A DNA stretch of 64,000 nt from Clostridiales bacterium (GTDB lineage Bacteria > Bacillota > Clostridia > Lachnospirales > Lachnospiraceae): positions 1 through 64,000 of the forward strand of contig DUNO01000065.1 in the NCBI GenBank assembly GCA_012839295.1, in the 5' to 3' direction. Positions 1 to 64,000 of the stretch are shown one piece after another. The position numbers and the translations under genes were made by a program. Under the pieces are notes generated by a model. It had not been told where the DNA came from, made no database searches, and was given only the letters and a program-made list of their open reading frames with translations. How positions within the stretch are numbered: the stretch's first letter is position 1; every line of letters begins with the position of its first letter.

Positions 1-69
1 AAAAAGCTTTACTGAATATTAACTTCATTGCTTTTTGTCGGAAATTATTTTATGGAAATGATTAGCAAG

Positions 70-142
70 GGCCTTTAGCTCAGTTGGTTAGAGCAACCGG
101 CTCATAACCGGTCGGTCCGGGGTTCAAGTCCCTGAAGGTCCA
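70..142 (+). tRNA. tRNA-Met (CAT anticodon; Met or Ile2 isoacceptor)
   Basis: A 73-nt cloverleaf with the D-arm sequence AGCTCAG, anticodon loop CTCATAA flanked by a perfect ACCGG/CCGGT stem, and a T-loop GGTTCAAGT. The acceptor stem has one C-T mismatch at position 3-70. The anticodon CAT fits elongator Met or the lysidine-modified Ile2 tRNA; the sequence alone does not decide. The 3' CCA is not encoded. Confidence 0.93.
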
Positions 143-152
143 TTAAAAGCAT

Positions 153-226
153 GGCCCAGTGGCTCAGTTGGTTAGAGCGCCGCCCTGTCACGGCGGAGGT
201 CGAGGGTTCGAGTCCCTTCTGGGTCG
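153..226 (+). tRNA. tRNA-Asp (GTC)
   Basis: A 74-nt cloverleaf whose acceptor arms pair over seven positions (one G-T). The anticodon loop is CTGTCAC in a CCGCC/GGCGG stem, the T-loop is GGTTCGAGT, and the discriminator base is G as expected for Asp. It lies 10 bp after the preceding tRNA, so the two are probably co-transcribed. No encoded CCA. Confidence 0.96.
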
Positions 227-302
227 TTAGATTGTTAACACCTGATACAAATTGGTTTTGTCAAAAGAAAACTATTGATAAAAATGAATTTATATCAATC
301 GC

Positions 303-331
303 TTGATTATAGCAAGTGGTTGTGGTAATAT
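303..331 (+). promoter_or_regulatory. Candidate sigma-A promoter before the tRNA-Val gene
   Basis: A TTGATT hexamer (303-308), a 17-bp spacer and TAATAT (326-331) lie about 65 bp before tRNA-Val, inside the 170-bp gap that separates the first two tRNA genes from the next three. Spacing and sequence are good, but this was judged by eye only. Confidence 0.5.
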
Positions 332-396
332 AGATTATTGGAAGTCGTCCTTTGACTTCTAATAAAAGGCGCTGTATTTGCGTTAATAAGTACCCA

Positions 397-469
397 GGGA
401 TCTTAGCTCAGCTGGGAGAGCATCTGCCTTACAAGCAGAGGGTCATAGGTTCGAGCCCTATAGGTCCCA
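397..469 (+). tRNA. tRNA-Val (TAC)
   Basis: A 73-nt cloverleaf with D-arm TTAGCTCAGC, anticodon loop CTTACAA in a TCTGC/GCAGA stem, T-loop GGTTCGAGC and an acceptor stem closing GGGA with TCCC. Discriminator base A. No encoded CCA. Confidence 0.96.
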
Positions 470-474
470 TTTGT

Positions 475-560
475 GCCGGCGTGGCGGAACTGGCAGACGC
501 ACAGGACTTAAAATCCTGCGGGACTAAACTCCCGTACCGGTTCGATTCCGGTCGCCGGCA
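475..560 (+). tRNA. tRNA-Leu (TAA)
   Basis: An 86-nt class II tRNA. The acceptor GCCGGCG pairs with CGCCGGC, the anticodon loop is CTTAAAA between CAGGA and TCCTG, and a long variable arm (about positions 517-537) is typical for Leu. It is 5 bp after tRNA-Val. No encoded CCA. Confidence 0.96.
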
Positions 561-611
561 TTATTCTATAATAAATATAGAATAATGCTTTTTCTTTTAA
601 AATATGTGTAT

Positions 612-685
612 GTGTGCTTAGCTCAGCTGGATAGAGCGTCTGGCTACGGACCAGAAGGTCGGGGGTTCGAATCCTCTAGCACACA
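612..685 (+). tRNA. tRNA-Arg (ACG)
   Basis: A 74-nt cloverleaf with a perfect GTGTGCT/AGCACAC acceptor stem, anticodon loop CTACGGA in a TCTGG/CCAGA stem and T-loop GGTTCGAAT. The A of the anticodon is normally converted to inosine, so this tRNA reads CGT, CGC and CGA. Last gene of the first tRNA cluster and followed by a terminator. Confidence 0.96.
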
Positions 686-692
686 GTCGGAG

Positions 693-732
693 TGCATTAG
701 ATACGGAAGTTGCGTATTTAATGCATTTTTTT
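693..732 (+). terminator. Rho-independent terminator of the first tRNA cluster
   Basis: A 13-bp stem (693-705 against 713-725, one G-U pair) with a 7-nt loop is followed by seven T residues. It begins 7 bp after the tRNA-Arg gene. Confidence 0.9.
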
Positions 733-773
733 GTGTCTTTTTATGTCTTATTCTTAAGTTGCTGGGATAGGTA

Positions 774-1013
774 TTGACAATGTTCTTCCATCCTACTGGG
801 TCTTTTGAACGGTTTATACGTGACTTCAATTATGATCATCTTAATCAGATCATGCAGTCCCGGGTTCTCTTCCTTCCTCATGCGGGTGTCATCAATACCT
901 CATTCATCTGCTTGGATTCAACATCTATAGCAGCTAACACTTCTCAGAACAATTCTAAATCCTTGCCAAAAATAAGCTTTCTACTGCATGTTATTTATTA
1001 TGAAAAATCATAA
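774..1013 (+). pseudogene. Truncated transposase fragment (insertion sequence remnant)
   Basis: The translation contains the stretch FHPTGSFERFIRDFNYD followed by SFICLDSTSIAANTSQNN, which I recognise as the N-terminal part of a DDE-type transposase common in Clostridia. Those enzymes run several hundred residues; here the match starts mid-protein, without a credible ribosome site, and stops after about 75 residues, shortly after the point where the match ends. No terminal inverted repeats or target duplication could be found. It is therefore a dead remnant next to a tRNA cluster, a common insertion site. The family name is from memory and was not checked by a search. Confidence 0.6.
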
Positions 1014-1063
1014 TAATGAAAAGATATTTGTATCTTTTTGTGCTTAATAGGATATGTATTTCA

Positions 1064-1092
1064 TTTAAAAAAAACATTATTATATCTATAAT
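1064..1092 (+). promoter_or_regulatory. Weak candidate promoter of the sugar-uptake operon
   Basis: A TATAAT hexamer (1087-1092) lies 17 bp after TTTAAA (1064-1069) and about 10 bp before the ribosome site of the first gene. The -35 box is poor, which would suit an activator-dependent promoter served by the AraC-type regulator encoded downstream. A short AAAAGATA/TATCTTTT hairpin at 1019-1038 precedes it. Confidence 0.35.
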
Positions 1093-1114
1093 GAACAAAG
1101 ATGGAGGTTGAAAC

Positions 1115-3220
1115 ATGAAATTTCAAAAGGAAGCAATTCAATATCAATTGTTATCAGGAAAAACAGCTGACTTACCGCATCAGCGTTTGATTATAAATCA
1201 GGAGAAAGAAAGAATGGAAGAAATAGTCTTTCAGGAAGCCGGATACACATTCCATATAAGAGATGGGATAACGGTAATCAACCGGCAAGAAACATTAGTT
1301 ACAAGACATATCATTGGTAAACGCAGCCATGATTTTCAACCGCAGGGAGACGGAATACAGTTTTCTTATAAGATAGCCTTGGATTTAGACGGGAAAGGAC
1401 TGTATCGGTTTTGCTTGCCATCCATACACTATACGGCAGCTGAAAGGTTAAGTGATGATAAATTGGTAACCTTCATGGAAGACAGGCTGACAGCGAATAT
1501 CGCTGCGATATACCATGTAGAAGAGAAGAAAGCGTATTCTCTTACTAAAAGAATTCCAGCTGTCATGACAACAAACCCGCAGCGAATGAGGGGGGAGAGT
1601 TCCTTCCTTCATAAAACAGACCTATGCTCCATGGGGTATGAACAGAAGAACAATCAGTTGAAGTTTGTTATGTTTTGGCCCTATTATGAGGGAGATAAAA
1701 GTGTAGCAATTGATTCAAAAGGAACCCCGGTTTCCGCTTTTTATCCTCTTGATGGAGATGAAATAGACATTACCTTTGAATACCTGGTAGAACAGAGGGA
1801 ATCAGATAATTTTACGGAAAGTATTTATCAGCCGTTTCAAAAGTTAAGTGAATTTTTGGATGCAGGCAACCATCGTATTGTATCATTACCTTTTTCACCG
1901 GAAGAATCAATCGAATATCGTTTGAACTCATTGGAACAATGCTATCGTGAATTTGAAGATGAGGGAGCCGGGTTATTTTTTCATTTCGACCCAAGAAAGG
2001 GATATGGATCCCTGCCATCCGGCTTCGGTACCTCCTTTAATACAATCCCACATGATTCCTATGTACATATTTTGGAATATGGTTTTACTGGCAGACAGGT
2101 AAATGCAGTGTTACTTTTAGCACAGTCGAGACGTGGTTTATGGATGGAGCGAGGTGTAAAAGTAATCAATTTCTTTCTGAAACATTGTATGACCAAAACC
2201 GGCTGGCTGTATACCTTGTACGATTTAAATACAAAAGCACCGTTTTATTCCTTCGGAGATCCGCAGGCACCGAAGCTGCATTATATTTCAAGAACCTGCG
2301 ATAAGGGTAATTATCTAAGAACCATGGTGGAAGCGATGAATGATGTTCTGGAAGCGTATCAATGGTATAGAGCAAATGGAGAGCTTCATGAAGAATGGCT
2401 CAAACATGTAATGTCCTTTGCTGATTTTCTGCTGGCGAAGCAAAATGGGGATGGATCCTGGTACCGGGCTTATCAACCGGATGGGACGGCCGCAGTCATT
2501 GCCGGTGAGGAAGGCTTAACGGCCACTGTATTGCCATTAATCTTTATGTGTAATTTGTGCAGAGAACTGGAAATTCAGGGCCGCAAATTTCAGCATTACA
2601 AAAAAGCTGCAATATCCTGTGGGTTATATACAATTAGTAACTCAACCATGTTGGAGCATTATCAGGGAGGAACCCTGGATAATCCCAATATTGTAGATAA
2701 AGAAGCAGCTCAGTATACGATGGCAGGCTTATATCATTTATATCGGTTAACGGATGATACCAGGTATTTGCATGAGGCAGTGAAAGCAGCTAAATTATTT
2801 GTTACCTGGAATTATATCTGGAATGCACCAACGCAGCACGAAACCTATCTGCATGGCAAAGGCTTTCGGACAAAGGGCTTTGGCGGAATTAATTCCATCT
2901 GGGGAGGAGGTGTGGTTGATATCTATTCTCTGTTTCATATTAAGGAGCTTTACCAGATTGGGATTGAGACAAAACAGGATTTTTTCTGCAGGATGGCAGA
3001 ATGGATTGGAATTGGTACGGAACAAATTCTATCCTGCCCGATGGACAGCATGACTTTTGCAGATATTGGAATGCAACCGGAAGGCTTTGGAATATGCAAT
3101 CAGGGAATTGATGAAGGAATGATAGCAAAAGGAGACATCTGGGGTACACTGGGCTGGGTTTATTCAGCCGGGATTTATGGCCTCGGAAGATATTTGGAAG
3201 AAAAAAATAAGAAAAATTAA
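1115..3220 (+). CDS. Six-hairpin glycosidase-like protein of unassigned family
   Basis: This 701-residue protein has no signal peptide or membrane segment, so it should act in the cytoplasm. The first 290 residues look beta-rich; from about residue 300 the sequence consists of repeated helical pairs rich in Trp, Tyr and Gly (for example HEAVKAAKLFVTWNY and GGGVVDIYSLFHIKELYQ), the pattern of an (alpha/alpha)6 toroid found in many glycoside hydrolases and lyases. I could not place it in a numbered GH family or name catalytic residues. It starts 15 bp after a GGAGG-like site (GATGGAGG) and ends 15 bp before the sugar-binding lipoprotein, so both belong to one operon. The likely role is cleavage of an imported oligosaccharide; this is inferred from context. 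Confidence 0.7.
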   Translation: MKFQKEAIQYQLLSGKTADLPHQRLIINQEKERMEEIVFQEAGYTFHIRDGITVINRQETLVTRHIIGKRSHDFQPQGDGIQFSYKIALDLDGKGLYRFCLPSIHYTAAERLSDDKLVTFMEDRLTANIAAIYHVEEKKAYSLTKRIPAVMTTNPQRMRGESSFLHKTDLCSMGYEQKNNQLKFVMFWPYYEGDKSVAIDSKGTPVSAFYPLDGDEIDITFEYLVEQRESDNFTESIYQPFQKLSEFLDAGNHRIVSLPFSPEESIEYRLNSLEQCYREFEDEGAGLFFHFDPRKGYGSLPSGFGTSFNTIPHDSYVHILEYGFTGRQVNAVLLLAQSRRGLWMERGVKVINFFLKHCMTKTGWLYTLYDLNTKAPFYSFGDPQAPKLHYISRTCDKGNYLRTMVEAMNDVLEAYQWYRANGELHEEWLKHVMSFADFLLAKQNGDGSWYRAYQPDGTAAVIAGEEGLTATVLPLIFMCNLCRELEIQGRKFQHYKKAAISCGLYTISNSTMLEHYQGGTLDNPNIVDKEAAQYTMAGLYHLYRLTDDTRYLHEAVKAAKLFVTWNYIWNAPTQHETYLHGKGFRTKGFGGINSIWGGGVVDIYSLFHIKELYQIGIETKQDFFCRMAEWIGIGTEQILSCPMDSMTFADIGMQPEGFGICNQGIDEGMIAKGDIWGTLGWVYSAGIYGLGRYLEEKNKKN

Positions 3221-3235
3221 ATTGGAGGGTAAACA

Positions 3236-4576
3236 ATGAAAAAAGTTTTTGCATTATTCATCTCGATGCTTATGATGGTCGGATTACTAACCGCTTGTAG
3301 TTCCGGTACTAAGGAGGAGAAGAATACTCCTGCTGAAAACACGGAGACTACAGAGGATGCTGTAAGTGATTCTGCCACTAGTGATACTTCTTCGGAGGGA
3401 GCAATTGAAATTAATATGTATCATAGCTGGAGCACTGATTCAACAAGAGGTGCTGCACTAGATTCACTCATCACAAAGTTTAACAAGGAAAATGAGGGCA
3501 AAATACATATTAACGTAACGGTAAACCCGGACTTTCCTGCATATCAGGAAAAGGTTAAGGCAATGATTGCTACCGATACGACGCCGGATATTTTTCATTA
3601 TAATTTTAACCCAAATGATTTATCCAGACAAAATTCCGGCAAGCTGATGGACTTTTCAAGCTATATGGATGATGAATGGGCTTCCAGATTTGGCGAAGGA
3701 GATATTGAAACACTTACAATCAACGGTGAGCTGACTTCTATTCCTTTTGAAAAAGCAGGAGCATTAATTTATTATAATAAAGAATTATTTGAAAAGGCTG
3801 GTATTACCGAATTTCCTGCTACCTGGGATGGCGTTTTGGAAGCCTGTGAAAAACTGAAGGTGATCGGGGTTGCTCCCTTCTCCTTATATACAGCAGATGA
3901 TGCCTGGTATACCTGCAATTTACTTTCTTATATTGCCGCAAGTTATGCAGGAACAGAGACCTTGAATACCGGAGGATCTATTGATACGCCGGAAATGGTG
4001 AAAGCGGCTAAATTCTTACGCAAACTGCTGGATTATACGACAGGAGATGCTATCGGGGCGAATTACTCCGTTGCTATGAATAATTTTGCATCCGAAAAAA
4101 CAGCAATGGTTATTGATGGGCCTTGGTTAATTGGATCTTTGGGTGAAATCGAAAATAAGATCGGAATTGCGTCTGCACCAACCTTTGGGGACGGAATTGT
4201 TAAGCCAGGGTTTACAGTTACAGATGCACAAACCCCATGGGCTGCAGCGAAGCAGGATGATCCTGCGAAAGAAGAAGCAATTGTGAAGTTTATGAAGTTT
4301 ATTACTTCAGATGAGAGCACAAAGCAATTAACCCTGGAAGGTTCGGTATTCTTATCTGCAAAGTTGACTTTATCAGAGGAAGAACTTAAAAATTCGGGAG
4401 TACTTCTTTCCCAATATATCACTGTTAATTCAGCCTCTGCTGAAAGTATCGTAAACGTGCAAAGAAACCTGACGACAGCAGCCAATGCAGCACTTCCATC
4501 CCTACTGGAAAGTCTTGCACTTGATGTTGTGACACCGGAGGAATTCATCAAGCAGTTATCGGCAGAAAATGAATAA
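3236..4576 (+). CDS. Sugar ABC transporter substrate-binding lipoprotein
   Basis: A 446-residue family 1 extracellular solute-binding protein. Residues 1-20 form a lipoprotein signal with a hydrophobic core and the lipobox LTAC, so Cys21 would be lipidated and anchor the protein outside the membrane. A Ser/Thr/Glu-rich linker (about 22-60) precedes the binding domain, which starts at EINMYHSWS and includes the typical IPFEKAGALIYYNKELFEKAGI region. Members bind mono- or oligosaccharides and deliver them to a MalF/MalG-type permease pair. It follows the glycosidase-like gene by 15 bp and precedes the permeases by 114 bp. Ligand unknown. Confidence 0.93.
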   Translation: MKKVFALFISMLMMVGLLTACSSGTKEEKNTPAENTETTEDAVSDSATSDTSSEGAIEINMYHSWSTDSTRGAALDSLITKFNKENEGKIHINVTVNPDFPAYQEKVKAMIATDTTPDIFHYNFNPNDLSRQNSGKLMDFSSYMDDEWASRFGEGDIETLTINGELTSIPFEKAGALIYYNKELFEKAGITEFPATWDGVLEACEKLKVIGVAPFSLYTADDAWYTCNLLSYIAASYAGTETLNTGGSIDTPEMVKAAKFLRKLLDYTTGDAIGANYSVAMNNFASEKTAMVIDGPWLIGSLGEIENKIGIASAPTFGDGIVKPGFTVTDAQTPWAAAKQDDPAKEEAIVKFMKFITSDESTKQLTLEGSVFLSAKLTLSEEELKNSGVLLSQYITVNSASAESIVNVQRNLTTAANAALPSLLESLALDVVTPEEFIKQLSAENE

Positions 4577-4590
4577 TCTTTAATTTAATA

Positions 4591-4688
4591 GAAAAAGAGG
4601 CGAAACAATGACATACAGTTGCCTAGTAGAGATATTGATAGACAGGAAGACTGATGGAATCGTGGCGCCTTTTTTAAAAGGAGTCTAA
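4591..4688 (+). other. Intercistronic hairpin with a possible 26-codon ORF
   Basis: Between the binding-protein and permease genes, AAAAAGAGGCG (about 4592-4602) can pair with GGCGCCTTTTTT (about 4664-4675). A stem followed by Ts here would lower permease expression relative to the binding protein, as is common in such operons. The same segment holds a small frame 4608-4688, starting ATG after AGAGGCG and stopping next to the permease ribosome site; its product (MTYSCLVEIL...) resembles nothing I know. The hairpin is weak and the ORF may be chance. Confidence 0.35.
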
Positions 4689-4690
4689 TA

Positions 4691-5560
4691 ATGAAAAAAA
4701 GACAGTATAGTATTTACTTAGCTCCGGCTATCATCCTGACTTTAGTTTTTTATATCTTCCCCTTACTCTATTTATGTTATGTCAGCTTATTTCAATGGGA
4801 TGGATTGGGACCGATGAAATTTGTCAGCACCCAGAATTTTCAGAAGGTGCTGGCAGACAGAGTATTCCAAAGTGCATTTAAGAATACGCTTATTTGGATA
4901 TTATCCGCGCTCTTCTTACATATTCCGCTAGGAATTGTTTTAGCACTTATGCTTTCCAGAAAACCCAAAGGGTGGAAGTTGATGCGCATTATGTATTTTG
5001 TTCCTAATGTCATCTCTACGACTGCCATTGCCTTCCTTTGGTATTTTATCTTTCATGTTGATGTAGGTCTGATCAATAATGTATTAAAAGCGGTTGGATT
5101 GGGGAATTTAGCTCATCCATGGCTGAACAGCCTGGATACGGCACTAATCAGCAGCCAGATTCCGTTTATCTTATATGTAGGGTTAACCATGGTAATCTTT
5201 TTAACTCAGTTGTCTACGATACCGGAATCCTTATATGAAGCAGCAGAAGTAGACGGTGCTAATGGTCTGAAAAGGGACTTCTATATCTCCTTACCTTTAA
5301 TGAAGCCTGCGATCGCGACTAATATATTATTAAATACCGCCTTTTGCTTAAGAAATTTTGAATATCCTTTTTTAATGACGGGTGGCGGGCCTGCGAATAA
5401 AACTACGAACCTATCCCTGTATATCTATCGTCAAATGATTAATGCTAATAAATATGGAGTTTCCATGGCAGCAGGTGTCATTACCGTAATTATGGGATTT
5501 TGCATTATGTACAGTGTATCACTGATAGGAAAAGAACGAAAGGGGAAAACATATGATTAA
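4691..5560 (+). CDS. Sugar ABC transporter permease, MalF/UgpA type
   Basis: A 289-residue integral membrane protein with about six hydrophobic segments. The cytoplasmic EAA loop EAAEVDGANGLKRDFYISL, near residue 185, is the contact site for the ABC ATPase. The family forms a heterodimer with a MalG-type partner, encoded next with an 8-bp overlap. Start supported by AAAAGGAGTC upstream. No ATPase gene is present in this operon; in Firmicutes such systems commonly share a stand-alone MsmX/MsmK ATPase, which is inferred here. Confidence 0.93.
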   Translation: MKKRQYSIYLAPAIILTLVFYIFPLLYLCYVSLFQWDGLGPMKFVSTQNFQKVLADRVFQSAFKNTLIWILSALFLHIPLGIVLALMLSRKPKGWKLMRIMYFVPNVISTTAIAFLWYFIFHVDVGLINNVLKAVGLGNLAHPWLNSLDTALISSQIPFILYVGLTMVIFLTQLSTIPESLYEAAEVDGANGLKRDFYISLPLMKPAIATNILLNTAFCLRNFEYPFLMTGGGPANKTTNLSLYIYRQMINANKYGVSMAAGVITVIMGFCIMYSVSLIGKERKGKTYD

Positions 5561-6380
5561 GAAGTTTAAGGTATCTGTTATGATTATGTATTTTTTTCTG
5601 CTTCTTGTTTTTGCCTTTATGTTGATCCCGTTTGTATGGCTGATCATTTCCTCTTTTCGCCCGAATGCAGATTTGTTCAATGCCCCGTTTGCAATTCCGG
5701 AAAAATTATCCTTTGAAAATTATATTGCTGTCTTTCAAAGTCATCCCATGCTATTGTACTTTGGCAACTCCGTTGCAATTGCATTCCTTGTAACAGTAAT
5801 TACAATATTCGCAGCAGTAATGGCGTCCTATGCCTGTATACACCGTTTTCGAGTAAAACCGGGGATATTGCTGCTGTTTTCGCTGGGATTATTTATACCT
5901 ACCAATGCATTTATGGTACCATACTATGTTTTAATTAACCGCATCGGGCTATACGATAACATATTGGGTATTGCTCTTGTTTACGCAGGTATCAATTTCC
6001 CAATGAGCTTTATGGTGATTAAGGGTTATATGGATACCATACCGGCTGAATTAAAAGAAGCCGCATGCATTGATGGTGCAAAGGCGAGACAGGTACTGAT
6101 GAAGGTAATCCTACCCATCAGTGTTCCGGGAATCGTAACAGCCTGTGTATTTATTGTAATCAATTCCTGGAATGAACTTTTGTTCGCAAATCTTTTAAAT
6201 CAAAGTGATAAATCAAGAACAATACAGGTTGCGATTCGCTCATTTTTAACTACATTTGAAGCAAATTATGCTTACGCATTTGCCGCAATGGTGGTTACAA
6301 TTTTGCCGACAATCATTATATATGCATTACTTACCGACAAAATTATCGGAGGAATGACAGCAGGCTCGGTAAAAGGTTGA
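5553..6380 (+). CDS. Sugar ABC transporter permease, MalG/UgpE type
   Basis: A 275-residue membrane protein with six predicted segments and the EAA loop ELKEAACIDGAKARQVLMKV near residue 168. Its start overlaps the end of the first permease by 8 bp, with an AAAGGGGAAAAC ribosome site, so the two are translationally coupled. Together they form the channel for the substrate captured by the upstream lipoprotein. Confidence 0.93.
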   Translation: MIKKFKVSVMIMYFFLLLVFAFMLIPFVWLIISSFRPNADLFNAPFAIPEKLSFENYIAVFQSHPMLLYFGNSVAIAFLVTVITIFAAVMASYACIHRFRVKPGILLLFSLGLFIPTNAFMVPYYVLINRIGLYDNILGIALVYAGINFPMSFMVIKGYMDTIPAELKEAACIDGAKARQVLMKVILPISVPGIVTACVFIVINSWNELLFANLLNQSDKSRTIQVAIRSFLTTFEANYAYAFAAMVVTILPTIIIYALLTDKIIGGMTAGSVKG

Positions 6381-6466
6381 TAATACTATTTTTATATGAT
6401 ATAAAGAATTTAGATGTATTTTGATAATTGGGAAGATACTGAAATCGGGTTGAAGCAGGTGATCTC

Positions 6467-8023
6467 ATGAAAGTGATGATAGTGGAAGATGAAGATAATA
6501 TCAGGGAGGGTTTGTATCAACTCATCGACTGGAACGAGGAAGGGTTTGATGCTCCGATTTTATGTGCTACAGCAATTGAAGCACTACAGATTTTAGAGCA
6601 GGAAAGTGTTGATTTGATTTTTACTGATATTTTTATGCCTATTTTATCCGGTTTGGAATTTGCGAAAATGGTAAAGAATATGAATCCGAAATTATCTATC
6701 GTTATTTTGTCTGGACATGAGCGGTTTGAATTGGCTCAGGAAGCGCTGGAGCTTGGGGTAAAGCGTTATCTTTTAAAACCAATTCTACCTGATGAATTAA
6801 TTAAGGTTGTTCGGGAAGTTTACCAGGAAATAAAAGATCAGATGAAAATACGTGACTGGATTGCGATAGCAGAATATAAATTATCTGCATATTTACCGGT
6901 TATCCAGAATCAAATCTGGTATGATTTAATCAATGGAAGCATAGATCCACTTGATTTGATCGAAAAAAGAGCAAAGGCTGCAGAAATAAGAATTCACTAT
7001 AATAAATATGTCTGTCTTATGATACGATATTTAAAACAGCAGGAATCAGAGCTGCAATTAACGACAAAGGTTGCAATACGCCAGATTATAGCTGAAATCT
7101 TTGGCCCGGAATTTATTTATGCATTGGATTACGAACAGATGGAGCTTGTGATCGTGAATAAAAAAATGCAGGATTCCTTCCTGGAGCTTTTGATAAAATC
7201 CATCGATCAAAATCTTGGCATATCCGTATGCATTGGTGTAGGAAGAGCGTATGAACAGATCCAGCAGTTACCCAAGTCTGTAAATGAGGCATTGGTAGCA
7301 GTAAAATCAGTCAGGAGCACAGGGGATGCTTTGATTATTCGATTTGATGATATCGTACATTGGAAGGAACAACAAAAAGAATATCCGTATGCCTTAGAGA
7401 AAAGAATTATAGATCAAATTCGCTTTCGAGAGGATATCAATGTAAACGATTTGAATTTATTCTTTGATACGGTTCTGCCTCCCGGAAATTCACTGGAGGA
7501 TGCAAAATTAATGCTGCTGCAATTTGTAACAGAGATTTATCGATTAGCAAATGAGTATTCCATTAAGGAGTTACCTGCATTTAAAGAAACAGAAGCGGTG
7601 ATTGGTGCGCTGGAAGCAGTTGATACCTTTATCCTCCGGATGCTGGAGCAGTTTATGAAAGAAAAACAAAATTCGAATCGGAGATATGTAGCCGTAATGA
7701 TCGAGCGGACGAAGGAATTTATTAAGAAAGAATATAGGAATACAGAGCTTTCAGTTACTTATTTAGCTGAGAAGATTCATGTGACACCGAATTACCTGTC
7801 AAGAATATTTACGAATGAAACCGGTCAGAATTTTACGGAATATCTGACACTGACGCGTATGAATGCAGCGCAGGATATGCTGCTTCATACAAATATGAAA
7901 AGTTATCTGATCGCTTATGAAGTAGGGTATAATAACCCGAATTATTTCAGTGCCTTATTTAAAAAATATACAGGGATGTCACCCAGAGAGTATAGGGAAA
8001 AGAATGATAATAAAAAAATTTAA
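6467..8023 (+). CDS. Response regulator, YesN/AraC type
   Basis: A 518-residue regulator. Residues 1-120 are a receiver domain with acidic cluster EDED at 7-10, phospho-acceptor Asp54 in FTDIFMP and the conserved Lys near 104 in YLLKP. A long middle region (about 130-400) is typical of the YesN group. The C-terminal 100 residues form two AraC-type helix-turn-helix motifs (LAEKIHVTPNYLSRIF and IAYEVGYNNPNYFSALFKK). It follows the permeases by 86 bp and overlaps the sensor kinase gene. Such pairs usually activate the adjacent sugar-uptake genes when the sensor perceives an extracellular sugar; that role is inferred from position. Confidence 0.92.
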   Translation: MKVMIVEDEDNIREGLYQLIDWNEEGFDAPILCATAIEALQILEQESVDLIFTDIFMPILSGLEFAKMVKNMNPKLSIVILSGHERFELAQEALELGVKRYLLKPILPDELIKVVREVYQEIKDQMKIRDWIAIAEYKLSAYLPVIQNQIWYDLINGSIDPLDLIEKRAKAAEIRIHYNKYVCLMIRYLKQQESELQLTTKVAIRQIIAEIFGPEFIYALDYEQMELVIVNKKMQDSFLELLIKSIDQNLGISVCIGVGRAYEQIQQLPKSVNEALVAVKSVRSTGDALIIRFDDIVHWKEQQKEYPYALEKRIIDQIRFREDINVNDLNLFFDTVLPPGNSLEDAKLMLLQFVTEIYRLANEYSIKELPAFKETEAVIGALEAVDTFILRMLEQFMKEKQNSNRRYVAVMIERTKEFIKKEYRNTELSVTYLAEKIHVTPNYLSRIFTNETGQNFTEYLTLTRMNAAQDMLLHTNMKSYLIAYEVGYNNPNYFSALFKKYTGMSPREYREKNDNKKI

Positions 8024-9731
8024 GTTAACCACCATAAGAACAAGAATTATTTTATTATTTATCATAGTTGCAATTTTCCAAATTGCAGTTACTGCAGTTT
8101 TTGCTGTTACACAATTAAAACCGCATATTACGAACACCTATATCCGACATCAGTCACAGATGTCGAAGGCATTGTTCTGGCAGCTGATTAATGAAAAGTC
8201 AAAAATGGAGAATTATTCGGTTAATATTATTGGAGATTCTGAAATTCAGGATTTCTTTCATCAGGCCAATAAACGAAGTAAAGAGGAATACACGCCGGGG
8301 ATGACAACAAATCTTAGAAACAGAATTCTTTCCTATACGGAAAATGACAATATGATTAAAGCAATCTATCTGGTCGATAATAATAATCTTGTCTATAGTA
8401 ATTATATGAACCGGGCCGTAGTTAACTTTATCAATAATAAAATTGATGTGGCAGCAAGCCAGAAAGGCAGACCTGTCTGGGATACGGATTACAATGGGAA
8501 GGATGTTATTATGTACCGGGCGGTGAATAATACCACCACGGACTTAACTAAAAAAGTCGGAGCCATATTTATGGTCATCGATTTAAAAATATTTACCGAT
8601 ACCTTGAACCGGTTTTCGTTAGACACAAATCAAAAATATGTATTACTGAGTAAGGACGAACGGATGAAGGTTGGTGACTTGGAAGCCCTCCAAGTGTTGG
8701 GCACATCAGAAGAAGAATTTCTGTACCATAATGAAGAATATCTTAAAAATTATAATGATAATAAAGATTGGGCAATCTTTGCATGGGTCAATAAAAGTGC
8801 GGTATATCGCCCGGTATATGTCATATTAAGAATTCTCCTGATTGAAATTATGGCCCTTATGATATTGACTATTGGTCTGATTATATTTTTATCCGGACGA
8901 ATAACGAAACCAATTGCAGATATCAGCCGCGCCATGCGCCAGATGGGAAAAGGAAATATTGGAATTAATATTCCGGTAACAAGTAACGATGAGTTTGGCG
9001 GTCTGGCTGAAACTATGAATCGAATGTCAAAGCGCATTGAAGAACTGGTAGTAAAAATCAAAGAGGACCAGAGAAACCTAAGATCACTGGAATTAAAAGC
9101 AATGCAGTATCAGATCAATCCGCATTTTTTATATAATACACTAGATTCCGTTCACATGTTTGCACGCAAAAATAATGATATCCAGAGCTCCGAACTTGTG
9201 ATTGCTTTATCCAACTTTTTTCGTATCAGCCTAAATCATGGTCATGAATTTATCAAGTTGGCAGATGAGGTACAGCATGCGGTTTATTATCTGGAAATAC
9301 AAAACATCCGTTTCCGGAAAGAATTTGAATGGAAGGTATTAGTAGAGGAAGGACTGGAGAATCTTTCAGTCCTAAAATTTATATTACAGCCCTTAGTGGA
9401 GAACAGCTTAACCCATGGGATCAGGAATGTTACCTATAAAGGCCGTATCTGGCTGAAGATCTATAAAAATGATTCTAAGATTGTATTTGAAATAAAAGAT
9501 AACGGTATCGGCATACTTCCCGACAGATTAGAAGAATTAAGAAAAAGTATTGAGGAAGAAGATAAGGAAACTGACCTTAATAAAGGCGGTTTTGGAATGC
9601 GGAACGTACACCAGCGCTTGAAGATATTTTATGGGGATGAAGCCGGACTTCACATAGACAGCGAATGGGAGGAAGGAACAACGATATCCTTTCAAATTCA
9701 TTATGACATGTGTATATCTTATAATGAATAA
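8004..9731 (+). CDS. Sensor histidine kinase, YesM type
   Basis: A 575-residue membrane kinase. One membrane segment lies at about residues 10-30, an extracellular sensor region follows, and a second segment near 280-305 leads into a HAMP linker (RITKPIADISRAMRQMGKG). The phospho-acceptor motif QINPHFLYNTLDSV and the ATP-binding boxes VENSLTHGI and DNGIG identify the His_kinase family paired with YesN regulators. I chose ATG 8004 (MIIKKFKLTT), which has GGGAAAAG upstream and overlaps the regulator by 20 bp; an earlier in-frame ATG at 7950 would add 18 residues that only translate regulator sequence. Confidence 0.92.
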   Translation: MIIKKFKLTTIRTRIILLFIIVAIFQIAVTAVFAVTQLKPHITNTYIRHQSQMSKALFWQLINEKSKMENYSVNIIGDSEIQDFFHQANKRSKEEYTPGMTTNLRNRILSYTENDNMIKAIYLVDNNNLVYSNYMNRAVVNFINNKIDVAASQKGRPVWDTDYNGKDVIMYRAVNNTTTDLTKKVGAIFMVIDLKIFTDTLNRFSLDTNQKYVLLSKDERMKVGDLEALQVLGTSEEEFLYHNEEYLKNYNDNKDWAIFAWVNKSAVYRPVYVILRILLIEIMALMILTIGLIIFLSGRITKPIADISRAMRQMGKGNIGINIPVTSNDEFGGLAETMNRMSKRIEELVVKIKEDQRNLRSLELKAMQYQINPHFLYNTLDSVHMFARKNNDIQSSELVIALSNFFRISLNHGHEFIKLADEVQHAVYYLEIQNIRFRKEFEWKVLVEEGLENLSVLKFILQPLVENSLTHGIRNVTYKGRIWLKIYKNDSKIVFEIKDNGIGILPDRLEELRKSIEEEDKETDLNKGGFGMRNVHQRLKIFYGDEAGLHIDSEWEEGTTISFQIHYDMCISYNE

Positions 9732-9890
9732 ATAAAACCTAGTGCGTTTTGGATTGATTTTGTACCTTCCTATTATTTATAAATAATTAATGAAAGGCAG
9801 CAGGTTTAGCTGTGGTTAATATATAGAAAAAGTGAATCCGGAATACAAGAATATTATAATTTTGAAAATAATTGGTTTAGCTATTAAGTA

Positions 9891-9919
9891 TTTACGTTTC
9901 AAATGTGTTGTGATACAAT
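9891..9919 (+). promoter_or_regulatory. Candidate promoter of the DUF1700 gene
   Basis: TTTACG (9891-9896), a 17-bp spacer and TACAAT (9914-9919) preceded by TGTGA, an extended -10 arrangement. It lies about 27 bp before the start codon. Confidence 0.5.
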
Positions 9920-9945
9920 AGCGCAAAGGAGGCTGACAGCAGCAC

Positions 9946-10419
9946 ATGGATAAAAGAGAGTTTCTTGAAGGTTTAAGTCAGGCATTAGACGGTGAAGTAA
10001 ATCCGGAGGTCATAGAGGAAAATATCCGGTATTATGATCAATACATTGCTTCTGGATCTTCAGAAGAAGAAAGGATTCTAAAGGAATTAGGTAACCCTCG
10101 GTTAATAGCGAAAACAATTATAGAAGCAGAGAAGGCGACAAAGGAAAAATATCATTTTAACGGTTCCTCCCAAGGATACCATGGCCATCCCCCGGAAAGG
10201 GAAGAGACCTATAGGGAGCAGGAAAATGATAACCTTGGACAAACAAACATATATACAAATTTGACCTGGTGGCAGAAAATACTATTGGTGCTAATTCTTA
10301 TCGTATTTCTTATTGTACTTTTCTTCATTGGAAGGATAGTAATTGGATTCATAATAGCATTCGCCGTACCGATCATTTTAGTTTTATTAGTCTTTGCCTT
10401 ATTCAGGAAACGGAAGTAA
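9946..10419 (+). CDS. DUF1700/HAAS domain membrane protein
   Basis: A 157-residue protein. Residues 1-65 form the helical DUF1700 (HAAS) region, with the typical YYDQYIASG...EERILKELGNPRLIAKTI pattern; a charged linker follows and about residues 105-150 are strongly hydrophobic, enough for one long or two short membrane segments. The family is often encoded beside PadR-type regulators and is thought to relay envelope signals, but no PadR gene is present here. Start ATG has AAAGGAGG 13 bp upstream. It appears to be a single-gene unit with its own promoter and terminator. Confidence 0.8.
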   Translation: MDKREFLEGLSQALDGEVNPEVIEENIRYYDQYIASGSSEEERILKELGNPRLIAKTIIEAEKATKEKYHFNGSSQGYHGHPPEREETYREQENDNLGQTNIYTNLTWWQKILLVLILIVFLIVLFFIGRIVIGFIIAFAVPIILVLLVFALFRKRK

Positions 10420-10435
10420 TCCGTTTCCTTTTTTT
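10406..10435 (+). terminator. Terminator of the DUF1700 gene
   Basis: A perfect 9-bp stem GGAAACGGA/TCCGTTTCC with a 5-nt loop is followed by seven Ts. The stem begins inside the last codons and the loop contains the stop codon. Confidence 0.93.
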
Positions 10436-10440
10436 AAAAT

Positions 10441-10475
10441 GAAACGACCGCAAGGGGGAGCCAAGCGGTCGTTTC
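10441..10475. repeat. Perfect 11-bp inverted repeat without T tract
   Basis: GAAACGACCGC (10441-10451) and its exact complement (10465-10475) flank a 13-nt G-rich loop. No run of T follows on either strand, and it sits 5 bp after a complete terminator, so it is not the obvious terminator of either neighbour. The rest of the 303-bp gap up to the next gene is AT-rich; a second, imperfect hairpin (GCAACGAG/CTCGTGC) lies at about 10513-10531. Confidence 0.7.
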
Positions 10476-10630
10476 GATGAGGGGAGTATAAATAATTAAT
10501 AAGGGGTTATATGCAACGAGTTTCCTCGTGCACTTACTAATTATAATATAAATGCTATTATTATGCAATAATTATATTTATAATAATATCGCAAAAAATT
10601 ATTTGTAGATAATTGTGGTTTCATGAATAG

Positions 10631-10659
10631 AAATATAAATGATGGGCGATGCATAATTG
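10631..10659 (+). promoter_or_regulatory. Possible sporulation-type promoter (sigma-E/K-like)
   Basis: AAATATA (10631-10637), a 14-bp spacer and CATAATTG (10652-10659) resemble the ATA and CATA boxes of mother-cell sigma factors. The match is partial and the site lies about 64 bp before the Asn-rich protein gene. Confidence 0.25.
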
Positions 10660-10722
10660 AATTTAAATAGTAAATAATAAGGCTTGTAATATAAATTATA
10701 TCTCAATGATAGGAGGCTATTT

Positions 10723-11004
10723 ATGACAAGCAGTAATAATTCTCAGAATAACAACAATAATCAGACTTCAAATGTGAGAAATACAACAAGTAGGAACAAC
10801 ACAAGTAACGCCAATAACAATAATTCCAGCAGGAATGCCAACACCAGCGGCTATACAACAGGCAGCAGCCGCAATGCATCAGATGTGAGATGCGAAGATA
10901 ATACTTCCAGGAATTCAACATCCCGCAATGACGCATCAAGGGATTCTTCCAGAAATAATACGGGCAATAGATTCAGGGATATGGAAGACGAAGGAAATTA
11001 TTAA
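10723..11004 (+). CDS. Asn/Ser-rich low-complexity small protein
   Basis: A 93-residue protein made almost only of Asn, Ser, Thr, Arg and Asp, with Asn runs at residues 5-13 and 27-35 and repeated SRN and TSRN units (for example TTSRNNTSNANNNN). It has one Cys, no hydrophobic segment and no signal peptide. GATAGGAGGC 8 bp before the ATG and a strong terminator after the stop show that it is a real gene despite its composition. I do not recognise the family. Low-complexity Asn-rich proteins of this size occur among spore-coat-associated proteins in Clostridia, so a sporulation role is possible but is only inference. Confidence 0.75.
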   Translation: MTSSNNSQNNNNNQTSNVRNTTSRNNTSNANNNNSSRNANTSGYTTGSSRNASDVRCEDNTSRNSTSRNDASRDSSRNNTGNRFRDMEDEGNY

Positions 11005-11019
11005 TCATAGGCCTTACGG

Positions 11020-11058
11020 GAAGACTGATGTAAATATTGCATCAGTCTTCTTTTTTTT
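11020..11058 (+). terminator. Terminator of the Asn-rich protein gene
   Basis: A perfect 11-bp stem GAAGACTGATG/CATCAGTCTTC with a 9-nt loop is followed by eight Ts. Confidence 0.95.
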
Positions 11059-11202
11059 CCATTATATAAGAAAAATATTTCTATTCCGCGATATCAAATG
11101 TCACCACTTTCGAATATGATATACTATGGGGAAGCAAAACCATCTTCCTTCTGAAAATTTATATGGAAGTACAATTGACGTAGAGGTGGTGACAGTAAAG
11201 GA

Positions 11203-11511
11203 ATGCCGTTCGAAACAATCCGTACCAATGATATCTTAAAATATATAGGAAAAGAAAATGTTATGATTATAGATTTGAGAGATAGGGAAGATTATGATAA
11301 AGGTCACATTCCAACTGCTGTAAATATACCTTATGATGACCTGGAGGAGGAAAAGTACTACCTGGACCGCAATAATCTGCTGATCTTTTATTGTGACCGT
11401 GGAAATGTAAGCCTGATGGCCGCCAGGGATCTGATGAAGGATGGCTATAATATGAAAAGTCTCTATGGCGGAATTCGTGCCTACCGTGGGAAATTAGATC
11501 GTAACAGATAG
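11203..11511 (+). CDS. Rhodanese-like domain protein
   Basis: A 102-residue single-domain rhodanese. The conserved opening MIIDLRDREDYDKGHIPTA, the catalytic loop with Cys near residue 64 in FYCDRGNVS, and the end GGIRAYRGKL match the family, whose members carry a persulfide on the Cys for sulfur transfer. No membrane segment. The start ATG has GAGGTGGT about 14 bp upstream, a slightly long spacing. It precedes the rRNA methyltransferase gene by about 100 bp; no functional link is evident. Confidence 0.85.
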   Translation: MPFETIRTNDILKYIGKENVMIIDLRDREDYDKGHIPTAVNIPYDDLEEEKYYLDRNNLLIFYCDRGNVSLMAARDLMKDGYNMKSLYGGIRAYRGKLDRNR

Positions 11512-11612
11512 AAATCTTCATTGACTAGATACGAAAAGAGCTTTACAATATCAGGTACAGAAGTTAAAACCACTTAGGAAAAGAAGAATGCGAAGAACGC
11601 TTGGAGGTATGA

Positions 11613-12767
11613 ATGAACCGATATGAATATGTCTCACCCTGCCACTTTGGTCTGGAGGCTGTGCTCAAAAGAGAGCTTATGGACCTGGGATGTGAAATAA
11701 TAAAGGTGGAAGATGGAAAGGTTAGCTACGCAGGTGATGCGGGCACCTGCGCCAAGGCCAATATGTTTTTAAGAACAACGGAACGTGTCCTGCTCAAAGT
11801 CGGTTCCTTTAAGGCGGAAACCTTTGATGAATTATTTGAAAAGACAAAGGCGCTGCCTTGGGAAGAATATCTCCCGAAGGAGGCCAAATTTTGGGTTGCC
11901 AAGGCGAATTCAGTAAACAGTAAATTATTCAGCCCCTCGGATATCCAATCGATTATGAAAAAAGCAATCGTGGAACGGATGAAGCTGAAATATAAAGTAG
12001 ACTGGTTTGAGGAACAGGGGGCATCTTACCCCCTGCGCGTTACAATTATGAAGGATGAGGTAACCGTATGTATAGATACCTCAGGGGAATCGCTCCATAA
12101 AAGAGGATACCGCAGGCTTACCAGCAAGGCGCCGATCACTGAGACCTTGGCGGCCGCATTAATTATGTTAACCCCCTGGAATAAGGACAGAATTCTTGTA
12201 GATCCCTTTTGCGGAAGCGGCACGATACCGATTGAAGCAGCGCTGATAGGGGCAAAGATTGCTCCGGGCATCCAGCGTAATTTTCTGGCAGAAACCTGGG
12301 AAGGGATGTTTCCTGATGATATCTGGCGCCGTGTCAGGGAAGAAGCAAATGACATCCGGGAAAGGGATGTGGAAATGTCGATTCAGGGCTTTGACCTGGA
12401 CGGTGACATTATTAAGGCGGCAAGGCAGAACGCCAGATGGGCAGGGGTGGAACCCTATATTCATTTCCAGCAGAAGCCCTTATGTGAATTGAGCAACAGT
12501 AAAAAATATGGATTTATTATTACGAATCCGCCTTACGGGGAACGTCTGGAGGATAAGAAGGAGCTCCCTGCTTTATATAAGGAGATGGGAAAGGCATTTG
12601 GCAACCTCGATTCCTGGTCCTATTATATTATTACTTCCTATGAGGATGCCCAGAAATATATAGGCAGGCAGGCGGATAAGAACCGGAAGATTTATAATGG
12701 AATGATGAAAACCTATTTTTATCAGTATATGGGGCCGAAACCGCCGAAACAGAAGCCAATTCAATAG
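11613..12767 (+). CDS. RlmL-type 23S rRNA guanine-N2 methyltransferase (THUMP domain)
   Basis: A 384-residue protein. The N-terminal region (about 1-155) contains a ferredoxin-like fold and THUMP RNA-binding domain. The methyltransferase half carries the SAM-binding DPFCGSGTIPIEAA near residue 198 and the catalytic NPPYGERL near 308. Its size matches the Firmicutes YpsC/COG0116 proteins, which correspond to the methyltransferase domain of E. coli RlmL that makes m2G2445. GGAGG lies 7 bp before the ATG. A terminator follows. Substrate position is inferred from the family. Confidence 0.88.
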   Translation: MNRYEYVSPCHFGLEAVLKRELMDLGCEIIKVEDGKVSYAGDAGTCAKANMFLRTTERVLLKVGSFKAETFDELFEKTKALPWEEYLPKEAKFWVAKANSVNSKLFSPSDIQSIMKKAIVERMKLKYKVDWFEEQGASYPLRVTIMKDEVTVCIDTSGESLHKRGYRRLTSKAPITETLAAALIMLTPWNKDRILVDPFCGSGTIPIEAALIGAKIAPGIQRNFLAETWEGMFPDDIWRRVREEANDIRERDVEMSIQGFDLDGDIIKAARQNARWAGVEPYIHFQQKPLCELSNSKKYGFIITNPPYGERLEDKKELPALYKEMGKAFGNLDSWSYYIITSYEDAQKYIGRQADKNRKIYNGMMKTYFYQYMGPKPPKQKPIQ

Positions 12768-12778
12768 GTAGATTAATA

Positions 12779-12823
12779 AAAAGATGTTATGGCATTGACT
12801 TATTATTCCATAACATCTTTTTT
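12779..12823 (+). terminator. Terminator after the rRNA methyltransferase gene
   Basis: AAAGATGTTATGG (12780-12792) pairs with CCATAACATCTTT (12808-12820), with T residues continuing after the stem. Confidence 0.9.
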
Positions 12824-13002
12824 ATAATGGCGTACTCTACGTCCCTCAGGGATATAATCCATATAAGGTTCCATAAATCTACAAAATCATATAGAATACC
12901 GCAAAAAATCATTGAGAATATAGAGATATTATTATATAATAAATGCTATATTAAGAATTCGTGTAGAAATATATACAAAAAACATGGTAATGGGGGGAAT
13001 GT

Positions 13003-14307
13003 ATGGATAAGGCACTTTTAAGAAAAACAGCAATGCAGAGTGTAGCTTTAATGATTGCAGTAGTCGTATTATCTTATTCCATGAACAATTACCATACGAT
13101 TGTGATGGCAGCCAGCTCCTTTATTAGTTCCGGGTCTGAACCTACGAAGGCGGTGGTGCAAGGGAAAGTAAGTGCTAAAGCGGCGGGTGGCGGTAACCTG
13201 CTGGCCGCAGGCCTGATGGAGCATTTACGGGAAGAGCCTGCTGATATACCCATTACTGATGTGGCAAGCCTGAAGCTTCATATTAATGAGGCGGTATTGG
13301 ATCAGCTTGGGGACAATTTTCTTGCAATCAGGAAGCCAAAGGGCGGACAGTTATCGATGGAGTTGACGGATCTATATATCAAGCACAGCATACGGCTTGA
13401 CTTTTCGGGAGTTTCAGATCCGGAACTGACAAGCTCCATGGTATACCGGGTCAGGGGGGATAAGCTGTTTAAGGATGATCCGCTTTACACGGAAGTCATA
13501 AGCTATGAAGAGCAGGATGACACCGGCGGGAAGGAACAGGTTATAACCAGGGACTATGGGGAAGATCTAAGCCATGGCATAACCATAGCAACAAAGCAGG
13601 AGCCAGATTCAAAGCAATATTCGGTACAGCTGCTGCTTGAGCTGGATACTGTTTATGCATATACTGTTTTTGAAGATAGTGCTTATTATTACATAAGCCT
13701 AAAGAAGCCGTCGGAAGCTTACGATAAAATCCTTGTAATAGATCCAGGGCACGGAGGAAAGGATGCAGGAGCGGTAGCAAGGAACAATAAGGATTATGAG
13801 AAGGATATTAACCTTGGAATCGCACTGGAATTGAAGAAACTGTTAGACCAGCAGAATATAAAGGTTTATTATACAAGGACGGGAAATGATACGGTGTTCC
13901 TAAGACCGCGGTCCAATTTGGCCAATGCGGTGGATTGTGATTATTTTATTAGTATTCACTGTAATTCCAACTCTGTAAGCTACCCCAATGGCACCGAGGT
14001 ACTTTTTCATGATGCCAGGGTAAAGGGTGTGTCAAATAGGGACTTAGCGGATTTATTTTCAGAGGAGCTGTCAAAAGCGATCCCCTTAAAGAAAAAAGGT
14101 TCCATTGAAAAGAACCCGGAGGATATCTTCATTATGGGCCAGGCAAAGGTGCCGATGGTGCTGCTTGAGGTTGGATATCTTTCAAATTCAGGCGATTTGG
14201 ATTACCTGTTGGATCAGGAGAACCAAAAAGCTGTTGCCCAGGGAATTTATAATGGCATCCTGCGGGCTTATGAGGAGCTTCCGGCAGCGGGGCAGGAGGA
14301 GAACTGA
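13003..14307 (+). CDS. N-acetylmuramoyl-L-alanine amidase (Amidase_3)
   Basis: A 434-residue cell-wall hydrolase. Residues 1-35 contain an N-terminal hydrophobic segment (VALMIAVVVLSYSM) that acts as a membrane anchor or signal. A 200-residue middle region resembles an AMIN-like beta domain. The catalytic domain (about 243-425) begins at ILVIDPGHGGKDAGA with the zinc His, and includes SIHCNSN and the Glu in MVLLEVGYLSN. It cleaves the amide bond between MurNAc and the stem peptide. GGGGGGAA precedes the ATG. It could serve in vegetative wall turnover or sporulation; nothing here decides. Confidence 0.92.
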   Translation: MDKALLRKTAMQSVALMIAVVVLSYSMNNYHTIVMAASSFISSGSEPTKAVVQGKVSAKAAGGGNLLAAGLMEHLREEPADIPITDVASLKLHINEAVLDQLGDNFLAIRKPKGGQLSMELTDLYIKHSIRLDFSGVSDPELTSSMVYRVRGDKLFKDDPLYTEVISYEEQDDTGGKEQVITRDYGEDLSHGITIATKQEPDSKQYSVQLLLELDTVYAYTVFEDSAYYYISLKKPSEAYDKILVIDPGHGGKDAGAVARNNKDYEKDINLGIALELKKLLDQQNIKVYYTRTGNDTVFLRPRSNLANAVDCDYFISIHCNSNSVSYPNGTEVLFHDARVKGVSNRDLADLFSEELSKAIPLKKKGSIEKNPEDIFIMGQAKVPMVLLEVGYLSNSGDLDYLLDQENQKAVAQGIYNGILRAYEELPAAGQEEN

Positions 14308-14341
14308 GCTTCTTATGACGGGAGCTTCAAGGGTTTAGGCA

Positions 14342-14384
14342 GTGAGGTGGACAGGAGTGCCTCTATATCCACCGCGTTAGTGTT
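14342..14384. repeat. Short relative of the 26.8-kb inverted-repeat element
   Basis: This 43-bp stretch starts GTGAGGTGGACAGGAGTG and ends CACCGCGTTAGTGTTT. On the minus strand the element at 26824-26964 starts GTGAGGTGAATAGGAGTG and ends CACCGCGTTAGTGTT. The centre of the long element is missing here, and a short GGTGGA/TCCACC hairpin remains. It lies in the 141-bp gap between the amidase and RdgB genes. Confidence 0.6.
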
Positions 14385-14448
14385 TGTTAGTGTTTACTAT
14401 AAGAAGGCTTTTGTTGGGGAATAATAGATTTTGACTGGAGATTTATGT

Positions 14449-15042
14449 ATGAAGAAGGTAATATTTGCGACCTCAAATGAAGGAAAGATGAGGGAGATCA
14501 GGGAGATACTGAAGGATCTGGAGATAGAGCTGCTCTCCCTGAAGGAGGCCGGGCTGGATTTAGAGATCGAGGAGAATGGCACGACCTTTGAAGAAAATGC
14601 GATTATAAAGGCAAAATACGTGATGGAGCTGACCGGTGAGATAGTATTGGCAGACGATTCTGGCCTGGAAGTGGACTACATGGACAAGGCACCGGGAGTA
14701 TATTCTGCAAGGTTTCTTGGGGAAGACACTTCATACGACATAAAGAACCAATATATCATTGATAAACTGGCTGCAGCGAAGGATGAAGAAAGGACTGCAA
14801 GGTTTGTGTGCGTCATTGCAGCTGCATTCCCGAATGACGGGATCGTAACACGCAGGGCTGATATTGAAGGTGTTATTGCAAAAGAAATAGTGGGCGAAAA
14901 TGGTTTTGGCTATGACCCTATCTTCTTTGTAAACGAGTATAATTGTACAACAGCGCAGTTGGACCCAGAGCAAAAAAATGCCATCAGCCATCGGGGAAAA
15001 GCATTAAATGCAATGAAGGAAGTAATTAAGGAATATCTATAG
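14449..15042 (+). CDS. rdgB: XTP/dITP diphosphatase (RdgB/HAM1 family)
   Basis: A 197-residue nucleoside-triphosphate pyrophosphatase that removes ITP, dITP and XTP from the nucleotide pool. It opens with the signature FATSNEGKMREI, carries the catalytic ADDSGLEVD near residue 68, and ends with the conserved FGYDPIF and SHRGKALNAM motifs. ATG 14449 has CTGGAG 9 bp upstream; an in-frame TTG at 14431 would place that ribosome site inside the gene and is unlikely. The following phosphodiesterase gene is the usual neighbour in Clostridia. Confidence 0.95.
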   Translation: MKKVIFATSNEGKMREIREILKDLEIELLSLKEAGLDLEIEENGTTFEENAIIKAKYVMELTGEIVLADDSGLEVDYMDKAPGVYSARFLGEDTSYDIKNQYIIDKLAAAKDEERTARFVCVIAAAFPNDGIVTRRADIEGVIAKEIVGENGFGYDPIFFVNEYNCTTAQLDPEQKNAISHRGKALNAMKEVIKEYL

Positions 15043-15075
15043 GGTTAATTTCGCAGGAGCGCTGTTGGGGGTGAG

Positions 15076-15093
15076 TCCTCCAAAAATAGGAGA
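15076..15093 (+). promoter_or_regulatory. RBS-proximal TCCTCC/AGGAGA hairpin
   Basis: TCCTCC, five A residues and TAGGAGA lie just before the phosphodiesterase ATG at 15099. The AGGAG that serves as ribosome site can pair with the CCTCC in front of it. The same module recurs before genes at 18293 and 20395. Confidence 0.6.
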
Positions 15094-15098
15094 CTTGG

Positions 15099-15593
15099 AT
15101 GAAAGTTTTAATAGTTAGTGATACCCATGGAAGGAACTATAATTTGCTGCGGACCGTAGAACGGGTCAGTCCCATTGATCTGCTGATCCATCTAGGAGAC
15201 TATGACGGCGGAGAAGACTATATCATGTCAGTAACGCCGTGCCGGACGGAGATGGTCTCTGGTAACAATGATTTCTTTAACGGATTGCCAAAGGAAAAAG
15301 TTATTCAGATTGGAAAATACACTGTCCTGCTAACTCATGGACATCGCTATGGCGTTTATTACACCACTCAGGACATCAAACGAGAGGCTGCAAAGTATAA
15401 AGCCAATATTGTGATGTTTGGGCATACCCATGTGCCTATGATAGACCTCAGTGAGGAGGTATGGGCTATTAATCCCGGGAGCCTGGGCTTACCCCGGCAA
15501 AACAACCATATTCCCACCTTCATTATTATGGATATTGACTCTGAGGGAAATGCACATTTTACCTTAAACTACTACCAGGAAGCGGAGGGGTGA
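15099..15593 (+). CDS. YfcE/MJ0936-type metallophosphoesterase
   Basis: A 164-residue calcineurin-like phosphodiesterase. The metal ligands are visible in SDTHGR (residue 7 on), GDYDGG, SGNNDF, LTHGHRYGV and FGHTHVP. The family hydrolyses phosphodiesters in vitro, but a physiological substrate is not established. It lies 56 bp after rdgB, and the pair is often found together. The ribosome site AGGAG is part of a small inverted repeat. Confidence 0.9.
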   Translation: MKVLIVSDTHGRNYNLLRTVERVSPIDLLIHLGDYDGGEDYIMSVTPCRTEMVSGNNDFFNGLPKEKVIQIGKYTVLLTHGHRYGVYYTTQDIKREAAKYKANIVMFGHTHVPMIDLSEEVWAINPGSLGLPRQNNHIPTFIIMDIDSEGNAHFTLNYYQEAEG

Positions 15594-15612
15594 CAGGGAG
15601 TGAATTGAATTA

Positions 15613-15644
15613 ATTGTACAAAAATTATAAGAAAAATGTACAAT
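15613..15644. repeat. 8-bp perfect dyad upstream of the second tRNA cluster
   Basis: ATTGTACA (15613-15620) and TGTACAAT (15637-15644) are separated by 16 AT-rich bases. No T tract follows the second arm. It ends about 43 bp before the tRNA promoter and could be an operator or a weak terminator for the preceding gene. Confidence 0.35.
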
Positions 15645-15686
15645 GTTGCGAATTATTGAAAATGCACAAAAAGTTTAAAAAAGTGG

Positions 15687-15715
15687 TTGACATATCCCCT
15701 ATGCTATTATATAAT
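15687..15715 (+). promoter_or_regulatory. Consensus sigma-A promoter of the second tRNA cluster
   Basis: A perfect TTGACA (15687-15692), a 17-bp spacer and a perfect TATAAT (15710-15715). Transcription should begin near 15722. Perfect boxes suit a stable-RNA operon. Confidence 0.9.
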
Positions 15716-15721
15716 AATTCT

Positions 15722-15855
15722 TGCGTCACGGCGGAAACGAGAACAAGCCCTGAAAACACTTTAGTAGCGTAAGGTAAGGCCAAGGTGCTAAGCCAGCGGT
15801 CAAGTGGAGACGGAAGCTCGTAAATTGATTTGGGATAAAAATCAAAGGACAATAA
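15722..15855 (+). ncRNA. Unidentified leader of the second tRNA operon
   Basis: About 130 nt lie between the predicted transcription start and tRNA-Pro. The stretch is richer in GC than typical intergenic sequence here. It contains pairing options such as ACGAG (about 15737) with CTCGT (about 15818), and ATTGATTT with AAATCAAA-like sequence near 15826-15847. No tRNA, known riboswitch or ORF with a ribosome site is evident. It may simply be a processed 5' leader. Confidence 0.3.
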
Positions 15856-15930
15856 CGGGGTGTGGCTCAGCTTGGCTAGAGTGCTTGATTTGGGATCAAG
15901 AGGTCGCAGGTTCGAATCCTGTCACCCCGA
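15856..15930 (+). tRNA. tRNA-Pro (TGG)
   Basis: A cloverleaf with acceptor CGGGGTG/CACCCCG, anticodon loop TTTGGGA in a CTTGA/TCAAG stem and T-loop GGTTCGAAT. First gene of the second cluster. No encoded CCA. Confidence 0.95.
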
Positions 15931-16018
15931 TTAAGTAACCGCTTTTAAGAGAAGCCGTTGCTCCCGAATAAAAAAGCAGGCAGTTACGCAATATAACAAA
16001 ATAGAATAGTAATTATAT

Positions 16019-16089
16019 GCGGGTGTAGTTCAATGGTAGAACACTAGCCTTCCAAGCTAGATACGTGGGTTCGATTCCCATCACCCGCT
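16019..16089 (+). tRNA. tRNA-Gly (TCC)
   Basis: A 71-nt cloverleaf with acceptor GCGGGTG/CACCCGC, anticodon loop CTTCCAA in a CTAGC/GCTAG stem and T-loop GGTTCGATT. Discriminator T. No encoded CCA. Confidence 0.95.
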
Positions 16090-16142
16090 TGATATTTGAA
16101 AAGGAAAAAGTAAGCTCTTTTCCAAGGATATCACGTCATAAT

Positions 16143-16216
16143 GTGCTAGTAGCTCAGTTGGATAGAGCAATGGCCTTCTAAGCCATGTGTCGGGGGTTCG
16201 AATCCCTTCTGGCACA
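16143..16216 (+). tRNA. tRNA-Arg (TCT)
   Basis: A 74-nt cloverleaf with acceptor GTGCTAG/CTGGCAC (one G-T), anticodon loop CTTCTAA in an ATGGC/GCCAT stem and T-loop GGTTCGAAT. No encoded CCA. Confidence 0.95.
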
Positions 16217-16250
16217 TTTTTCATCTAATGAAGTTATGAAAAATGATTAT

Positions 16251-16325
16251 GGTGGGTATAGCGCAGTTGGTTAGCGCGCCAGATTGTGGCTCTGGAGGCC
16301 AAGGGTTCGAATCCCTTTATCCACC
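16251..16325 (+). tRNA. tRNA-His (GTG)
   Basis: A cloverleaf with acceptor GTGGGTA/TATCCAC preceded by the extra G-1 (16251) and followed by discriminator C, both hallmarks of tRNA-His. Anticodon loop TTGTGGC, T-loop GGTTCGAAT. No encoded CCA. Confidence 0.95.
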
Positions 16326-16406
16326 CTATACTGTCTTCAATGGAAAAGTCTGAAAAGACTTTTCATTTTAAATAGAAGCAAGTTGAAGATGGTCAGTAAT
16401 ATCTAT

Positions 16407-16479
16407 TGGGCTATCGCCAAGCGGTAAGGCACAGGACTTTGACTCCTGCATTACGGTGGTTCGAATCCACCTAGCCCAG
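16407..16479 (+). tRNA. tRNA-Gln (TTG)
   Basis: A 73-nt cloverleaf with acceptor TGGGCTA/TAGCCCA, D-arm TCGCCAAGCGG, anticodon loop CTTTGAC and discriminator G, as expected for Gln. No encoded CCA. Confidence 0.95.
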
Positions 16480-16563
16480 TTACCGGATGGAGTATTCCGG
16501 TAAAGAAGGACTAGATGCGGTAACTGGGCTTGACCAGATTACCGAGTCGCACACTTATATTGC

Positions 16564-16636
16564 GGGATATTAGCTCAGTTGGTAGAGCACATGACTTTTA
16601 ATCATGGTGTCCCGGGTTCGAATCCCGGATGTCTCA
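16564..16636 (+). tRNA. tRNA-Lys (TTT)
   Basis: A 73-nt cloverleaf with acceptor GGGATAT/ATGTCTC (two G-T pairs), anticodon loop CTTTTAA in an ATGA/TCAT stem and T-loop GGTTCGAAT. No encoded CCA. Confidence 0.95.
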
Positions 16637-16660
16637 TTGGGTTTCAAATATTAATACTAT

Positions 16661-16740
16661 GCGGATGTGGCGGAATTGGCAGACGCGCCAGATTTAGGTT
16701 CTGGTTCGAGAGAGTGGGGGTTCAAGTCCCTTCATCCGCA
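16661..16740 (+). tRNA. tRNA-Leu (TAG)
   Basis: A class II tRNA with acceptor GCGGATG/CATCCGC, D-arm typical of Leu (GGCGGAATTGGCAGACGC) and anticodon loop TTTAGGT. At 80 nt the variable arm is unusually short for Leu. Last gene of the cluster. No encoded CCA. Confidence 0.93.
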
Positions 16741-16742
16741 GT

Positions 16743-16790
16743 AAAAGCCGAAGGCTGTAAGTTTGTAGGAGCTTACAATCTTCGGCTTTT
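16743..16790 (+). terminator. Terminator of the second tRNA cluster
   Basis: An 11-bp stem AAAAGCCGAAG/CTTCGGCTTTT, with a further inner stem TGTAAG/CTTACA, begins two bases after tRNA-Leu and ends in four Ts. Confidence 0.92.
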
Positions 16791-16904
16791 CCTATAGTAA
16801 ATAAATCCTTCCTGGAATTGTTGAGAAGATATATTGATTCGTAATTGGAAATATGAGATAATACAAGTCATCAGAACAAAGCTGGCAGAGAATCGAGGAT
16901 AGCT

Positions 16905-18197
16905 ATGAATGCGTTGAAGAAAATGAGCCCGGGAAGGTTCATTGCATTGGGTTTTGCAGCAGTAATATTATTAGGTGCTTTCATCCTGTATCTCCCCATT
17001 TCACATAATGAAGGAGTAGATGTGGCATTTATGGATGCCGTGTTTACATCTACCAGTGCTATTTGTGTAACGGGGTTGATGGTGGTCGATACTTATGATA
17101 CATATAATGCATTTGGACAAACAGTGATAGCATTATTGATTCAGGTCGGCGGGCTGGGGGTCACCTCCATCGGGGTGGGCATTATGCTGTTGGCAAGGAG
17201 GAAGGTAGATTTTAAGGACAGGGTTCTTTTGAAGGAAACATTGAATTTAGAGTCCATGCGGGGAGTTGTAAAGCTTATCCGTTCAGTTCTGCTTATGACC
17301 CTGGGCTTTGAGCTTGTGGGAGCGGTTTTAAGCTTCTTCGTATTTTCCAGGGATTATCCGCTGCTGCGGGCCGTGGGGATCAGCCTGTTCCATTCCATTG
17401 CGGCCTTTAATAACGCGGGCTTTGATAATTTGGGAGGCTTTAAGAACCTTTTGGATTATCATGATAATATATTGCTGAACTTAACTACCAGTGGGCTGAT
17501 GCTTTCCGGCGGCCTGGGCTTCGTGGTTATCAAGGAGCTTTTCTATAAGAGATCCTTTAAGAAATTAAGCTTACATGCAAAGGTCGTCATTGTAATGACC
17601 AGCGGATTAATTGTGGCAGGGACAATCCTGCTAAAGCTGACGGAGGGTATGAGCTGGCTTGGAGCCTTCTTCTTCAGTACTTCTTCAGGAACGGCAGGTT
17701 TTATTACTTATCCGGTTAGCGGCTTTACTAATGCGGGGCTTTTTATTATAATTATATTAATGTATATCGGTTCTTCGCCAGGCTCTACAGGCGGCGGAAT
17801 TAAGACGACAACAGCCTTTGTACTATTTAAAAGTGCCTATGCCGCTTCTGCGAATAAGCATTGCAGCGCGTTTAAAAGGAAAATTCCCGCTGAGATCCAG
17901 ACAAAGGCGTTTATGCTGGCTTTTTTGGCCATGGTAGTAATCTGCTTTAATACTTTGTTACTCAGTATTATGGAGCCGGGATATAATTTCATACAGATAC
18001 TCTTTGAGGTGGTTTCGGCCTTTGGTACGGTTGGGTTTTCCATTGGCATTACTTCTGAGCTGAAGCCCATCAGTGAAGTGATCATTATCCTTACGATGTA
18101 CATCGGACGTGTGGGACCGCTGACGATTGCATCCATATGGTCAGTAAAGCCCTTGTCCGGCCTGAGATATTCCGAGGAGGGGTTAATGATAGGATGA
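16905..18197 (+). CDS. ktrB: KtrB-type potassium channel subunit
   Basis: A 430-residue membrane protein of the TrkH/KtrB superfamily. Four membrane-pore-membrane repeats are visible, each with a selectivity-filter glycine in sequences such as TSAICVTGL (about residue 49), FNNAGFDNLG, SSGTAGFI and SAFGTVGFS. The length and absence of extra N-terminal helices favour the KtrB rather than the TrkH branch. KtrB conducts K+ with Na+ coupling and is gated by cytoplasmic KtrA rings, encoded next. ATG 16905 has GAGGAT 7 bp upstream. Confidence 0.93.
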   Translation: MNALKKMSPGRFIALGFAAVILLGAFILYLPISHNEGVDVAFMDAVFTSTSAICVTGLMVVDTYDTYNAFGQTVIALLIQVGGLGVTSIGVGIMLLARRKVDFKDRVLLKETLNLESMRGVVKLIRSVLLMTLGFELVGAVLSFFVFSRDYPLLRAVGISLFHSIAAFNNAGFDNLGGFKNLLDYHDNILLNLTTSGLMLSGGLGFVVIKELFYKRSFKKLSLHAKVVIVMTSGLIVAGTILLKLTEGMSWLGAFFFSTSSGTAGFITYPVSGFTNAGLFIIIILMYIGSSPGSTGGGIKTTTAFVLFKSAYAASANKHCSAFKRKIPAEIQTKAFMLAFLAMVVICFNTLLLSIMEPGYNFIQILFEVVSAFGTVGFSIGITSELKPISEVIIILTMYIGRVGPLTIASIWSVKPLSGLRYSEEGLMIG

Positions 18198-18202
18198 TTG
18201 GA

Positions 18203-18285
18203 CAGGAGGACAAAGCCTCCTAAAGAGCAGGAAGCCTTCTAAAAATCAGGAGGACAAAGCCTCCTAAAGAACAGGAGGCTTGGAG
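18203..18285 (+). repeat. Tandem 44-bp repeat containing GGAGG/CCTCC hairpins
   Basis: CAGGAGGACAAAGCCTCCTAAAG occurs from 18203 and again from 18247, a period of 44 bp; the intervening part (CAGGAAGCCTTCTAAAAAT) resembles the end of the second unit (CAGGAGGCTTGGAGGG). Each unit folds into a stem of AGGAGG with CCTCCT. The array fills the whole gap between ktrB and the first ktrA gene and runs up to its ribosome site. Confidence 0.8.
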
Positions 18286-18292
18286 GGACGTT

Positions 18293-18964
18293 ATGTTTAG
18301 ACAAAAGTCGGTAATTGAATTTGGCATCATTGGCTTAGGGCGATTTGGCCGTGCCTTGACAAAGACACTGTCGGCGTTGGGGAAGGATCTGATTGCAGTT
18401 GATACGCTGGAGAGCAGGGTTAAGCTGGCAAAATACGATGCGGAGAATATTTTTCTGGTGGGAGATTACGAAAGGGAATCCCTGGAGGATGTGGGGATAC
18501 AAAACTGCGAGACTGTAATCGTATGTATTGGTGACAGTATTGATGTTGGAGTTTTAACAGCATTGAATGTAGTCGGAATGGAGATTCCCCGTGTTATCGC
18601 AAGGGCAATGAGTGCTGAACAAGGCCTGATCCTTGAGAAAATAGGAGCGGAAGTAATCTACCCGGAGAATGATATGGCTGTCCGCCTGGCGAAAAAATTA
18701 GCGAACACCAGTATTATGGAGACAATTGAATTGCGGGGCAGTATTGAAATCACGGAGCTGAAGCTGACACCGAAGTTCGCCGGTATGTCTGTGGCGGAAG
18801 TAAACCTGCGCCAAAGATTTAACATTAATATTATAGCGCTGGAGCAAAAGGGTGAAACAACGACCGAGGTTTCACCGGATTATGTATTCCAGGAAGGTGA
18901 CAACATTGTAGTAATCGGTCAAAAGAATAATATCAAGAAGTTAGAGGAATATTTAACAAAATAA
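18293..18964 (+). CDS. ktrA: KtrA-type potassium uptake regulator, first copy
   Basis: A 223-residue cytoplasmic protein. Residues 8-140 form an RCK N domain with the nucleotide-binding GLGRFGRAL and the acidic end of the second strand (IAVDTLE); residues about 145-223 form the RCK C domain. The family forms an octameric ring that opens KtrB on ATP or c-di-AMP-sensitive signals. GGAGGG lies 6 bp before the ATG. It is about 55-60 percent similar by eye to the second copy at 20395. Confidence 0.93.
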   Translation: MFRQKSVIEFGIIGLGRFGRALTKTLSALGKDLIAVDTLESRVKLAKYDAENIFLVGDYERESLEDVGIQNCETVIVCIGDSIDVGVLTALNVVGMEIPRVIARAMSAEQGLILEKIGAEVIYPENDMAVRLAKKLANTSIMETIELRGSIEITELKLTPKFAGMSVAEVNLRQRFNINIIALEQKGETTTEVSPDYVFQEGDNIVVIGQKNNIKKLEEYLTK

Positions 18965-19009
18965 TGAGAGGATATTCCATCTGCATCCGAATTAATGGAG
19001 GAAAGAAAA

Positions 19010-20338
19010 ATGGATGATACGGACCCTGATACGAATAATATACTTGGTCAGATAATGATACTGCTGATACTAACGCTAACGAACGCATTTTTTTCCTGTG
19101 CCGAAATGGCAATGGTTTCGTCAAATAAGACGAAGATCAGGAGATATGCGGAGGAAGGCAATAAAAATGCAAAACTGGTGCAGAAATTTTTAGAGGAGCC
19201 GACAAAGTTCCTTTCCACGATACAGGTTGCTATTACCCTGGCCGGATTCTTCTCCAGTGCTTCTGCGGCCTCCGGGCTATCCGACCCTTTGGGGGTATGG
19301 CTGGCAGGCCATAATATCCCCTATAGCGGGCAGATAGCATTAATATCAATTACCTTATTGCTATCCTACGTTACTCTGGTGCTTGGCGAGTTGGTTCCTA
19401 AAAAAATCGCCATGCAAAAGCCTGAGGCGATCAGTATGTTCTGTGTCGGGCCGATTAAGGCAGTGTCTAAGGTGGCATCCCCCTTTATCAAGCTGCTGAC
19501 CTTTTCAACGAATGTGGTAACCATGCCCTTCGGGATAAAGGAAGGCAATACGGAAGAAATCCTTTCCAGGGAAGAGCTTATTTCATTGGTAAATGAGGGG
19601 CAGGCTCAGGGTGTATTAAACCGTAAGGAAAAAGAAATGATTAATTCCATCATGGAATTTGATGAAAAAATGGCCAAGGAGATCATGACGCCACGAATCA
19701 ATGTATTTGCCATAGACCTGACTGCACCGAAGGAAGAATATATGGAAGACTTGATGAAGACAAAATTTACAAGGATTCCGGTCTATGAGGAAGATATTGA
19801 TAATATTATAGGAATGCTCTATATCAAGGACTTCCTGAAAGCAGCCGTAAAGAACGGCTATCAGAATGTAGATGTCCGGGCTATCATGAAAAAGCCCTAT
19901 TTGGTGCCGGAAAGTAAGATTATTAAGGATCTTTTCAGGGAACTCCAGCAGTCGAAAAAGCAGATTGCAATATTAATTGATGAATATGGCGGATTTGCCG
20001 GTATCGTAACCATGGAGGACTTGGTCGAGGAGGTTATGGGTGATATTGAGGACGAGTACGATCCGGTTTATGCAAAGATCAAGAAAATCGATGAGGCTAC
20101 TTATATCATTGACGGCTTAACGAGTATTGATGAACTGAATAACAAATTGGACCTGAACTTATTCTCGGACAACTATGATACCGTCTCGGGCTTTTTGATT
20201 GACCATTTAGGGGCGATTCCATCGGAGAATGAAGACAGGACTATTGAGATTGACCACTTAGTATTTAAGATAGAGAGCGTAAAGCATAAGCGTATAGAAA
20301 AGGCGAAGCTATACATCGGCAAGAAGGAAGAGGAGTAG
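19010..20338 (+). CDS. CNNM/CorC-like membrane protein with CBS domains
   Basis: A 442-residue protein of the hemolysin C/YhdP/MpfA family. Residues 1-190 are the DUF21 membrane domain (LTLTNAFFSCAEMAMVSSNK); residues about 205-330 are paired CBS domains (IMTPRINVFAIDL; IDEYGGFAGIVTMEDLVEEV); the last 85 residues are a CorC/HlyC domain. Relatives are linked to Mg2+ efflux or divalent-cation homeostasis. I chose ATG 19010 because GGAGG lies 8 bp upstream; ATG 18995 would place that site inside the gene. Its position between two KtrA genes suggests linked K+/Mg2+ control, an inference. Confidence 0.9.
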   Translation: MDDTDPDTNNILGQIMILLILTLTNAFFSCAEMAMVSSNKTKIRRYAEEGNKNAKLVQKFLEEPTKFLSTIQVAITLAGFFSSASAASGLSDPLGVWLAGHNIPYSGQIALISITLLLSYVTLVLGELVPKKIAMQKPEAISMFCVGPIKAVSKVASPFIKLLTFSTNVVTMPFGIKEGNTEEILSREELISLVNEGQAQGVLNRKEKEMINSIMEFDEKMAKEIMTPRINVFAIDLTAPKEEYMEDLMKTKFTRIPVYEEDIDNIIGMLYIKDFLKAAVKNGYQNVDVRAIMKKPYLVPESKIIKDLFRELQQSKKQIAILIDEYGGFAGIVTMEDLVEEVMGDIEDEYDPVYAKIKKIDEATYIIDGLTSIDELNNKLDLNLFSDNYDTVSGFLIDHLGAIPSENEDRTIEIDHLVFKIESVKHKRIEKAKLYIGKKEEE

Positions 20339-20389
20339 GAGGATAAGCCCTCCAAAAACAGGAGAATAAATCCTCCAAAAACAGGAGAA
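20336..20389 (+). promoter_or_regulatory. Triple RBS-like hairpin repeat before the second ktrA
   Basis: TAGGAGGATAAGCCCTCC is followed by two copies of CCTCC-AAAAACAGGAGAA (20349-20366 and 20372-20389). The last AGGAG is the ribosome site of the gene at 20395. Every AGGAG can pair with an adjacent CCTCC, so the start site can be masked or exposed in alternative folds. Confidence 0.65.
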
Positions 20390-20394
20390 TTGGG

Positions 20395-21063
20395 ATGAAC
20401 CATAAAACGAAGTATGAATTTGGTGTCATAGGTCTGGGACGTTTTGGATACTCGCTTGCAACCAGCCTGGCAGAGGCCAAAAGGGAAGTACTGGTGCTTG
20501 ATAGCAGTGAAAATAAAATCAGGCAGATCAGGCACTGGACGGATAATGCCTTTGTCGTTAATGATCTGACTAAGGAGGCATTAATGGAAGCCGGTATCCA
20601 GCATTGCAGGAATGTCATCGTCTGCATCGGTGAAAAGGTTGATGCCAGCATTTTAACCACCTTGAATGTGATCGGCATGGGAGTGGACCGGGTCATAGCC
20701 AAAGCGATCAGCCCGGAGCATGGGAAAATCCTGGAGAAGATTGGTGCCGAGGTTATTTTCCCAGAACGGGATATGGCTCTCCGGTTGGCAAACCGCCTAT
20801 TGGCCTCCAGGGTCATGGACTATATATCATTAAATAACGACATTACGATTACGGAGCTTAAGCTGACCTCAAAGCTGGAAGGCCAGACAGTAATCCAGGC
20901 AAGCCTGAGAAAAAAGTTTAACTTAAATATCATCGCTTTACAGCGCAAGGACACCACGACAACGGAAATTACTCCGGAAATGGTACTGAATGAGAACGAT
21001 ATTGTGGTTATCATCGGGAAAAAAGACCATATAAAAAAATTCGAAAATTTCTTAGTAAAATAG
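20395..21063 (+). CDS. KtrA-type potassium uptake regulator, second copy
   Basis: A 222-residue paralogue of the protein at 18293, with the same GLGRFGYSLA nucleotide-binding loop, LDSSENK acidic strand end and RCK C domain ending EENxVVIGKKDHIKKFEN-like. The two copies share the same start motif (E-F-G-x-I-G-L-G-R-F-G). Two gating subunits next to one channel could form mixed or alternative rings. The ribosome site is part of a hairpin repeat. A terminator follows, closing the cluster. Confidence 0.92.
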   Translation: MNHKTKYEFGVIGLGRFGYSLATSLAEAKREVLVLDSSENKIRQIRHWTDNAFVVNDLTKEALMEAGIQHCRNVIVCIGEKVDASILTTLNVIGMGVDRVIAKAISPEHGKILEKIGAEVIFPERDMALRLANRLLASRVMDYISLNNDITITELKLTSKLEGQTVIQASLRKKFNLNIIALQRKDTTTTEITPEMVLNENDIVVIIGKKDHIKKFENFLVK

Positions 21064-21085
21064 ACAATTGATTAAAATATAAGCC

Positions 21086-21133
21086 AAAAAGCTACTGTGC
21101 GGAACCGGAATGGAGCCGAAACAGTGGCTTTTT
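21086..21133 (+). terminator. Terminator of the Ktr cluster
   Basis: AAAAAGCTACTGT (21086-21098) pairs with ACAGTGGCTTTTT (21121-21133) with one G-T pair; the second arm ends in five Ts. Confidence 0.9.
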
Positions 21134-21153
21134 GTCAAACCGGGAGCCGGCGT

Positions 21154-21183
21154 GTATAAATATGTAATATTTCGGCATACGAA
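21154..21183 (+). promoter_or_regulatory. Possible mother-cell sigma promoter
   Basis: GTATAAA (21154-21160), a 15-bp spacer and CATACGAA (21176-21183) partly match the sigma-E pattern of ATA and CATAC boxes. It lies 84 bp before the choice-of-anchor A gene. A weak match judged by eye. Confidence 0.3.
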
Positions 21184-21266
21184 TGTTTGTTACCGGATAA
21201 CAGTTAGTTGAATAAACTGAATTGAGAGATAGCATTCATGAAGCCTTTTACTTTCAAGGAGGTAGT

Positions 21267-23093
21267 ATGTTACGGAATAGCGAAAATAATTACGCAGGAA
21301 TTCCCTATGATAATATACAATGGTATGATGTTGTAGGCCAACCTTTTGGCACGGCTTCTAACTTCAACGCAATCATATTTGGTGATGCAAATAATATTGT
21401 AGATACACAGGGAGCGATGGCAGTGGGCGGAGATTTTGTAAGCTCACGGGGTCTTAGCCTTGCATACGGAAGCGATAGAAAATTAGCAGGCACGGGATAT
21501 AGTCCTGACCTGGTAAGATTTCTGGTAGGAAGAAATGTAGCGATGCAGGGACCCCTTGTCGTTATCGGTCATGTTGTTGCAGGGGGAAACTTCAATGCAG
21601 CAAAAGGAAGCACCTATATGGTAGGAAAAAACGGAGAGGCTAACCAGGAGCAGGAATTGATGGAGCTTTATCAGGCAAATGGCGGGAGCAGATATTGGAG
21701 GCCCAGTGACAGGGGTAACCATTTCGCAATATCGAGCTATGATGTACCCCGTTATATTCCGGCAAGCAGGGTAAATGCGGATGTGTCCGAGTTCTTTTCC
21801 GACGCGCAGAACAGCATAATGGAGTTTTTCAGGTGTATCCTTGCACTTAACCCCAATGGTACGGTAACGGAGCATTACCACGAATGGATTCTCCGCGGGA
21901 CAGATCCAAGGCAGAACGTTTTTGTTGTTGATGCCCGCCCTAACGGAATCCTGAATAAGGAGATCCGCTTTGAAACTCCTGCAGGAAGCTTGGGAATTGT
22001 TATATTCCGAACGGGAAGCCACGCCCATATCCAATATGGTTTATGGGGCAGGGAAAACCAGGCCCGAAATACATTATATGTTTTTGAGGACGCAGATAAT
22101 ATTCATATGGAGGTACCGGCAGCAATCTGGGGCAGCATCCTTGCTCCAAGATCCATGTACCATGCACATCCGACAGGAGGAACCGTCAGTGGAAATGCGG
22201 CGCTGGGGGGATTTGCAGTTGCAGCGACCAGTGGCTTTGAGTTCCATTTACATCCATTTGTAGGAGGAGTGCAGTGCCGCGAGGAGGTAGCTCCAACGCC
22301 ACCACCGGCTCCGACACCACCGCCAAGGCCGACACCACCACCAACCCCGACGCCGCCGCCAAGGCCGACGCCACCACCAACCCCGACGCCGCCACCGAGG
22401 CCGACGCCACCACCAACCCCGACGCCGCCGCCAAGGCCGACGCCACCGCCAACCCCGACGCCGCCACCGAGGCCGACGCCACCACCAAGGCCGACACCAC
22501 CGCCAACCCCGACGCCGCCGCCAAGGCCGACACCGCCACCAAGGCCGACACCACCGCCAACCCCGACACCGCCACCAAGGCCAACGCCGCCACCGCCGAG
22601 ACCAATACCGCCAAGACCGTGCCCACCTTGCCCGGAAGTAGAGCCTTGTCCTGAACCAAGGCCATGCCCGGAGCCAAGACCCTGCCCGCCTTGCCCAGAG
22701 CCAAGACCGTGCCCGGAGCCAAAACCTTGCCCGCCCTGCCCGGAAACACCGGCCAGAATAGAGATCAACCCGATATCCATTATGGTCCCCTGCCCGGAAG
22801 AGGAGTGCGAAGAATGCTTAGTTACCCCGGGAGTGATCTTTGGGTGCATTTGGGGCTGCAGCTGTCGGGGAAACCACAATTGGGATGTAAAGCTATACCG
22901 TAGATGCGGTGCCAATAGGGAGATGGTCTGCAGGAAAACTGTTTCCTGCTGTGGATGCTTCGAATTCCATGTTCCCTATGATGATTTTTATATCTTAGAA
23001 ATCTGCCCTATCAGGCGCGGAAGAAGCCGCGTGGCTTGTAAGCCGCAGGTAACCTTAAAAAATGTAGGAGTAGCTAACCTGGTAATTGATTAA
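21267..23093 (+). CDS. Choice-of-anchor A protein with Pro-rich and Cys-rich tail
   Basis: A 608-residue protein in four parts. Residues about 10-335 form a choice-of-anchor A domain (GTASNFNAIIFGD, GAMAVGGDFVS and AAIWGSILAP are typical). Residues about 338-455 are a proline tract built on the 12-residue unit PTPPPRPTPPPT. Residues 456-500 are Pro/Cys repeats such as PCPEPRPCPP. The last 100 residues hold many Cys (GCIWGCSCRG, CCGCFEF) and look like a small beta domain. There is no signal peptide, sortase motif or membrane anchor, so it is not obviously secreted; a spore-surface structural role with disulfide cross-links would fit. AAGGAGG lies 5 bp before ATG 21267. Confidence 0.85.
   Translation: MLRNSENNYAGIPYDNIQWYDVVGQPFGTASNFNAIIFGDANNIVDTQGAMAVGGDFVSSRGLSLAYGSDRKLAGTGYSPDLVRFLVGRNVAMQGPLVVIGHVVAGGNFNAAKGSTYMVGKNGEANQEQELMELYQANGGSRYWRPSDRGNHFAISSYDVPRYIPASRVNADVSEFFSDAQNSIMEFFRCILALNPNGTVTEHYHEWILRGTDPRQNVFVVDARPNGILNKEIRFETPAGSLGIVIFRTGSHAHIQYGLWGRENQARNTLYVFEDADNIHMEVPAAIWGSILAPRSMYHAHPTGGTVSGNAALGGFAVAATSGFEFHLHPFVGGVQCREEVAPTPPPAPTPPPRPTPPPTPTPPPRPTPPPTPTPPPRPTPPPTPTPPPRPTPPPTPTPPPRPTPPPRPTPPPTPTPPPRPTPPPRPTPPPTPTPPPRPTPPPPRPIPPRPCPPCPEVEPCPEPRPCPEPRPCPPCPEPRPCPEPKPCPPCPETPARIEINPISIMVPCPEEECEECLVTPGVIFGCIWGCSCRGNHNWDVKLYRRCGANREMVCRKTVSCCGCFEFHVPYDDFYILEICPIRRGRSRVACKPQVTLKNVGVANLVID
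22300..22612 (+). repeat. Proline-codon minisatellite inside the anchor protein gene
   Basis: About eight to nine units of a 36-bp repeat encoding PTPPPRPTPPPT, some shortened to 21 bp or so. Synonymous third-position changes (CCG, CCA, CCT; ACG, ACA) vary between units, so copies are old enough to have drifted. The region is far richer in GC than its surroundings. Confidence 0.92.
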
Positions 23094-23174
23094 TGATGGA
23101 TAGGATTCCTATATTGATTTAAAAATAAAAGAACTATATAATAAAGGAAAAAAGATACGAAAGGAAGGATCCGT

Positions 23175-23732
23175 ATGGCGAAGGTATATATATTTCTGGC
23201 AAATGGATATGAGGAAATTGAAGGCTTAACCGTAGTAGATCTCTTAAGGAGAGCAAATATAGACGTACAAATGGTATCTGTTACGGGAGACATATTCGTT
23301 ACGGGCTCCCATCAGATTACATCAAAGACGGATATACTATTTGAAGAGGCGGACTTTACCGATGGCGATATGCTGGTTCTGCCAGGCGGTATGCCGGGTA
23401 CAAAAAACCTTAAGGAGCACGCGGGGCTGGATGCATTGTTGAAGGATTACAAGGCCGGGGGCAAAAAGCTGGCTGCCATCTGCGCCGCCCCAAGTATACT
23501 TGGCTCCAAGGGTTTGCTGCAGGATAGATGTGCAACCTGCTATCCTGGCTTTGAGAAGGAATTATCAGGAGCCAGGGTAATGGATGAAGAGGTAGTGGTC
23601 GATGGAAATGTTATAACCTCCAAGGGGATGGGCACAGCGATCGATTTTTCCTTGGCAATCATTGAAGGGCTGGCAGGTAAGGCAAAGGCAGGGGAGATTG
23701 CAAGGGCCATCCAATTCGGGCACTATAAATAG
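23175..23732 (+). CDS. DJ-1/PfpI family protein
   Basis: A 185-residue DJ-1 family protein. The nucleophile is Cys103 in AAICAAPSILG, and the partner acidic residue is in ANGYEEIEGL (Glu13-Glu16). LVLPGGMPGTKNL is the conserved glycine-rich strand-turn. The family includes YajL, YhbO and Park7, with glyoxalase III or protein-deglycase activity; which applies here is unknown. AAGGAAGGATCC precedes the ATG. Single gene, convergent with the symporter gene on the other strand. Confidence 0.9.
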   Translation: MAKVYIFLANGYEEIEGLTVVDLLRRANIDVQMVSVTGDIFVTGSHQITSKTDILFEEADFTDGDMLVLPGGMPGTKNLKEHAGLDALLKDYKAGGKKLAAICAAPSILGSKGLLQDRCATCYPGFEKELSGARVMDEEVVVDGNVITSKGMGTAIDFSLAIIEGLAGKAKAGEIARAIQFGHYK

Positions 23733-23743
23733 GGGAAGAGTAT

Positions 23744-23783
23744 GGCCCTGATGTGGATTTCCTTTGGGAAATAAAGCAGGGCC
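23744..23783. terminator. Hairpin between convergent genes
   Basis: GGCCCTG/CAGGGCC (23744-23750 and 23777-23783) enclose an inner ATTTCC/GGAAAT stem. It separates the convergent DJ-1 and symporter genes. No T run follows immediately, so terminator function is uncertain. Confidence 0.5.
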
Positions 23784-23794
23784 GTGGAAGAAAT

Positions 23795-25111
23795 TTATTT
23801 TTGGTACGGCTGGATTTGTTTTCTTAAGAGGAATAAGCATAAAAGATTCGGAAGTGCCATAAAAGCGTTAACCAGGTCAGTCATTTCCCATACCAGCTCC
23901 AGGGACATAATGGAGCCGACAAATATCATAACAATATAGCAGATGCGGTAGGTACTTATTCCACTTTTTCCGAATAGGTATTCTACCGCTTTTTCTCCGA
24001 AATAGGACCAGCCGATGAGGGTGGCAGTGGCAAAGGCAATCAAGGATAGTCCCAGCAGGACATTTCCCATTGGGATCGCCCCAAATGCGGCAGTGGTGAA
24101 CTCGGCAAAGGAATACCCCTTTACAGAGGAGGGGTTTTTAAGGAGGTTTGTGACAATAACAAGGCCTGTAACGGCACAGATTACCACTGTGTCCCAGAAG
24201 GTGGCGCTCATGGAGATCAGGGCCTGCCTGGAAGGATGGGAGGTCTGGGCGCCTGCAGAGGCTATGGCAGCAGTACCTAAGCCGGCTTCGTTGGTAAAAA
24301 GCCCCCGGGCGATACCATATCTGGCGGCAGAACGGATGGTGCTTCCGATAAAGCCCCCGGCGACGGCAGCAGGAAGCTTGGAGGGAAGGAAGGCAGACTG
24401 GAGTATCAGGTTAATGGCAGGCAGTATATATTTTAGGTTGATAGCCAGCAGGATAAGGCAGGCGACAATATAGAAGATACCCATGGCCGGCACCAGGAAG
24501 CTGCAGATTTTACCGATGGACTTAACCCCGCCGATAATAACCAGGCCCACCAGTACGGCAATGATCATACCGACGGCAAATTCCGGCAGGTTCCATAAGG
24601 TTTTTGCTGTTTCTGTGACAGCCCTCGCCTGGGTGGAGCAGCCTACGCCATAAGAGGCAATCAGGGTCAGGATGCAGAATATTACGGCAAGCCATTTCTT
24701 ATTCAGGCCATATTCCAGGGCATACATAGGGCCTCCGATAAAGGTGCCGTCGGAGGTTTTTTTACGGTAGAGTACGCCAAGGTAGCATTCGGCATAAGTG
24801 GTCGCCATCCCCAGGATTCCCGTAAGCCAGCACCAGAAAACAGCGCCCGGGCCGCCTAAGGCAATGGCTGTGGAGATCCCGACAATATTACCTGTCCCTA
24901 TGGTTGCGGCAAGCAGGGCTGACATGGAAGCAAAGCCGCTTAGGTCGCCTTCCGCATTCTTATCCGGTATTACGGATAATTTAATAGCCTTTGGGATAAG
25001 CTTTTGAATGCCTTTTAGATGTATTGTAAAGTAAATATGAGTTCCGAACAGAAGAACAGGAAGTGGAATGCCCCAGAGAAAATTATTGAACACCTTAATG
25101 ATCTCGATCAT
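23795..25111 (-). CDS. Sodium:alanine/glycine symporter (AGCS family)
   Basis: A 438-residue membrane protein with about ten hydrophobic segments. The signature ATIGTGNIVGISTAIALGGPGAVFW near residue 70 and TNEAGLGTAAIASAGA near 275 identify the AGCS family, which imports alanine or glycine with sodium. The C-terminal WSYFGEKAVEYLFG is also conserved. The ribosome site before the ATG is weak (GAGCAAATATAGCT). D-alanine metabolism genes murF and ddl lie just upstream on the same strand, so a supply role for alanine is conceivable. Confidence 0.9.
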   Translation of the reverse strand: MIEIIKVFNNFLWGIPLPVLLFGTHIYFTIHLKGIQKLIPKAIKLSVIPDKNAEGDLSGFASMSALLAATIGTGNIVGISTAIALGGPGAVFWCWLTGILGMATTYAECYLGVLYRKKTSDGTFIGGPMYALEYGLNKKWLAVIFCILTLIASYGVGCSTQARAVTETAKTLWNLPEFAVGMIIAVLVGLVIIGGVKSIGKICSFLVPAMGIFYIVACLILLAINLKYILPAINLILQSAFLPSKLPAAVAGGFIGSTIRSAARYGIARGLFTNEAGLGTAAIASAGAQTSHPSRQALISMSATFWDTVVICAVTGLVIVTNLLKNPSSVKGYSFAEFTTAAFGAIPMGNVLLGLSLIAFATATLIGWSYFGEKAVEYLFGKSGISTYRICYIVMIFVGSIMSLELVWEMTDLVNAFMALPNLLCLFLLRKQIQPYQK

Positions 25112-25199
25112 AGCTATATTTGCTCCAAATAATAGTTTTTACAAGTATATGACGAGCTTCCGAATGTATGCAGGAATGTAGGCTATATGTATGCGGGAA

Positions 25200-25241
25200 T
25201 GTAGGCTATGGGAAGTTGTATTTTAACTTCCCATAAAAAGG
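25200..25241 (-). repeat. 42-bp hairpin repeat, copy 1
   Basis: On the minus strand this reads CCCTTTTTATGGGAAGTT-AAAATAC-AACTTCCCATAGCCTAC: an 11-bp perfect stem with a 7-nt loop. A near-identical sequence lies on the plus strand at about 28941-28982. It sits in the 246-bp gap between the symporter and murF genes, which otherwise holds no recognisable gene. Confidence 0.8.
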
Positions 25242-25357
25242 GCTGCGGCAAAATAAAATTCTTATCCAGAACTTTATTCTGCCACAGCTCCTTGAAAATT
25301 ATAGTATCTGATTTTTTATATCACTATATTGCCGTGGCTGGAACGTATCTGTCCCAG

Positions 25358-26737
25358 CTAAGCAAGCAGAGCCTGGACAACCTTCTCAAAGCCCATACCA
25401 TGGGAAGCTTTCACTAATATTGTGTCATCCTGCCTGAGAATATCCGGTAAAGCTTCGATCAACGCCTCCCGGGTTTCAAAATGCCTGACCTCCAAAGCAG
25501 TCTGATTATCCTGTTTTACGGAGCTGGCACCCTCATACATGTCTAGGGACAGGGCGCCGACGCAGAGCAGCACATCAACCCTGCCGGAGGCGGCATAACT
25601 ACCGACGCCTTTGTGGAGCTCCTTTTCCGTATTCCCCAGCTCAAACATATCCCCCAGAATGGCTACCTTCCTGGTATCAGCCATATGCAGCAGGTCTATG
25701 GCAGCCTTCATGGATACTGGATTTGCATTATAGCAATCATCAATAATAGTGTACTTTTCATTTTGAAGGACATTGCTTCTCCCGCCTAAGGCTTTGACGG
25801 AGGAAATACCGGCTGCGATCTCTGTGAAGCTTAAGCCAAACAAGGTACCTACCGCGGTAGCAGCGAGGGCATTGAGCACCATATGCCCGCCAGGCTGGGG
25901 AACCCTTGCTTCAAATTCATCACAGCCCACATGGATTTTACAGGTGCTGCCAAGTAATCCATGAGTGACGATATCCGTAGCGAAAATGTCATTTTCTAAG
26001 CCCAAGCCAAAGCGTAACGGCCTGCGCCCCTTTACTTCCTTTATGGTAATTAATTTATCATCATCACCATTCACACAGACACTGCCATCCTCCTTCATAA
26101 AATCAAAGATCTCTGTCTTCGCCTTCAGGATGCCGTCCCGGGAACCCAGGTTTTCAAGATGGCACTGTCCTATATTCGTAATCACACAGATATCAGGCTT
26201 TGCAATTTCACTGAGCCGGTGCATCTCACCAAAATCACTAATCCCCATTTCAAGAACCGCAAGCTGATGCCAGTCCCTGATCCCCAATATGGTTAAGGGC
26301 AGCCCGATCTCATTATTAAAATTCCCTATGGTCTTTAATACCTGATATTTCTGCTCAAGGACACTGCTGATAAATTCCTTGGTGCTGGTCTTACCCACGC
26401 TGCCGGTAATACCAACGACCTTAATATCCAGCTGCATACGGTACCATTTTGCAATTTCCTTCAGTGCGGCAAAACTATTATCCACAAGGATATATGGGCC
26501 AAGGGGCGAGGAAGGAGCCTTCTCACAGACAACCGCCAAAGCGCCCTTCCCAAAAGCGCTGGGAATATAATCATGTCCATCCACACGTTCCCCGGCCGCC
26601 GCAATAAATAAATAATCCTCCTGCACCAGCCTGGAATCCACCACAACCCCAGCCACTTCCTTTTCTAAAAGATGATCTCCCAAATACAAGATGCCGCCAC
26701 AGGCTCCCGCTATTTGGGACAAAGTCATATTTTTCAT
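25358..26737 (-). CDS. murF: UDP-MurNAc-tripeptide--D-Ala-D-Ala ligase
   Basis: A 459-residue Mur ligase. The N-terminal domain recognises UDP-MurNAc-tripeptide, the central domain has the P-loop VGITGSVGKTSTKE near residue 108 and the conserved NFNNEIGLPLT, and the C-terminal domain includes IIDDCYNANPVSMKAA and LGDMFELG. The enzyme adds D-Ala-D-Ala to complete the cytoplasmic wall precursor. I chose ATG 26737 because AGAGGGAGG precedes it; reading further upstream would translate the inverted repeat element. It follows ddl, which makes its substrate dipeptide. Confidence 0.95.
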   Translation of the reverse strand: MKNMTLSQIAGACGGILYLGDHLLEKEVAGVVVDSRLVQEDYLFIAAAGERVDGHDYIPSAFGKGALAVVCEKAPSSPLGPYILVDNSFAALKEIAKWYRMQLDIKVVGITGSVGKTSTKEFISSVLEQKYQVLKTIGNFNNEIGLPLTILGIRDWHQLAVLEMGISDFGEMHRLSEIAKPDICVITNIGQCHLENLGSRDGILKAKTEIFDFMKEDGSVCVNGDDDKLITIKEVKGRRPLRFGLGLENDIFATDIVTHGLLGSTCKIHVGCDEFEARVPQPGGHMVLNALAATAVGTLFGLSFTEIAAGISSVKALGGRSNVLQNEKYTIIDDCYNANPVSMKAAIDLLHMADTRKVAILGDMFELGNTEKELHKGVGSYAASGRVDVLLCVGALSLDMYEGASSVKQDNQTALEVRHFETREALIEALPDILRQDDTILVKASHGMGFEKVVQALLA

Positions 26738-26823
26738 ACAATGCCTCCCTCTTTTCGGAGGCATCGCCTCCATCCACTTAATTATAAAATCATTATAACA
26801 AAAAAAGTCCCCTGATACCGGCA

Positions 26824-26964
26824 CAACACTAACGCGGTGAATAGGAGTGTCCCTATGTCCATCTGGGCGCAGACCGGGCATCCCGTGCTTGACTGTACTT
26901 GGCAAGCATGGGATGTTAAAGGCAAGCCCAGATGGACATAGGGACACTCCTATTCACCTCACCA
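26824..26964. repeat. Element with a 33-bp perfect inverted repeat
   Basis: Positions 26836-26868 and 26926-26958 are exact reverse complements over 33 bp. The 57-bp centre contains a second stem (CATCCCGTGCTT with AAGCATGGGATG, one G-T). The whole would fold into a single hairpin of over 40 bp. It lies between ddl and murF. Its ends match the short sequence at 14342-14384. No T tract and no ORF: the structure resembles a miniature inverted-repeat (MITE-like) element rather than a terminator. Confidence 0.85.
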
Positions 26965-26994
26965 CCTAAATCTCAGTCATTCCCCACCGAAACC

Positions 26995-28023
26995 CTATTC
27001 ATACTTCTTCAACGAAACCTCTATAATCTTTTCGCATAAGCTCTCAAAGTCAATCCCCGCGGCCTGCGCCTCCTGGGGCAGCAGTGACGTCGGGGTCATG
27101 CCGGGAAGGGTGTTTGCTTCCAGGCAGAAAAGCTCGTTTTTATCATTCAGCAGGAAATCCATGCGGGCATAGGTCTGGATCCGGAGCGCCAAAAATACCT
27201 CCTCCGCAACCTTCTGCATCTGCTTTGCGATAGATTCTTCCAATAAGGCAGGACAGGTCTCAACAGTACTGCCCGGCTGGTATTTGTTCTTATAATCATA
27301 GAAGCTGACAAGGGGGGCAATCTCAATCACCGGCAATGCCCGGCCATCAAGGACACCTACGGAGAATTCCCTGCCTCTGATGTACTGCTCGATAATGGCT
27401 TCATTTCCATAGGTAAACGCATCCTTTAAGCAGGCATCCATCTCTCCGGGAGTGTTTGCAATCGTTACGCCGACGCTGGAGCCGCCGCAGCTGACCTTAA
27501 CCACGCAGGGGTATTGGTCCCATTCAAAGGCTTCCCCTTTTTTTACCCGGATACCCTTTGGAGTAGGTATTTTATAGTAGGAGAAGATTTCCTTGGTAAT
27601 CGCTTTGTCCATCGCAATTGCGCTGCTGGCATAATCTGTCCCCGTATATTTGATCCCCATTAAGTCAAAGGCGGCCTGAACCTTGCCGTCTTCCCCGTTT
27701 TCTCCGTGGAGGGCTATGAATACGATATCGGATGCGCCGCAGATCTCCAGGACGCCCTTGCCGAAGAAGCCTTTGGAACCATCCTTCCTTAGGGCCTTAA
27801 TCTGGTCCAGGTCAGGATTATTTTCTGTGACGGAGCCAATGTTTGCGGCCCAGTCCTTCTCTATGTCAAATACATTGGTAGTATCACCCTCATATCCTAA
27901 GTAAGCATCTAAAAGAACCACCTGGTGTCCCCTGTTTTTTAAAGCCTTGTAAATCATTGTTCCGGTGGATAATGATACATCTCTTTCCGTGCTGGTTCCT
28001 CCTGCCAATACTACTACCTTCAT
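26995..28023 (-). CDS. ddl: D-alanine--D-alanine ligase
   Basis: A 342-residue ATP-grasp enzyme that joins two D-alanines. It opens VVVLAGGTSTERDVSL, has the ATP-binding VVKVSCGGSSVGVT near residue 175, and ends with the metal-binding FCLEANTLPGMTPTSLLP. YDYKNKY is the loop that in D-Ala-D-Ala ligases carries the Tyr favouring D-Ala rather than D-lactate as second substrate. It starts the minus-strand wall-precursor pair ddl-murF. Confidence 0.95.
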   Translation of the reverse strand: MKVVVLAGGTSTERDVSLSTGTMIYKALKNRGHQVVLLDAYLGYEGDTTNVFDIEKDWAANIGSVTENNPDLDQIKALRKDGSKGFFGKGVLEICGASDIVFIALHGENGEDGKVQAAFDLMGIKYTGTDYASSAIAMDKAITKEIFSYYKIPTPKGIRVKKGEAFEWDQYPCVVKVSCGGSSVGVTIANTPGEMDACLKDAFTYGNEAIIEQYIRGREFSVGVLDGRALPVIEIAPLVSFYDYKNKYQPGSTVETCPALLEESIAKQMQKVAEEVFLALRIQTYARMDFLLNDKNELFCLEANTLPGMTPTSLLPQEAQAAGIDFESLCEKIIEVSLKKYE

Positions 28024-28478
28024 TTTTATAATTCCTCACTTTCCACTACAAGTTGCTTCTTAATTTCTAAGTAAATGGCGCTGCTTTTCGCGCTGTGCAT
28101 ACGTTCCCAGTATAACGCAAACCATGTAACAAGTAAAGTTCTTAAAGCGTGCGTATTCCATCAAATTTTACTGATAAAATGCAAGCAAATGGAGCATCAT
28201 TATTATCAGGCCACGTGACTATAAAGCGCGTGATGATACCCTTTATCTTAGCATATAAACCAGGAAATATGCTATTTAAATAATGCTAAAAAATAATCAA
28301 AGAGTGCTATTAATTACCAATCATAATATTCGCAGAACTGTACACAATATGATTACAGGCAATACAAAACAAAGTCATGCGCGGTGACTAATACTTAGAT
28401 AAGTAACCGCTGAACCTACAAATAGCTGATTTTGTATCTTGGTTGCTTTGATGCCAATAAAATGGAGGTGAAAATAGT
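28024..28478. other. 455-bp divergent intergenic region
   Basis: This AT-rich gap separates ddl (minus) from the spore protein gene (plus) and must hold promoters for both. A GCGGT/ACCGC dyad lies at about 28380-28409. No tRNA, riboswitch or coding frame was seen, and no convincing sigma-G promoter could be fixed by eye. Confidence 0.5.
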
Positions 28479-28694
28479 ATGGCAAGTAATAATAGTGGTT
28501 CTAACAGAGCTGCAGTACCTGAGGCTAAGGAGGCACTTAACCGTTTCAAGATGGAAATTGCTAATGAAATCGGTGTTCCTTTAAAGCAGGGCTACAATGG
28601 TGATTTAACAAGCAAACAGAACGGTTCTGTTGGTGGTGAAATGGTTAAACGTATGATTAGACAGCAGGAACAACAGATGTCTGGTAAGCAATAA
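28479..28694 (+). CDS. Alpha/beta-type small acid-soluble spore protein
   Basis: A 71-residue DNA-binding spore protein. The two family signatures are present: KMEIANEIGVPL, which contains the Glu-Ile site cut by the GPR germination protease, and the C-terminal GGEMVKRMIRQQEQQ helix. These proteins coat and protect DNA in the dormant spore and supply amino acids at germination. AATGGAGGTG lies 8 bp before the ATG. Expression in the forespore under sigma-G is expected for the family. A terminator follows. Its presence shows the organism is a spore former or descends from one. Confidence 0.96.
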   Translation: MASNNSGSNRAAVPEAKEALNRFKMEIANEIGVPLKQGYNGDLTSKQNGSVGGEMVKRMIRQQEQQMSGKQ

Positions 28695-28729
28695 TTGAGT
28701 AGAATGCACGCCCCTTTGGGCGTACACAA

Positions 28730-28765
28730 AATAACAGGGAGCCAAATTGGCTCCCTGTTATTTTT
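28730..28765 (+). terminator. Terminator of the spore protein gene
   Basis: A 14-bp stem (28730-28743 with 28749-28762) and 5-nt loop, followed by Ts. It is among the strongest in the window. Confidence 0.95.
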
Positions 28766-28933
28766 AAAAATATATTTCCCTAAGTCGTATTTCTATGTTA
28801 AAATAGTCATGGTTACTGGATATAAATTTTTTAAAATATATTTGTGGGAAACATGAGTAGCTTATAATCAGGCATATACTTTTATATCACAGGGAATAAA
28901 TTTGGTTTCCTGTAACTGATATACACGGCGCAA

Positions 28934-28982
28934 AGGTGGCGCCTTTTATGGGAAGTTAAAAGGCAACTTCCCATAGCTTACA
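28934..28982 (+). repeat. 42-bp hairpin repeat, copy 2
   Basis: TATGGGAAGTT (28947-28957) and AACTTCCCATA (28965-28975) flank the loop AAAAGGC. The copy at 25200-25241 has the same stem and flanks in the opposite orientation. Just before it, GGCGC/GCGCC (28927-28943) followed by four Ts forms another small stem. The rest of the 331-bp gap before glmM holds nothing I recognise. Confidence 0.8.
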
Positions 28983-29025
28983 GGATCAGCATAATTTAAT
29001 TTAAGAAAGGACATAGAAGTAAAGT

Positions 29026-30369
29026 ATGGGTAAATATTTTGGGACGGACGGCTTCCGTGGAGAAGCAAATGTAAACCTTACGGTAGAGCATGCCTATAAG
29101 GTAGGGAGATTTTTAGGATACCACTTTGGGAAAAAGCATAAGGCAAATATCGTGATCGGCAAGGATACCAGAAGATCCAGCTATATGTTTGAGTATGCCC
29201 TGGTTGCGGGGCTGACAGCCAGCGGGGCGGATGCGTACCTGCTCCATGTTACGACTACTCCGAGCGTATCCTATGTGGTGCGTAGTGAGGGCTTTGATTG
29301 TGGTATCATGATTTCGGCGAGCCACAACCCCTATTATGACAACGGGATTAAGGTGATCAATGGCGGCGGCTATAAGCTGGAAGCGGATATTGAGGCTTTA
29401 ATTGAAGAATACATAGACAGTGAAAAGGATACCCTGCCTTTAGCAACAAAAGAAAATATCGGAAGGACCGTGGATTATTATATCGGAAGGAACCGCTACG
29501 TGGGATACTTAATTTCCCTGGCAACCAGATCCTTTAAGGATATGAGGGTCGGGCTGGATCTGGCAAACGGCTCCGCTACAACCGTTGCAAAAGGCGTATT
29601 TGATGCTTTAGGGGCAAAAACCTTTGTAATAAACAGTGAACCGGATGGCACGAATATCAATAGGGACTGCGGATCAACCCATATTGAGCATTTACAGAAA
29701 TGTGTTGTTGAAAATCACCTGAATGTGGGCTTTGCTTATGACGGAGATGCGGATCGATGTTTAGCAGTTGATGAAAAGGGCAATATTATAGACGGTGACC
29801 TGATCATGTACCTCTGCGGGGTCTATATGAAGCGCCGCAATGAGCTTGCAAACAATACGATTGTTACCACGGTAATGTCCAACCTGGGATTATATAAAGC
29901 CCTGGAACGCCAGGGGATCCATTATGAAAAAACGGCGGTGGGCGATAAATATGTGTTTGAGAATATGATGACAAACGGCCATGCCCTGGGCGGTGAACAG
30001 TCCGGCCATGTAATATTTAGCAAGCATGCCATGACCGGGGACGGGGTTCTGACCTCATTAAAATTAATGGAGGTTATGCTGGAAAGCAAGGCTCCCTTAT
30101 CTGAGCTGCTAAAGGAGATTACGATCTTCCCCCAGCTTCTGGTGAATGTAAAGGTTAAGGACAAAAAGGAAGCAAGGGAAGACCAGGCGGTTATGGAAGT
30201 GGTTGCCAAGGTAGAGGAAGAGTTGGGCAGTGACGGGCGCGTTTTGGTGCGTGAAAGCGGTACGGAGCCGGTAGTCAGGGTCATGGTAGAAGCAGAAAGC
30301 CAGGAGAAATGCAAGGAGATGGTTGACCGGGTAATCAAGGTATTAACAGATAGGGGCCATGTCCTATAG
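29026..30369 (+). CDS. glmM: Phosphoglucosamine mutase
   Basis: A 447-residue enzyme that converts glucosamine-6-phosphate to glucosamine-1-phosphate on the route to UDP-GlcNAc and the cell wall. The N-terminus GKYFGTDGFRGEAN is characteristic, the phosphoserine loop is MISASHNPYYDNGIK near residue 100, the metal site is AYDGDADRC near 245, and RESGTEPVVRVM near 405 binds the phosphate. Length is typical. The nearest ribosome site is an AGAAAGGA about 17 bp upstream, a weak arrangement. Confidence 0.96.
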   Translation: MGKYFGTDGFRGEANVNLTVEHAYKVGRFLGYHFGKKHKANIVIGKDTRRSSYMFEYALVAGLTASGADAYLLHVTTTPSVSYVVRSEGFDCGIMISASHNPYYDNGIKVINGGGYKLEADIEALIEEYIDSEKDTLPLATKENIGRTVDYYIGRNRYVGYLISLATRSFKDMRVGLDLANGSATTVAKGVFDALGAKTFVINSEPDGTNINRDCGSTHIEHLQKCVVENHLNVGFAYDGDADRCLAVDEKGNIIDGDLIMYLCGVYMKRRNELANNTIVTTVMSNLGLYKALERQGIHYEKTAVGDKYVFENMMTNGHALGGEQSGHVIFSKHAMTGDGVLTSLKLMEVMLESKAPLSELLKEITIFPQLLVNVKVKDKKEAREDQAVMEVVAKVEEELGSDGRVLVRESGTEPVVRVMVEAESQEKCKEMVDRVIKVLTDRGHVL

Positions 30370-30573
30370 ATGAAGGAAGTGCTTCCAGCGGCACCTATAG
30401 CAGCAGGGAAATTAGTTCTGGTATTTACAGAAGCCTTATGTTATAATATACTATTGTGGAAATGTCTGCAAAAATGGACGGAAGATACTGTACATAATAA
30501 AAGGGAGTAATACTCCCGATTATATAAGGGCGGAGAGAAATCTCCACCAAAGAATCTTAGGAGGAATTACAAA

Positions 30574-31860
30574 ATGAGTTTACAGGTTGAAAAGTTAGAG
30601 AAAAACATGGCAAAGCTTACGATAGAGGCTTCCGCTGAAGAATTTGAAGGTGCGCTCCAAAAAGCTTACTTAAAGAACAGGGGCAAGATTAATGTGCAGG
30701 GCTTCCGTAAAGGTAAGGCTCCCCGTGCCTTAATTGAGAAAATGTATGGCGTGGGCATCTTTTATGAGGATGCAGCAAATGAATTAATTCCCGGGGCATA
30801 TGAAAAGGCTGCTCTTGAGAGCGGACTTGACATTGTATCCAGGCCGGAGATCGATATCGTTCAGGTAGAAAAAGGCAAGACCTTCATCTTCACGGCAGAG
30901 GTTGCAGTAAAGCCGGAAGTGACCTTAGGCCAGTACAAGGGCATTGAGGTAGAGAAGAAGGAAGCAGAGGTAACTGAGGAAGAAGTATTAGCAAAGATTG
31001 ATAAAGAGCGGGAGCAAAACTCCAGGACAATTACGGTAGAGGACAGACCGGTCCAGGATGGCGATACTGTTATTATTGATTTTGAAGGCTTTGTTGATGG
31101 TAAGGCATTTGAAGGCGGCAAGGGTGAGAATTATTCCCTTGTGATTGGCTCCCATAGCTTCATTGATACCTTCGAGGAGCAGTTGGTTGGCAAGAATATC
31201 GGTGATTTCGTAGATGTAAATGTTACTTTCCCGGAAGGCTACCAGGCAGAGGAACTGGCAGGCAAGCCGGCACTGTTCAGGGTAAAGATTAATGAGATCA
31301 AAGTAAAAGAGCTTCCTGAATTAGATGATGATTTTGCACAGGATGTATCTGAATTTGATACTTTGGATGAATACAAAGCAAGTATTAAGACAACAATTAA
31401 GGAAGGCAAGGAAAAGGAATTAAAGACAGCAAAGGAAAACGAGATCATTGATAAGATCATCGAAGGCACAACCATGGATATTCCTGAGCCGATGATTGCT
31501 TCCCAGGTAAACCAGATGGCGGATGACTTTGCACAGAGAATCCAGTACCAGGGTCTTTCTGTTGAACAATACTTCCAGTTTACAGGCATGGATGCGAATA
31601 AATTCATGGAAAGCTTACGGCCTCAGGCAATTAAGAGAATCCAGAGCAGATTAGTGCTGGAAGCTGTCGTTGATGCTGAGAAGATTGAGGTTACAGAAGA
31701 AGAGTTAGAGAAAGAGCTTATTGATATGGCAGCCATGTACCAGATGGAGGCTGATAAGTTAAAGGAATTAATCGGCGAGAAAGAGAAAGAGCAGATTAAG
31801 AAAGATGTGGCTGTCCAGAAGGCAGTTGACTTCGTGGTTGCACAGTCGGTAGAGAAATAA
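30574..31860 (+). CDS. tig: Trigger factor
   Basis: A 428-residue ribosome-bound chaperone. The ribosome-docking signature GFRKGKAPR is at about residues 44-52; the FKBP-type prolyl isomerase domain spans about 155-245 (DGDTVIIDFEGFVDG); the rest forms the substrate-binding arms. It assists folding of nascent chains at the exit tunnel. TAGGAGG lies 8 bp before the ATG. Followed by clpP and clpX, the standard tig-clpP-clpX order that links folding with degradation. Confidence 0.96.
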   Translation: MSLQVEKLEKNMAKLTIEASAEEFEGALQKAYLKNRGKINVQGFRKGKAPRALIEKMYGVGIFYEDAANELIPGAYEKAALESGLDIVSRPEIDIVQVEKGKTFIFTAEVAVKPEVTLGQYKGIEVEKKEAEVTEEEVLAKIDKEREQNSRTITVEDRPVQDGDTVIIDFEGFVDGKAFEGGKGENYSLVIGSHSFIDTFEEQLVGKNIGDFVDVNVTFPEGYQAEELAGKPALFRVKINEIKVKELPELDDDFAQDVSEFDTLDEYKASIKTTIKEGKEKELKTAKENEIIDKIIEGTTMDIPEPMIASQVNQMADDFAQRIQYQGLSVEQYFQFTGMDANKFMESLRPQAIKRIQSRLVLEAVVDAEKIEVTEEELEKELIDMAAMYQMEADKLKELIGEKEKEQIKKDVAVQKAVDFVVAQSVEK

Positions 31861-31942
31861 GTATGGATACTTTTTAGGATTCATTTGGGAGTTAACCTAC
31901 CTTTTACAAAAAACAGACAAAAAGAGATAGGAGGATAAATGT

Positions 31943-32524
31943 ATGAGTTTAGTACCTTATGTCATTGAACAAACAAGCCGTGGCGAGAGAAGCTACGACA
32001 TCTATTCCAGGTTATTAAAGGAAAGAATCATTTTCCTCGGAGAAGAAGTAAATGATGTTACAGCAAGCCTGATTGTAGCACAGATGTTATTTTTAGAGTC
32101 AGAGGATCCGGGAAAGGACATTAATTTCTATATTAACAGCCCCGGCGGCTCCGTAACAGCGGGCATGGCAATCTATGATACAATGAATTATATCAAATGT
32201 GATGTATCCACGATCTGCATCGGTATGGCTGCAAGCATGGGAGCCTTCCTGCTTTCAGGCGGTACCAAGGGCAAGAGGCTGGCTCTTCCAAACGCAGAGG
32301 TGATGATCCACCAGCCCTCCGGCGGTGCAAGAGGTCAGGCAACAGACATTAAGATTGTTGCAGACAATATTATAAAGACAAGGAAAAAATTAAATGAGAT
32401 CCTGGCAAAGAATACGGGAAAGCCTTTAGAGGTCATAGAAGTAGACACAGAAAGGGATTACTATATGTCTGCGGAAGAGGCTAAAGACTATGGAATTATT
32501 GATTCCGTTCTGGCAAACAGATAA
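31943..32524 (+). CDS. clpP: ATP-dependent Clp protease proteolytic subunit
   Basis: A 193-residue serine protease. The catalytic Ser is in [11 protein letters not shown] near residue 97, the His in VMIHQPSGG near 122, and the Asp in a later helix. It forms a double heptameric barrel that degrades proteins unfolded by ClpX, encoded 43 bp downstream. Ribosome site ATAGGAGG. Confidence 0.97.
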
Positions 32525-32567
32525 TTCTCCGTTCTTTGCACGACTTAGGAAAAGAGGTGAGTAGGCA

Positions 32568-33863
32568 GTGGCAGGAAAAATAGAAGACAGAAAACAGTTG
32601 AGATGTTCCTTTTGTAACAAGACCCAGGATCAGGTCAGGAAATTAATCGCCGGACCCGGTGTCTATATCTGTGATGAATGTATTGAGATATGCAGTGAGA
32701 TCATCGAAGAAGAATTTGAAGGGGAAGCTGTTGTTAATTCAGACATTAATTTATTAAAGCCCGCAGAGATCAAGGCATTTTTAGACCAGCATGTAATCGG
32801 CCAGGAGGATGCCAAGAAGGTACTCGCTGTCTCGGTATATAACCATTATAAAAGGGTTCTTGCAGAAAAGGATTTGGATGTCGAGCTTCAGAAGAGCAAC
32901 ATTCTGATGATCGGGCCTACTGGTTCCGGTAAGACCTATCTGGCTCAGACACTGGCTAAATTATTGAATGTTCCATTTGCCATAGCAGATGCTACTGCAC
33001 TGACCGAAGCAGGCTACGTGGGAGAAGATGTTGAGAATATCCTTCTCAAGATCATCCAGGCTGCAGACTTTGACATTGAGCGCGCACAATATGGTATCAT
33101 TTATATTGATGAGATTGATAAGATTACCAGAAAATCTGAGAATACCTCAATCACCAGGGATGTTTCCGGTGAAGGTGTCCAGCAGGCATTGCTTAAAATT
33201 CTGGAGGGTACCGTTGCATCCGTTCCTCCCCAGGGAGGCAGAAAGCATCCCCACCAGGAATTTATCCAGATTGATACGACAAATATATTGTTTATCTGCG
33301 GTGGCGCCTTTGATGGCCTTGAGAAGCTTATTGAAGGGCGGATCGGCCAGAAATCCATTGGTTTTAATGCTGAGATAGCCGAGAAGAATAAAGTCAGCAT
33401 AGGGGAGCTGTTCCGTCAGGTAATGCCCCAGGATCTGATCAAATTCGGTATGATTCCAGAGTTTGTAGGACGTGTTCCGGTGACAGTAGCCCTGGATATG
33501 CTGGATGAGGCTGCTTTAATAAGAATTCTTACGGAGCCAAAGAGTGCCATTACCAAGCAGTATAAAAAGCTGTTTGAGCTGGATGGTGTGGAGCTTGAAT
33601 TCGAAGCTGAGGCGTTAAGTGAGATTGCGAAGCAATCCTTCGAGAGAAAGATAGGTGCAAGAGGCCTCCGGGCTATTATGGAAAAGGTCATGATGGATTC
33701 CATGTATAGCATTCCTTCCGATACAAAGGCAGTGAAATGTATCATTACAAAGGAAGCTGTCCTCGGGACAGAGGAGCCCAGGGTAGTATGGTCTGAGGAA
33801 ATCGTAACAAGAAAACCTATGGTACGACGTTCCAGTAAGAAGAGTAAGGGCGAGATAGCTTAA
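32568..33863 (+). CDS. clpX: ATP-dependent Clp protease ATP-binding subunit
   Basis: A 431-residue AAA+ unfoldase beginning with GTG; AGAGGTG precedes it. Residues about 10-50 hold the zinc-binding domain (CSFCNKTQ and CDECIEIC), the Walker A is [10 protein letters not shown] near 120, Walker [10 protein letters not shown] near 178, and SIGF near 264 is the IGF-type loop that docks to ClpP. It recognises tagged proteins and threads them into ClpP. Confidence 0.97.
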
Positions 33864-33945
33864 GCGATAGAAGAAGGGGATGGAGCGATATGCAACGTCC
33901 CCTTCTTTATGGAGATAATGCCATATAAGAAAGTGAAGGTTAGAG

Positions 33946-34557
33946 ATGATAATAAAAAGTGTAGAATTAGAAACCGTGTGCGGCATTACCAGTGTCCTTC
34001 CGCAAAATGATAAGCCGGAGGTGGCCTTTGCAGGTAAGTCGAACGTAGGTAAATCCTCCCTGATTAATGCCCTCATGAACCGGAAATCCTTAGCCAGAAC
34101 CTCTTCCCAGCCGGGAAAAACCCAGACCATTAATTTCTATAATATAAATAATGAGCTGTATTATGTGGATCTGCCGGGCTATGGTTATGCGAAGGCTTCC
34201 CTGAGCATAAAGGAAAAATGGGGAAAAATGATTGAAAAATACCTTAAGACATCAAGACAGCTTAGAAGCGTATTTCTATTGGTCGATATCCGGCATGAAC
34301 CCTCTGCAAATGATAAGACCATGTATGACTGGATTGTATATCAGGGCTTTCAACCGATCATCATTGCAACCAAGCTGGACAAGATAAACCGCAGCCAGAG
34401 GGACAAGCATCTGAAAATGGTACGGGAAGGCCTGCAGGTAGCATCAGGCACTAGAATCATTCCTTTTTCAGCAACGACCAAGCAGGGGAGGGAAGAGATC
34501 TGGGATTGTATTGAAGAGATCTGCGGATTTGCCCAGGAGGTAAAGCCGGAAGCCTGA
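33946..34557 (+). CDS. engB: Ribosome biogenesis GTP-binding protein YsxC/EngB
   Basis: A 203-residue TRAFAC GTPase needed for 50S subunit assembly. The G1 motif FAGKSNVGKSSLINAL is near residue 28, G3 is DLPGYGYAKA, and G4 is ATKLDK. It is the last gene of the tig-clpP-clpX cluster and is usually found behind lon or clpX; no lon gene is present here. It ends at a bidirectional terminator. Confidence 0.95.
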   Translation: MIIKSVELETVCGITSVLPQNDKPEVAFAGKSNVGKSSLINALMNRKSLARTSSQPGKTQTINFYNINNELYYVDLPGYGYAKASLSIKEKWGKMIEKYLKTSRQLRSVFLLVDIRHEPSANDKTMYDWIVYQGFQPIIIATKLDKINRSQRDKHLKMVREGLQVASGTRIIPFSATTKQGREEIWDCIEEICGFAQEVKPEA

Positions 34558-34603
34558 TTTAGGCTGTGAGGTGGATAAAGAAGATTTTTATCGGGCAAGG
34601 CAT

Positions 34604-34662
34604 AACAAAAGAACTCCCTACAACGGCACCTTGAAGGGGCGGTTATGGGGAGTTCTTTTGTT
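34604..34662. terminator. Bidirectional terminator between engB and the DUF4364 gene
   Basis: AACAAAAGAACTCCC (34604-34618) and its exact complement (34648-34662) form a 15-bp stem with A and T tracts on opposite sides, serving both convergent units. The minus-strand gene's stop codon lies at its edge. Confidence 0.92.
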
Positions 34663-35194
34663 ATTGCTGGTGGTGGGTTTCTAATAGGGAGGACATTAGA
34701 TAAGCATAGATATCGGAGCTTTTTTCCTTCCAGTTATTGCAGATCCTCACTGCCTCTTCTTCGGTTGTTACGTTTAAGGTCAAATCAATGATTGTAGTGT
34801 CCCGTTCTATTACACTCAGGTGGGCGGCGTATTCGCCCTTCTTGACCTGGTATAATTCGGCGCGGGTAGATACCTCCTCCTGGAGTTCATATTTATTCTG
34901 TATCAGATATATTTCAATATCCTCCTTGATTCCCGCGGAGATCATATTGTCAAAAAGGAGCAGGGTCTCATACCCGCTGTCCGTGATATGGTAGAGGGTA
35001 CTGTTCCGCACGGTTTTTGTTTCGATAAAGGCATCGTCGATTAATTCCGACAGGGCACGCTGGATATTAAAATAATTTGTATATTCTTTTTCCAGGATGA
35101 AGGCCGTCAGCTGGGCATTGGAAAGAGGGAAATTAACCCGGCTAAGGATATATAAAATCATTAATTTATACAACATAAAGGTATCGGACTGCAT
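34661..35194 (-). CDS. DUF4364 family protein
   Basis: A 177-residue protein conserved in Clostridia. The first 80 residues look like a winged helix (LYILSRVNFPLSNAQLTAFIL, then NIQRALSELIDDAFIETK), suggesting DNA binding; the rest is a mixed domain of unknown role. GGAGG lies close before the ATG. It is the third gene of a minus-strand unit, 13 bp after the radical SAM gene. No function is established. Confidence 0.85.
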   Translation of the reverse strand: MQSDTFMLYKLMILYILSRVNFPLSNAQLTAFILEKEYTNYFNIQRALSELIDDAFIETKTVRNSTLYHITDSGYETLLLFDNMISAGIKEDIEIYLIQNKYELQEEVSTRAELYQVKKGEYAAHLSVIERDTTIIDLTLNVTTEEEAVRICNNWKEKSSDIYAYLMSSLLETHHQQ

Positions 35195-35207
35195 AGGGAC
35201 CTCCTTA

Positions 35208-36161
35208 TTAAGAATGGGTTTCCTGTGGTGACGTCTTATATTTTCCTTGGTAAGTACAACGGGCTTTCATTTGGCTCTGGATACGGTTTAGCACCAGCTT
35301 TTTGTTGGAGCTCCACAGGGGAGCGAGTAAAAGCTTTTTGGGGCCGTCACCTGTAATCCGGTGTATAATTATGTCCCCCGGTATGCGCTCCAGGCAGGAA
35401 ATGACCAGATTTACATAATCCTCTAAGGATAATTCTTGGGTGTAAAGCCCTTCCTCATACATAACACCCAGGTCAGTTCCTTTCAGTACATGCAGCAGTT
35501 GGAGCTTTATTCCTTGAATTGGTAAAGAACAGATATAGTCTATAGTTTTAAACATATCATCTTTTGACTCATTTGGCAAGCCCAGTATCGTATGGACAAT
35601 GATATCGATTCCAAGACTGTTTAACTGATATACCTTATCTTCAAAGACGGGCAGGGAGTAACCGCGGCGTATGAAATCTGCAGTGCGTTCATGCATTGTC
35701 TGGAGCCCAAGCTCTATCCAGACAGGCTTTATCTGGTTCAGGCCATGGAGCAGGTCAAGAACCTCGCTGCTTAAGCAGTCCGGCCTGGTGGCAATGGACA
35801 GTCCGGCGATATCCGGGTGGCCGATTGCCTCCGTGAATATGCGGGATAGATAAGGTACGGGGGCATAGGTGTTAGTATATGCCTGGAAATAGGCGATATA
35901 TTTTGCGTGCCCCGGATCCTTTAGCTTGGCGGCTACCAGGCTCTTGGAGGCTTCAATCTGCTGTGTAATGGAAAGAGAGGAGGCTGCTGCAAAATCACCG
36001 GAGCCTCCTTCGCTGCAGAAGATACAGCCACGAAGGCCCAGGGTGCCGTCCCGGTTTGGACAGCTAAGGCCCGCATTTAACGAAAGCTTATATATCTTCT
36101 GTCCAAACCTTTTCTTAAGCTCATAATCCAGGGAGTGATAACGTTTGTCGTCCCACATCAT
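35208..36161 (-). CDS. TIGR01212 family radical SAM protein (YtqA/YhcC)
   Basis: A 317-residue radical SAM enzyme. The cluster ligands lie in the unusual arrangement GLSCPNRDGTLGLRGCIFC (Cys near 33, then the Cys-x2-Cys pair), as in the YhcC family, instead of the plain CxxxCxxC. The rest shows the TIM-barrel strands (IVHTILGLPNESKDDM). The reaction is unknown. The start lies 5 bp after the malic enzyme stop codon, so its ribosome site is inside that gene. Confidence 0.9.
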   Translation of the reverse strand: MMWDDKRYHSLDYELKKRFGQKIYKLSLNAGLSCPNRDGTLGLRGCIFCSEGGSGDFAAASSLSITQQIEASKSLVAAKLKDPGHAKYIAYFQAYTNTYAPVPYLSRIFTEAIGHPDIAGLSIATRPDCLSSEVLDLLHGLNQIKPVWIELGLQTMHERTADFIRRGYSLPVFEDKVYQLNSLGIDIIVHTILGLPNESKDDMFKTIDYICSLPIQGIKLQLLHVLKGTDLGVMYEEGLYTQELSLEDYVNLVISCLERIPGDIIIHRITGDGPKKLLLAPLWSSNKKLVLNRIQSQMKARCTYQGKYKTSPQETHS

Positions 36162-36166
36162 GGTTT

Positions 36167-37324
36167 CTACTGCTTCCTTATATTTAATTTTACCGCACTG
36201 CTTACCGCGTCACTGACACGCGGATCGAAGGGCTGGGGCATGATATTGTCCTCATTTAAATCCTTAGCGTTGACCAGGCCGGCGATGGCTTCGGCTGCAG
36301 CCAGCTTCATTTCTTCCGTAATCTGTGTTGCGCGGCCTTCCAGGGCACCGCGGAAAATACCCGGAAATGCCACCACATTATTAACCTGGTTCGGGAAATC
36401 AGAGCGTCCTGTTGCCACCACCCGGGCGCCTGCTTCCTTAGCCAGGTCAGGCATAATTTCAGGAGTGGGATTTGCCATGGCAAAGATAATGGCATCCTTA
36501 TTCATGGAAGCTACCATTTCCTTTGTGACAATACCGGGAGCGGAGACACCTACGAATAGGTCAGCGCCCTTTAAGGCATCTGCCAGGGAGCCGGTCTCAT
36601 TCTCCAGGTTTGTGAGGTCAAGCATCTGCTTTTGCATCCAGTTTAAGTCAGGATAACCCGAGTTTATGATACCGTGCCTGTCGCAAAGGGTAAGCTTCTT
36701 GAAGCCATAGGTAAGGAGCAATTTGCTGATGGCGATGCCGGCGGAGCCGGCTCCGTTTACGACGACCTTACAATCCTCCTTGGATTTTTCTGTAACCTTA
36801 AGGGCATTGATGGCGGCAGCTAACACTACAATTGCGGTTCCGTGCTGGTCATCATGGAACACAGGAATATTTAAAAGTTCCTTTAGGCGGTCTTCTATCT
36901 CAAAGCATCTTGGGGCGGAGATATCTTCCAGGTTAATGCCTCCAAAGGCAGGGGCAATGGCAACCACGGTTTTTATAATTTCCTCCGTATCCTGGGTATC
37001 AAGGCAGATTGGTACGGCATTGATACCCCCAAACTCCTTGAACAGAACAGCCTTGCCTTCCATAACGGGCATTGCTGCATATGGGCCTATGTTACCCAAG
37101 CCGAGTACCGCACTGCCATCGGAAACAACTGCAATGGTATTCGCCTTTATGGTATATTTGTAAGCCGCCTCCTGATCCTCGGCAATAGCCCTGCAGGGCT
37201 CTGCCACACCGGGAGTATAGGCTATAGCCAGTTCTTCCCTTGATTTTACGGCACATTTTGGTACGGTTTCTATTTTTCCGTTCCATGCTTCATGCATTTT
37301 CAGGGCTTGTTCTGTCACGTTCAT
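36167..37324 (-). CDS. NAD(P)-dependent malic enzyme
   Basis: A 385-residue short-form malic enzyme converting malate to pyruvate and CO2. The N-terminal half has the catalytic Tyr and Lys region (LAIAYTPGVAEPC and the KANTIAVVSDGSAVLG loop), the metal-binding ISAPRCFEIEDRL and the FHDDQHGTAIV motif; the NAD-binding GAGSAGIAISKLL follows near residue 190. Bacterial short forms of this length are usually NAD-preferring, which I infer. First gene of the unit, with divergent rho 399 bp away. Confidence 0.93.
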   Translation of the reverse strand: MNVTEQALKMHEAWNGKIETVPKCAVKSREELAIAYTPGVAEPCRAIAEDQEAAYKYTIKANTIAVVSDGSAVLGLGNIGPYAAMPVMEGKAVLFKEFGGINAVPICLDTQDTEEIIKTVVAIAPAFGGINLEDISAPRCFEIEDRLKELLNIPVFHDDQHGTAIVVLAAAINALKVTEKSKEDCKVVVNGAGSAGIAISKLLLTYGFKKLTLCDRHGIINSGYPDLNWMQKQMLDLTNLENETGSLADALKGADLFVGVSAPGIVTKEMVASMNKDAIIFAMANPTPEIMPDLAKEAGARVVATGRSDFPNQVNNVVAFPGIFRGALEGRATQITEEMKLAAAEAIAGLVNAKDLNEDNIMPQPFDPRVSDAVSSAVKLNIRKQ

Positions 37325-37723
37325 ACGAATCCTCCATATGTTCTATTTTTTCTTTATTATTTATGTTATTAGCTATCATATCATTACAAAGGGGGAGAAA
37401 TCAAGGGAATCAGAATTTTTTATTTTATCTGCCATACTGATAAAATTGCTTAGAACATGGGAGCTAAATTTGTATAAAACATGGAAAAAGACCTATTAGT
37501 AAAGAAAAGACTTTATTTTCTAATTCTTCTGATGTATAATTGGGGCTGTACGATATGGCGTAAAATGTTAGGTATTATGAAGGTTAATAGTTCTAGGTAC
37601 AGATTTAGGCATACTAATTTCGAAAATAAGGGCTGCTGTTATGTATCCCTCAAAATATATTTCTGAATCAATTCTTAACATATTCCAAAAAGTAAATCCA
37701 ATTGAACCGAAGGAGTTGAATAA
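37325..37723. other. 399-bp divergent intergenic region
   Basis: The gap separates malic enzyme (minus) and rho (plus). It is AT-rich, as expected for promoters in both directions. A 61-codon frame at 37481-37666 has no ribosome site and looks random. A long rho leader would allow autoregulation of the kind known for rho genes, but nothing specific was seen. Confidence 0.4.
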
Positions 37724-39325
37724 ATGGACAAACAATATGATTCCATGACGCTTGTTAATTTAAGAGAACTGGCAAAGGAAAGAGGTCTGAAAAACATTGC
37801 CGCATTGAAGAAAGGAGACCTGATTGAGCTGCTGATAAAGGTTGATAAAGAGGACAGGCAATCAGAAGCGCCCAAAGCAGATGCGGCAGGAGAAGAAGTG
37901 AAAATGCAGAATTCTGGTGCTGTCCAGACGGAGGAGAAAATAACCCGTCCAGTGGAGAAAGCCGCCAGGCCAAAGGAAAAGGAAGTGCGTCCGGCAGAAA
38001 GAACGGCCAGACCGAAAGAAAAAGCAATACAGATGGAGGAGAGAGCGGTTCAACCTAATATGGTTCAGTCAAATGCGGTTCAGCCAAATGCGCCCCATCC
38101 GAATACAGCCCATCCAAATACAGTTCAGCAGAATGCAGCCCAGTCCGTACAGGGCGGTAAGCAGGTGGCGGCAGCAAGTGACATGGAACAGTTGGACAGT
38201 GGGGAGACAAAGGTTGGTATTTTGGAAGTACTCCCCGACGGATATGGATTTATCCGCTGTGATAATTATCTGCCGGGTGAAAATGACGTATATGTATCTC
38301 CCGCACAGATCCGCCGGTTTAATCTAAAAACTGGTGATATTGTTGCCGGCAATACCAGGATCAGGAGCCAGAATGAAAAGTTCAGTGCCCTGCTGTTTGT
38401 AAAGACCGTGAACGGCTTCCATCCGTCGGAGGCACAGAAAAGGAAAAGATTTGAAGACCTGACACCGGTGTTCCCGAACCAAAGGATCCATTTAGAAACC
38501 CCAGGCTCTGGGGTCTCCATGAGGATGGTGGATCTGATTTCACCCATCGGTAAGGGGCAGAGAGGCATGATCGTTTCCCAGCCCAAGACAGGAAAGACAA
38601 CCCTGTTAAAGCAGATTGCCAAGGCGGTGACGAGAAACCATCCGGATATGAAGCTGATTATCCTGTTAATAGACGAGCGTCCGGAGGAGGTTACGGATAT
38701 TAAGGAGTCCATCGAAGGAAAGAATGTGGAAGTCATCTACTCGACCTTTGATGAGCTTCCCGAGAACCATAAGAGGGTTTCAGAGATGGTAATCGAGCGG
38801 GCAAAGCGGTTGGTAGAGCATAAGCAGGATGTCATTATACTCCTTGACAGTATTACCAGACTTGCGAGAGCCTATAACCTGACGGTACAGCCCAGCGGAA
38901 GGACCCTGTCGGGAGGTCTTGATCCCGCGGCTCTCCACATGCCTAAGAAGTTCTTTGGTGCAGCCAGGAACATGCGTGAGGGAGGCAGCTTAACTATTCT
39001 TGCCACAGCCTTAGTTGATACAGGCAGCAGAATGGATGATGTTGTATTCGAGGAGTTTAAGGGAACCGGTAACATGGAACTGGTGCTTGACCGCAGCTTA
39101 TCGGAAAAAAGAATCTTCCCTGCCATCGACCTGCCAAGATCCAGCACCAGAAGAGAGGATCTTCTGCTTACACAGCCGGAGCTGGAAGCTACCTACCTGA
39201 TGAGGAAGGCTTTGGGCGGAATGAAGTCGGAGGAAGCGCTGGAGCGTATTATTGATATGTTCCTGAGGACAAAGACCAATGTAGAATTTATCGAGATTAT
39301 CAAAAAGACGAAAATTGTCTTTTAG
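37724..39325 (+). CDS. rho: Transcription termination factor Rho with a low-complexity insert
   Basis: A 533-residue hexameric RNA helicase; the E. coli protein has about 420. Residues 1-45 are the Rho N helical domain ([25 protein letters not shown]). Residues about 46-155 are an insert: first Lys/Glu/Arg-rich repeats ([19 protein letters not shown]), then an Asn/Gln/Pro tract ([17 protein letters not shown]). The RNA-binding cold-shock-like domain follows ([11 protein letters not shown]), then the RecA-like motor with Walker [13 protein letters not shown] and [14 protein letters not shown]. The Asn/Gln tract resembles the one in Clostridium botulinum Rho, reported to form prion-like aggregates. 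Confidence 0.95.
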
Positions 39326-39493
39326 TGTTGCATCATATATATGGAAGAGGGGTCATAGGAACTATTTCCTGTGGCTTTTTTTCTGTTTTTTTCTATTCTG
39401 CTATCGGATTATAAGGTATTAAGATTGATAGGTACCAAAAACAATGGTATAATAATCCATACATTTAATAAGTTGGACATAGGAGGGATAGGA

Positions 39494-40552
39494 TTGGAAA
39501 ATAGAGTTGGCAAAGCGAAAAAATTCTCTGCTGAAGAAATAGCGATATTTTGCGACCATATTGCAACGTTGCTAAATAGCGGCATGCCCTTATATGAAGG
39601 CATTTATATATTATACAGTGAGCTGGAGAATGGCCGGACGAAGGAGCTTTTCCATGAAATAGAGAAGAGCTTGCAATCCAGGATGAGCTTATCCCAGGCG
39701 ATTGGCAGGACGGGGGCTTTTCCCGAATATATGGTCCATATGGTTGGAATTGGAGAGACGGCCGGTAAATTAGAGGAAGTAATGCGTTCCCTGTCCGCTT
39801 ATTATGAGAGGGAGGGCAGGGTAAAGGCGGGAATCCGAAGTGCAGTAACCTATCCTGCTGTTCTTTTTTTAATGATGGCAGTTATTTTGTGGGCGCTGGT
39901 TTTCCGGATTGTACCTTTGTTTGAGGCTATGTATCAGGAGCTGAATTCGGAGGTTGCCATGGCTTCTGGCAGCCTGATGTCCTTTGGCGTGAAGGCAGGG
40001 GTTACGGCCGCTGCCGTTGTCGGAATCCTGGTTTTGGTTACCTTGGTTCTTTTTCTGGCATACCGCACGGAACAGGGACAGGGGCTGATCAAAAAAATGC
40101 TGTATAATTTTCCTGTAGCAAAGGGGATTGCAGGCCAGATTTCTATTGGAAAGCTTATTTCATCCATAGCCCTGATGCTCCCGGCGGGTGTGGATACGAG
40201 AAGGATGCTTGATATGTCGATGGAAACGGTGGATAATCCAGGAGTACTGGCAAGGGTGAAGGAGTGCCGGGAGCTTGTGGAGAAGGGAATCGCTTTTGAG
40301 GATGCCATACGGCAATCGAAATTGATTACAGGAATGGACGGGAGCATCATCATAGTTGCAGCGAAAAGCGGAAACATGGATTCTTCCTTCATTAAGCTGA
40401 GTGAGCGCCATAACGAACGGATTTCTGCCCAGTTAAATAAAATAGCTACTTATGTTGAGACAGCATTGGTCATACTTTTGGCGGTATTGATTGGATTCGT
40501 GCTGCTTTCGGTCATGCTGCCGCTGATTAATATCATTTCTGCCATTGGATAG
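39494..40552 (+). CDS. GspF/PilC-type inner-membrane platform protein
   Basis: A 352-residue protein of the type II secretion F family with two repeats of the F domain, each followed by membrane segments (near 150-180, 200-230 and 325-350). Such proteins form the rotating platform under a pilus or pseudopilus. I chose TTG 39494 because AGGAGGG lies 7 bp upstream; the in-frame ATG at 39371 has no ribosome site and would add 41 residues. It is the first gene of a six-gene unit ending in a PilT-type ATPase. Confidence 0.88.
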   Translation: MENRVGKAKKFSAEEIAIFCDHIATLLNSGMPLYEGIYILYSELENGRTKELFHEIEKSLQSRMSLSQAIGRTGAFPEYMVHMVGIGETAGKLEEVMRSLSAYYEREGRVKAGIRSAVTYPAVLFLMMAVILWALVFRIVPLFEAMYQELNSEVAMASGSLMSFGVKAGVTAAAVVGILVLVTLVLFLAYRTEQGQGLIKKMLYNFPVAKGIAGQISIGKLISSIALMLPAGVDTRRMLDMSMETVDNPGVLARVKECRELVEKGIAFEDAIRQSKLITGMDGSIIIVAAKSGNMDSSFIKLSERHNERISAQLNKIATYVETALVILLAVLIGFVLLSVMLPLINIISAIG

Positions 40553-40654
40553 TGTGAAATGAATATCATTTCACATCCGATATTGAGTGACCTAAAGGTC
40601 AAATAATCGTCAGTGTGAAATGATAGCTAATGTAATTGAAGGATAGGTGTTACT

Positions 40655-40978
40655 ATGAAGAATCTAAGTGATAGAAGAATGGGATATCTTTGGAGGTCTG
40701 TCCTGATGCCCACGGGGATATTTATCCTGTTGCTGATGCTTTTCCTGGGAGGAGTTTTCCGGTTAAGCAGCTTTAACCGGGAACAGGAGCTGACGCTCAC
40801 AAAACAGGCCATCCGTAAGGCTGTGGTCCAATGCTATGCGATTGAGGGAATGTATCCGGCAGAGCTGTCCTATCTTGAGGATAATTATTATCTGAGGATT
40901 GATTATGATCAATATTATGTCATGTATGACTGCATTGCATCGAATTTTATGCCTGAGATAGAAGTGTTTGAACGATAA
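40655..40978 (+). CDS. Small membrane-anchored protein of the pilus-like operon
   Basis: A 107-residue protein with one N-terminal membrane segment (MPTGIFILLLMLFLGGVF) and a short extracytoplasmic domain containing GMYPAELSYLEDNYYLRIDY, a pattern also seen in pilin-like proteins where a helix is followed by a small sheet. No prepilin cleavage site with Glu5 is visible. The start lacks a strong ribosome site (GAAGGATAGG about 12 bp upstream). Its stop overlaps a possible earlier start of the next gene. I do not recognise the family. Confidence 0.75.
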   Translation: MKNLSDRRMGYLWRSVLMPTGIFILLLMLFLGGVFRLSSFNREQELTLTKQAIRKAVVQCYAIEGMYPAELSYLEDNYYLRIDYDQYYVMYDCIASNFMPEIEVFER

Positions 40979-41003
40979 AAACAGAAGGATGGGAGTGGTT
41001 ATT

Positions 41004-41486
41004 ATGGATAAAGGGCAAAAAGCCTGGATGGTTAATCTGGTTAGTATTCTTCTCATCATCGGTATTTTTATCCTTGCTTCCCTCATGCTGATTAATGTTG
41101 GTATTGGAGCGTATAAAAATATTGTGCTGGCGAATAATGATAATTTCCAGCTCCGCACTTCGTTGTCCTATGTGGCTACTAAGGTACGGCAGACGGATAC
41201 GGCCCGTTCCATGTATATGGAGGAAAAGGAAGGGGTGCCCGTTCTGGTTCTGGGAGAAGAAATCCGGGGAACCCGCTATGAAACCCTGATTTATCATTAT
41301 AAAGGATATCTATGTGAGCTTTACCGGGAAGCTGGAATGGACTACGATCTTAGCTATGGTATCCCGGCCATTGAGATAGACCAGTTCGATATTAAGCTGG
41401 GAGATGACGGTTACCTCCAGCTTACGGCCAGCAATAAGGCCGGTGAAATGGAAAGCCTGGTGATTTACCCCAGAACAGCTGGTTAA
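41004..41486 (+). CDS. DUF4860 family membrane-anchored protein
   Basis: A 160-residue protein with one N-terminal membrane segment (VSILLIIGIFILASLMLI) and an extracytoplasmic domain with VRQTDTARSMYM and a RYETLIYHYKGYLCELYRE stretch, the pattern I associate with DUF4860. ATG 41004 has GATGGGAGTGG upstream; an in-frame ATG at 40968 would overlap the previous gene. The fold is probably pilin-like: one long N-terminal helix followed by a beta sheet. Function unknown. Confidence 0.75.
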   Translation: MDKGQKAWMVNLVSILLIIGIFILASLMLINVGIGAYKNIVLANNDNFQLRTSLSYVATKVRQTDTARSMYMEEKEGVPVLVLGEEIRGTRYETLIYHYKGYLCELYREAGMDYDLSYGIPAIEIDQFDIKLGDDGYLQLTASNKAGEMESLVIYPRTAG

Positions 41487-41505
41487 TTGGCAGAATGGGG
41501 AAGTG

Positions 41506-41606
41506 TGAAGGAAATAAAGTTAATGAACGAAGGGGGGACCGGGTTCATGCCAGCATTTTCCTGACGGTTTGTGAGGTAAAGGGGCAATGCCCATAATGAC
41601 GGGTAT
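41506..41606 (+). repeat. Dispersed repeat, copy A, feeding into a gene start
   Basis: About 100 bp nearly the same as 56197-56297. Over the 71-bp core from GAAGGGGGGA to ATAATGA I count 62 identities by hand. The repeat ends with one 18-bp unit (41583-41600) containing the ATG codons used by the next gene. Confidence 0.85.
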
Positions 41607-42084
41607 GAACATAATTATGGATATCGATAGAAGCTCAAGATCTTTTCGGATCGTTATGATAGAATGCATCCTGATGTTTGGTGTGTTTGCTGTAATGAGT
41701 GTCGTCATTGCGAAAATGTTTCTTTCGGCTGACCATATGTCAAAGGAAGCGGTGAGCTACAGCCAGGCGGTCATCCGGGCCGAGAACATAGCAGAGCGTC
41801 TCAAGGGCAGTGATTCTTTTGAAACCGTGCTTGTGGAGCTTGGGATGAAAAAGGTGGTAGAGGGAGACAGGAACCTTTACCAAGGGTATTATGGACGGGA
41901 TTGGGAACCGGCAAAGGATCGGGGTATGTATGAAATTACGGTTGATGTTGAAAAAACTTCCGGCAGCTTAGGGAATCTTGAAAAAGCGGAGATTGTAGCG
42001 GCAAGGGTCAAGAAACCTGCCGGTGGCGGTGAAGCTGCAGGTATCCTGTGCAGCCTGAACGTTAGTAAGTTCATCTATAACTAA
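41587..42084 (+). CDS. Pilin-like membrane protein whose start lies in a repeat
   Basis: A protein of up to 165 residues with one membrane segment (MIECILMFGVFAVMSVVIA). The Glu in VMIEC occupies a position like Glu5 of type IV pilins, and a helix continues after it, so it may be a divergent prepilin; the usual Gly before the cut site is absent. ATGs at 41587, 41596, 41605 and 41620 are all in frame and the first three lie inside the dispersed repeat; AAAGGGG at 41578-41584 may be the ribosome site for the second. The exact start is undecided. Confidence 0.7.
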   Translation: MPIMTGMNIIMDIDRSSRSFRIVMIECILMFGVFAVMSVVIAKMFLSADHMSKEAVSYSQAVIRAENIAERLKGSDSFETVLVELGMKKVVEGDRNLYQGYYGRDWEPAKDRGMYEITVDVEKTSGSLGNLEKAEIVAARVKKPAGGGEAAGILCSLNVSKFIYN

Positions 42085-42123
42085 CTTTGCAGGATGTTTA
42101 ATGATAGAAAGGAAATATCTGAT

Positions 42124-42612
42124 ATGGCCAGCAAGGGAAGCATTCGGTTAAATATTGGCGGAGCATCCATCATCGTAATACTGCTCACGCTTTCATTGAC
42201 AATATTTGCAATATTGTCAATCCGCACTTCTTACCATGAGCTGAAGCTGTCGGAAAAGACTGTGGGTAATGTGGAAGAGTATTACCAGGCGGATTCGAAA
42301 GCAGAGGAGATATTAATGCAGCTTGGAGAGCTGCTTTATCAGCTTAACTGGGATGGTTCCCAGGAACAATGGGAAAGGCTTATGTCCGGGGCGGCAAAGC
42401 TGGATGGGGTGGCCGGTATAAGCCGGCAGGAGGGACTCATTACATATGAGGTTATTATGAATGAGGCTTCCGTACTTAAGATAGAAGTAACTCCTGAAAT
42501 CAGGGCTTCTGTTCCGCATCTTTCGGTAATCAGCTGGAAAATGGTGACGGAGGAACAGGGGGATTATGATTCAAACAGCCTTGAAATCTGGGATGGCATA
42601 ATTGAGGAATAG
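42124..42612 (+). CDS. Pilus-operon membrane-anchored protein
   Basis: A 162-residue protein with one N-terminal membrane segment (ASIIVILLTLSLTIFAILSI), then a long predicted helix (SYHELKLSEKTVGNVEEYYQADSK as written in two halves) and a small beta domain, again the layout of a minor pilin without the Glu5 motif. I chose ATG 42124 with AGAAAGGAAA upstream; ATG 42094 is an alternative that adds ten residues. It ends 10 bp before the PilT-type gene. Family not recognised. Confidence 0.7.
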   Translation: MASKGSIRLNIGGASIIVILLTLSLTIFAILSIRTSYHELKLSEKTVGNVEEYYQADSKAEEILMQLGELLYQLNWDGSQEQWERLMSGAAKLDGVAGISRQEGLITYEVIMNEASVLKIEVTPEIRASVPHLSVISWKMVTEEQGDYDSNSLEIWDGIIEE

Positions 42613-42622
42613 GGAGGTAGCA

Positions 42623-43678
42623 ATGGAGCTGAGAGATATTCTATCGGATGCTGTTAACCAGAATGCATCTGATATTTTCCTGATTGCAGGAAGACCCGTA
42701 TCCTTTAAGATAAAAGGCGTGATTATACAGCAGGGTGATGATCGCCTGAAACCGGAGGACACCCTTTCGCTTGTAGATGAGATGTATACCATGTCTGGTG
42801 GCAGGGATGCGGGATTTAGGAAAGAGGGTGATGATGATTTTGCCATCTCATTGCCGGAGGTCGGGAGATTCCGTGTGAATATATATAAGCAAAGAGGTAC
42901 CTGGGGTGCAGTGCTGCGTGTGGTCGCATTTCAGATGCCCCTGCTGAAGGAGACGGGGATACCCCAGAGCGTTATTGAATTGGGTAATTTAACGAAAGGC
43001 CTGGTGCTGGTGACCGGTACTGCCGGAAGCGGCAAAAGTACCACCATGACTTATATTATTGATTACATTAATAAAAATAGAAATTGCCACATATTAACCC
43101 TTGAGGATCCAATTGAGTATTTACACAAGCATGGCAATAGTATTGTCAGCCAAAGGGAGATTGGTATCGATTCGCCTTCCTACAGCAAGGCGCTGCGGGC
43201 GGCTATGAGGGAATCCCCGGATGTTATTTTCATCGGGGAGATGAGGGACCATGAAACGATTGAGATTGCCATGACAGCTGCAGAAACAGGACATCTTGTG
43301 TTTTCCACCCTGCACACCATCGGGGCAGCGAATACGATTGACCGTATTATTGACGTCTTTCCCCCGAACCAGCAGCTGCAGATCCGTTTCCAGCTTTCCA
43401 TGGTGTTAAAGGGAATTGTGTCCCAGCAGCTGCTGCGCAGCAATGACGGCCTGGTACCGGCATTTGAGATATTGGAGGCCAATAGTGCAGTCAGGACCAT
43501 GATCCGTGACGGAAAGGTACATCAGATTGATTCCGTGATTCTGGCATCTTCCCATGATGGGATGAAATCAATGGACCAAAGTATCCTGGAACTATACCGG
43601 GCTAAGAAAATTGGTGCTGATACGGCATTGACCTACTGTATGAATATGGAGACTATGAAAAGGAACCTGATGATGTAA
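42623..43678 (+). CDS. PilT-type ATPase
   Basis: A 351-residue secretion ATPase of the twitching-motility branch. The P-loop is GTAGSGKSTTM near residue 133; the Asp box is EDPIEYLH, Walker B is IGEMRDHETI and the His box is GHLVFSTLHT. In PilT proteins the end includes conserved AIRNLIRE-like sequence; here a similar AVRTMIRDGKVHQI is present. PilT normally powers pilus retraction. GGGAGG lies 5 bp before ATG 42623. No PilB-type extension ATPase is encoded nearby, so this may be the only motor of the system. Confidence 0.92.
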   Translation: MELRDILSDAVNQNASDIFLIAGRPVSFKIKGVIIQQGDDRLKPEDTLSLVDEMYTMSGGRDAGFRKEGDDDFAISLPEVGRFRVNIYKQRGTWGAVLRVVAFQMPLLKETGIPQSVIELGNLTKGLVLVTGTAGSGKSTTMTYIIDYINKNRNCHILTLEDPIEYLHKHGNSIVSQREIGIDSPSYSKALRAAMRESPDVIFIGEMRDHETIEIAMTAAETGHLVFSTLHTIGAANTIDRIIDVFPPNQQLQIRFQLSMVLKGIVSQQLLRSNDGLVPAFEILEANSAVRTMIRDGKVHQIDSVILASSHDGMKSMDQSILELYRAKKIGADTALTYCMNMETMKRNLMM

Positions 43679-43716
43679 TTAACATAGATGATGGAAAAGA
43701 AGAATTTGTACTGGAA

Positions 43717-43764
43717 AGGCTATGCCTGCGCGGATCCGGTGCGCAATCTTTAGCTGCATAGCCT
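43717..43764. repeat. Hairpin before the transglutaminase gene
   Basis: AGGCTATGC (43717-43725) and GCATAGCCT (43756-43764) form a perfect 9-bp stem with an inner TGCGC/GCGCA stem. No T tract follows, and the ribosome site begins within 10 bp. It may be a terminator of the pilus unit or a 5' leader structure. Confidence 0.55.
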
Positions 43765-43789
43765 GGCACAAAGGAAGGTGAGTATAATT

Positions 43790-44608
43790 ATGAAAGAAAT
43801 CATAAGAAATGGAATTCGCGGTACAATATTTTTCCTGTTTTTATCGGCGTTTTTATACCTGCCTGCGGATAAGGCAATGGCGTCGGAATTCTTTAAGGAC
43901 AATGAAAACGGGGTTCTGACCGTAAGCTATAATAATAAGGATAATGCCAAGATCAAGGTAGGCGTTACCAAGGGCGGCAAAAGTTATTATTATGATCTTA
44001 AAAAGGGAAAAAACAATATTGATATTCCCCTGACCATGGGAAATGGAACCTATTCCATACGTATCTTTAAAAATGTCACAGGCAATAAATACAGTGTCCT
44101 TGAGAGCCAGGAATTTGAACTGGAGCTGCAAAATGAGGATGATGTATATCTGCATCCGAACGTAATTGTAAATTATGATATGGATTATGCCGCGGTCATT
44201 AAAGCGGGCCAGCTGACAAAAAACTGTAAGACGGAGGAAGAGAAGGTAAAGGCAGTCTATAATTTTGTGGTGAAAAACTTCAACTATGATTACGACAAGC
44301 TGGGGGATATCCAGTCAGGATATATTCCTGATATTAAGATTGTCTATAAAAATAAAAAGGGAATCTGCTATGATATCTCCGCCGTAATGGCATCAATGCT
44401 GCGCAGCCAGGGGATCCGTGTCAGGCTGGTGACCGGATATACGCCTAATATATCCGAATATCATGCCTGGAATATGATTTATGACAGCAAGAAAAAGAAA
44501 TGGTACACGGTGGATGCCACATATGATATTGGAAAACGTGCAGGCGGCCAAAAATACAGTATGGTGAAGAAGGCAAGTGAATATACGGATATACGCTATC
44601 GGTATTAA
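43790..44608 (+). CDS. Secreted transglutaminase-like protein
   Basis: A 272-residue protein with an N-terminal signal peptide (residues about 8-33, ending near KAMAS). The C-terminal half is a transglutaminase-like core: catalytic Cys in KKGICYDISAVMASML near 195, His in SEYHAWNMIY near 227 and Asp in YTVDATYD near 242. Members are cysteine peptidases or cross-linkers; the substrate is unknown. AAGGAAGGTG upstream supports ATG 43790 rather than the in-frame GTG 43778. It follows the pilus unit by 111 bp. Confidence 0.87.
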   Translation: MKEIIRNGIRGTIFFLFLSAFLYLPADKAMASEFFKDNENGVLTVSYNNKDNAKIKVGVTKGGKSYYYDLKKGKNNIDIPLTMGNGTYSIRIFKNVTGNKYSVLESQEFELELQNEDDVYLHPNVIVNYDMDYAAVIKAGQLTKNCKTEEEKVKAVYNFVVKNFNYDYDKLGDIQSGYIPDIKIVYKNKKGICYDISAVMASMLRSQGIRVRLVTGYTPNISEYHAWNMIYDSKKKKWYTVDATYDIGKRAGGQKYSMVKKASEYTDIRYRY

Positions 44609-44762
44609 GTATTAAAGGCAAAACACCAAAAATGTAAAAAATCCAAAAACGTCTTTTGGGTATTGCATAATAGGGATACCTATGCTATAATTAACAAGCT
44701 GTTTATTAGATTGGAAATATTCTGACCAATAGATAACGAATTGATCGTAAAGAGGTGAAATC

Positions 44763-44966
44763 ATGAAAGAAGGAATCCATCCCAAATATCATCAGGCTAA
44801 GGTTGTTTGCAACTGCGGTAACGAATTTGTAACAGGATCCACCAAGAGCGAAATCCACACTGAAATCTGCTCCAAGTGTCATTCATTCTACACAGGACAG
44901 GTGAAGGCTGCAGCTGCTCGCGGAGCGATCGATAAGTTCAACCGTAGATATGGTTTAAACAAATAA
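44763..44966 (+). CDS. rpmE: 50S ribosomal protein L31
   Basis: A 67-residue ribosomal protein. It is the zinc-binding C+ type, with Cys residues in VCNCGNEF and ICSKCHSF, so it should be the zinc-replete form. The start [16 protein letters not shown] is characteristic. AAAGAGGTG precedes the ATG. rpmE heads the common Clostridia order rpmE, DUF1385, prmC, prfA. Confidence 0.97.
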
Positions 44967-45061
44967 ATCGCAAAAGTGCTTGTAAGCAAACACGGAGGTG
45001 TTTGCGGGCAAATGCTTTGGTACGCGCTTTTCTTAGCATGAAAATTGAAACATAAAAAATT

Positions 45062-45093
45062 GGGTTGAGGTGTACTTCCTCAGCCTATTTTTT
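45062..45093 (+). terminator. Terminator after rpmE
   Basis: GGGTTGAGG (45062-45070) pairs with CCTCAGCCT (45078-45086), followed by six Ts. A smaller CCTGG/CCAGG stem with Ts follows at 45113-45129, and a GCAAACAC/GTGTTTGC stem precedes both at about 44984-45006. Confidence 0.85.
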
Positions 45094-45267
45094 GATATAC
45101 GCCTAATAAATGCCTGGGAGCCAGGTTTTATTTAAGAATGACGAATAAAGGATTTCTTATTGCATGATTAACAAAAGATAATAACTGCCAACAAATGCTT
45201 AAAGATAGAAACCAAAGTACCAGGTCACGAAAATGACCGAATTATGAAGAAAGGTCCGGGTGTAAAG

Positions 45268-46752
45268 ATGAAACCATCAGGTATTGGCGGTATGGCGGTC
45301 ATGGAAGGCGTCATGATGAAGAATAAGGACAAATACGCCGTGGCAATCCGCAAACCGAATAATGAAATTATAGTGGAAGAAAGTACGTATACTGATTTTT
45401 CCGATAGGGTGAAATTGTTTAAGCTGCCAATCTTTCGTGGGATGCTGGCTTTTGTTGATTCAATGGTAATGGGTGTCAAGGTATTAAATTTTTCAGCAAG
45501 CTTCCTGGAAGAGGAGGAAGAAGCAGCCTCCAAGGAAAAGAAAGATAAATCAAAAGGAAGGGCTGAAAAAAAAGCCCGGGAGTATGATGATGATTTTGAA
45601 ATAGATGAAGTTGCAGATAAGCTCTCCAAGGGGACAAAAAAGGGGACAAAGGCGGCTAAGGAGGAAAAGCCGGGCAGGAAGGGTGACAAGGGCAATGCAA
45701 TCCTGGTGGCGGTGGCAGTATTGTTCTCCATCGTTTTATCAGTTGCTTTATTTATGGTGCTTCCGGTATTAATTACGAATCTGCTCTCAGGAATTATCCC
45801 AGGCAAATATACGCTGGCCTTTTTGGAGGGTGTGCTCCGTCTGGCCATTTTTATCATCTATGTAATCATTGCGGCAAAAATGCCGGATATTAAACGCACC
45901 TTTATGTACCACGGTGCGGAGCATAAGGCGATTAACTGCCTGGAAAACGGATTTGAATTAACGGTTGAGAACGTCAAATGGCAATCCAAGCTGCATAAGC
46001 GCTGTGGAACCAGCTTTATGTTATTGGTAATTATTATCAGCTTATTTTTCTTTTTCCTGATGCCGGTGGAGGATCTTGTCCTGAGGATCATAAGCAGGGT
46101 GCTGCTGGTTCCGCTGATCGCAGGTATATCCTATGAATTCATCCGTTTTGCAGGAACCAGCGAGAGCAGGCTGGTACATATCTTAAGCCAGCCGGGTCTG
46201 TGGATGCAGGGATTGACAACGAAGGAGCCGGATGATGAAATGATTGAAGTCGCAATCCGGTCAGTTGGGGCGATATTTGATTGGGAGGCCTTTTTAGCAG
46301 ACCCTGCAGCGGATGATAAGAATAAAAATGTTAATAATAGTAAGAGTACCTCTTCCCGGAATTCCTCTTCGAGGGGAAGGAAAGCAATGGACCGGAAGGA
46401 GAGGGGCAGGGCAGATGCTGTGACTAAGGAAGTGTCTGCAATAATGGAGGGACCTGTGGCTAAGGAAGTGTCAGCAGCAGTGGAAGTACCTGTGGCTAAG
46501 GAAGTGTCAGCAGCAGTGGAAATGCCTGTAACCAGGGAAGGCTCCGCGGAGTGGGAAGTACCTGTGACCAGGGATGGCTCTGCGGCTAAGGAAGCTGGGT
46601 ATAGGGAACGGAATAGGCGTAACCGGGGAATAGCTCCAGTAGCCTTTAAACCGGTAATAAAGGATGAGACAGAGGAAGAAGATGATGAGATCCTCAAGGC
46701 TCTGGATAGATTCTTTGATGGTCAAAGAGGTGGAAAGCAGGACAATGATTAG
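45268..46752 (+). CDS. DUF1385 membrane protein with repeat-bearing tail
   Basis: A 494-residue protein. It begins with the family motif KPSGIGGMAVMEGVMMKNKD. An acidic/basic insert of about 60 residues (near 80-145, with EEEEEAASKEKKDKSKG) precedes four or more membrane segments between about 150 and 300, and the conserved YHGAEHKAINCLE and LHKRCGTSFML lie between them. The last 150 residues are a cytosolic low-complexity tail with 12-residue repeats. Most DUF1385 proteins have about 300-330 residues, so both inserts are extra. I prefer ATG 45268 because the family normally starts there; ATG 45244 has no ribosome site. Function unknown. Confidence 0.85.
   Translation: MKPSGIGGMAVMEGVMMKNKDKYAVAIRKPNNEIIVEESTYTDFSDRVKLFKLPIFRGMLAFVDSMVMGVKVLNFSASFLEEEEEAASKEKKDKSKGRAEKKAREYDDDFEIDEVADKLSKGTKKGTKAAKEEKPGRKGDKGNAILVAVAVLFSIVLSVALFMVLPVLITNLLSGIIPGKYTLAFLEGVLRLAIFIIYVIIAAKMPDIKRTFMYHGAEHKAINCLENGFELTVENVKWQSKLHKRCGTSFMLLVIIISLFFFFLMPVEDLVLRIISRVLLVPLIAGISYEFIRFAGTSESRLVHILSQPGLWMQGLTTKEPDDEMIEVAIRSVGAIFDWEAFLADPAADDKNKNVNNSKSTSSRNSSSRGRKAMDRKERGRADAVTKEVSAIMEGPVAKEVSAAVEVPVAKEVSAAVEMPVTREGSAEWEVPVTRDGSAAKEAGYRERNRRNRGIAPVAFKPVIKDETEEEDDEILKALDRFFDGQRGGKQDND
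46420..46595 (+). repeat. 36-bp coding tandem repeat in the DUF1385 gene
   Basis: About five units of a 12-residue motif close to PVAKEVSAAVEV. Units two and three are almost identical in DNA, the later ones have drifted (PVTREGSAEWEV, PVTRDGSAAKEA). The period is exactly 36 bp. Confidence 0.88.
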
Positions 46753-46772
46753 CGGACTTGCGGGGAAAATAT

Positions 46773-47603
46773 ATGAGTACTTATAAGGAGTTATTACAGA
46801 CAGGAAAGGAAATGCTGATAAAGCAGGGGATTGCAGATGCTGATATAGACGCATGGTATCTGTTGGCTCATGTTTTTAAGATAAATAGGATAGATTATTT
46901 GCTACGTGGGGATCAGGAGGCTTCCAGGGAGGAGGCCGGACGGTATATTTCCTGCGTGGAAGAAAGGGCAAAGCATGTCCCGTTACAGCATCTGACGGGA
47001 ACCCAGGAATTCATGGGACTGGAATTTGACGTAGGCAAAGACGTATTAATTCCACGGCAGGATACAGAGCTGCTGGTGGAGGAGGTTCTGAAGGTCTGCG
47101 CTGAAAAGTCCGTGCTTGATCTGTGCACTGGTTCCGGTTGCATCATCATCAGCCTTGCGAAGCTGGGTGGTTTAAAGTCTGCCTGTGGGGTGGATATCTC
47201 AGAGCCTGCCCTTGAGATAGCAAAGAGAAATGCAAAAAAGCTGGGGGCACCGGTGGAATTTTGGCTGGGTGACCTGTTCCAGCAGATTGAAAAAAGCTAT
47301 GATATTATTGTTTCCAATCCGCCGTATATCCGTACAAGCGTCATTGGGGAATTAATGCCGGAGGTAAAAGACCATGAGCCACATTTAGCACTTGATGGAA
47401 GTGAGGATGGACTTAAATTCTACCGCAGCATTGCGGCTGGAGCGAAGGAACATCTGTGTAAGGATGGATATCTTTTTCTTGAGGTCGGTTATGACCAGGG
47501 AAAGGATGTGGAGCATATACTTTTGAAGGAAGGATATGCAGAGGTTATGATAAAGAAGGATCTTAGCGGACAGGATCGTATCGCCTGTGCAAGGTTCATA
47601 TAA
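46773..47603 (+). CDS. prmC: Peptide chain release factor N5-glutamine methyltransferase
   Basis: A 276-residue methyltransferase that modifies the Gln of the GGQ motif in release factors. The SAM-binding motif is [16 protein letters not shown] and the catalytic NPPY motif is [12 protein letters not shown] near residue 182. The helical N-terminal domain contacts the release factor. GCGGGGA upstream supports ATG 46773. Its substrate RF1 is encoded 16 bp downstream. Confidence 0.95.
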
Positions 47604-47619
47604 TGGAGGAATCATTGTT

Positions 47620-48693
47620 ATGTTTGACAAGTTAGAGGATATTTTGGCCCGTTATCAGGAGCTGGAGCAGGAGTTAATGAATCCGGATGTCATGAACGAC
47701 CAAAACAGGTACCGTAACCTTCGTAAGGAGCATGCGGACCTGACGGATATTGTGGAGAAATATAAGGAATATAAAGCGGCGCAGGCCAATATCGAGGAGA
47801 GCCTGGCAATCCTGGAGGACGAAAGCGATGAGGAGCTGCGCGAGCTTGCTAAGGAAGAATTAAATGACAGCAAGCAAAATATCGTTAAGATTGAGGAGGA
47901 GCTAAAGATCCTGCTTCTTCCCAAGGATCCTAATGATGAGAAGAACGTTATCGTTGAAATCCGCGGAGGTGCCGGCGGCGATGAGGCAGCGCTTTTTGCG
48001 GCGGAATTGTACCGTATGTACGTGATGTATGCGGAACGTAACCGTTGGAAGATCGACATGATGAACTTAAACGAGAACGGTATCGGCGGATTTAAGGAAG
48101 TAATCTTTATGGTAATCGGTAAAGGTGCTTATTCAAAATTAAAATATGAGAGCGGTGTCCACCGTGTCCAGCGTGTGCCTGTGACGGAATCCGGCGGCAG
48201 GATCCATACATCAACTGCTACGGTTGCAATTATGCCTGAGGCAGAGGAGGTTGACGTGGCGCTGGATCTAAATGACTGTAAGTTTGACGTGTTCCGCTCC
48301 TCCGGTAATGGTGGACAGTGCGTTAATACTACGGACTCCGCTGTAAGGCTTACCCATATCCCGACGGGTATTGTCATTTCCTGCCAGGATGAAAAATCCC
48401 AGTTAAAGAATAAGGATAAGGCAATCCGTGTCCTGCGCTCCAAGCTGTATGAATTGGAGCTGGAAAAAGCCCAGAGCGCGGAGGCGGAGGCAAGAAAGAG
48501 CCAGGTAGGAACCGGTGACCGTTCCGAAAAAATCAGGACCTACAACTTCCCACAGGGACGTGTAACGGACCATAGAATCAAATTGACGGTCCATCAGCTG
48601 GGAGAAGTAATGAACGGAGATCTGGAAGAAATCATTGACAGCCTGATTGCAGCCGACCAGGCAGCGAAGCTGGCAAACCTGAATGCACAGTAA
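47620..48693 (+). CDS. prfA: Peptide chain release factor 1
   Basis: A 357-residue release factor recognising UAA and UAG. The codon-reading tripeptide region is [14 protein letters not shown] (P-x-T), and the catalytic loop is [16 protein letters not shown] near residue 230. ATG 47620 has ATGGAGG upstream. Encoded directly after prmC, whose product methylates the GGQ glutamine. Confidence 0.97.
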
Positions 48694-48700
48694 ATAGCCT

Positions 48701-49501
48701 ATGAAGAATAAAGATACCATTAGCAGTCTCAGTAATGCCCAGATAAAAAATTTAACCTTATTGCAAAAAAAAGCCAAGGCACGGGAGGAACAGGGAGTCT
48801 TTGTTGTAGAAGGCTGGAAGATGTTCGAAGAGGCTTTGGAATTGGGGTTGATGAAAAAGGCATATGTTGCAGAGACATTTTACCGGGAGCTGATAGCTGA
48901 AAAGCCGGATTATTTCCAGTCCTTTGACTATGAGATCCTGACGGATTCCGTGTTCAAAGAGGTGGCGGATACAAAAACACCCCAGGGGATCATGGGTCTC
49001 GTAAAAAAAAGAGAGCATAGCCTGGAGAGCATCATGAAAGCCCCGGGTGCCTGCCTTTTGTTATTAGAGGACATCCGTGATCCGGGAAATCTGGGAACGA
49101 TGCTACGGACTGCCGAAGGAGCAGGAGTGACGGGAATCATCTGCAACAGCTCAACCGTGGATTTATACAACCCAAAGGTAATCCGCTCTACCATGGGCTC
49201 CATTTACCGGATGCCCTTTTATCAGTCAGAGGATTTCCTTGGAACGGTCAATGAGATAAAAAAGCAGGGAATTACTATTTTTGCAGCCCACTTATCTGGG
49301 GAGTTCTACGATACGGAGGGAAGCTTTGTAAAGCCATGTGCATTTTTAATCGGGAATGAAGCAAATGGGCTGTCAGAAGAAGTATCAAGGGAAGCGGACC
49401 GCTTAATTAAAATTCCTATGGCCGGGAAGGTCGAGTCCTTAAATGCTGCTGTTGCAGCCGCAATTTTAATGTATGAAGCGGCAAGACAGAGAAGAAAATA
49501 A
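48701..49501 (+). CDS. SpoU/TrmH-type RNA 2'-O-methyltransferase
   Basis: A 266-residue SPOUT methyltransferase. An N-terminal substrate-binding domain (about 1-100) is followed by the three SPOUT motifs: NLGTMLRTAEGAGV, FLIGNEANGLS and IKIPMAGKVESLNAAVAAA, which form the trefoil knot for SAM. Members act on 23S rRNA or tRNA; the target is unknown. It starts 7 bp after prfA with a poor ribosome site, so it may depend on coupled translation. Confidence 0.9.
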   Translation: MKNKDTISSLSNAQIKNLTLLQKKAKAREEQGVFVVEGWKMFEEALELGLMKKAYVAETFYRELIAEKPDYFQSFDYEILTDSVFKEVADTKTPQGIMGLVKKREHSLESIMKAPGACLLLLEDIRDPGNLGTMLRTAEGAGVTGIICNSSTVDLYNPKVIRSTMGSIYRMPFYQSEDFLGTVNEIKKQGITIFAAHLSGEFYDTEGSFVKPCAFLIGNEANGLSEEVSREADRLIKIPMAGKVESLNAAVAAAILMYEAARQRRK

Positions 49502-49523
49502 GGTAAGCCAGGGAAAAGATAGC

Positions 49524-49564
49524 AGGAACCGGTCTTTATTACAGATGGATAGAGGCCGGTTCCT
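49524..49564 (+). terminator. Hairpin after the SpoU methyltransferase gene
   Basis: AGGAACCGGTCT (49524-49535) pairs with AGGCCGGTTCCT (49553-49564), nearly perfect; a T5 run follows eight bases later. Confidence 0.7.
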
Positions 49565-49585
49565 ATGGTTCTTTTTAGAAATTAC

Positions 49586-49614
49586 TTGACAAATCCCCAT
49601 AATTAGAATAATGT
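49586..49614 (+). promoter_or_regulatory. Promoter of argF
   Basis: A perfect TTGACA (49586-49591), a 17-bp spacer and TAATGT (49609-49614), about 160 bp before the argF start codon. Confidence 0.65.
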
Positions 49615-49619
49615 ATAAA

Positions 49620-49663
49620 TAAACACATATAAAGCATAATTATAAATGCGTTATGTGTGTTTT
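49620..49663. promoter_or_regulatory. Candidate ArgR operator at argF
   Basis: Just past the -10 box, GCATAATTATAAATGC (49634-49649) is a near-palindrome with an AT-rich core, like ARG boxes of ArgR/AhrC. It is flanked by AAACACATA and TATGTGTGTTT, extending the dyad to about 44 bp. Position at the transcription start fits repression by arginine. This is a motif judgment. Confidence 0.45.
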
Positions 49664-49772
49664 CACATTCCTGACCATAAGGAATGGAACTAACGGGAAG
49701 GATATAACCTGAAGCAATGCAGGTACATTATTATAATTTAATGCCGCAGAAAGCGGAGGAATGGAGGATTTT

Positions 49773-50708
49773 ATGAATTTAAAGGGACGCAGCTTTTTAA
49801 CCTTAAAGGATTTTACGGAGGAAGAGATAAGCTATTTACTTGATCTGGCAGCAGAATTAAAGGCGAAGAAAAAACAGGGCATTACAGGTGAAAGCCTGAA
49901 GGGTAAAAATATTGCCTTAATCTTTGAAAAGCCCTCAACCAGGACCCGCTGTGCATTTACCGTCGGATGTGTTGATGAAGGCGGGCACCCGGAATACCTG
50001 AGCAAGGCTGACATCCAGTTAGGCCATAAGGAGAGCGTGGAGGATACGGCAAGGGTGCTGGGAAGAATGTTTGACGGGATTGAGTTCCGTGGCTTTTCAC
50101 AGGATACGGTTGAAAAGCTGGCTAAATATAGCGGTGTCCCGGTATGGAACGGTCTTACTGACCTGGATCATCCGACGCAAATTCTTGCAGACTTCTTGAC
50201 TTTAAAAGAGCAGTTTGGTAAGCTTAAGGGACTAAAACTAGTCTATGTCGGTGATGGCCGCAATAACATGGCAAACAGCCTGATGATCGGTTCCGCCAAG
50301 ATGGGAATTCATTTTACGATTCTTGCACCGAAGTCCCTGTGGCCGGAGGAGAAACTGGTAGCCGAGTGCAAGGGCTATGCGGAGGAATCAGGAAGCCAGA
50401 TTGGGATATCGGATGATTTGGATGCAGTAAAGGATGCAGATGCAGTTTATACGGATGTATGGTGCTCCATGGGAGAAGAGGATAAGGCAGCAGAGCGTAT
50501 TGCCATATTGAAGCCTTATCAGGTGAATGAAGCCCTGATGGCCCGTACCGGGAAGGATACATCGGTTTTCCTCCATTGCCTGCCGGCAGTAAAGGGGAAA
50601 GAGGTCACCGAGGAGGTATTTGAGCGTTTTGCCGACGTTGTATTTGATGAGGCAGAAAACCGTATGCATACAATAAAGGCAGTTATGGTGGCAACACTAG
50701 GGAAATAG
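49773..50708 (+). CDS. argF: Ornithine carbamoyltransferase
   Basis: A 311-residue enzyme forming citrulline from ornithine and carbamoyl phosphate. The carbamoyl-phosphate loop is [11 protein letters not shown] near residue 50, [10 protein letters not shown] is near 132, and [11 protein letters not shown] near 265 holds the catalytic Cys. TGGAGG lies 7 bp before ATG 49773. No other arginine genes are adjacent. The gene may serve biosynthesis or the arginine deiminase route; the operator-like site favours biosynthesis. Confidence 0.95.
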
Positions 50709-50751
50709 GACAAGGAATGCAGTGCACATTTCCCTGCATAACGGTCTGGAA

Positions 50752-50791
50752 TACCCTCGGAAACCCGGCAGCAAGGGTGTTTCCGAGGGTA
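50752..50791 (+). terminator. Hairpin after argF
   Basis: TACCCTCGGAAAC (50752-50764) and GTTTCCGAGGGTA (50779-50791) form a perfect 13-bp stem. A T tract is missing, so termination may be partial. Confidence 0.65.
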
Positions 50792-50830
50792 CTTCCTAAT
50801 CTTGCAAGTAATTCTGGTGGGGTTATTATA

Positions 50831-51109
50831 ATGGACAAACGAAAGAAATGGTTCGAGGAGCTTTTAAAGAAAAATATTAAGATAAATACGGTGCTGGCAA
50901 TGGTTTTAGTCGTAGCCCTGTTCTTCTTTTACCTAAAGCCGGACAGCAAAATTGCTGTCCTGGTTGCCTGCTTTGCCGGAGGCTTTATGAATATGCTTAA
51001 CGGAATTCCTATGTGGAAGGATCCGGTAAAGAGGACAACGGGCATGAGTTATCTTTTGTTTGGTGCGGTTATTATAGCGCTTGGATTTATTATTATCCAG
51101 TATATCTAA
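50831..51109 (+). CDS. Small two-segment membrane protein
   Basis: A 92-residue protein with two or three hydrophobic segments (TVLAMVLVVALFFFYL; IAVLVACFAGGFMNML; YLLFGAVIIALGFIII) and a basic N-terminus (MDKRKKWFEELLKKN). Start ATG 50831 has GGTGGGG upstream; reading from 50717 would translate the hairpin. It begins a run of closely spaced genes to dusB. I do not recognise the family. Confidence 0.8.
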   Translation: MDKRKKWFEELLKKNIKINTVLAMVLVVALFFFYLKPDSKIAVLVACFAGGFMNMLNGIPMWKDPVKRTTGMSYLLFGAVIIALGFIIIQYI

Positions 51110-51132
51110 GGAGCTTTGGAGGGTTTTGTGCA

Positions 51133-51483
51133 ATGTATCAGGAAAAGGTGGTTTTGTGCGCAAGCAGCGCTTATGAGAAAAAGTTCTGGCTGAATGAGGA
51201 TTTTAAAGCACTGCCGGAGCAGATAAAACAGGAATTAAAGATTATATCCGTATTGTTTACGGAGGATGTGGGGGGAGTCCTTTCCCTGGAATTTGACGAG
51301 GACGGCACCTTGATGTTTAAAGTGGATTCGGATGAAAATGATTACCTCTATGATGAGATTGGCAGTGTATTAAAAATAAAGCAGCTGCAGAGGGAGAAGG
51401 CTGAACTGCTGGAGGCTTTGGAATTGTACTATAAGGTATTCTTTCTTGGGGAGGATGCTTCCGGGCTTTTAAGTGAGGAGTAA
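51133..51483 (+). CDS. Small conserved hypothetical protein (DUF6145-like)
   Basis: A 116-residue cytoplasmic protein, acidic, beginning [19 protein letters not shown] and containing [22 protein letters not shown] associate this with DUF6145, found before coaX in Lachnospiraceae, from memory. ATG 51133 has TTGGAGGG upstream. The gap to coaX is 26 bp. No function known. Confidence 0.75.
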
Positions 51484-51509
51484 AGCGTAGCAGGGAATGG
51501 AGGATTAAT

Positions 51510-52280
51510 ATGCTGCTGGTAGTTGATGTTGGAAATACAAATATAACCTTAGGGGTGTTTGAGAGGTCAGATATTAAGGCGACTTTTCGCCTGACCACCA
51601 ATGCGGACAGGACCTCAGATGAATACGGCCTGGTTTTGTGTGATTTATTAAAAGCGAAAAACATAGGTGTGGAACAGATAAAGAGTGTAATTATTGCCTC
51701 CGTTGTACCGAAGCTGATGCATTCCTTAACCTCAGGGATCATAAAGTACCTGAATCTTACGCCGTTGATTGTCGGTGCCGGTACAAAGACAGGAATCAAG
51801 GTCTCTACGGCAAATCCGAAGGAGGTTGGTGCAGACAGGGTGGTGGACGCGGTGGCGGCCTACGAGATCTATGGCGGCCCCGTATTGGTCATCGATTTTG
51901 GCACAGCCATTACCTATGACTTAATCCTGGAGGACGGAACCTTCCATGCGGCGGTTACCTGTCCGGGACTTCGGATTGCAGCCAATGCCCTTTGGGCAGG
52001 GACGGCAAAGCTGCCGGAGATAGAGATTGCGATGCCGGATACGGTCCTGGCGAAGGATACCATCACCAGCATGCAGGCAGGCCTCGTCTTTGGCTGTATC
52101 GGCCAGACTGAGTATATCGTGAAAAGAATGCTTAAGGAAGCCGGTATAGGGAGCTGCAGGGTGATTGCTACAGGGGGCTTGGGCAAGATTATTGCCGGGG
52201 CAACGGATGTCATCGAAATATATGATCCCCACTTAACCCTGAAGGGGCTAAAGATCATCAGTGACAAGAATAAGAAGTAG
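51510..52280 (+). CDS. coaX: Type III pantothenate kinase
   Basis: A 256-residue kinase of the ASKHA fold that starts coenzyme A synthesis by phosphorylating pantothenate. The three motifs are [12 protein letters not shown] at the start, [13 protein letters not shown] near residue 110 and [12 protein letters not shown] near 130. Type III enzymes are insensitive to CoA feedback and need a monovalent cation. GAATGGAGG precedes the ATG. Confidence 0.96.
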
Positions 52281-52294
52281 ATAATTGGAGAGGA

Positions 52295-53269
52295 ATGCAG
52301 ATGAGCCTGAATATCGGCAATGTAAAATTAGAAGGTAATTTGTTTTTAGGACCCATGGCAGGAGTAACAGACCTGCCTTTTCGTTTACTGTGTAAGGAAA
52401 AAGGTGCGGATTTAGTCTATACGGAGATGGTCAGCGCAAAGGGAATCCAATATAATAATAAAAATACGGAAAGCCTGCTTCAAATCCATGAGGAGGAGCG
52501 TCCGGTGGCATTACAGCTCTTTGGTGCGGATCCGGTTATCTTAAGTGAGACGGCTAAGCGCATTGAGGGCCGTAATTTTGATATCCTGGATATTAACATG
52601 GGATGTCCGGTGCCAAAGGTCGTAAATAACGGGGAGGGCTCGTCCCTGATGAAGAATCCCAGGTTAATCGGTGAAATTGTCAGTAAGGTATCCTCCGCAA
52701 TTAGCAAGCCCCTTACGGTAAAGATCCGCAAGGGCTTCCATGGGACGGACAATAATGCGGTGGAAGTAGCAAAGATTGCCCAGGAAAGCGGTGCGGCGGC
52801 GGTTGCGGTCCATGCGCGGACCAGGGAGCAGTATTACGGCGGAAAAGCAGATTGGGAAGTAATCCGTGCCGTAAAGGAGGCCTTGGCCATTCCGGTGATC
52901 GGAAGCGGGGATATCTTTACGCCGGAGGATGCAAAGCGTATGCTTGAGCAGACGGGCTGTGACGGGATCATGATGGCAAGGGGAACCAGAGGGAACCCTT
53001 GGATTTTCGAGCAAATTAAGGAATACCTGGAGCGGGGGATATTGATGCCGAAGCCAGGCTTTGATGAGGTGAAGGAGATGATTCTCCGCCATGCTGCATT
53101 ATCCGTGGAATACAAGGGAGAGTTTATCGGTATCCGGGAAATGAGAAAGCATGTGGCCTGGTATACAACGGGATATCCGGGCTCAGCCAGGCTAAGGAGC
53201 CGTGTCAATGAGATAGAGAATATGGAAGATCTCCGGCGTCTGCTGGAGGAGTACCAATACCATGTTTAA
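52295..53269 (+). CDS. dusB: tRNA-dihydrouridine synthase, DusB type
   Basis: A 324-residue flavin enzyme that reduces uridine in the tRNA D-loop. The FMN barrel begins with LGPMAGVTDLPFR, has the catalytic Cys in INMGCPVPKV near residue 104, VHARTREQYYGGKADW, and GSGDIFTPED with MMARGTRGNPWIF. The start is 52295 or 52301; both lie behind GGAGAGG. It follows coaX by 14 bp, a frequent pairing in Clostridia. Confidence 0.94.
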   Translation: MQMSLNIGNVKLEGNLFLGPMAGVTDLPFRLLCKEKGADLVYTEMVSAKGIQYNNKNTESLLQIHEEERPVALQLFGADPVILSETAKRIEGRNFDILDINMGCPVPKVVNNGEGSSLMKNPRLIGEIVSKVSSAISKPLTVKIRKGFHGTDNNAVEVAKIAQESGAAAVAVHARTREQYYGGKADWEVIRAVKEALAIPVIGSGDIFTPEDAKRMLEQTGCDGIMMARGTRGNPWIFEQIKEYLERGILMPKPGFDEVKEMILRHAALSVEYKGEFIGIREMRKHVAWYTTGYPGSARLRSRVNEIENMEDLRRLLEEYQYHV

Positions 53270-53346
53270 AATCACCAAAGGGACTGTGTGCAGGATGGAT
53301 TAATTATAAGATGTTCACAAAGTTCGATTAAAATATGAAAAAGTTG

Positions 53347-53374
53347 TTGATTTTTTCTGGATTTCGCGTATAGT
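53347..53374 (+). promoter_or_regulatory. Promoter of asd
   Basis: TTGATT (53347-53352), a 16-bp spacer and TATAGT (53369-53374), about 54 bp before the start codon. Confidence 0.55.
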
Positions 53375-53427
53375 ATATTTACAGAAAAGACAAATGTATG
53401 CCATACGTGAACAATGGAGGAATAAGA

Positions 53428-54510
53428 ATGAGCAAGTTAAGAGTTGGTATCCTTGGGGGTACAGGAATGGTTGGACAGCGTTTCATCTCGTTACTGGAAA
53501 ATCATCCTTGGTTTGAAGTAGTTACCGTTGCAGCAAGTCCCAGAAGTGCTGGAAAGACTTATGAGGAGGCAGTCGGTAACCGTTGGAAGATGGCAACTCC
53601 GATGCCTGAGAGTGTTAAGAAGCTGGTTGTAATGAACGTAAACGACGTGGAAGCAGTGAGTGCAGGCGTGGATTTTGTGTTCAGTGCCGTAGATATGACA
53701 AAGGATGAAATTAAAGCAATTGAGGAAGCGTATGCGAAGGCGGAGACCCCGGTGGTATCCAATAACAGTGCTCATAGATGGACTCCGGATGTTCCTATGG
53801 TAGTGCCGGAATTAAACCCGGAGCATTTAGAGGTAATTGCGGATCAGAGAAAGCGTCTTGGAACCCAGAGAGGTTTTATCGTAGTAAAGCCTAACTGCTC
53901 CATCCAAAGCTATACACCTGCCCTTCATGCCTTAAGGCAGTTTGGGATCAAGCTTGTGGTAGCCACTACCTATCAGGCGATCTCCGGTGCCGGCAAGAAC
54001 TTTGCAGATTGGCCTGAGATGGTTGACAATGTAATCCCATACATCGGCGGTGAGGAAGAAAAGAGCGAGCAGGAGCCGTTACGTATCTGGGGTAAGGTGG
54101 AAAATGGCCAGATCGTGAAGGCAGAAGGCCCGGTGATTACGACACAATGTATCCGTGTCCCTGTAACGGACGGACATACGGCGGCAGTATTCGTAAACTT
54201 TGAGAAAAAGCCTTCCAAGGAAGAAATCTTAAAGGCGTGGGCTGAGTTTAAGGGCATTCCCCAGGAGCTTGAATTGCCCAGCGCCCCGAAGCAGTTCATT
54301 AAGTACTTTGAGGAGGATAACCGTCCCCAGGCAAAGCTTGACCGTGATTATGAAAAGGGAATGGGCGTATGCTTCGGCAGATTGCGGGAAGACATAGTAT
54401 TTGATTATAAATTCGTCGGTCTTTCCCATAATACAGTCCGCGGCGCAGCAGGCGGCGCCGTATTGATCGCAGAGTTATTAAAGGCACAGGGATATATTAC
54501 TGCAAAATAA
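53428..54510 (+). CDS. asd: Aspartate-semialdehyde dehydrogenase
   Basis: A 360-residue enzyme making aspartate semialdehyde for lysine, threonine, methionine and diaminopimelate. The NADP site is GILGGTGMVGQRF at the start, the catalytic Cys lies in VKPNCSIQSYTP near residue 158, and the catalytic His is in VPVTDGHTAAV. Length and motifs fit the archaeal/fungal-type branch rather than the E. coli branch. ATG 53428 has ATGGAGG upstream. It stands alone with its own promoter and terminator. Confidence 0.94.
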   Translation: MSKLRVGILGGTGMVGQRFISLLENHPWFEVVTVAASPRSAGKTYEEAVGNRWKMATPMPESVKKLVVMNVNDVEAVSAGVDFVFSAVDMTKDEIKAIEEAYAKAETPVVSNNSAHRWTPDVPMVVPELNPEHLEVIADQRKRLGTQRGFIVVKPNCSIQSYTPALHALRQFGIKLVVATTYQAISGAGKNFADWPEMVDNVIPYIGGEEEKSEQEPLRIWGKVENGQIVKAEGPVITTQCIRVPVTDGHTAAVFVNFEKKPSKEEILKAWAEFKGIPQELELPSAPKQFIKYFEEDNRPQAKLDRDYEKGMGVCFGRLREDIVFDYKFVGLSHNTVRGAAGGAVLIAELLKAQGYITAK

Positions 54511-54549
54511 AAAACTATAGGGAATAGCTTAGAATAGATATAGATGAAT

Positions 54550-54580
54550 AAAAGAGCTCCGGCGTTGCCGGAGCTCTTTT
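54550..54580. terminator. Bidirectional terminator after asd
   Basis: AAAAGAGCTCCGGC and GCCGGAGCTCTTTT form a perfect 14-bp stem with a 3-nt loop; it separates asd from the convergent membrane-protein gene. Confidence 0.95.
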
Positions 54581-54593
54581 AAAAGGAAAGTTC

Positions 54594-55295
54594 TTATTTC
54601 AAGTCTTTAAAGAGGTAATGGATAAATTCAACCGTATTTTCTTTATGGGGATAATTTGCCACGATTCCGAGCACATAAGGTTCTCCGTCATAGGTGATAC
54701 CCTTAAATAAGTCAGAATCATTCAAATAAATACCGTAGGCATTCTTGTCCGGATCTCCGTTGGTATCGGACAGCAGGAAGCTGTCTGTCAGGGAGCTGTA
54801 GATATCCGTGGGAAGGGCTTCCGAAAGCTTGGTAAAATAGTCGTTACGCGCATAATTTAAAAATGAGGATTCCGGGGCGATGATAACATCAACCTCACGG
54901 GCAGCGATATAGGCGGTTAAGGCCTGCTGCATATTATAGTTATTGCCGCCGCTCATATAGAAGGTATCATTTATCTGGATATCCTCCAGCTTTGGGTCAA
55001 GGGCCAAATGGTCGGAGAATCCATTTGTATAGGCCTCTATGGTTTCCGGAGGAAGGGCATTATCGATAATGGCAGCGTAAAACTGGGTGCTGATGTTGGG
55101 AGTTACAACCTGGTAAATAACATAAATAATTACTGCAATCGCCAGTATCCCGCCTAACGCGTGAATTTTGTAGTATTCCCATAGATAATCCAGCTTCCCC
55201 ATCAGGGACATGTTCTTCAGTTTTTCTTTTTCGGAGGGAAGCTCCCTGGGTTGGTAAATGGTGACTGGTTCCTCCAGTCGGGACTGTTTCGGCAT
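54594..55295 (-). CDS. Single-pass membrane protein with extracytoplasmic domain
   Basis: A 233-residue protein: a 40-residue charged cytoplasmic part, one membrane segment (residues about 47-66, GGILAIAVIIYVIYQVV) and about 165 residues outside. The outer part reads like a small substrate-binding fold, with VDVIIAPESSFLNYARN and YVLGIVANYPHKENTVEFIHYLF, but this is only resemblance. No family name known to me. The start has AAGTGAGG upstream. Stands alone on the minus strand. Confidence 0.75.
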   Translation of the reverse strand: MPKQSRLEEPVTIYQPRELPSEKEKLKNMSLMGKLDYLWEYYKIHALGGILAIAVIIYVIYQVVTPNISTQFYAAIIDNALPPETIEAYTNGFSDHLALDPKLEDIQINDTFYMSGGNNYNMQQALTAYIAAREVDVIIAPESSFLNYARNDYFTKLSEALPTDIYSSLTDSFLLSDTNGDPDKNAYGIYLNDSDLFKGITYDGEPYVLGIVANYPHKENTVEFIHYLFKDLK

Positions 55296-55624
55296 AAAAA
55301 AACCTCACTTTAGTTTGCTATAATAATTCAGAGGGTAGCATAGCGTTTTCAAAGAGGTGTTATGCTGCCGCCTGAGGTCAAATTATGGAATGTGTAACTA
55401 TGGAATAGTGTATCACAATCGTTCCTGGAAAAAAAGAAATTAATTATAAAATATCTCTTAAATATATGGTCAAAGCAAGGAAGTGCAGCCCTATTATCTG
55501 CTTTAGGGTATGTGAATTCCATCCGAAAGCCTTAAATGCGTGCAAGTTATTGCAATAAAATTGCATTTCATGACATCCTTCTTCCAGAGCGATAATTTTG
55601 TGTATGATAATAAGAGCCACACTA

Positions 55625-55694
55625 TACAGAAAGTAAAGTCGTCTTTCTGTAATCATAACTTATATTACAGGAAGCAAATACATCTTCCTGTAAT
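55625..55694 (+). repeat. Array of four alternating complementary arms
   Basis: TACAGAAAG (55625-55633), CTTTCTGTAAT (55643-55653), ATTACAGGAAG (55664-55674) and CTTCCTGTAAT (55684-55694) follow each other; each can pair with its neighbours (the third and fourth perfectly over 11 bp, second and third with one mismatch). The array ends 17 bp before the ribosome site of the next gene. The rest of the 432-bp gap from 55296 holds nothing I recognise. Confidence 0.75.
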
Positions 55695-55727
55695 TATACT
55701 TACACTAACTGGAGGAGATGGATTATA

Positions 55728-56036
55728 TTGAATGCTATGTTGGAACGAAGGAAGTATATGTTATTGTTTGGGATCACAAGCATCTGTTTTGTATCTATGA
55801 TTTTTTTTCGATGCCTGAACGTACTTGATGGTATTACGGATAAGTTTTTCTTTTTATTATGTATTTTTATGCTTCTGCTATTGAATTTTATGAGAACAAG
55901 AGAAATGTCCGGTTTCGCGGAGGACCAGGATTTTGATGTCAGCCCGTATTCCAAAGCCTTATTGCTGACGATTCTGATAGGGGATCTGATCTATATCCTG
56001 TCTATTTTTTGTGAGTTTAAAAGTAAGGTTATGTAG
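55728..56036 (+). CDS. Small membrane protein with a TTG start
   Basis: A 102-residue protein with three hydrophobic segments (about 11-27, 38-55, 76-94) and a charged loop (RTREMSGFAEDQDFDVS). TTG 55728 lies 10 bp after GGAGGAG, while the first in-frame ATG (55737) is 19 bp away; the TTG is therefore preferred. I do not recognise the family. An array of inverted arms sits directly upstream. Confidence 0.6.
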   Translation: MNAMLERRKYMLLFGITSICFVSMIFFRCLNVLDGITDKFFFLLCIFMLLLLNFMRTREMSGFAEDQDFDVSPYSKALLLTILIGDLIYILSIFCEFKSKVM

Positions 56037-56196
56037 AGGGTATTACTATAGAACATAATCGTATTACCATATTTCGGCCCTGGCAGTCCGTACTTGGTTG
56101 GTGGTAAAATAGGATTGCTTAAATTGCGGCTGGTATTTTTTTTACAAGTGCTGTATAGTTAAGATTGTGTATATGAAAGAAATAGAGAGAAAAAGT

Positions 56197-56345
56197 TGAA
56201 AGAAATAGAATTAATAGATGAAGGGGGGATCAGGTCCATGCCAGCACTTTCATGACGGTTTGTGCGGTATAAGGGCAATGCCCGTAATGATGGCAATGTC
56301 CGTAATAAGGGCAATGCCTATAATGATGGCAATGCCCATAATGAT
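56197..56345 (+). repeat. Dispersed repeat, copy B, with fourfold 18-bp expansion
   Basis: The first 100 bp match copy A at 41506-41606. The last 18-bp unit, single in copy A, is present here four times in tandem (56274-56291, 56292-56309, 56310-56327, 56328-56345), each close to GGCAATGCCCATAATGAT. The period equals six codons, so an ATG-rich frame (MPVMMA type) stays open into the following gene. Confidence 0.88.
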
Positions 56346-56361
56346 GGGCATGGACGTATTT

Positions 56362-57270
56362 ATGAAGAAAGTTCGTGGATTTTTTGCAATATTATGGCCG
56401 GCGGTGGTGGCAGTGATGGTGCCTGTCTATATAGGAGTGGCAAGTGTTTTTGTTTTATTCCAAAGTATTTTTGGAGCCTATATGCTGGTAACACCTCCGG
56501 GGGAAAGAACCTTTATTGGGATGATGGATTTATTGGGATATGCAGGGGAGACGCTGCTGGTTTATACACTGGAATTGACAGATGTATACACAGCCCTTAT
56601 GCCCATCAGCTGGATTTTGATTTTCTTCTTTTGGTACAGGGAAATGCTCCGGAAGGAGAAAATATACCAGGGAGGGGACAATACGGGTTCCCAGGAGCTT
56701 AAAATTAAGCTGTTTACCCCGGGAAACCTATTTTTTCTTGCCCTCATTGCCCTGGGATGCCAAATCGTCATTGGTGGCGGGATGGAGTTAATCCAGCCCT
56801 ATTTTGAAAGAATTATGGAGGAATACAACGAGCTGATCCAGCAGTTTATGAATGGTAATGCTGTTGTTGTTTTTGTTACTACCGTAATATTAGCGCCCTT
56901 TTCAGAGGAGCTGCTGTTTAGGGGTGTAATTATGAAGAAAGCGCAGAAGATAGCCCCGGCATTTGTAGCAATCCTGATTCAGGCAATATTGTTCGCCCTG
57001 TTCCATATGAATATTGTGCAAAGCCTGTATACCCTTCCGGCCGGTTTAATCCTAGGCTATGTTGCTTATAAATTCAAGAGCATTAAAGCATCCATTGTAC
57101 TCCATATGATGTTTAATGCCCTCAGCTATGTAATGATAATGCCGGAGAGCACGGTAGCTTTTATTGGATATATGGTATTCGGAGTGATCGTTTTAGTCCT
57201 TGGGCTGAGATGGGTCGCCAGAATTGGAGCCACCGGATATGGGAGACATAATACAGTAAAAGAAGCATAA
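56362..57270 (+). CDS. CPBP family intramembrane metalloprotease, first copy
   Basis: A membrane protein of about 302 residues with around eight hydrophobic segments. The ABI/CPBP motifs are present: the catalytic Glu pair with Arg in FSEELLFRG, the His in LFALFHMN and the His/Asn in LHMMFNAL. The family includes eukaryotic Rce1 and bacterial immunity proteins. The start is uncertain: ATG 56362 gives MKKVRGFFAILWPAVV, matching the paralogue downstream, but the frame is open through the tandem repeat to ATG 56218 and has ATGs in every repeat unit. No clear ribosome site helps. Confidence 0.82.
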   Translation: MKKVRGFFAILWPAVVAVMVPVYIGVASVFVLFQSIFGAYMLVTPPGERTFIGMMDLLGYAGETLLVYTLELTDVYTALMPISWILIFFFWYREMLRKEKIYQGGDNTGSQELKIKLFTPGNLFFLALIALGCQIVIGGGMELIQPYFERIMEEYNELIQQFMNGNAVVVFVTTVILAPFSEELLFRGVIMKKAQKIAPAFVAILIQAILFALFHMNIVQSLYTLPAGLILGYVAYKFKSIKASIVLHMMFNALSYVMIMPESTVAFIGYMVFGVIVLVLGLRWVARIGATGYGRHNTVKEA

Positions 57271-57300
57271 GATATCGGATATTGAAAGGCATGGGCATAG

Positions 57301-58155
57301 ATGAAGAGATATTTAAAGGGCTTAACAGCCATATTACCCCCCTTGGCAGCATTTGCTGTCCAATTATTAGCGGTAATGATTCAGACAATGGTATACTCAG
57401 TTATCGCCGGTACTAGGGCAGGGCTGGAGCAGGCAACAGGAGTGGCGGATGCTGCGGATATATCTGCCGGGATCCAGGAGGCGCTTACGGGAGAGGTTGC
57501 TTATCTGTTTTCAGCCATAGCCATCTTAAGCAGTGGGATCGTATTCTTATTCTGGTACCGCCGCAGGATTTACGGGGAACCGGGAGGAAGGCTTAAGGAC
57601 GTAGTTAATGTTAAAAATATGGGGAAGCTTATCTGCCTGGCATTGGGGTTCCAGCTATTTGTCTCGGGAGTCCTGGGGCTCTTGTCAGGACATTTTCCAA
57701 AGACCTTTGATGAATATGCGAATACCATAGGAAATATTTTATCGGGCAATGGCGTTGTAGTTGCAATAATGACGGTGGTCATTGCGCCAATTACGGAGGA
57801 GTTAATCTTCCGGGGAGTCACGCTCCACGTGGCTAACCGGCATGTCCCCTTCCTGGCAGCGAACATCCTGCAGGCAATTTTATTTGGGATTTACCATGGC
57901 AACCTGGTACAGGGTATCTATGCGGCCGGGTTCGGTTTTATCCTGGGATTGCTTTACCAAAAATATAGGACGGTTTATGCGCCCATCCTCCTCCATATGC
58001 TGGTGAATGCAAGCGCATTTCTAATTATGCTTCTTCCCGGGTCAAACATTTCCAAGCTGCTGATGCTGGCTGTTGGGTTTGTCTTGGGATTTATAGCAAT
58101 GATTATGATTAAACCGCTGAAGCCCTTGCCTGTGTCGGGAGAAGTTAAAGAATAG
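57301..58155 (+). CDS. CPBP family intramembrane metalloprotease, second copy
   Basis: A 284-residue paralogue of the preceding protein with the same motifs: ITEELIFRGV, LFGIYHGNLVQ and LHMLVNAS. It begins 30 bp after the first copy and the two are probably co-transcribed. GAAAGGCATGGG precedes the ATG. Substrate unknown; roles in bacteriocin immunity, prenyl-protein processing or regulated proteolysis are known for relatives. Confidence 0.88.
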   Translation: MKRYLKGLTAILPPLAAFAVQLLAVMIQTMVYSVIAGTRAGLEQATGVADAADISAGIQEALTGEVAYLFSAIAILSSGIVFLFWYRRRIYGEPGGRLKDVVNVKNMGKLICLALGFQLFVSGVLGLLSGHFPKTFDEYANTIGNILSGNGVVVAIMTVVIAPITEELIFRGVTLHVANRHVPFLAANILQAILFGIYHGNLVQGIYAAGFGFILGLLYQKYRTVYAPILLHMLVNASAFLIMLLPGSNISKLLMLAVGFVLGFIAMIMIKPLKPLPVSGEVKE

Positions 58156-58231
58156 ATTTCAGCTGCCACAGGAAAAGAATATTGACATAGAAAAATAATT
58201 GTGATAGTCTTTAAGTAAATTGAATATTAAG

Positions 58232-58385
58232 CAATAAGGTGCCGGTATTTTTGCCGGATAATAGGGAATGTGAAAAGCACAACAGCCCCCGCTACTGTAG
58301 GATATGACGAGTCTTTTAAAAAGCCACTGGGCATTCTGCCTGGGAAGGAAAAAGACGAGGAAGATTATGAGTCAGGAGACCTGCC
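58232..58385 (+). promoter_or_regulatory. Cobalamin (B12) riboswitch
   Basis: The conserved blocks of the class are readable in order: AAGGTGCC, ATAATAGGGAA, CCCCCGCTACTGTA (58286-58299), AAGCCACTGG (58320-58329), TGGGAAGG (58341-58348), GACGAGGAAGATTATGAGTCAGGAGACCTGCC (in two parts, 58353-58385). It precedes a BtuF-type gene, and a terminator follows, so adenosylcobalamin would stop transcription. Confidence 0.96.
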
Positions 58386-58467
58386 TTTTTGCTCAAGGTT
58401 AATTCTCGGAGGGAGGATAGAAAACTTGGTTCAGATTTTGGTACATCTTTGTAGTACCATTCTATTT

Positions 58468-58498
58468 GCCGCCCTTTATTATGAAAGGCGGTTTTTTT
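58468..58498 (+). terminator. Expression-platform terminator of the B12 riboswitch
   Basis: CCGCCCTTT pairs with AAAGGCGG with one bulged base, followed by seven Ts, ending about 30 bp before the btuF start codon. GGTAC/GTACC (about 58440-58457) is a further pairing option in the platform. Confidence 0.85.
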
Positions 58499-58529
58499 AT
58501 GTTTCTTATACCAGTAGGAGGATTTGATA

Positions 58530-59585
58530 ATGAAAAAATATATTTTATTAATGCTTTCAGCCATGATGTTTTTTGGAATGATAGGCTGTAAATCATCTGA
58601 GACGCTAAATCAAAATGCAGTTGTGACTCCAAGTGAAAGCCCTTCACCGGAAGCTGCACCCGCAACCACGGAAAAAGCCGATAGTACACAAAAGGAAAGC
58701 CACTACCCTGTAACAATAACAAACTATAATTATGCTAAAGAAGAAATCACCCAGACCTTTGAAAAAGCGCCTGAAAAAGTATTGGCAGTATATCAAAATT
58801 CTATTGAAACCCTGCTTGCCCTTGGCCTTGAAGATAAGATTCTTGCCTGCTCAGGCTTAGACCATGCCGTGAAACCTGAGTATGAGGAAGCGTTTTCAAA
58901 GGTTAACTATCTTACTGAGTTTGCTCCCGACAGGGAAACCGTAACGATGATGCAGCCTGATTTTATATTAAGCTGGTATTCCTTTTTTGGCGAAAAGCGC
59001 CTTGGGGAAGTTGACTATTGGAATGATAACGGCATCCATACCTATATGGCGCTTAACAGCGGAGCCGTTCCTGAAAGAACCTTGGAAAACGAATATAAAG
59101 ACATTTTAGACCTTGGTGAAATTTTTGATGTAAGTGATAAGGCGGAAGCTATTGTAAATGAAATAAAAGATGAAGTAAGTAAGGTTGTTGAACACGCCTC
59201 TAATGCTGAAACTAAACGTACAGTAATGATTATAGAATTTTTATCTGATACAAGGGTATACGGTGAAGATTCTCTCGGCGGTGATATGGTTACTCAGCTT
59301 GGCGCAGACCTGATTACTGTAGAAGGCGGTACTGTTGGAACGGAAGATCTTATTAAAATTAATCCTGATGTCATATTCGTAGTTTATATGGATAGGGAAA
59401 ATGAGGATATGTCTACATACAGCGCGAACCTTGTATTGGAAGACCCGGCCCTTGCAAGCCTTAACGCCGTTATGAATAAGGAAGTCCATACCATACAGCT
59501 AGGGGAAATGTATTGCAGCGGTGTAAGAACCATTGACGGCATAACAAAGTTTGCAAAAGGAATATACCCTGAATTATATGAATAA
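58530..59585 (+). CDS. btuF: Corrinoid ABC transporter substrate-binding lipoprotein
   Basis: A 351-residue BtuF/FepB-type protein. Residues 1-20 form a lipoprotein signal ending in MIGC (Cys19), followed by a Ser/Pro/Thr linker. The binding domain contains APEKVLAVYQNSIETLLALG and PDFILSWYSFF, typical of cobalamin- and siderophore-binding proteins. The riboswitch upstream points to corrinoid uptake. GTAGGAGG precedes ATG 58530. Codon use (more AAA, GAA, CTT) differs from the neighbours, suggesting possible acquisition of the whole block. Confidence 0.92.
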   Translation: MKKYILLMLSAMMFFGMIGCKSSETLNQNAVVTPSESPSPEAAPATTEKADSTQKESHYPVTITNYNYAKEEITQTFEKAPEKVLAVYQNSIETLLALGLEDKILACSGLDHAVKPEYEEAFSKVNYLTEFAPDRETVTMMQPDFILSWYSFFGEKRLGEVDYWNDNGIHTYMALNSGAVPERTLENEYKDILDLGEIFDVSDKAEAIVNEIKDEVSKVVEHASNAETKRTVMIIEFLSDTRVYGEDSLGGDMVTQLGADLITVEGGTVGTEDLIKINPDVIFVVYMDRENEDMSTYSANLVLEDPALASLNAVMNKEVHTIQLGEMYCSGVRTIDGITKFAKGIYPELYE

Positions 59586-60690
59586 AAAAGAAAAGAATAG
59601 TCTTAAAAAAACGGAAGATATTATGATGCTGATGCAGGGAAAGAAAATAACGCCATTTTATATGGCCGTTATTTTCCTGCTGATAGCAGGTGTTGTCGTT
59701 TCTATTTTGTTTGCAGTGACCTTCGGCTCTGTTTCAATATCGGTGCAAGATGTGTACAGTGCCCTTTTGTATAAGCTTTTCCATTTGGAAAGCCTTTCTG
59801 CATATGCTAAAGGCCCCACACACGACGTAGTGTGGCTCATAAGGCTTCCCCGACTGTTTCTGGCTGTAGCCGTGGGCGGGGGTCTTTCCGTATGCGGAGT
59901 TGTTATGCAGGCAATTGTGAAAAACCCTTTGGCAGATCCCTATATTCTCGGCATATCCTCAGGGGCTTCTTTAGGTGCAACTATGGCTATTATGCTTGGC
60001 ATAGGGGCATTTTTCGGGGCTAATTTTATAGGAATAACGGCTTCTGCCGGTGCCTTTTTTGCTTCCGTTCTTGTTGTAACCATAGCCAATATAGGTTCAA
60101 GGGCCAGTTCGGTTAAGCTTTTGTTGGCAGGTACGGCCATAAGCTCTGTCTGCTCCTCCTTTTCCAGCTTCATCGTCTATTTTGCCAACGATAAAGAGGG
60201 CATGCAAACCATAACCTTTTGGCTTATGGGAAGCTTGGCAGGGGCTAAATGGTACTCCAATGGAGTGGTTTTTGCTGTGATTTTAGCCGGGATACTATTC
60301 TTCATTACCCAATATAGGAATTTAAACATGATGCTTCTTGGAGATGAGGTTTCCATCACTCTGGGAACAGATTTACATAAATACCGTATATTTTACCTGT
60401 TAATAACCTCCGTTATGATCGGCTTTATCGTATATTCTGCCGGGATGATTGGATTTGTAGGTTTAATCATACCTCATATTGTGAGAATTTTTTTTGGCAC
60501 CGACCATAAAAAAATCATACCCATAGCTGCACTTACAGGGGCAATTCTTTTGATTTGGACGGATGTTCTTTCAAGGATATTAGTACCGAATTCAGAGCTT
60601 CCTATCGGTATTTTGATCTCAATGATCGGGGCACCTTGCTTTATTTATCTGCTTGTTAAAAAATCCTACGGCTTCGGAGGTGCAAGCTGA
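59578..60690 (+). CDS. btuC: Corrinoid ABC transporter permease
   Basis: A FecCD/BtuC-family permease with about ten membrane segments. VWLIRLPRLFLAVAVGGGLSVCGVVMQ and NPLADPYILGISSGASLGA are family signatures, and GFVGLIIPHIVRIFFG follows near residue 290. I give ATG 59578, which overlaps the btuF stop codon; ATG 59623, after CGGAAG, is an alternative that drops 15 residues. Forms the dimeric channel. Confidence 0.93.
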   Translation: MNKKEKNSLKKTEDIMMLMQGKKITPFYMAVIFLLIAGVVVSILFAVTFGSVSISVQDVYSALLYKLFHLESLSAYAKGPTHDVVWLIRLPRLFLAVAVGGGLSVCGVVMQAIVKNPLADPYILGISSGASLGATMAIMLGIGAFFGANFIGITASAGAFFASVLVVTIANIGSRASSVKLLLAGTAISSVCSSFSSFIVYFANDKEGMQTITFWLMGSLAGAKWYSNGVVFAVILAGILFFITQYRNLNMMLLGDEVSITLGTDLHKYRIFYLLITSVMIGFIVYSAGMIGFVGLIIPHIVRIFFGTDHKKIIPIAALTGAILLIWTDVLSRILVPNSELPIGILISMIGAPCFIYLLVKKSYGFGGAS

Positions 60691-61460
60691 TGAAAATTAA
60701 ATGCGTTGAAACCTCTGCAATTCTTGGGGGAAAGGAAATTGTAAAATCTGTTACGGTAGATGTTGAAGAAAAGAAATTTATTGGTATCATCGGCCCCAAC
60801 GGCAGCGGAAAATCCACTTTTCTCAAATGTATTTATAGGGTTTTAAAACCTTCAGGGGGTGTTATCTATCTTGATAACACAGAACTAAACAGATTTTCCG
60901 TTAAGGAATCTGCAAGAAAAATGGCTGTAGTTTCCCAGCATAATTATTATAATTTTGATTTTTCGGTACAAGATGTTGTGCTCATGGGAAGAGCGCCCCA
61001 TAAGAAACAAATGGAACGGGATACTGCCAAGGATTACAAAATCGTATACGAAGCCTTGAAAAGGGTTGAAATGGAGGGCTTTGCCCCAAGAGCCTTTTCT
61101 ACCTTATCTGGCGGGGAGCAGCAGCGGATTATTTTAGCCCGTGCCCTTGCCCAGCAGACGGAATGCTTAATCCTTGATGAACCGACAAACCATTTGGATA
61201 TTAAGTATCAGCTTCAAATACTTAATATCGTAAAAAACTTAGATATTACCGTTATTGCTGCTTTACACGACTTAAATATAGCGGCAATGTACTGCGACGA
61301 ATTATATGTAATTAAAAACGGCTCTATTATGGCCCACGGAGTGCCAAAAGAAATACTCACCACAGGCCTGCTAAAAGAAATTTATGAAGTGGACACGAAA
61401 ATTATTGAAGATAATGAAACAGGTGTTATTAATATTTTATTCAGCCCGTCAATGACTTGA
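60690..61460 (+). CDS. btuD: Corrinoid ABC transporter ATP-binding protein
   Basis: A 256-residue ABC ATPase. Walker A is GPNGSGKSTFLK near residue 36, the Q-loop is VVSQHNYYNF, the signature is LSGGEQQR, and Walker B with catalytic Glu is LILDEPTNHLDI. The ATG shares its A with the TGA stop of the permease, so translation is coupled. It energises the BtuF/BtuC importer. Confidence 0.95.
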   Translation: MKIKCVETSAILGGKEIVKSVTVDVEEKKFIGIIGPNGSGKSTFLKCIYRVLKPSGGVIYLDNTELNRFSVKESARKMAVVSQHNYYNFDFSVQDVVLMGRAPHKKQMERDTAKDYKIVYEALKRVEMEGFAPRAFSTLSGGEQQRIILARALAQQTECLILDEPTNHLDIKYQLQILNIVKNLDITVIAALHDLNIAAMYCDELYVIKNGSIMAHGVPKEILTTGLLKEIYEVDTKIIEDNETGVINILFSPSMT

Positions 61461-61479
61461 ACTGAACAGGGGGAACATA

Positions 61480-61818
61480 ATGAAAAGAATAGCGATGCTC
61501 ACTTGCTTAAATGCCACGGCTATTTGCAGCAGCGGCGGTTGCTTTAAAGCCTTTAATAACAGAGACAAAACTTTTGAAATATACAAAGGCGAAGATGTAG
61601 AGCTCTGTGCATTTTTCCACTGCAACGGGTGCGGTTGCGATTATGAAAACGATGAAGCCTTTCATGAAAAACTGGATAGGATTATCAGCATGAATCTTGA
61701 CTCTGTTCATAAAGGGGTTTGTACCTTTCCCAAGGGCAATGAATGCGAAGTTATAAAGAAAATAAGCGAACGCCTTGAAAAATCAGGGGTAAAAATTATA
61801 AAAGGAACTCATCAGTAA
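61480..61818 (+). CDS. CGGC domain protein
   Basis: A 112-residue Cys-rich protein with Cys in TCLNATAICSSGGCFKAF, AFFHCNGCGCDY and HKGVCTFPKGNEC. The CGGC domain family is thought to bind metal and often lies near corrinoid or metal uptake genes. The many spaced Cys could bind zinc or a corrinoid cobalt. GGGGGAA precedes the ATG; it follows the ATPase by 20 bp and is the last gene of the riboswitch-controlled unit. Confidence 0.85.
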   Translation: MKRIAMLTCLNATAICSSGGCFKAFNNRDKTFEIYKGEDVELCAFFHCNGCGCDYENDEAFHEKLDRIISMNLDSVHKGVCTFPKGNECEVIKKISERLEKSGVKIIKGTHQ

Positions 61819-61829
61819 GTAGCAACGCC

Positions 61830-61940
61830 AAACGCATGAGGAAGCAGTGAAAAGAACACGATTACTATGATATCCTTTCAGTTTTATTAATCCTTTGGAT
61901 TGATTATATCATCTTAATGTTCCTTTTTTCTCATGCGTTT
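61830..61940. repeat. 11-bp inverted repeat over 111 bp
   Basis: AAACGCATGAG (61830-61840) and its exact complement (61930-61940) bound an AT-rich stretch; six Ts lie just inside the second arm. It could be a long terminator or a small element. The sequence from 61941 to about 62080 shows nothing recognisable. Confidence 0.5.
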
Positions 61941-62079
61941 CTCATGGATTTCAGTTGAATAAACTATTGCATTTTTTGTATAAATAATATATGATACAAA
62001 TACCAACTGAATATTAAACAATAACAATATATCATATCCATACTGTCATAGGGTCTCATCTGACCATGCAGATTCTAAT

Positions 62080-62296
62080 GCACCTTAGGTATAAGGGCTA
62101 AAAGAAGGAAGCAGGGTATGGGGAGGATGATATAAATCACCGAATACATAGTCTTGACCAATGGAACATGCAGGCAGGAACTAAAGGGGTTTGTTTGAAA
62201 TAGAGCTTATTTTTAGTAATAGGGAATGAGCTATGATTTTGCTGCACCTTGCCTGAAGCCGTTGTAGGACCGGTATTCCAGCTTAGGTGCTTTTTT
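62080..62296 (+). promoter_or_regulatory. Unidentified attenuator-like leader of the ECF gene
   Basis: GCACCT (62244-62249) and AAGC (62256-62259) pair with GCTTAGGTGC (62281-62290), which is followed by six Ts: a bulged terminator. CAGGCAGG (62171-62178) can instead pair with CCTTGCCTG (62247-62255), inside the terminator's left arm, and so act as an antiterminator. A separate AGCTTA/TGAGCT hairpin lies at about 62203-62232. The layout fits a riboswitch or attenuator, but it matches no class I know. A second GCACCT at 62080-62085 is another possible partner. Confidence 0.5.
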
Positions 62297-62387
62297 GTTG
62301 GGTATTATTCAGTAATAAAATTATTCAATTAATACAAAGTAGCGAGTTGTAGATGGGCCGCCATAGAGCGGCAGAATGGAGGAAAAT

Positions 62388-62999
62388 ATGAATACAACAA
62401 CTAACTTTAGCACCGTAAAGATGGTGCAGCTGGCATTATTTATCGCAATTATTCTTCTTATGGCTTTTACCCCGATCGGGTACATTAAGACGCCTGCCCT
62501 TGAGATCACATTAATCGTAATTCCTGTTACAGTAGGTGCAATTGTCCTGGGACCGGCAAGCGGGGCAATTCTGGGCGGTGTATTCGGAATTACGAGCTTT
62601 ATCCAGTGCTTTGGGATGAGTGCCTTTGGTGCCGCATTGCTTGGGATTAATCCTGTGGCAACCCTTGTGGTGTGCCTGATTCCGCGTATCCTGATGGGAT
62701 GGCTGTCCGGGCTGGTGTTTATGGCCTTGAAAAAGATAGATAAGACAAAAGTAATTTCTTATGCAGTGGCAAGCCTTGCCGGACCTTTGTTGAATACAAT
62801 ACTGTTCATGTCGGCCTTGATGCTGTTCTTCTATAAGACGGATTATATCCAAGGCTTCGTATCCGTGATGGGAACTACGAATGTATTTGCCTTTGTGCTT
62901 GCCTTTGTGGGCATCAACGGACTGATAGAGGCGGGGGTCAACTTTGTTGCAGGAGGAGCGGTCTCCAAGGCACTTGATATTTTTGTGAAGCGTGCTTAA
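62388..62999 (+). CDS. ECF transporter S-component
   Basis: A 203-residue membrane protein with about six hydrophobic segments and the S-component features ALFIAIILLMAFTPIGYI near the start, PVTVGAIVLGPASGAILG in the middle. S-components bind a vitamin and use a shared ATPase-EcfT module, not encoded here. The sequence resembles pantothenate-type (PanT-like) members, a guess from memory. GGAGG supports ATG 62388; ATG 62376 would include that site. It follows an attenuator-like leader and has no cofactor gene beside it other than the B12 block. Confidence 0.82.
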   Translation: MNTTTNFSTVKMVQLALFIAIILLMAFTPIGYIKTPALEITLIVIPVTVGAIVLGPASGAILGGVFGITSFIQCFGMSAFGAALLGINPVATLVVCLIPRILMGWLSGLVFMALKKIDKTKVISYAVASLAGPLLNTILFMSALMLFFYKTDYIQGFVSVMGTTNVFAFVLAFVGINGLIEAGVNFVAGGAVSKALDIFVKRA

Positions 63000-63084
63000 G
63001 GTCGACAGAATATAAAAACCGTTTTCCAGGAAGGATATAACGGGAAAAAGAAATTTGGACAAATATACTATTTTTATTATATTG

Positions 63085-63113
63085 TTGACAGCGTATTGTT
63101 TTTATGCTATTAT
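63085..63113 (+). promoter_or_regulatory. Promoter of infC
   Basis: A perfect TTGACA (63085-63090), a 17-bp spacer and TATTAT (63108-63113). Transcription would start near 63120, giving a leader of over 300 nt. Confidence 0.75.
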
Positions 63114-63119
63114 AGTATA

Positions 63120-63439
63120 GCTGTGAGTATTGGGTACCAATATTTACACGACGAAGAAGAGAATCCATCTCTCACCCATAGCGTAAACAGGGTTTACAGT
63201 GACCGGGTTAAGGCATACTGAATATAATATTATTTGATTAACAGATAATATATGTAGCTAGGCTTGCAGGTGGATAATCTTTGTTATCCACCTTTTTTAT
63301 GTGTTGGAAACAAGCATAAAAGAGGTGAAAGGAAATCACAGCATCTGCAGGAATGCAGCAAGTCCCGGTAACATATTGATATGACGGGGGAGCCAATGAA
63401 AGGATCCCACTTGTCTATAACCTATGGAGGTGCAGTACT
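63120..63439 (+). promoter_or_regulatory. Long structured infC leader with internal terminator
   Basis: The leader ends in a terminator AGGTGGATAA/TTATCCACCT (63268-63293) with six Ts. Upstream, GGGTACC and other short dyads suggest a folded domain. In Firmicutes the infC-rpmI-rplT operon is controlled by ribosomal protein L20 binding its leader and causing early termination; position and design fit the L20 leader class. Beyond the terminator, about 145 nt separate it from the start codon. Confidence 0.7.
63268..63298 (+). terminator. Regulatory terminator in the infC leader
   Basis: A perfect 10-bp stem with a 6-nt loop followed by six Ts, inside the infC leader. Confidence 0.9.
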
Positions 63440-63946
63440 ATTAGCGATTTAATGATTAATGAACAGATCAGGGACAAAGAAGTTCGCCTGATTGGTGAAA
63501 ACGGAGAGCAGCTTGGAATTATGTCTGCAAAGGATGCAATGAAATTGGCAAGGGAAGCTAATCTTGACTTGGTCAAAATTGCTCCGACAGCAAAGCCACC
63601 GGTCTGCAAGATTATCGATTACGGTAAATACAGATACGAATTAGCAAGAAAAGAAAAAGACGCCAGGAAGAAACAAAAGGTTACTGAGGTGAAGGAAATT
63701 CGGTTGTCACCAAATATTGATGATAATGATTTAAATACCAAGGCAAACCAGGCACGTAAGTTTATCACCCATGGTGATAAGGTTAAAGTGGCATTGCGTT
63801 TCCGAGGCAGGGAGATGGCTCATACGTCGTCTTCAAAGGTGATTCTGGACACTTTCTTTGCAAAACTTGAGGATGTAGCGATTATCGAAAAACCGGCAAA
63901 GCTCGAAGGAAGAAGTATGACTATGTTCTTATCAGAAAAACGTTAA
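63440..63946 (+). CDS. infC: Translation initiation factor IF-3, AUU start
   Basis: A 168-residue initiation factor. The N-terminal domain runs to about residue 75 (MINEQIRDKEVRLI, then APTAKPPVCKIIDYGKYRYE), a Lys-rich linker follows (RKEKDARKKQKV) and the C-terminal domain checks the start codon (VKEIRLSPNIDDNDL). GGAGGTG lies 7 bp before ATT 63440, which opens the frame ATT-AGC-GAT-TTA-ATG; the ATG at 63452 is 19 bp from that site. The rare AUU start, as in E. coli infC, lets IF-3 repress its own translation. rpmI and rplT should follow beyond the window. Confidence 0.93.
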   Translation: MSDLMINEQIRDKEVRLIGENGEQLGIMSAKDAMKLAREANLDLVKIAPTAKPPVCKIIDYGKYRYELARKEKDARKKQKVTEVKEIRLSPNIDDNDLNTKANQARKFITHGDKVKVALRFRGREMAHTSSSKVILDTFFAKLEDVAIIEKPAKLEGRSMTMFLSEKR

Positions 63947-64000
63947 AATACTAAATATGGCAGCGTTTGGAGAGGTCGCGGACAAGTCCTGTACCCCCAG

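Follow-up and report, generated by a model that had tools for sequence, protein, structure and literature searches.

Bridge-RNA transposons of the IS110/IS621 type have a sequence-directed target and a 2-bp core. Among short repeats, the accounts we draw on attribute both target-site duplications and terminal inverted repeats to MITEs, and report the pneumococcal BOX, RUP and SPRITE repeats as over-represented between convergent genes (PMC3049150, PMC10969869). In the literature that we searched on mobile repeats, we found none other with a target 3 nt before start codons, the place occupied by most copies of the repeat reported here.

Two copies, A and B, lie in the window, the 64,000-nt stretch of contig DUNO01000065.1 that was analysed (Table 1). 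Both had been seen in a first-pass annotation, and their limits could be set by a covariance model combined with a right-end rule. The core identity described there stands, as blastn aligns the copies at 81% over 110 positions (E = 4.9e-23, far beyond chance), and an ungapped count from 41506 and 56197 gives 59 matches in 71, close to the 62 described. The 18-bp unit is, as described, single in the sequence of copy A and present as 4.1 units in copy B (TRF, 56274-56347). Each copy had also been placed at the 5' end of a gene. The start of the CPBP protease (Pfam Rce1-like PF02517, E = 5.5e-22), at 56362, does adjoin copy B, whereas the pilin-like start proposed at 41587 falls inside copy A; we infer that the native start of this gene is the ATG at 41617, 3 nt past the element.

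Table 1. Features of element copies A and B and their target genes in the window.
Feature	Position	Strand	Basis
Copy A, long form, 112 nt; ends AGTGTGAAGG...GAACATA	41502..41613	+	covariance-model match, right-end rule
Copy A, Shine-Dalgarno-like purine run AAGGGGGG	41530..41537	+	sequence; well-conserved region of alignment A1; putative function
Copy A, helix P1 5' arm (TTCATGCC)	41544..41551	+	sequence; helix counted on 23 short copies without copy A
Copy A, upstream frame, MPAFS then TGA	41547..41564	+	translation
Copy A, one 18-nt unit GGCAATGCCCATAATGAC	41583..41600	+	sequence
Copy A, helix P1 3' arm (GGTATGAA)	41602..41609	+	sequence; helix from 23-short-copy count
Target gene A from putative native ATG, pilin-like	41617..42084	+	reading frame; no Pfam family at E ≤ 0.01
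Copy B, long form, three extra units, 166 nt; ends AAGTTGAAAG...GGACGTA	56193..56358	+	sequence, covariance model, right-end rule
Copy B, Shine-Dalgarno-like purine run AAGGGGGG	56221..56228	+	sequence; putative function
Copy B, helix P1 5' arm (TCCATGCC)	56235..56242	+	sequence; helix from 23-short-copy count
Copy B, upstream frame, MPALS then TGA	56238..56255	+	translation
Copy B, four tandem 18-nt units	56274..56345	+	TRF
Copy B, helix P1 3' arm (GGCATGGA)	56347..56354	+	sequence; helix from 23-short-copy count
Target gene B, CPBP / Rce1-like membrane protease	56362..57270	+	ATG 3 nt past copy B; Pfam

A search of the window's own genome (G000) for further copies, as the first-pass annotation had proposed, gave 41 matches to the repeat by blastn, of which one spans just 17 nt. 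With the covariance model the count rises to 92 at E ≤ 1, about ninety copies. Five of the 92 were dropped, one with another interior (C77:122618) and four truncated or doubtful (C33:204275, C12:190649, C72:44325 and C69:80390), leaving 87 for the copy analysis; C69:39308 was additionally removed by length from the tables of 86 copies, and alignments A1 and A2 were made without the chimera L054 and without L073, a copy from the closest relative. The element is bounded by AGGTTGAAAG at the left end and GGACATA at the right end and occurs in a short form of about 92 nt, without the 18-nt unit (58/86 copies), and a long form of 109-166 nt with one to four units. Of the 28 long copies, 24 measure 109-114 nt and just four are longer (129, 130, 150 and 166 nt). 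The repeat and frame logic of the earlier description holds, but the six-codon expansion is not supported as a main theme and is a minor variant of the element. The closest copies outside the tandem array are 97% identical, and decayed copies are present in the family as well. G000 also contains a second repeat family whose left end resembles that of the element; at least in copy L234 the right end is identical as well, so that several interiors may use one integration route.

The 42 copies located first, of the 87, were compared with the closest relative of this genome, a sister species (G012). Orthologous sites were found for 23 of the 42, and all 23 were without the element; the site of copy B (L143) was empty with one gap near the junction, while no ortholog of the copy A locus was found in this species. 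Nine of the 23 empty sites are gap-free at the junction, with zero duplication, and 14 have gaps. The summed alignment score peaks at the boundaries given above (1887, vs 1882 and 1861 one base off), which are best alone at six of the nine gap-free sites, tied at two and one base off at one. Among 30 murG loci of the genus (the gene being presumably murG, from our own reading of the protein), that of G000 alone contains the element core. We found no target-site duplication: 2-nt flank repeats occur in 9/86 copies vs 8.7% of mismatched pairs, and longer ones (2-8 nt tested) are about as rare as in the control (4 nt, 3/86 vs 1.7%). Nor were terminal inverted repeats found, the first 10 nt matching the reverse complement of the last 10 at four positions at most in 84/86 copies. 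The element has the MITE-type traits of being short, without an enzyme gene, multi-copy (92 matches) and recently mobile (0/23 sites common to the sister species), and we consider it probable, from these sequence comparisons, that it is a small non-autonomous mobile element that inserted cleanly and repeatedly before gene starts.

By blastn the sister species has six copies, and the five full-length ones examined all stand 3 nt before an ATG; 32 genomes of the genus have no blastn match. One copy was found in another genome (G290), antisense to both adjacent genes; the ATG that follows it at 3 nt does not begin a gene. A 23-base pattern, which fits 26/43 of G000's own copies, had no match in viral contigs; in genome contigs, with G000 itself outside the scan, it gave 13 matches. 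One of these, L086 from a Herbinix MAG, is genuine and one and the same copy as L065 of the sister species, four (L087, L093, L084 and L092) are weak partial nhmmer matches only, and the other eight had no nhmmer match at 1e-3. Distant blastn with one short copy found no match in plasmids and phages. Order- and family-wide model searches covered 392 and 397 genomes in overlapping samples, with stricter filters and few candidates scored per genome, so that weak copies can escape.

An ATG stands exactly 3 nt past the right end (+4 to +6) in 65/87 copies, compared with a background of 2.2% ATG at any given position of the window and the element loci; 60 of these ATGs begin a frame at least 90 codons long. 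The 22/87 copies that lack ATG at +4 speak against the proposed start-site insertion. A same-strand gene start lies within 130 nt downstream of 82/87 copies, compared with 7/87 on the other strand and 159/1263 random positions. Left flanks are Shine-Dalgarno-like (match of at least 5 nt) in 35/86 copies vs 15% in the control. These comparisons show that the element sits mostly in the spacer between a predicted Shine-Dalgarno sequence and the start ATG, with a strong orientation bias. The target consensus, A^ANYATG, exceeds the normal start context, with A enriched on either side of the junction relative to 118 SD-ATG starts (p = 5e-7 and 2e-7). The 92 matches, the unfilled sister sites and the fixed spacing together give strong support to the earlier proposal that a small mobile repeat provides unrelated genes with their start regions.

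It could be argued that the repeat lands anywhere and that harmless copies at start sites alone survive, since a copy landing within a gene would be eliminated; the G290 copy, at a non-start ATG, fits such random insertion with selection. The exact 3-nt spacing speaks against it, as does the one-mismatch ATG that 14 of the 22 copies without ATG at +4 have at that same place. In one of the copies (L016), the ATA found in place of ATG is present in the empty site of the sister species too, and the motif thus seems to be read, not just selected. Moreover, where a start codon at +4 begins a frame of at least 90 codons, it is ATG in 60 cases and GTG or TTG in none, though 45/163 crude SD starts are GTG or TTG, and we hold random insertion to be quite improbable. 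A reading of the start codon as such by the ribosome is likewise disfavoured, because GTG and TTG starts are unused and near-ATG non-start sites are used. The same unused starts and the G290 copy, away from a gene start, weigh against insertion into the initiation region of an mRNA followed by reverse transcription, a route to which the Shine-Dalgarno-like flanks, the orientation bias and the one intact group II intron reverse transcriptase of G000 (470 aa, beside a fragment) would lend themselves. Element loci L003 and L058 had no Rfam match to group II intron domains, the single reverse transcriptase match of the sister species lies in a 1532-aa frame unlike the 470-aa protein, and we judge this RNA route very unlikely. 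A right-end-like string in group II intron locus L224 was judged to be chance after the locus was read.

We hypothesize that a putative recombinase acting in trans would catalyse strand exchange between a circular intermediate and the target at a 2-bp core, A^A; the circularised junction would read ACATA^AGGTTG with a shared A^A, which suggests strand exchange at this core. A non-autonomous derivative moved in the manner of REP/IS200-IS605 or IS110 elements or by a serine recombinase would share the absence of target-site duplication, the orientation bias and the hairpin, and the common 2-bp core would fit the IS110 or serine-recombinase style of exchange. Y1_Tnp (PF01797), however, had no match in G000 and three in the sister species, and an IS110 transposase had no match in the sister species and one 224-aa frame in G000, which leaves such a derivative an unlikely source. 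A bolder reading, to which we give slightly less than even odds, is a mobile-element class that uses the translation start as its attachment site: a putative recombinase would join a 92-nt circle to A^ANYATG between Shine-Dalgarno and start, and the element would survive because the two-step initiation region that it carries from site to site takes over the start of the gene and stands in for the stop of any overlapping gene upstream.

The anatomy of the element is consistent with such an initiation region. It carries a purine run and a short upstream frame, together with ATGGACATA-NNN-ATG in frame, and because of these it probably takes over translation initiation, bringing a possible start of its own. 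All 60 gene-start copies have an in-frame start codon 12 nt before the gene ATG (58 ATG, 2 GTG), so the anatomy fits the translation-start module of the first-pass annotation, a role that is read from sequence. Codon 1 of the element is TTG or GTG in 53/86 copies, TTA in 9/86 and CTG in 8/86, a stop (TGA, TAA or TAG) lies at the left end in 64/86, and 11 of the 16 upstream frames that extend into the element have the ATGA phase. After insertion, the native Shine-Dalgarno would face the element's first codon, and the element's own purine run would load ribosomes on the short upstream frame (consensus MPALSWRFVR). In the consensus short form this frame stops at TAA; it ends next to ATGGACATA-NNN-ATG, which shares the frame of the gene ATG. 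Translation of this leader would open helix P1, which holds the ATGGACATA ATG, and the ribosome would restart on the gene, whose protein would gain four residues (M-D-I-x). The left-end stop would occupy the place of the stop in an overlapping ATGA gene pair; with the start taken over as well, the element could keep both adjoining genes readable, which would let it sit before genes such as murG. Against this, several leaders are frame-shifted or stopped early, including those of both window copies, and selection on the leader peptide was rejected for want of a codon-position signal (0.121, 0.114, 0.167).

Helix P1 is supported by compensatory pairs, five of the nine compensatory cells being one shared change, and folding predictions for five copies show no unusual stability (z from -1.65 to +0.32). 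Since P1 holds the start codon, one may ask whether the copies form a domesticated translational regulon, a structured RNA leader whose function, the joint regulation of dozens of genes, maintains it. This would account for the fixed place and orientation bias, and for the strong over-representation of copies at gene starts relative to A^ANYATG sites elsewhere; by crude gene calls the window has 4 such sites at starts, 28 intergenic and 68 coding (compared with 60/65 ATG copies before at least 90 codons). However, none of the 23 comparable sites is conserved in the sister species, which has just six blastn copies; the few targets examined, a MurD-like ligase, a peptidase U32, the CPBP protease and presumably murG, are unrelated; copies A and B have no Rfam match at gathering score, and loci L003 and L058 none either; and some copies are decayed. 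A regulon is in our view improbable.

If the attachment-site reading is true, the element would be a natural portable initiation cassette that lands at the start codon and remodels translation on both sides of the junction. This would account for its presence in front of important genes, imply that N termini are systematically misannotated and hint at a recombination route, so far undescribed, with start sites as its recognition target. IS607, as described in PMC6188088, likewise is without inverted repeats or target-site duplication. No enzyme of the IS607 or IS110/IS621 kind, and no guide RNA, is tied to the element. As far as the accounts cited at the outset go, MITEs and the BOX, RUP and SPRITE repeats resemble the element in shortness, absence of an enzyme gene, dispersed copies, secondary structure and frame creation; the MITEs, however, have the inverted repeats and duplications that it lacks, and BOX, RUP and SPRITE are over-represented between convergent genes, not at the start codons where the element sits. 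Enterobacterial RU elements with open reading frames, in the description available to us (PMC2759123), fuse to genes and add residues as the element does, but make TA duplications and have no fixed start-codon place named for them there. The Rickettsia palindromic elements are, in the account of PMC10969869, small repeats with a conserved peptide, about half of them in frame inside genes; the element lies upstream of the start codon, 60/87 copies standing directly before a gene-sized ATG frame. Synthetic bicistronic designs, as presented in PMC5995908 and PMC10367133, also place a short leader frame before a second start, but these are engineered and immobile.

We searched the genome containing the window (G000; 6.36 Mb, 82 contigs) for copies of the repeat. 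The first-pass annotation had noticed two copies of a dispersed repeat in the window, A and B, and the sequence bears out both. Blastn with copy B gave 41 matches, one of just 17 nt, and a covariance model trained on 23 short copies (18 from G000 and 5 from its relative G012) gave 92 matches at E ≤ 1, of which 87 were analyzed after 5 had been set aside. An ATG stood exactly at positions +4 to +6 past the right end of the element in 65 of the 87 copies, and in 60 of these it opened at least 90 codons. Fourteen of the remaining 22 copies had a triplet that differs from ATG by one base (ATA in 4, ACG in 3, AGG in 2, AAG in 2, CTG in 2, and GTG in 1), a class to which 9 of the 64 triplets belong; both CTG cases fall within the three-copy head-to-tail array on contig C14. 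A gene start lay within 130 nt downstream on the same strand for 82/87 copies and on the opposite strand for 7/87, and such a start followed within that distance at 159 of 1263 random positions. Identity to the nearest copy had a median of 91% and, outside the tandem array, reached at most 97%, which suggests that the element would have spread fairly recently.

We examined orthologous sites in G012, the closest relative as judged by MurG. Of the 42 copies located first, all but one had a downstream gene that could serve for the comparison; a single query covered 39 of these 41 segments, MurG had been searched earlier, and L054, a chimeric locus, was left out. The element core was present in none of the 23 orthologous G012 sites, and in 9 of the 23 the alignment was free of gaps up to 14 bases from the junction. 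At L008 the alignment had a single gap near the junction, which we attribute to one additional base in the L008 copy. At one site the G000 copy joins to GGAATACTTAA-ATTATG and G012 reads GGAATACTGAAATTATG; at another G000 reads GTGATTA-AGCATG and G012 GTGATTAAGCATG. The score summed over all 23 sites peaked at the element boundaries used here, although not at every single site. Upstream of the gene that we take, from our reading of its protein, to be murG, a region examined in 30 of 34 genomes, the core was found in G000 only. Flank-to-flank repeats did not exceed chance, and inverted repeats were absent at the element ends. Because the G012 sites are empty, the flanks unrepeated, and the ends not inverted, the comparison shows that the element has inserted without duplicating its target, mostly in the spacer between the Shine–Dalgarno (SD) sequence and the start codon.

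The bases at the junction were compared with 118 crude SD-ATG starts of G000. The base before the junction was A in 46 of 65 ATG sites (71%) versus 37/118 (31%; Fisher p = 5e-7), and the base after it in 51/65 (78%) versus 45/118 (38%; p = 2e-7); G directly preceded the ATG in 0/65. Start codons at +4 that opened at least 90 codons were ATG in 60 copies and GTG or TTG in none, while GTG or TTG made up 45/163 of a crude start set, in which the SD-first rule may inflate their share. In G290, a genome of another genus, the sequence after the one copy found is ATT-ATG; it lies where an antisense gene ends and not at a gene start. Owing to the A enrichment, the lack of GTG and TTG, and this copy off a start, the enzyme seems to read the sequence A^ANYATG (^, junction). 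SD-like flanks of 5 nt or more occurred in 35/86 copies versus 15% of control 18-mers, and by crude gene calls the window holds 28 intergenic motif sites versus 4 at starts. As far as such calls allow, the flanks and the excess over intergenic sites show that true starts are further preferred or selected.

By length, 58 of 86 copies are short (about 92 nt; consensus AGGTTGAAAGAAATAAAATTAATnAACGAAGGGGGGACCGGGTCCATGCCAGCACTTTCATGGCGATTTGTGCGGTAAAGGGCATGGACATA) and 28 are long (109–166 nt), with an extra GGGCAATGCCCGTAATGAT-like unit and, in 4 of the 28, more than that. In the consensus a purine run is followed about nine bases on by an ATG opening MPALSWRFVR, with a stop near ATGGACATA; this frame is not intact in every copy, and copies A and B both stop after five residues. 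Helix P1 pairs CCATGCC with GGCATGG. When P1 was taken together with an inner helix that we chose, 92.6% of cells paired across the 23 short copies, versus 90.3% in shuffles (0/500) and 19–44% when slid; nine cells changed on both sides, five being one shared C-G to U-A change. With RNAalifold's own inner helix, pairing was 95.7%, with eight such cells. The RNA structure is plausible, not proven, since minimum-energy folds of five single copies were not unusually stable (z −1.65 to +0.32).

All 60 gene-start copies carry an in-frame start codon 12 nt before the gene's ATG (58 ATG, 2 GTG), which, if used, would add M-D-I-x ahead of the protein. A stop occupies element positions 5–7 in 64/86 copies (TGA 54, TAA 8, TAG 2). 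Sixteen long upstream frames enter the element, 11 in the ATGA-overlap phase, and at the murG locus the codon number of the upstream gene is exactly unchanged. We infer that the element takes over translation. Codon-position bias was not seen in the leader peptide; therefore it is the sequence or RNA, and not the peptide, that is kept.

G012 gave six blastn matches, five full length, and G290 a single copy. Blastn in 61 genomes (34 of the genus, G000 included) found matches in two, and model searches of overlapping samples from the order (392 genomes) and the family (397 genomes) were each positive for G000 and G290. An identical stretch links G012 to a Herbinix MAG. Among candidate enzymes, Y1_Tnp had no match in G000 and three in G012; RVT_1 matched, in G000, a single group II intron protein plus a fragment and, in G012, one long frame; IS110 gave one short frame in G000 and none in G012. 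None fits both carriers well.

A second repeat, AAGTGTGAAGAGAAATTCTAAGG, lies within a 204-nt query that gave 23 matches at E ≤ 1. Judged by eye, it often begins after SD-like flanks, and it is seen joined to the main element, L054 being a chimera of both. The copy at L234 ends GGCATGGGTATA-GCT-ATG at a start that we take, from the sequence, to be argC-like. These features suggest that a broader group of elements shares these ends. The short remnants at L206 and L208 are possibly internal deletions that would restore a simple SD-ATG.

Coordinates of the element copies and of other features in the window and in G000
Feature	Location	Strand	Remarks
Copy A	window 41502-41613		
Copy B	window 56193-56358		
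Tandem array of element	L171, C14:1751-2026		three gapless head-to-tail copies
Remnants, 41-42 nt	L206, C33:204275-204315; L208, C12:190649-190690		adjoin ATG; left end and purine run present, stem absent
Element variant	L198 / L013 second match, C77:122618-122708		interior swapped for repeats of TTCATAGAATTCTGTG-like unit; right end GGGCATGGATAGA-ATT-ATG
Second dispersed hairpin repeat family	L024, L028, L229-L241 (G000)		modular, about 130 nt; some loci chained to main element
Group II intron domains	L224, 836-1129 (G000)		with intact reverse transcriptase frame
Cobalamin riboswitch	window 58220-58402	+	Rfam RF00174, 114.9 bits; next gene reads like substrate-binding lipoprotein
Large 18/36-bp tandem array	window 22296-22745		sequence other than the element's

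In the open-access library searched, and for the terms used, no listed title or abstract opening linked a mobile repeat to start codons. Taken together, our verdict is a start-codon-directed small mobile element, of a kind that we did not meet in the open-access literature searched, and the comparison of genomes shows its mode of insertion. As described in the related work (among PMC3049150, PMC10969869, and PMC2759123), MITEs have inverted ends and duplications, whereas the element has neither, and pneumococcal repeats favor convergent intergenic sites, a placement that differs from that of the element.
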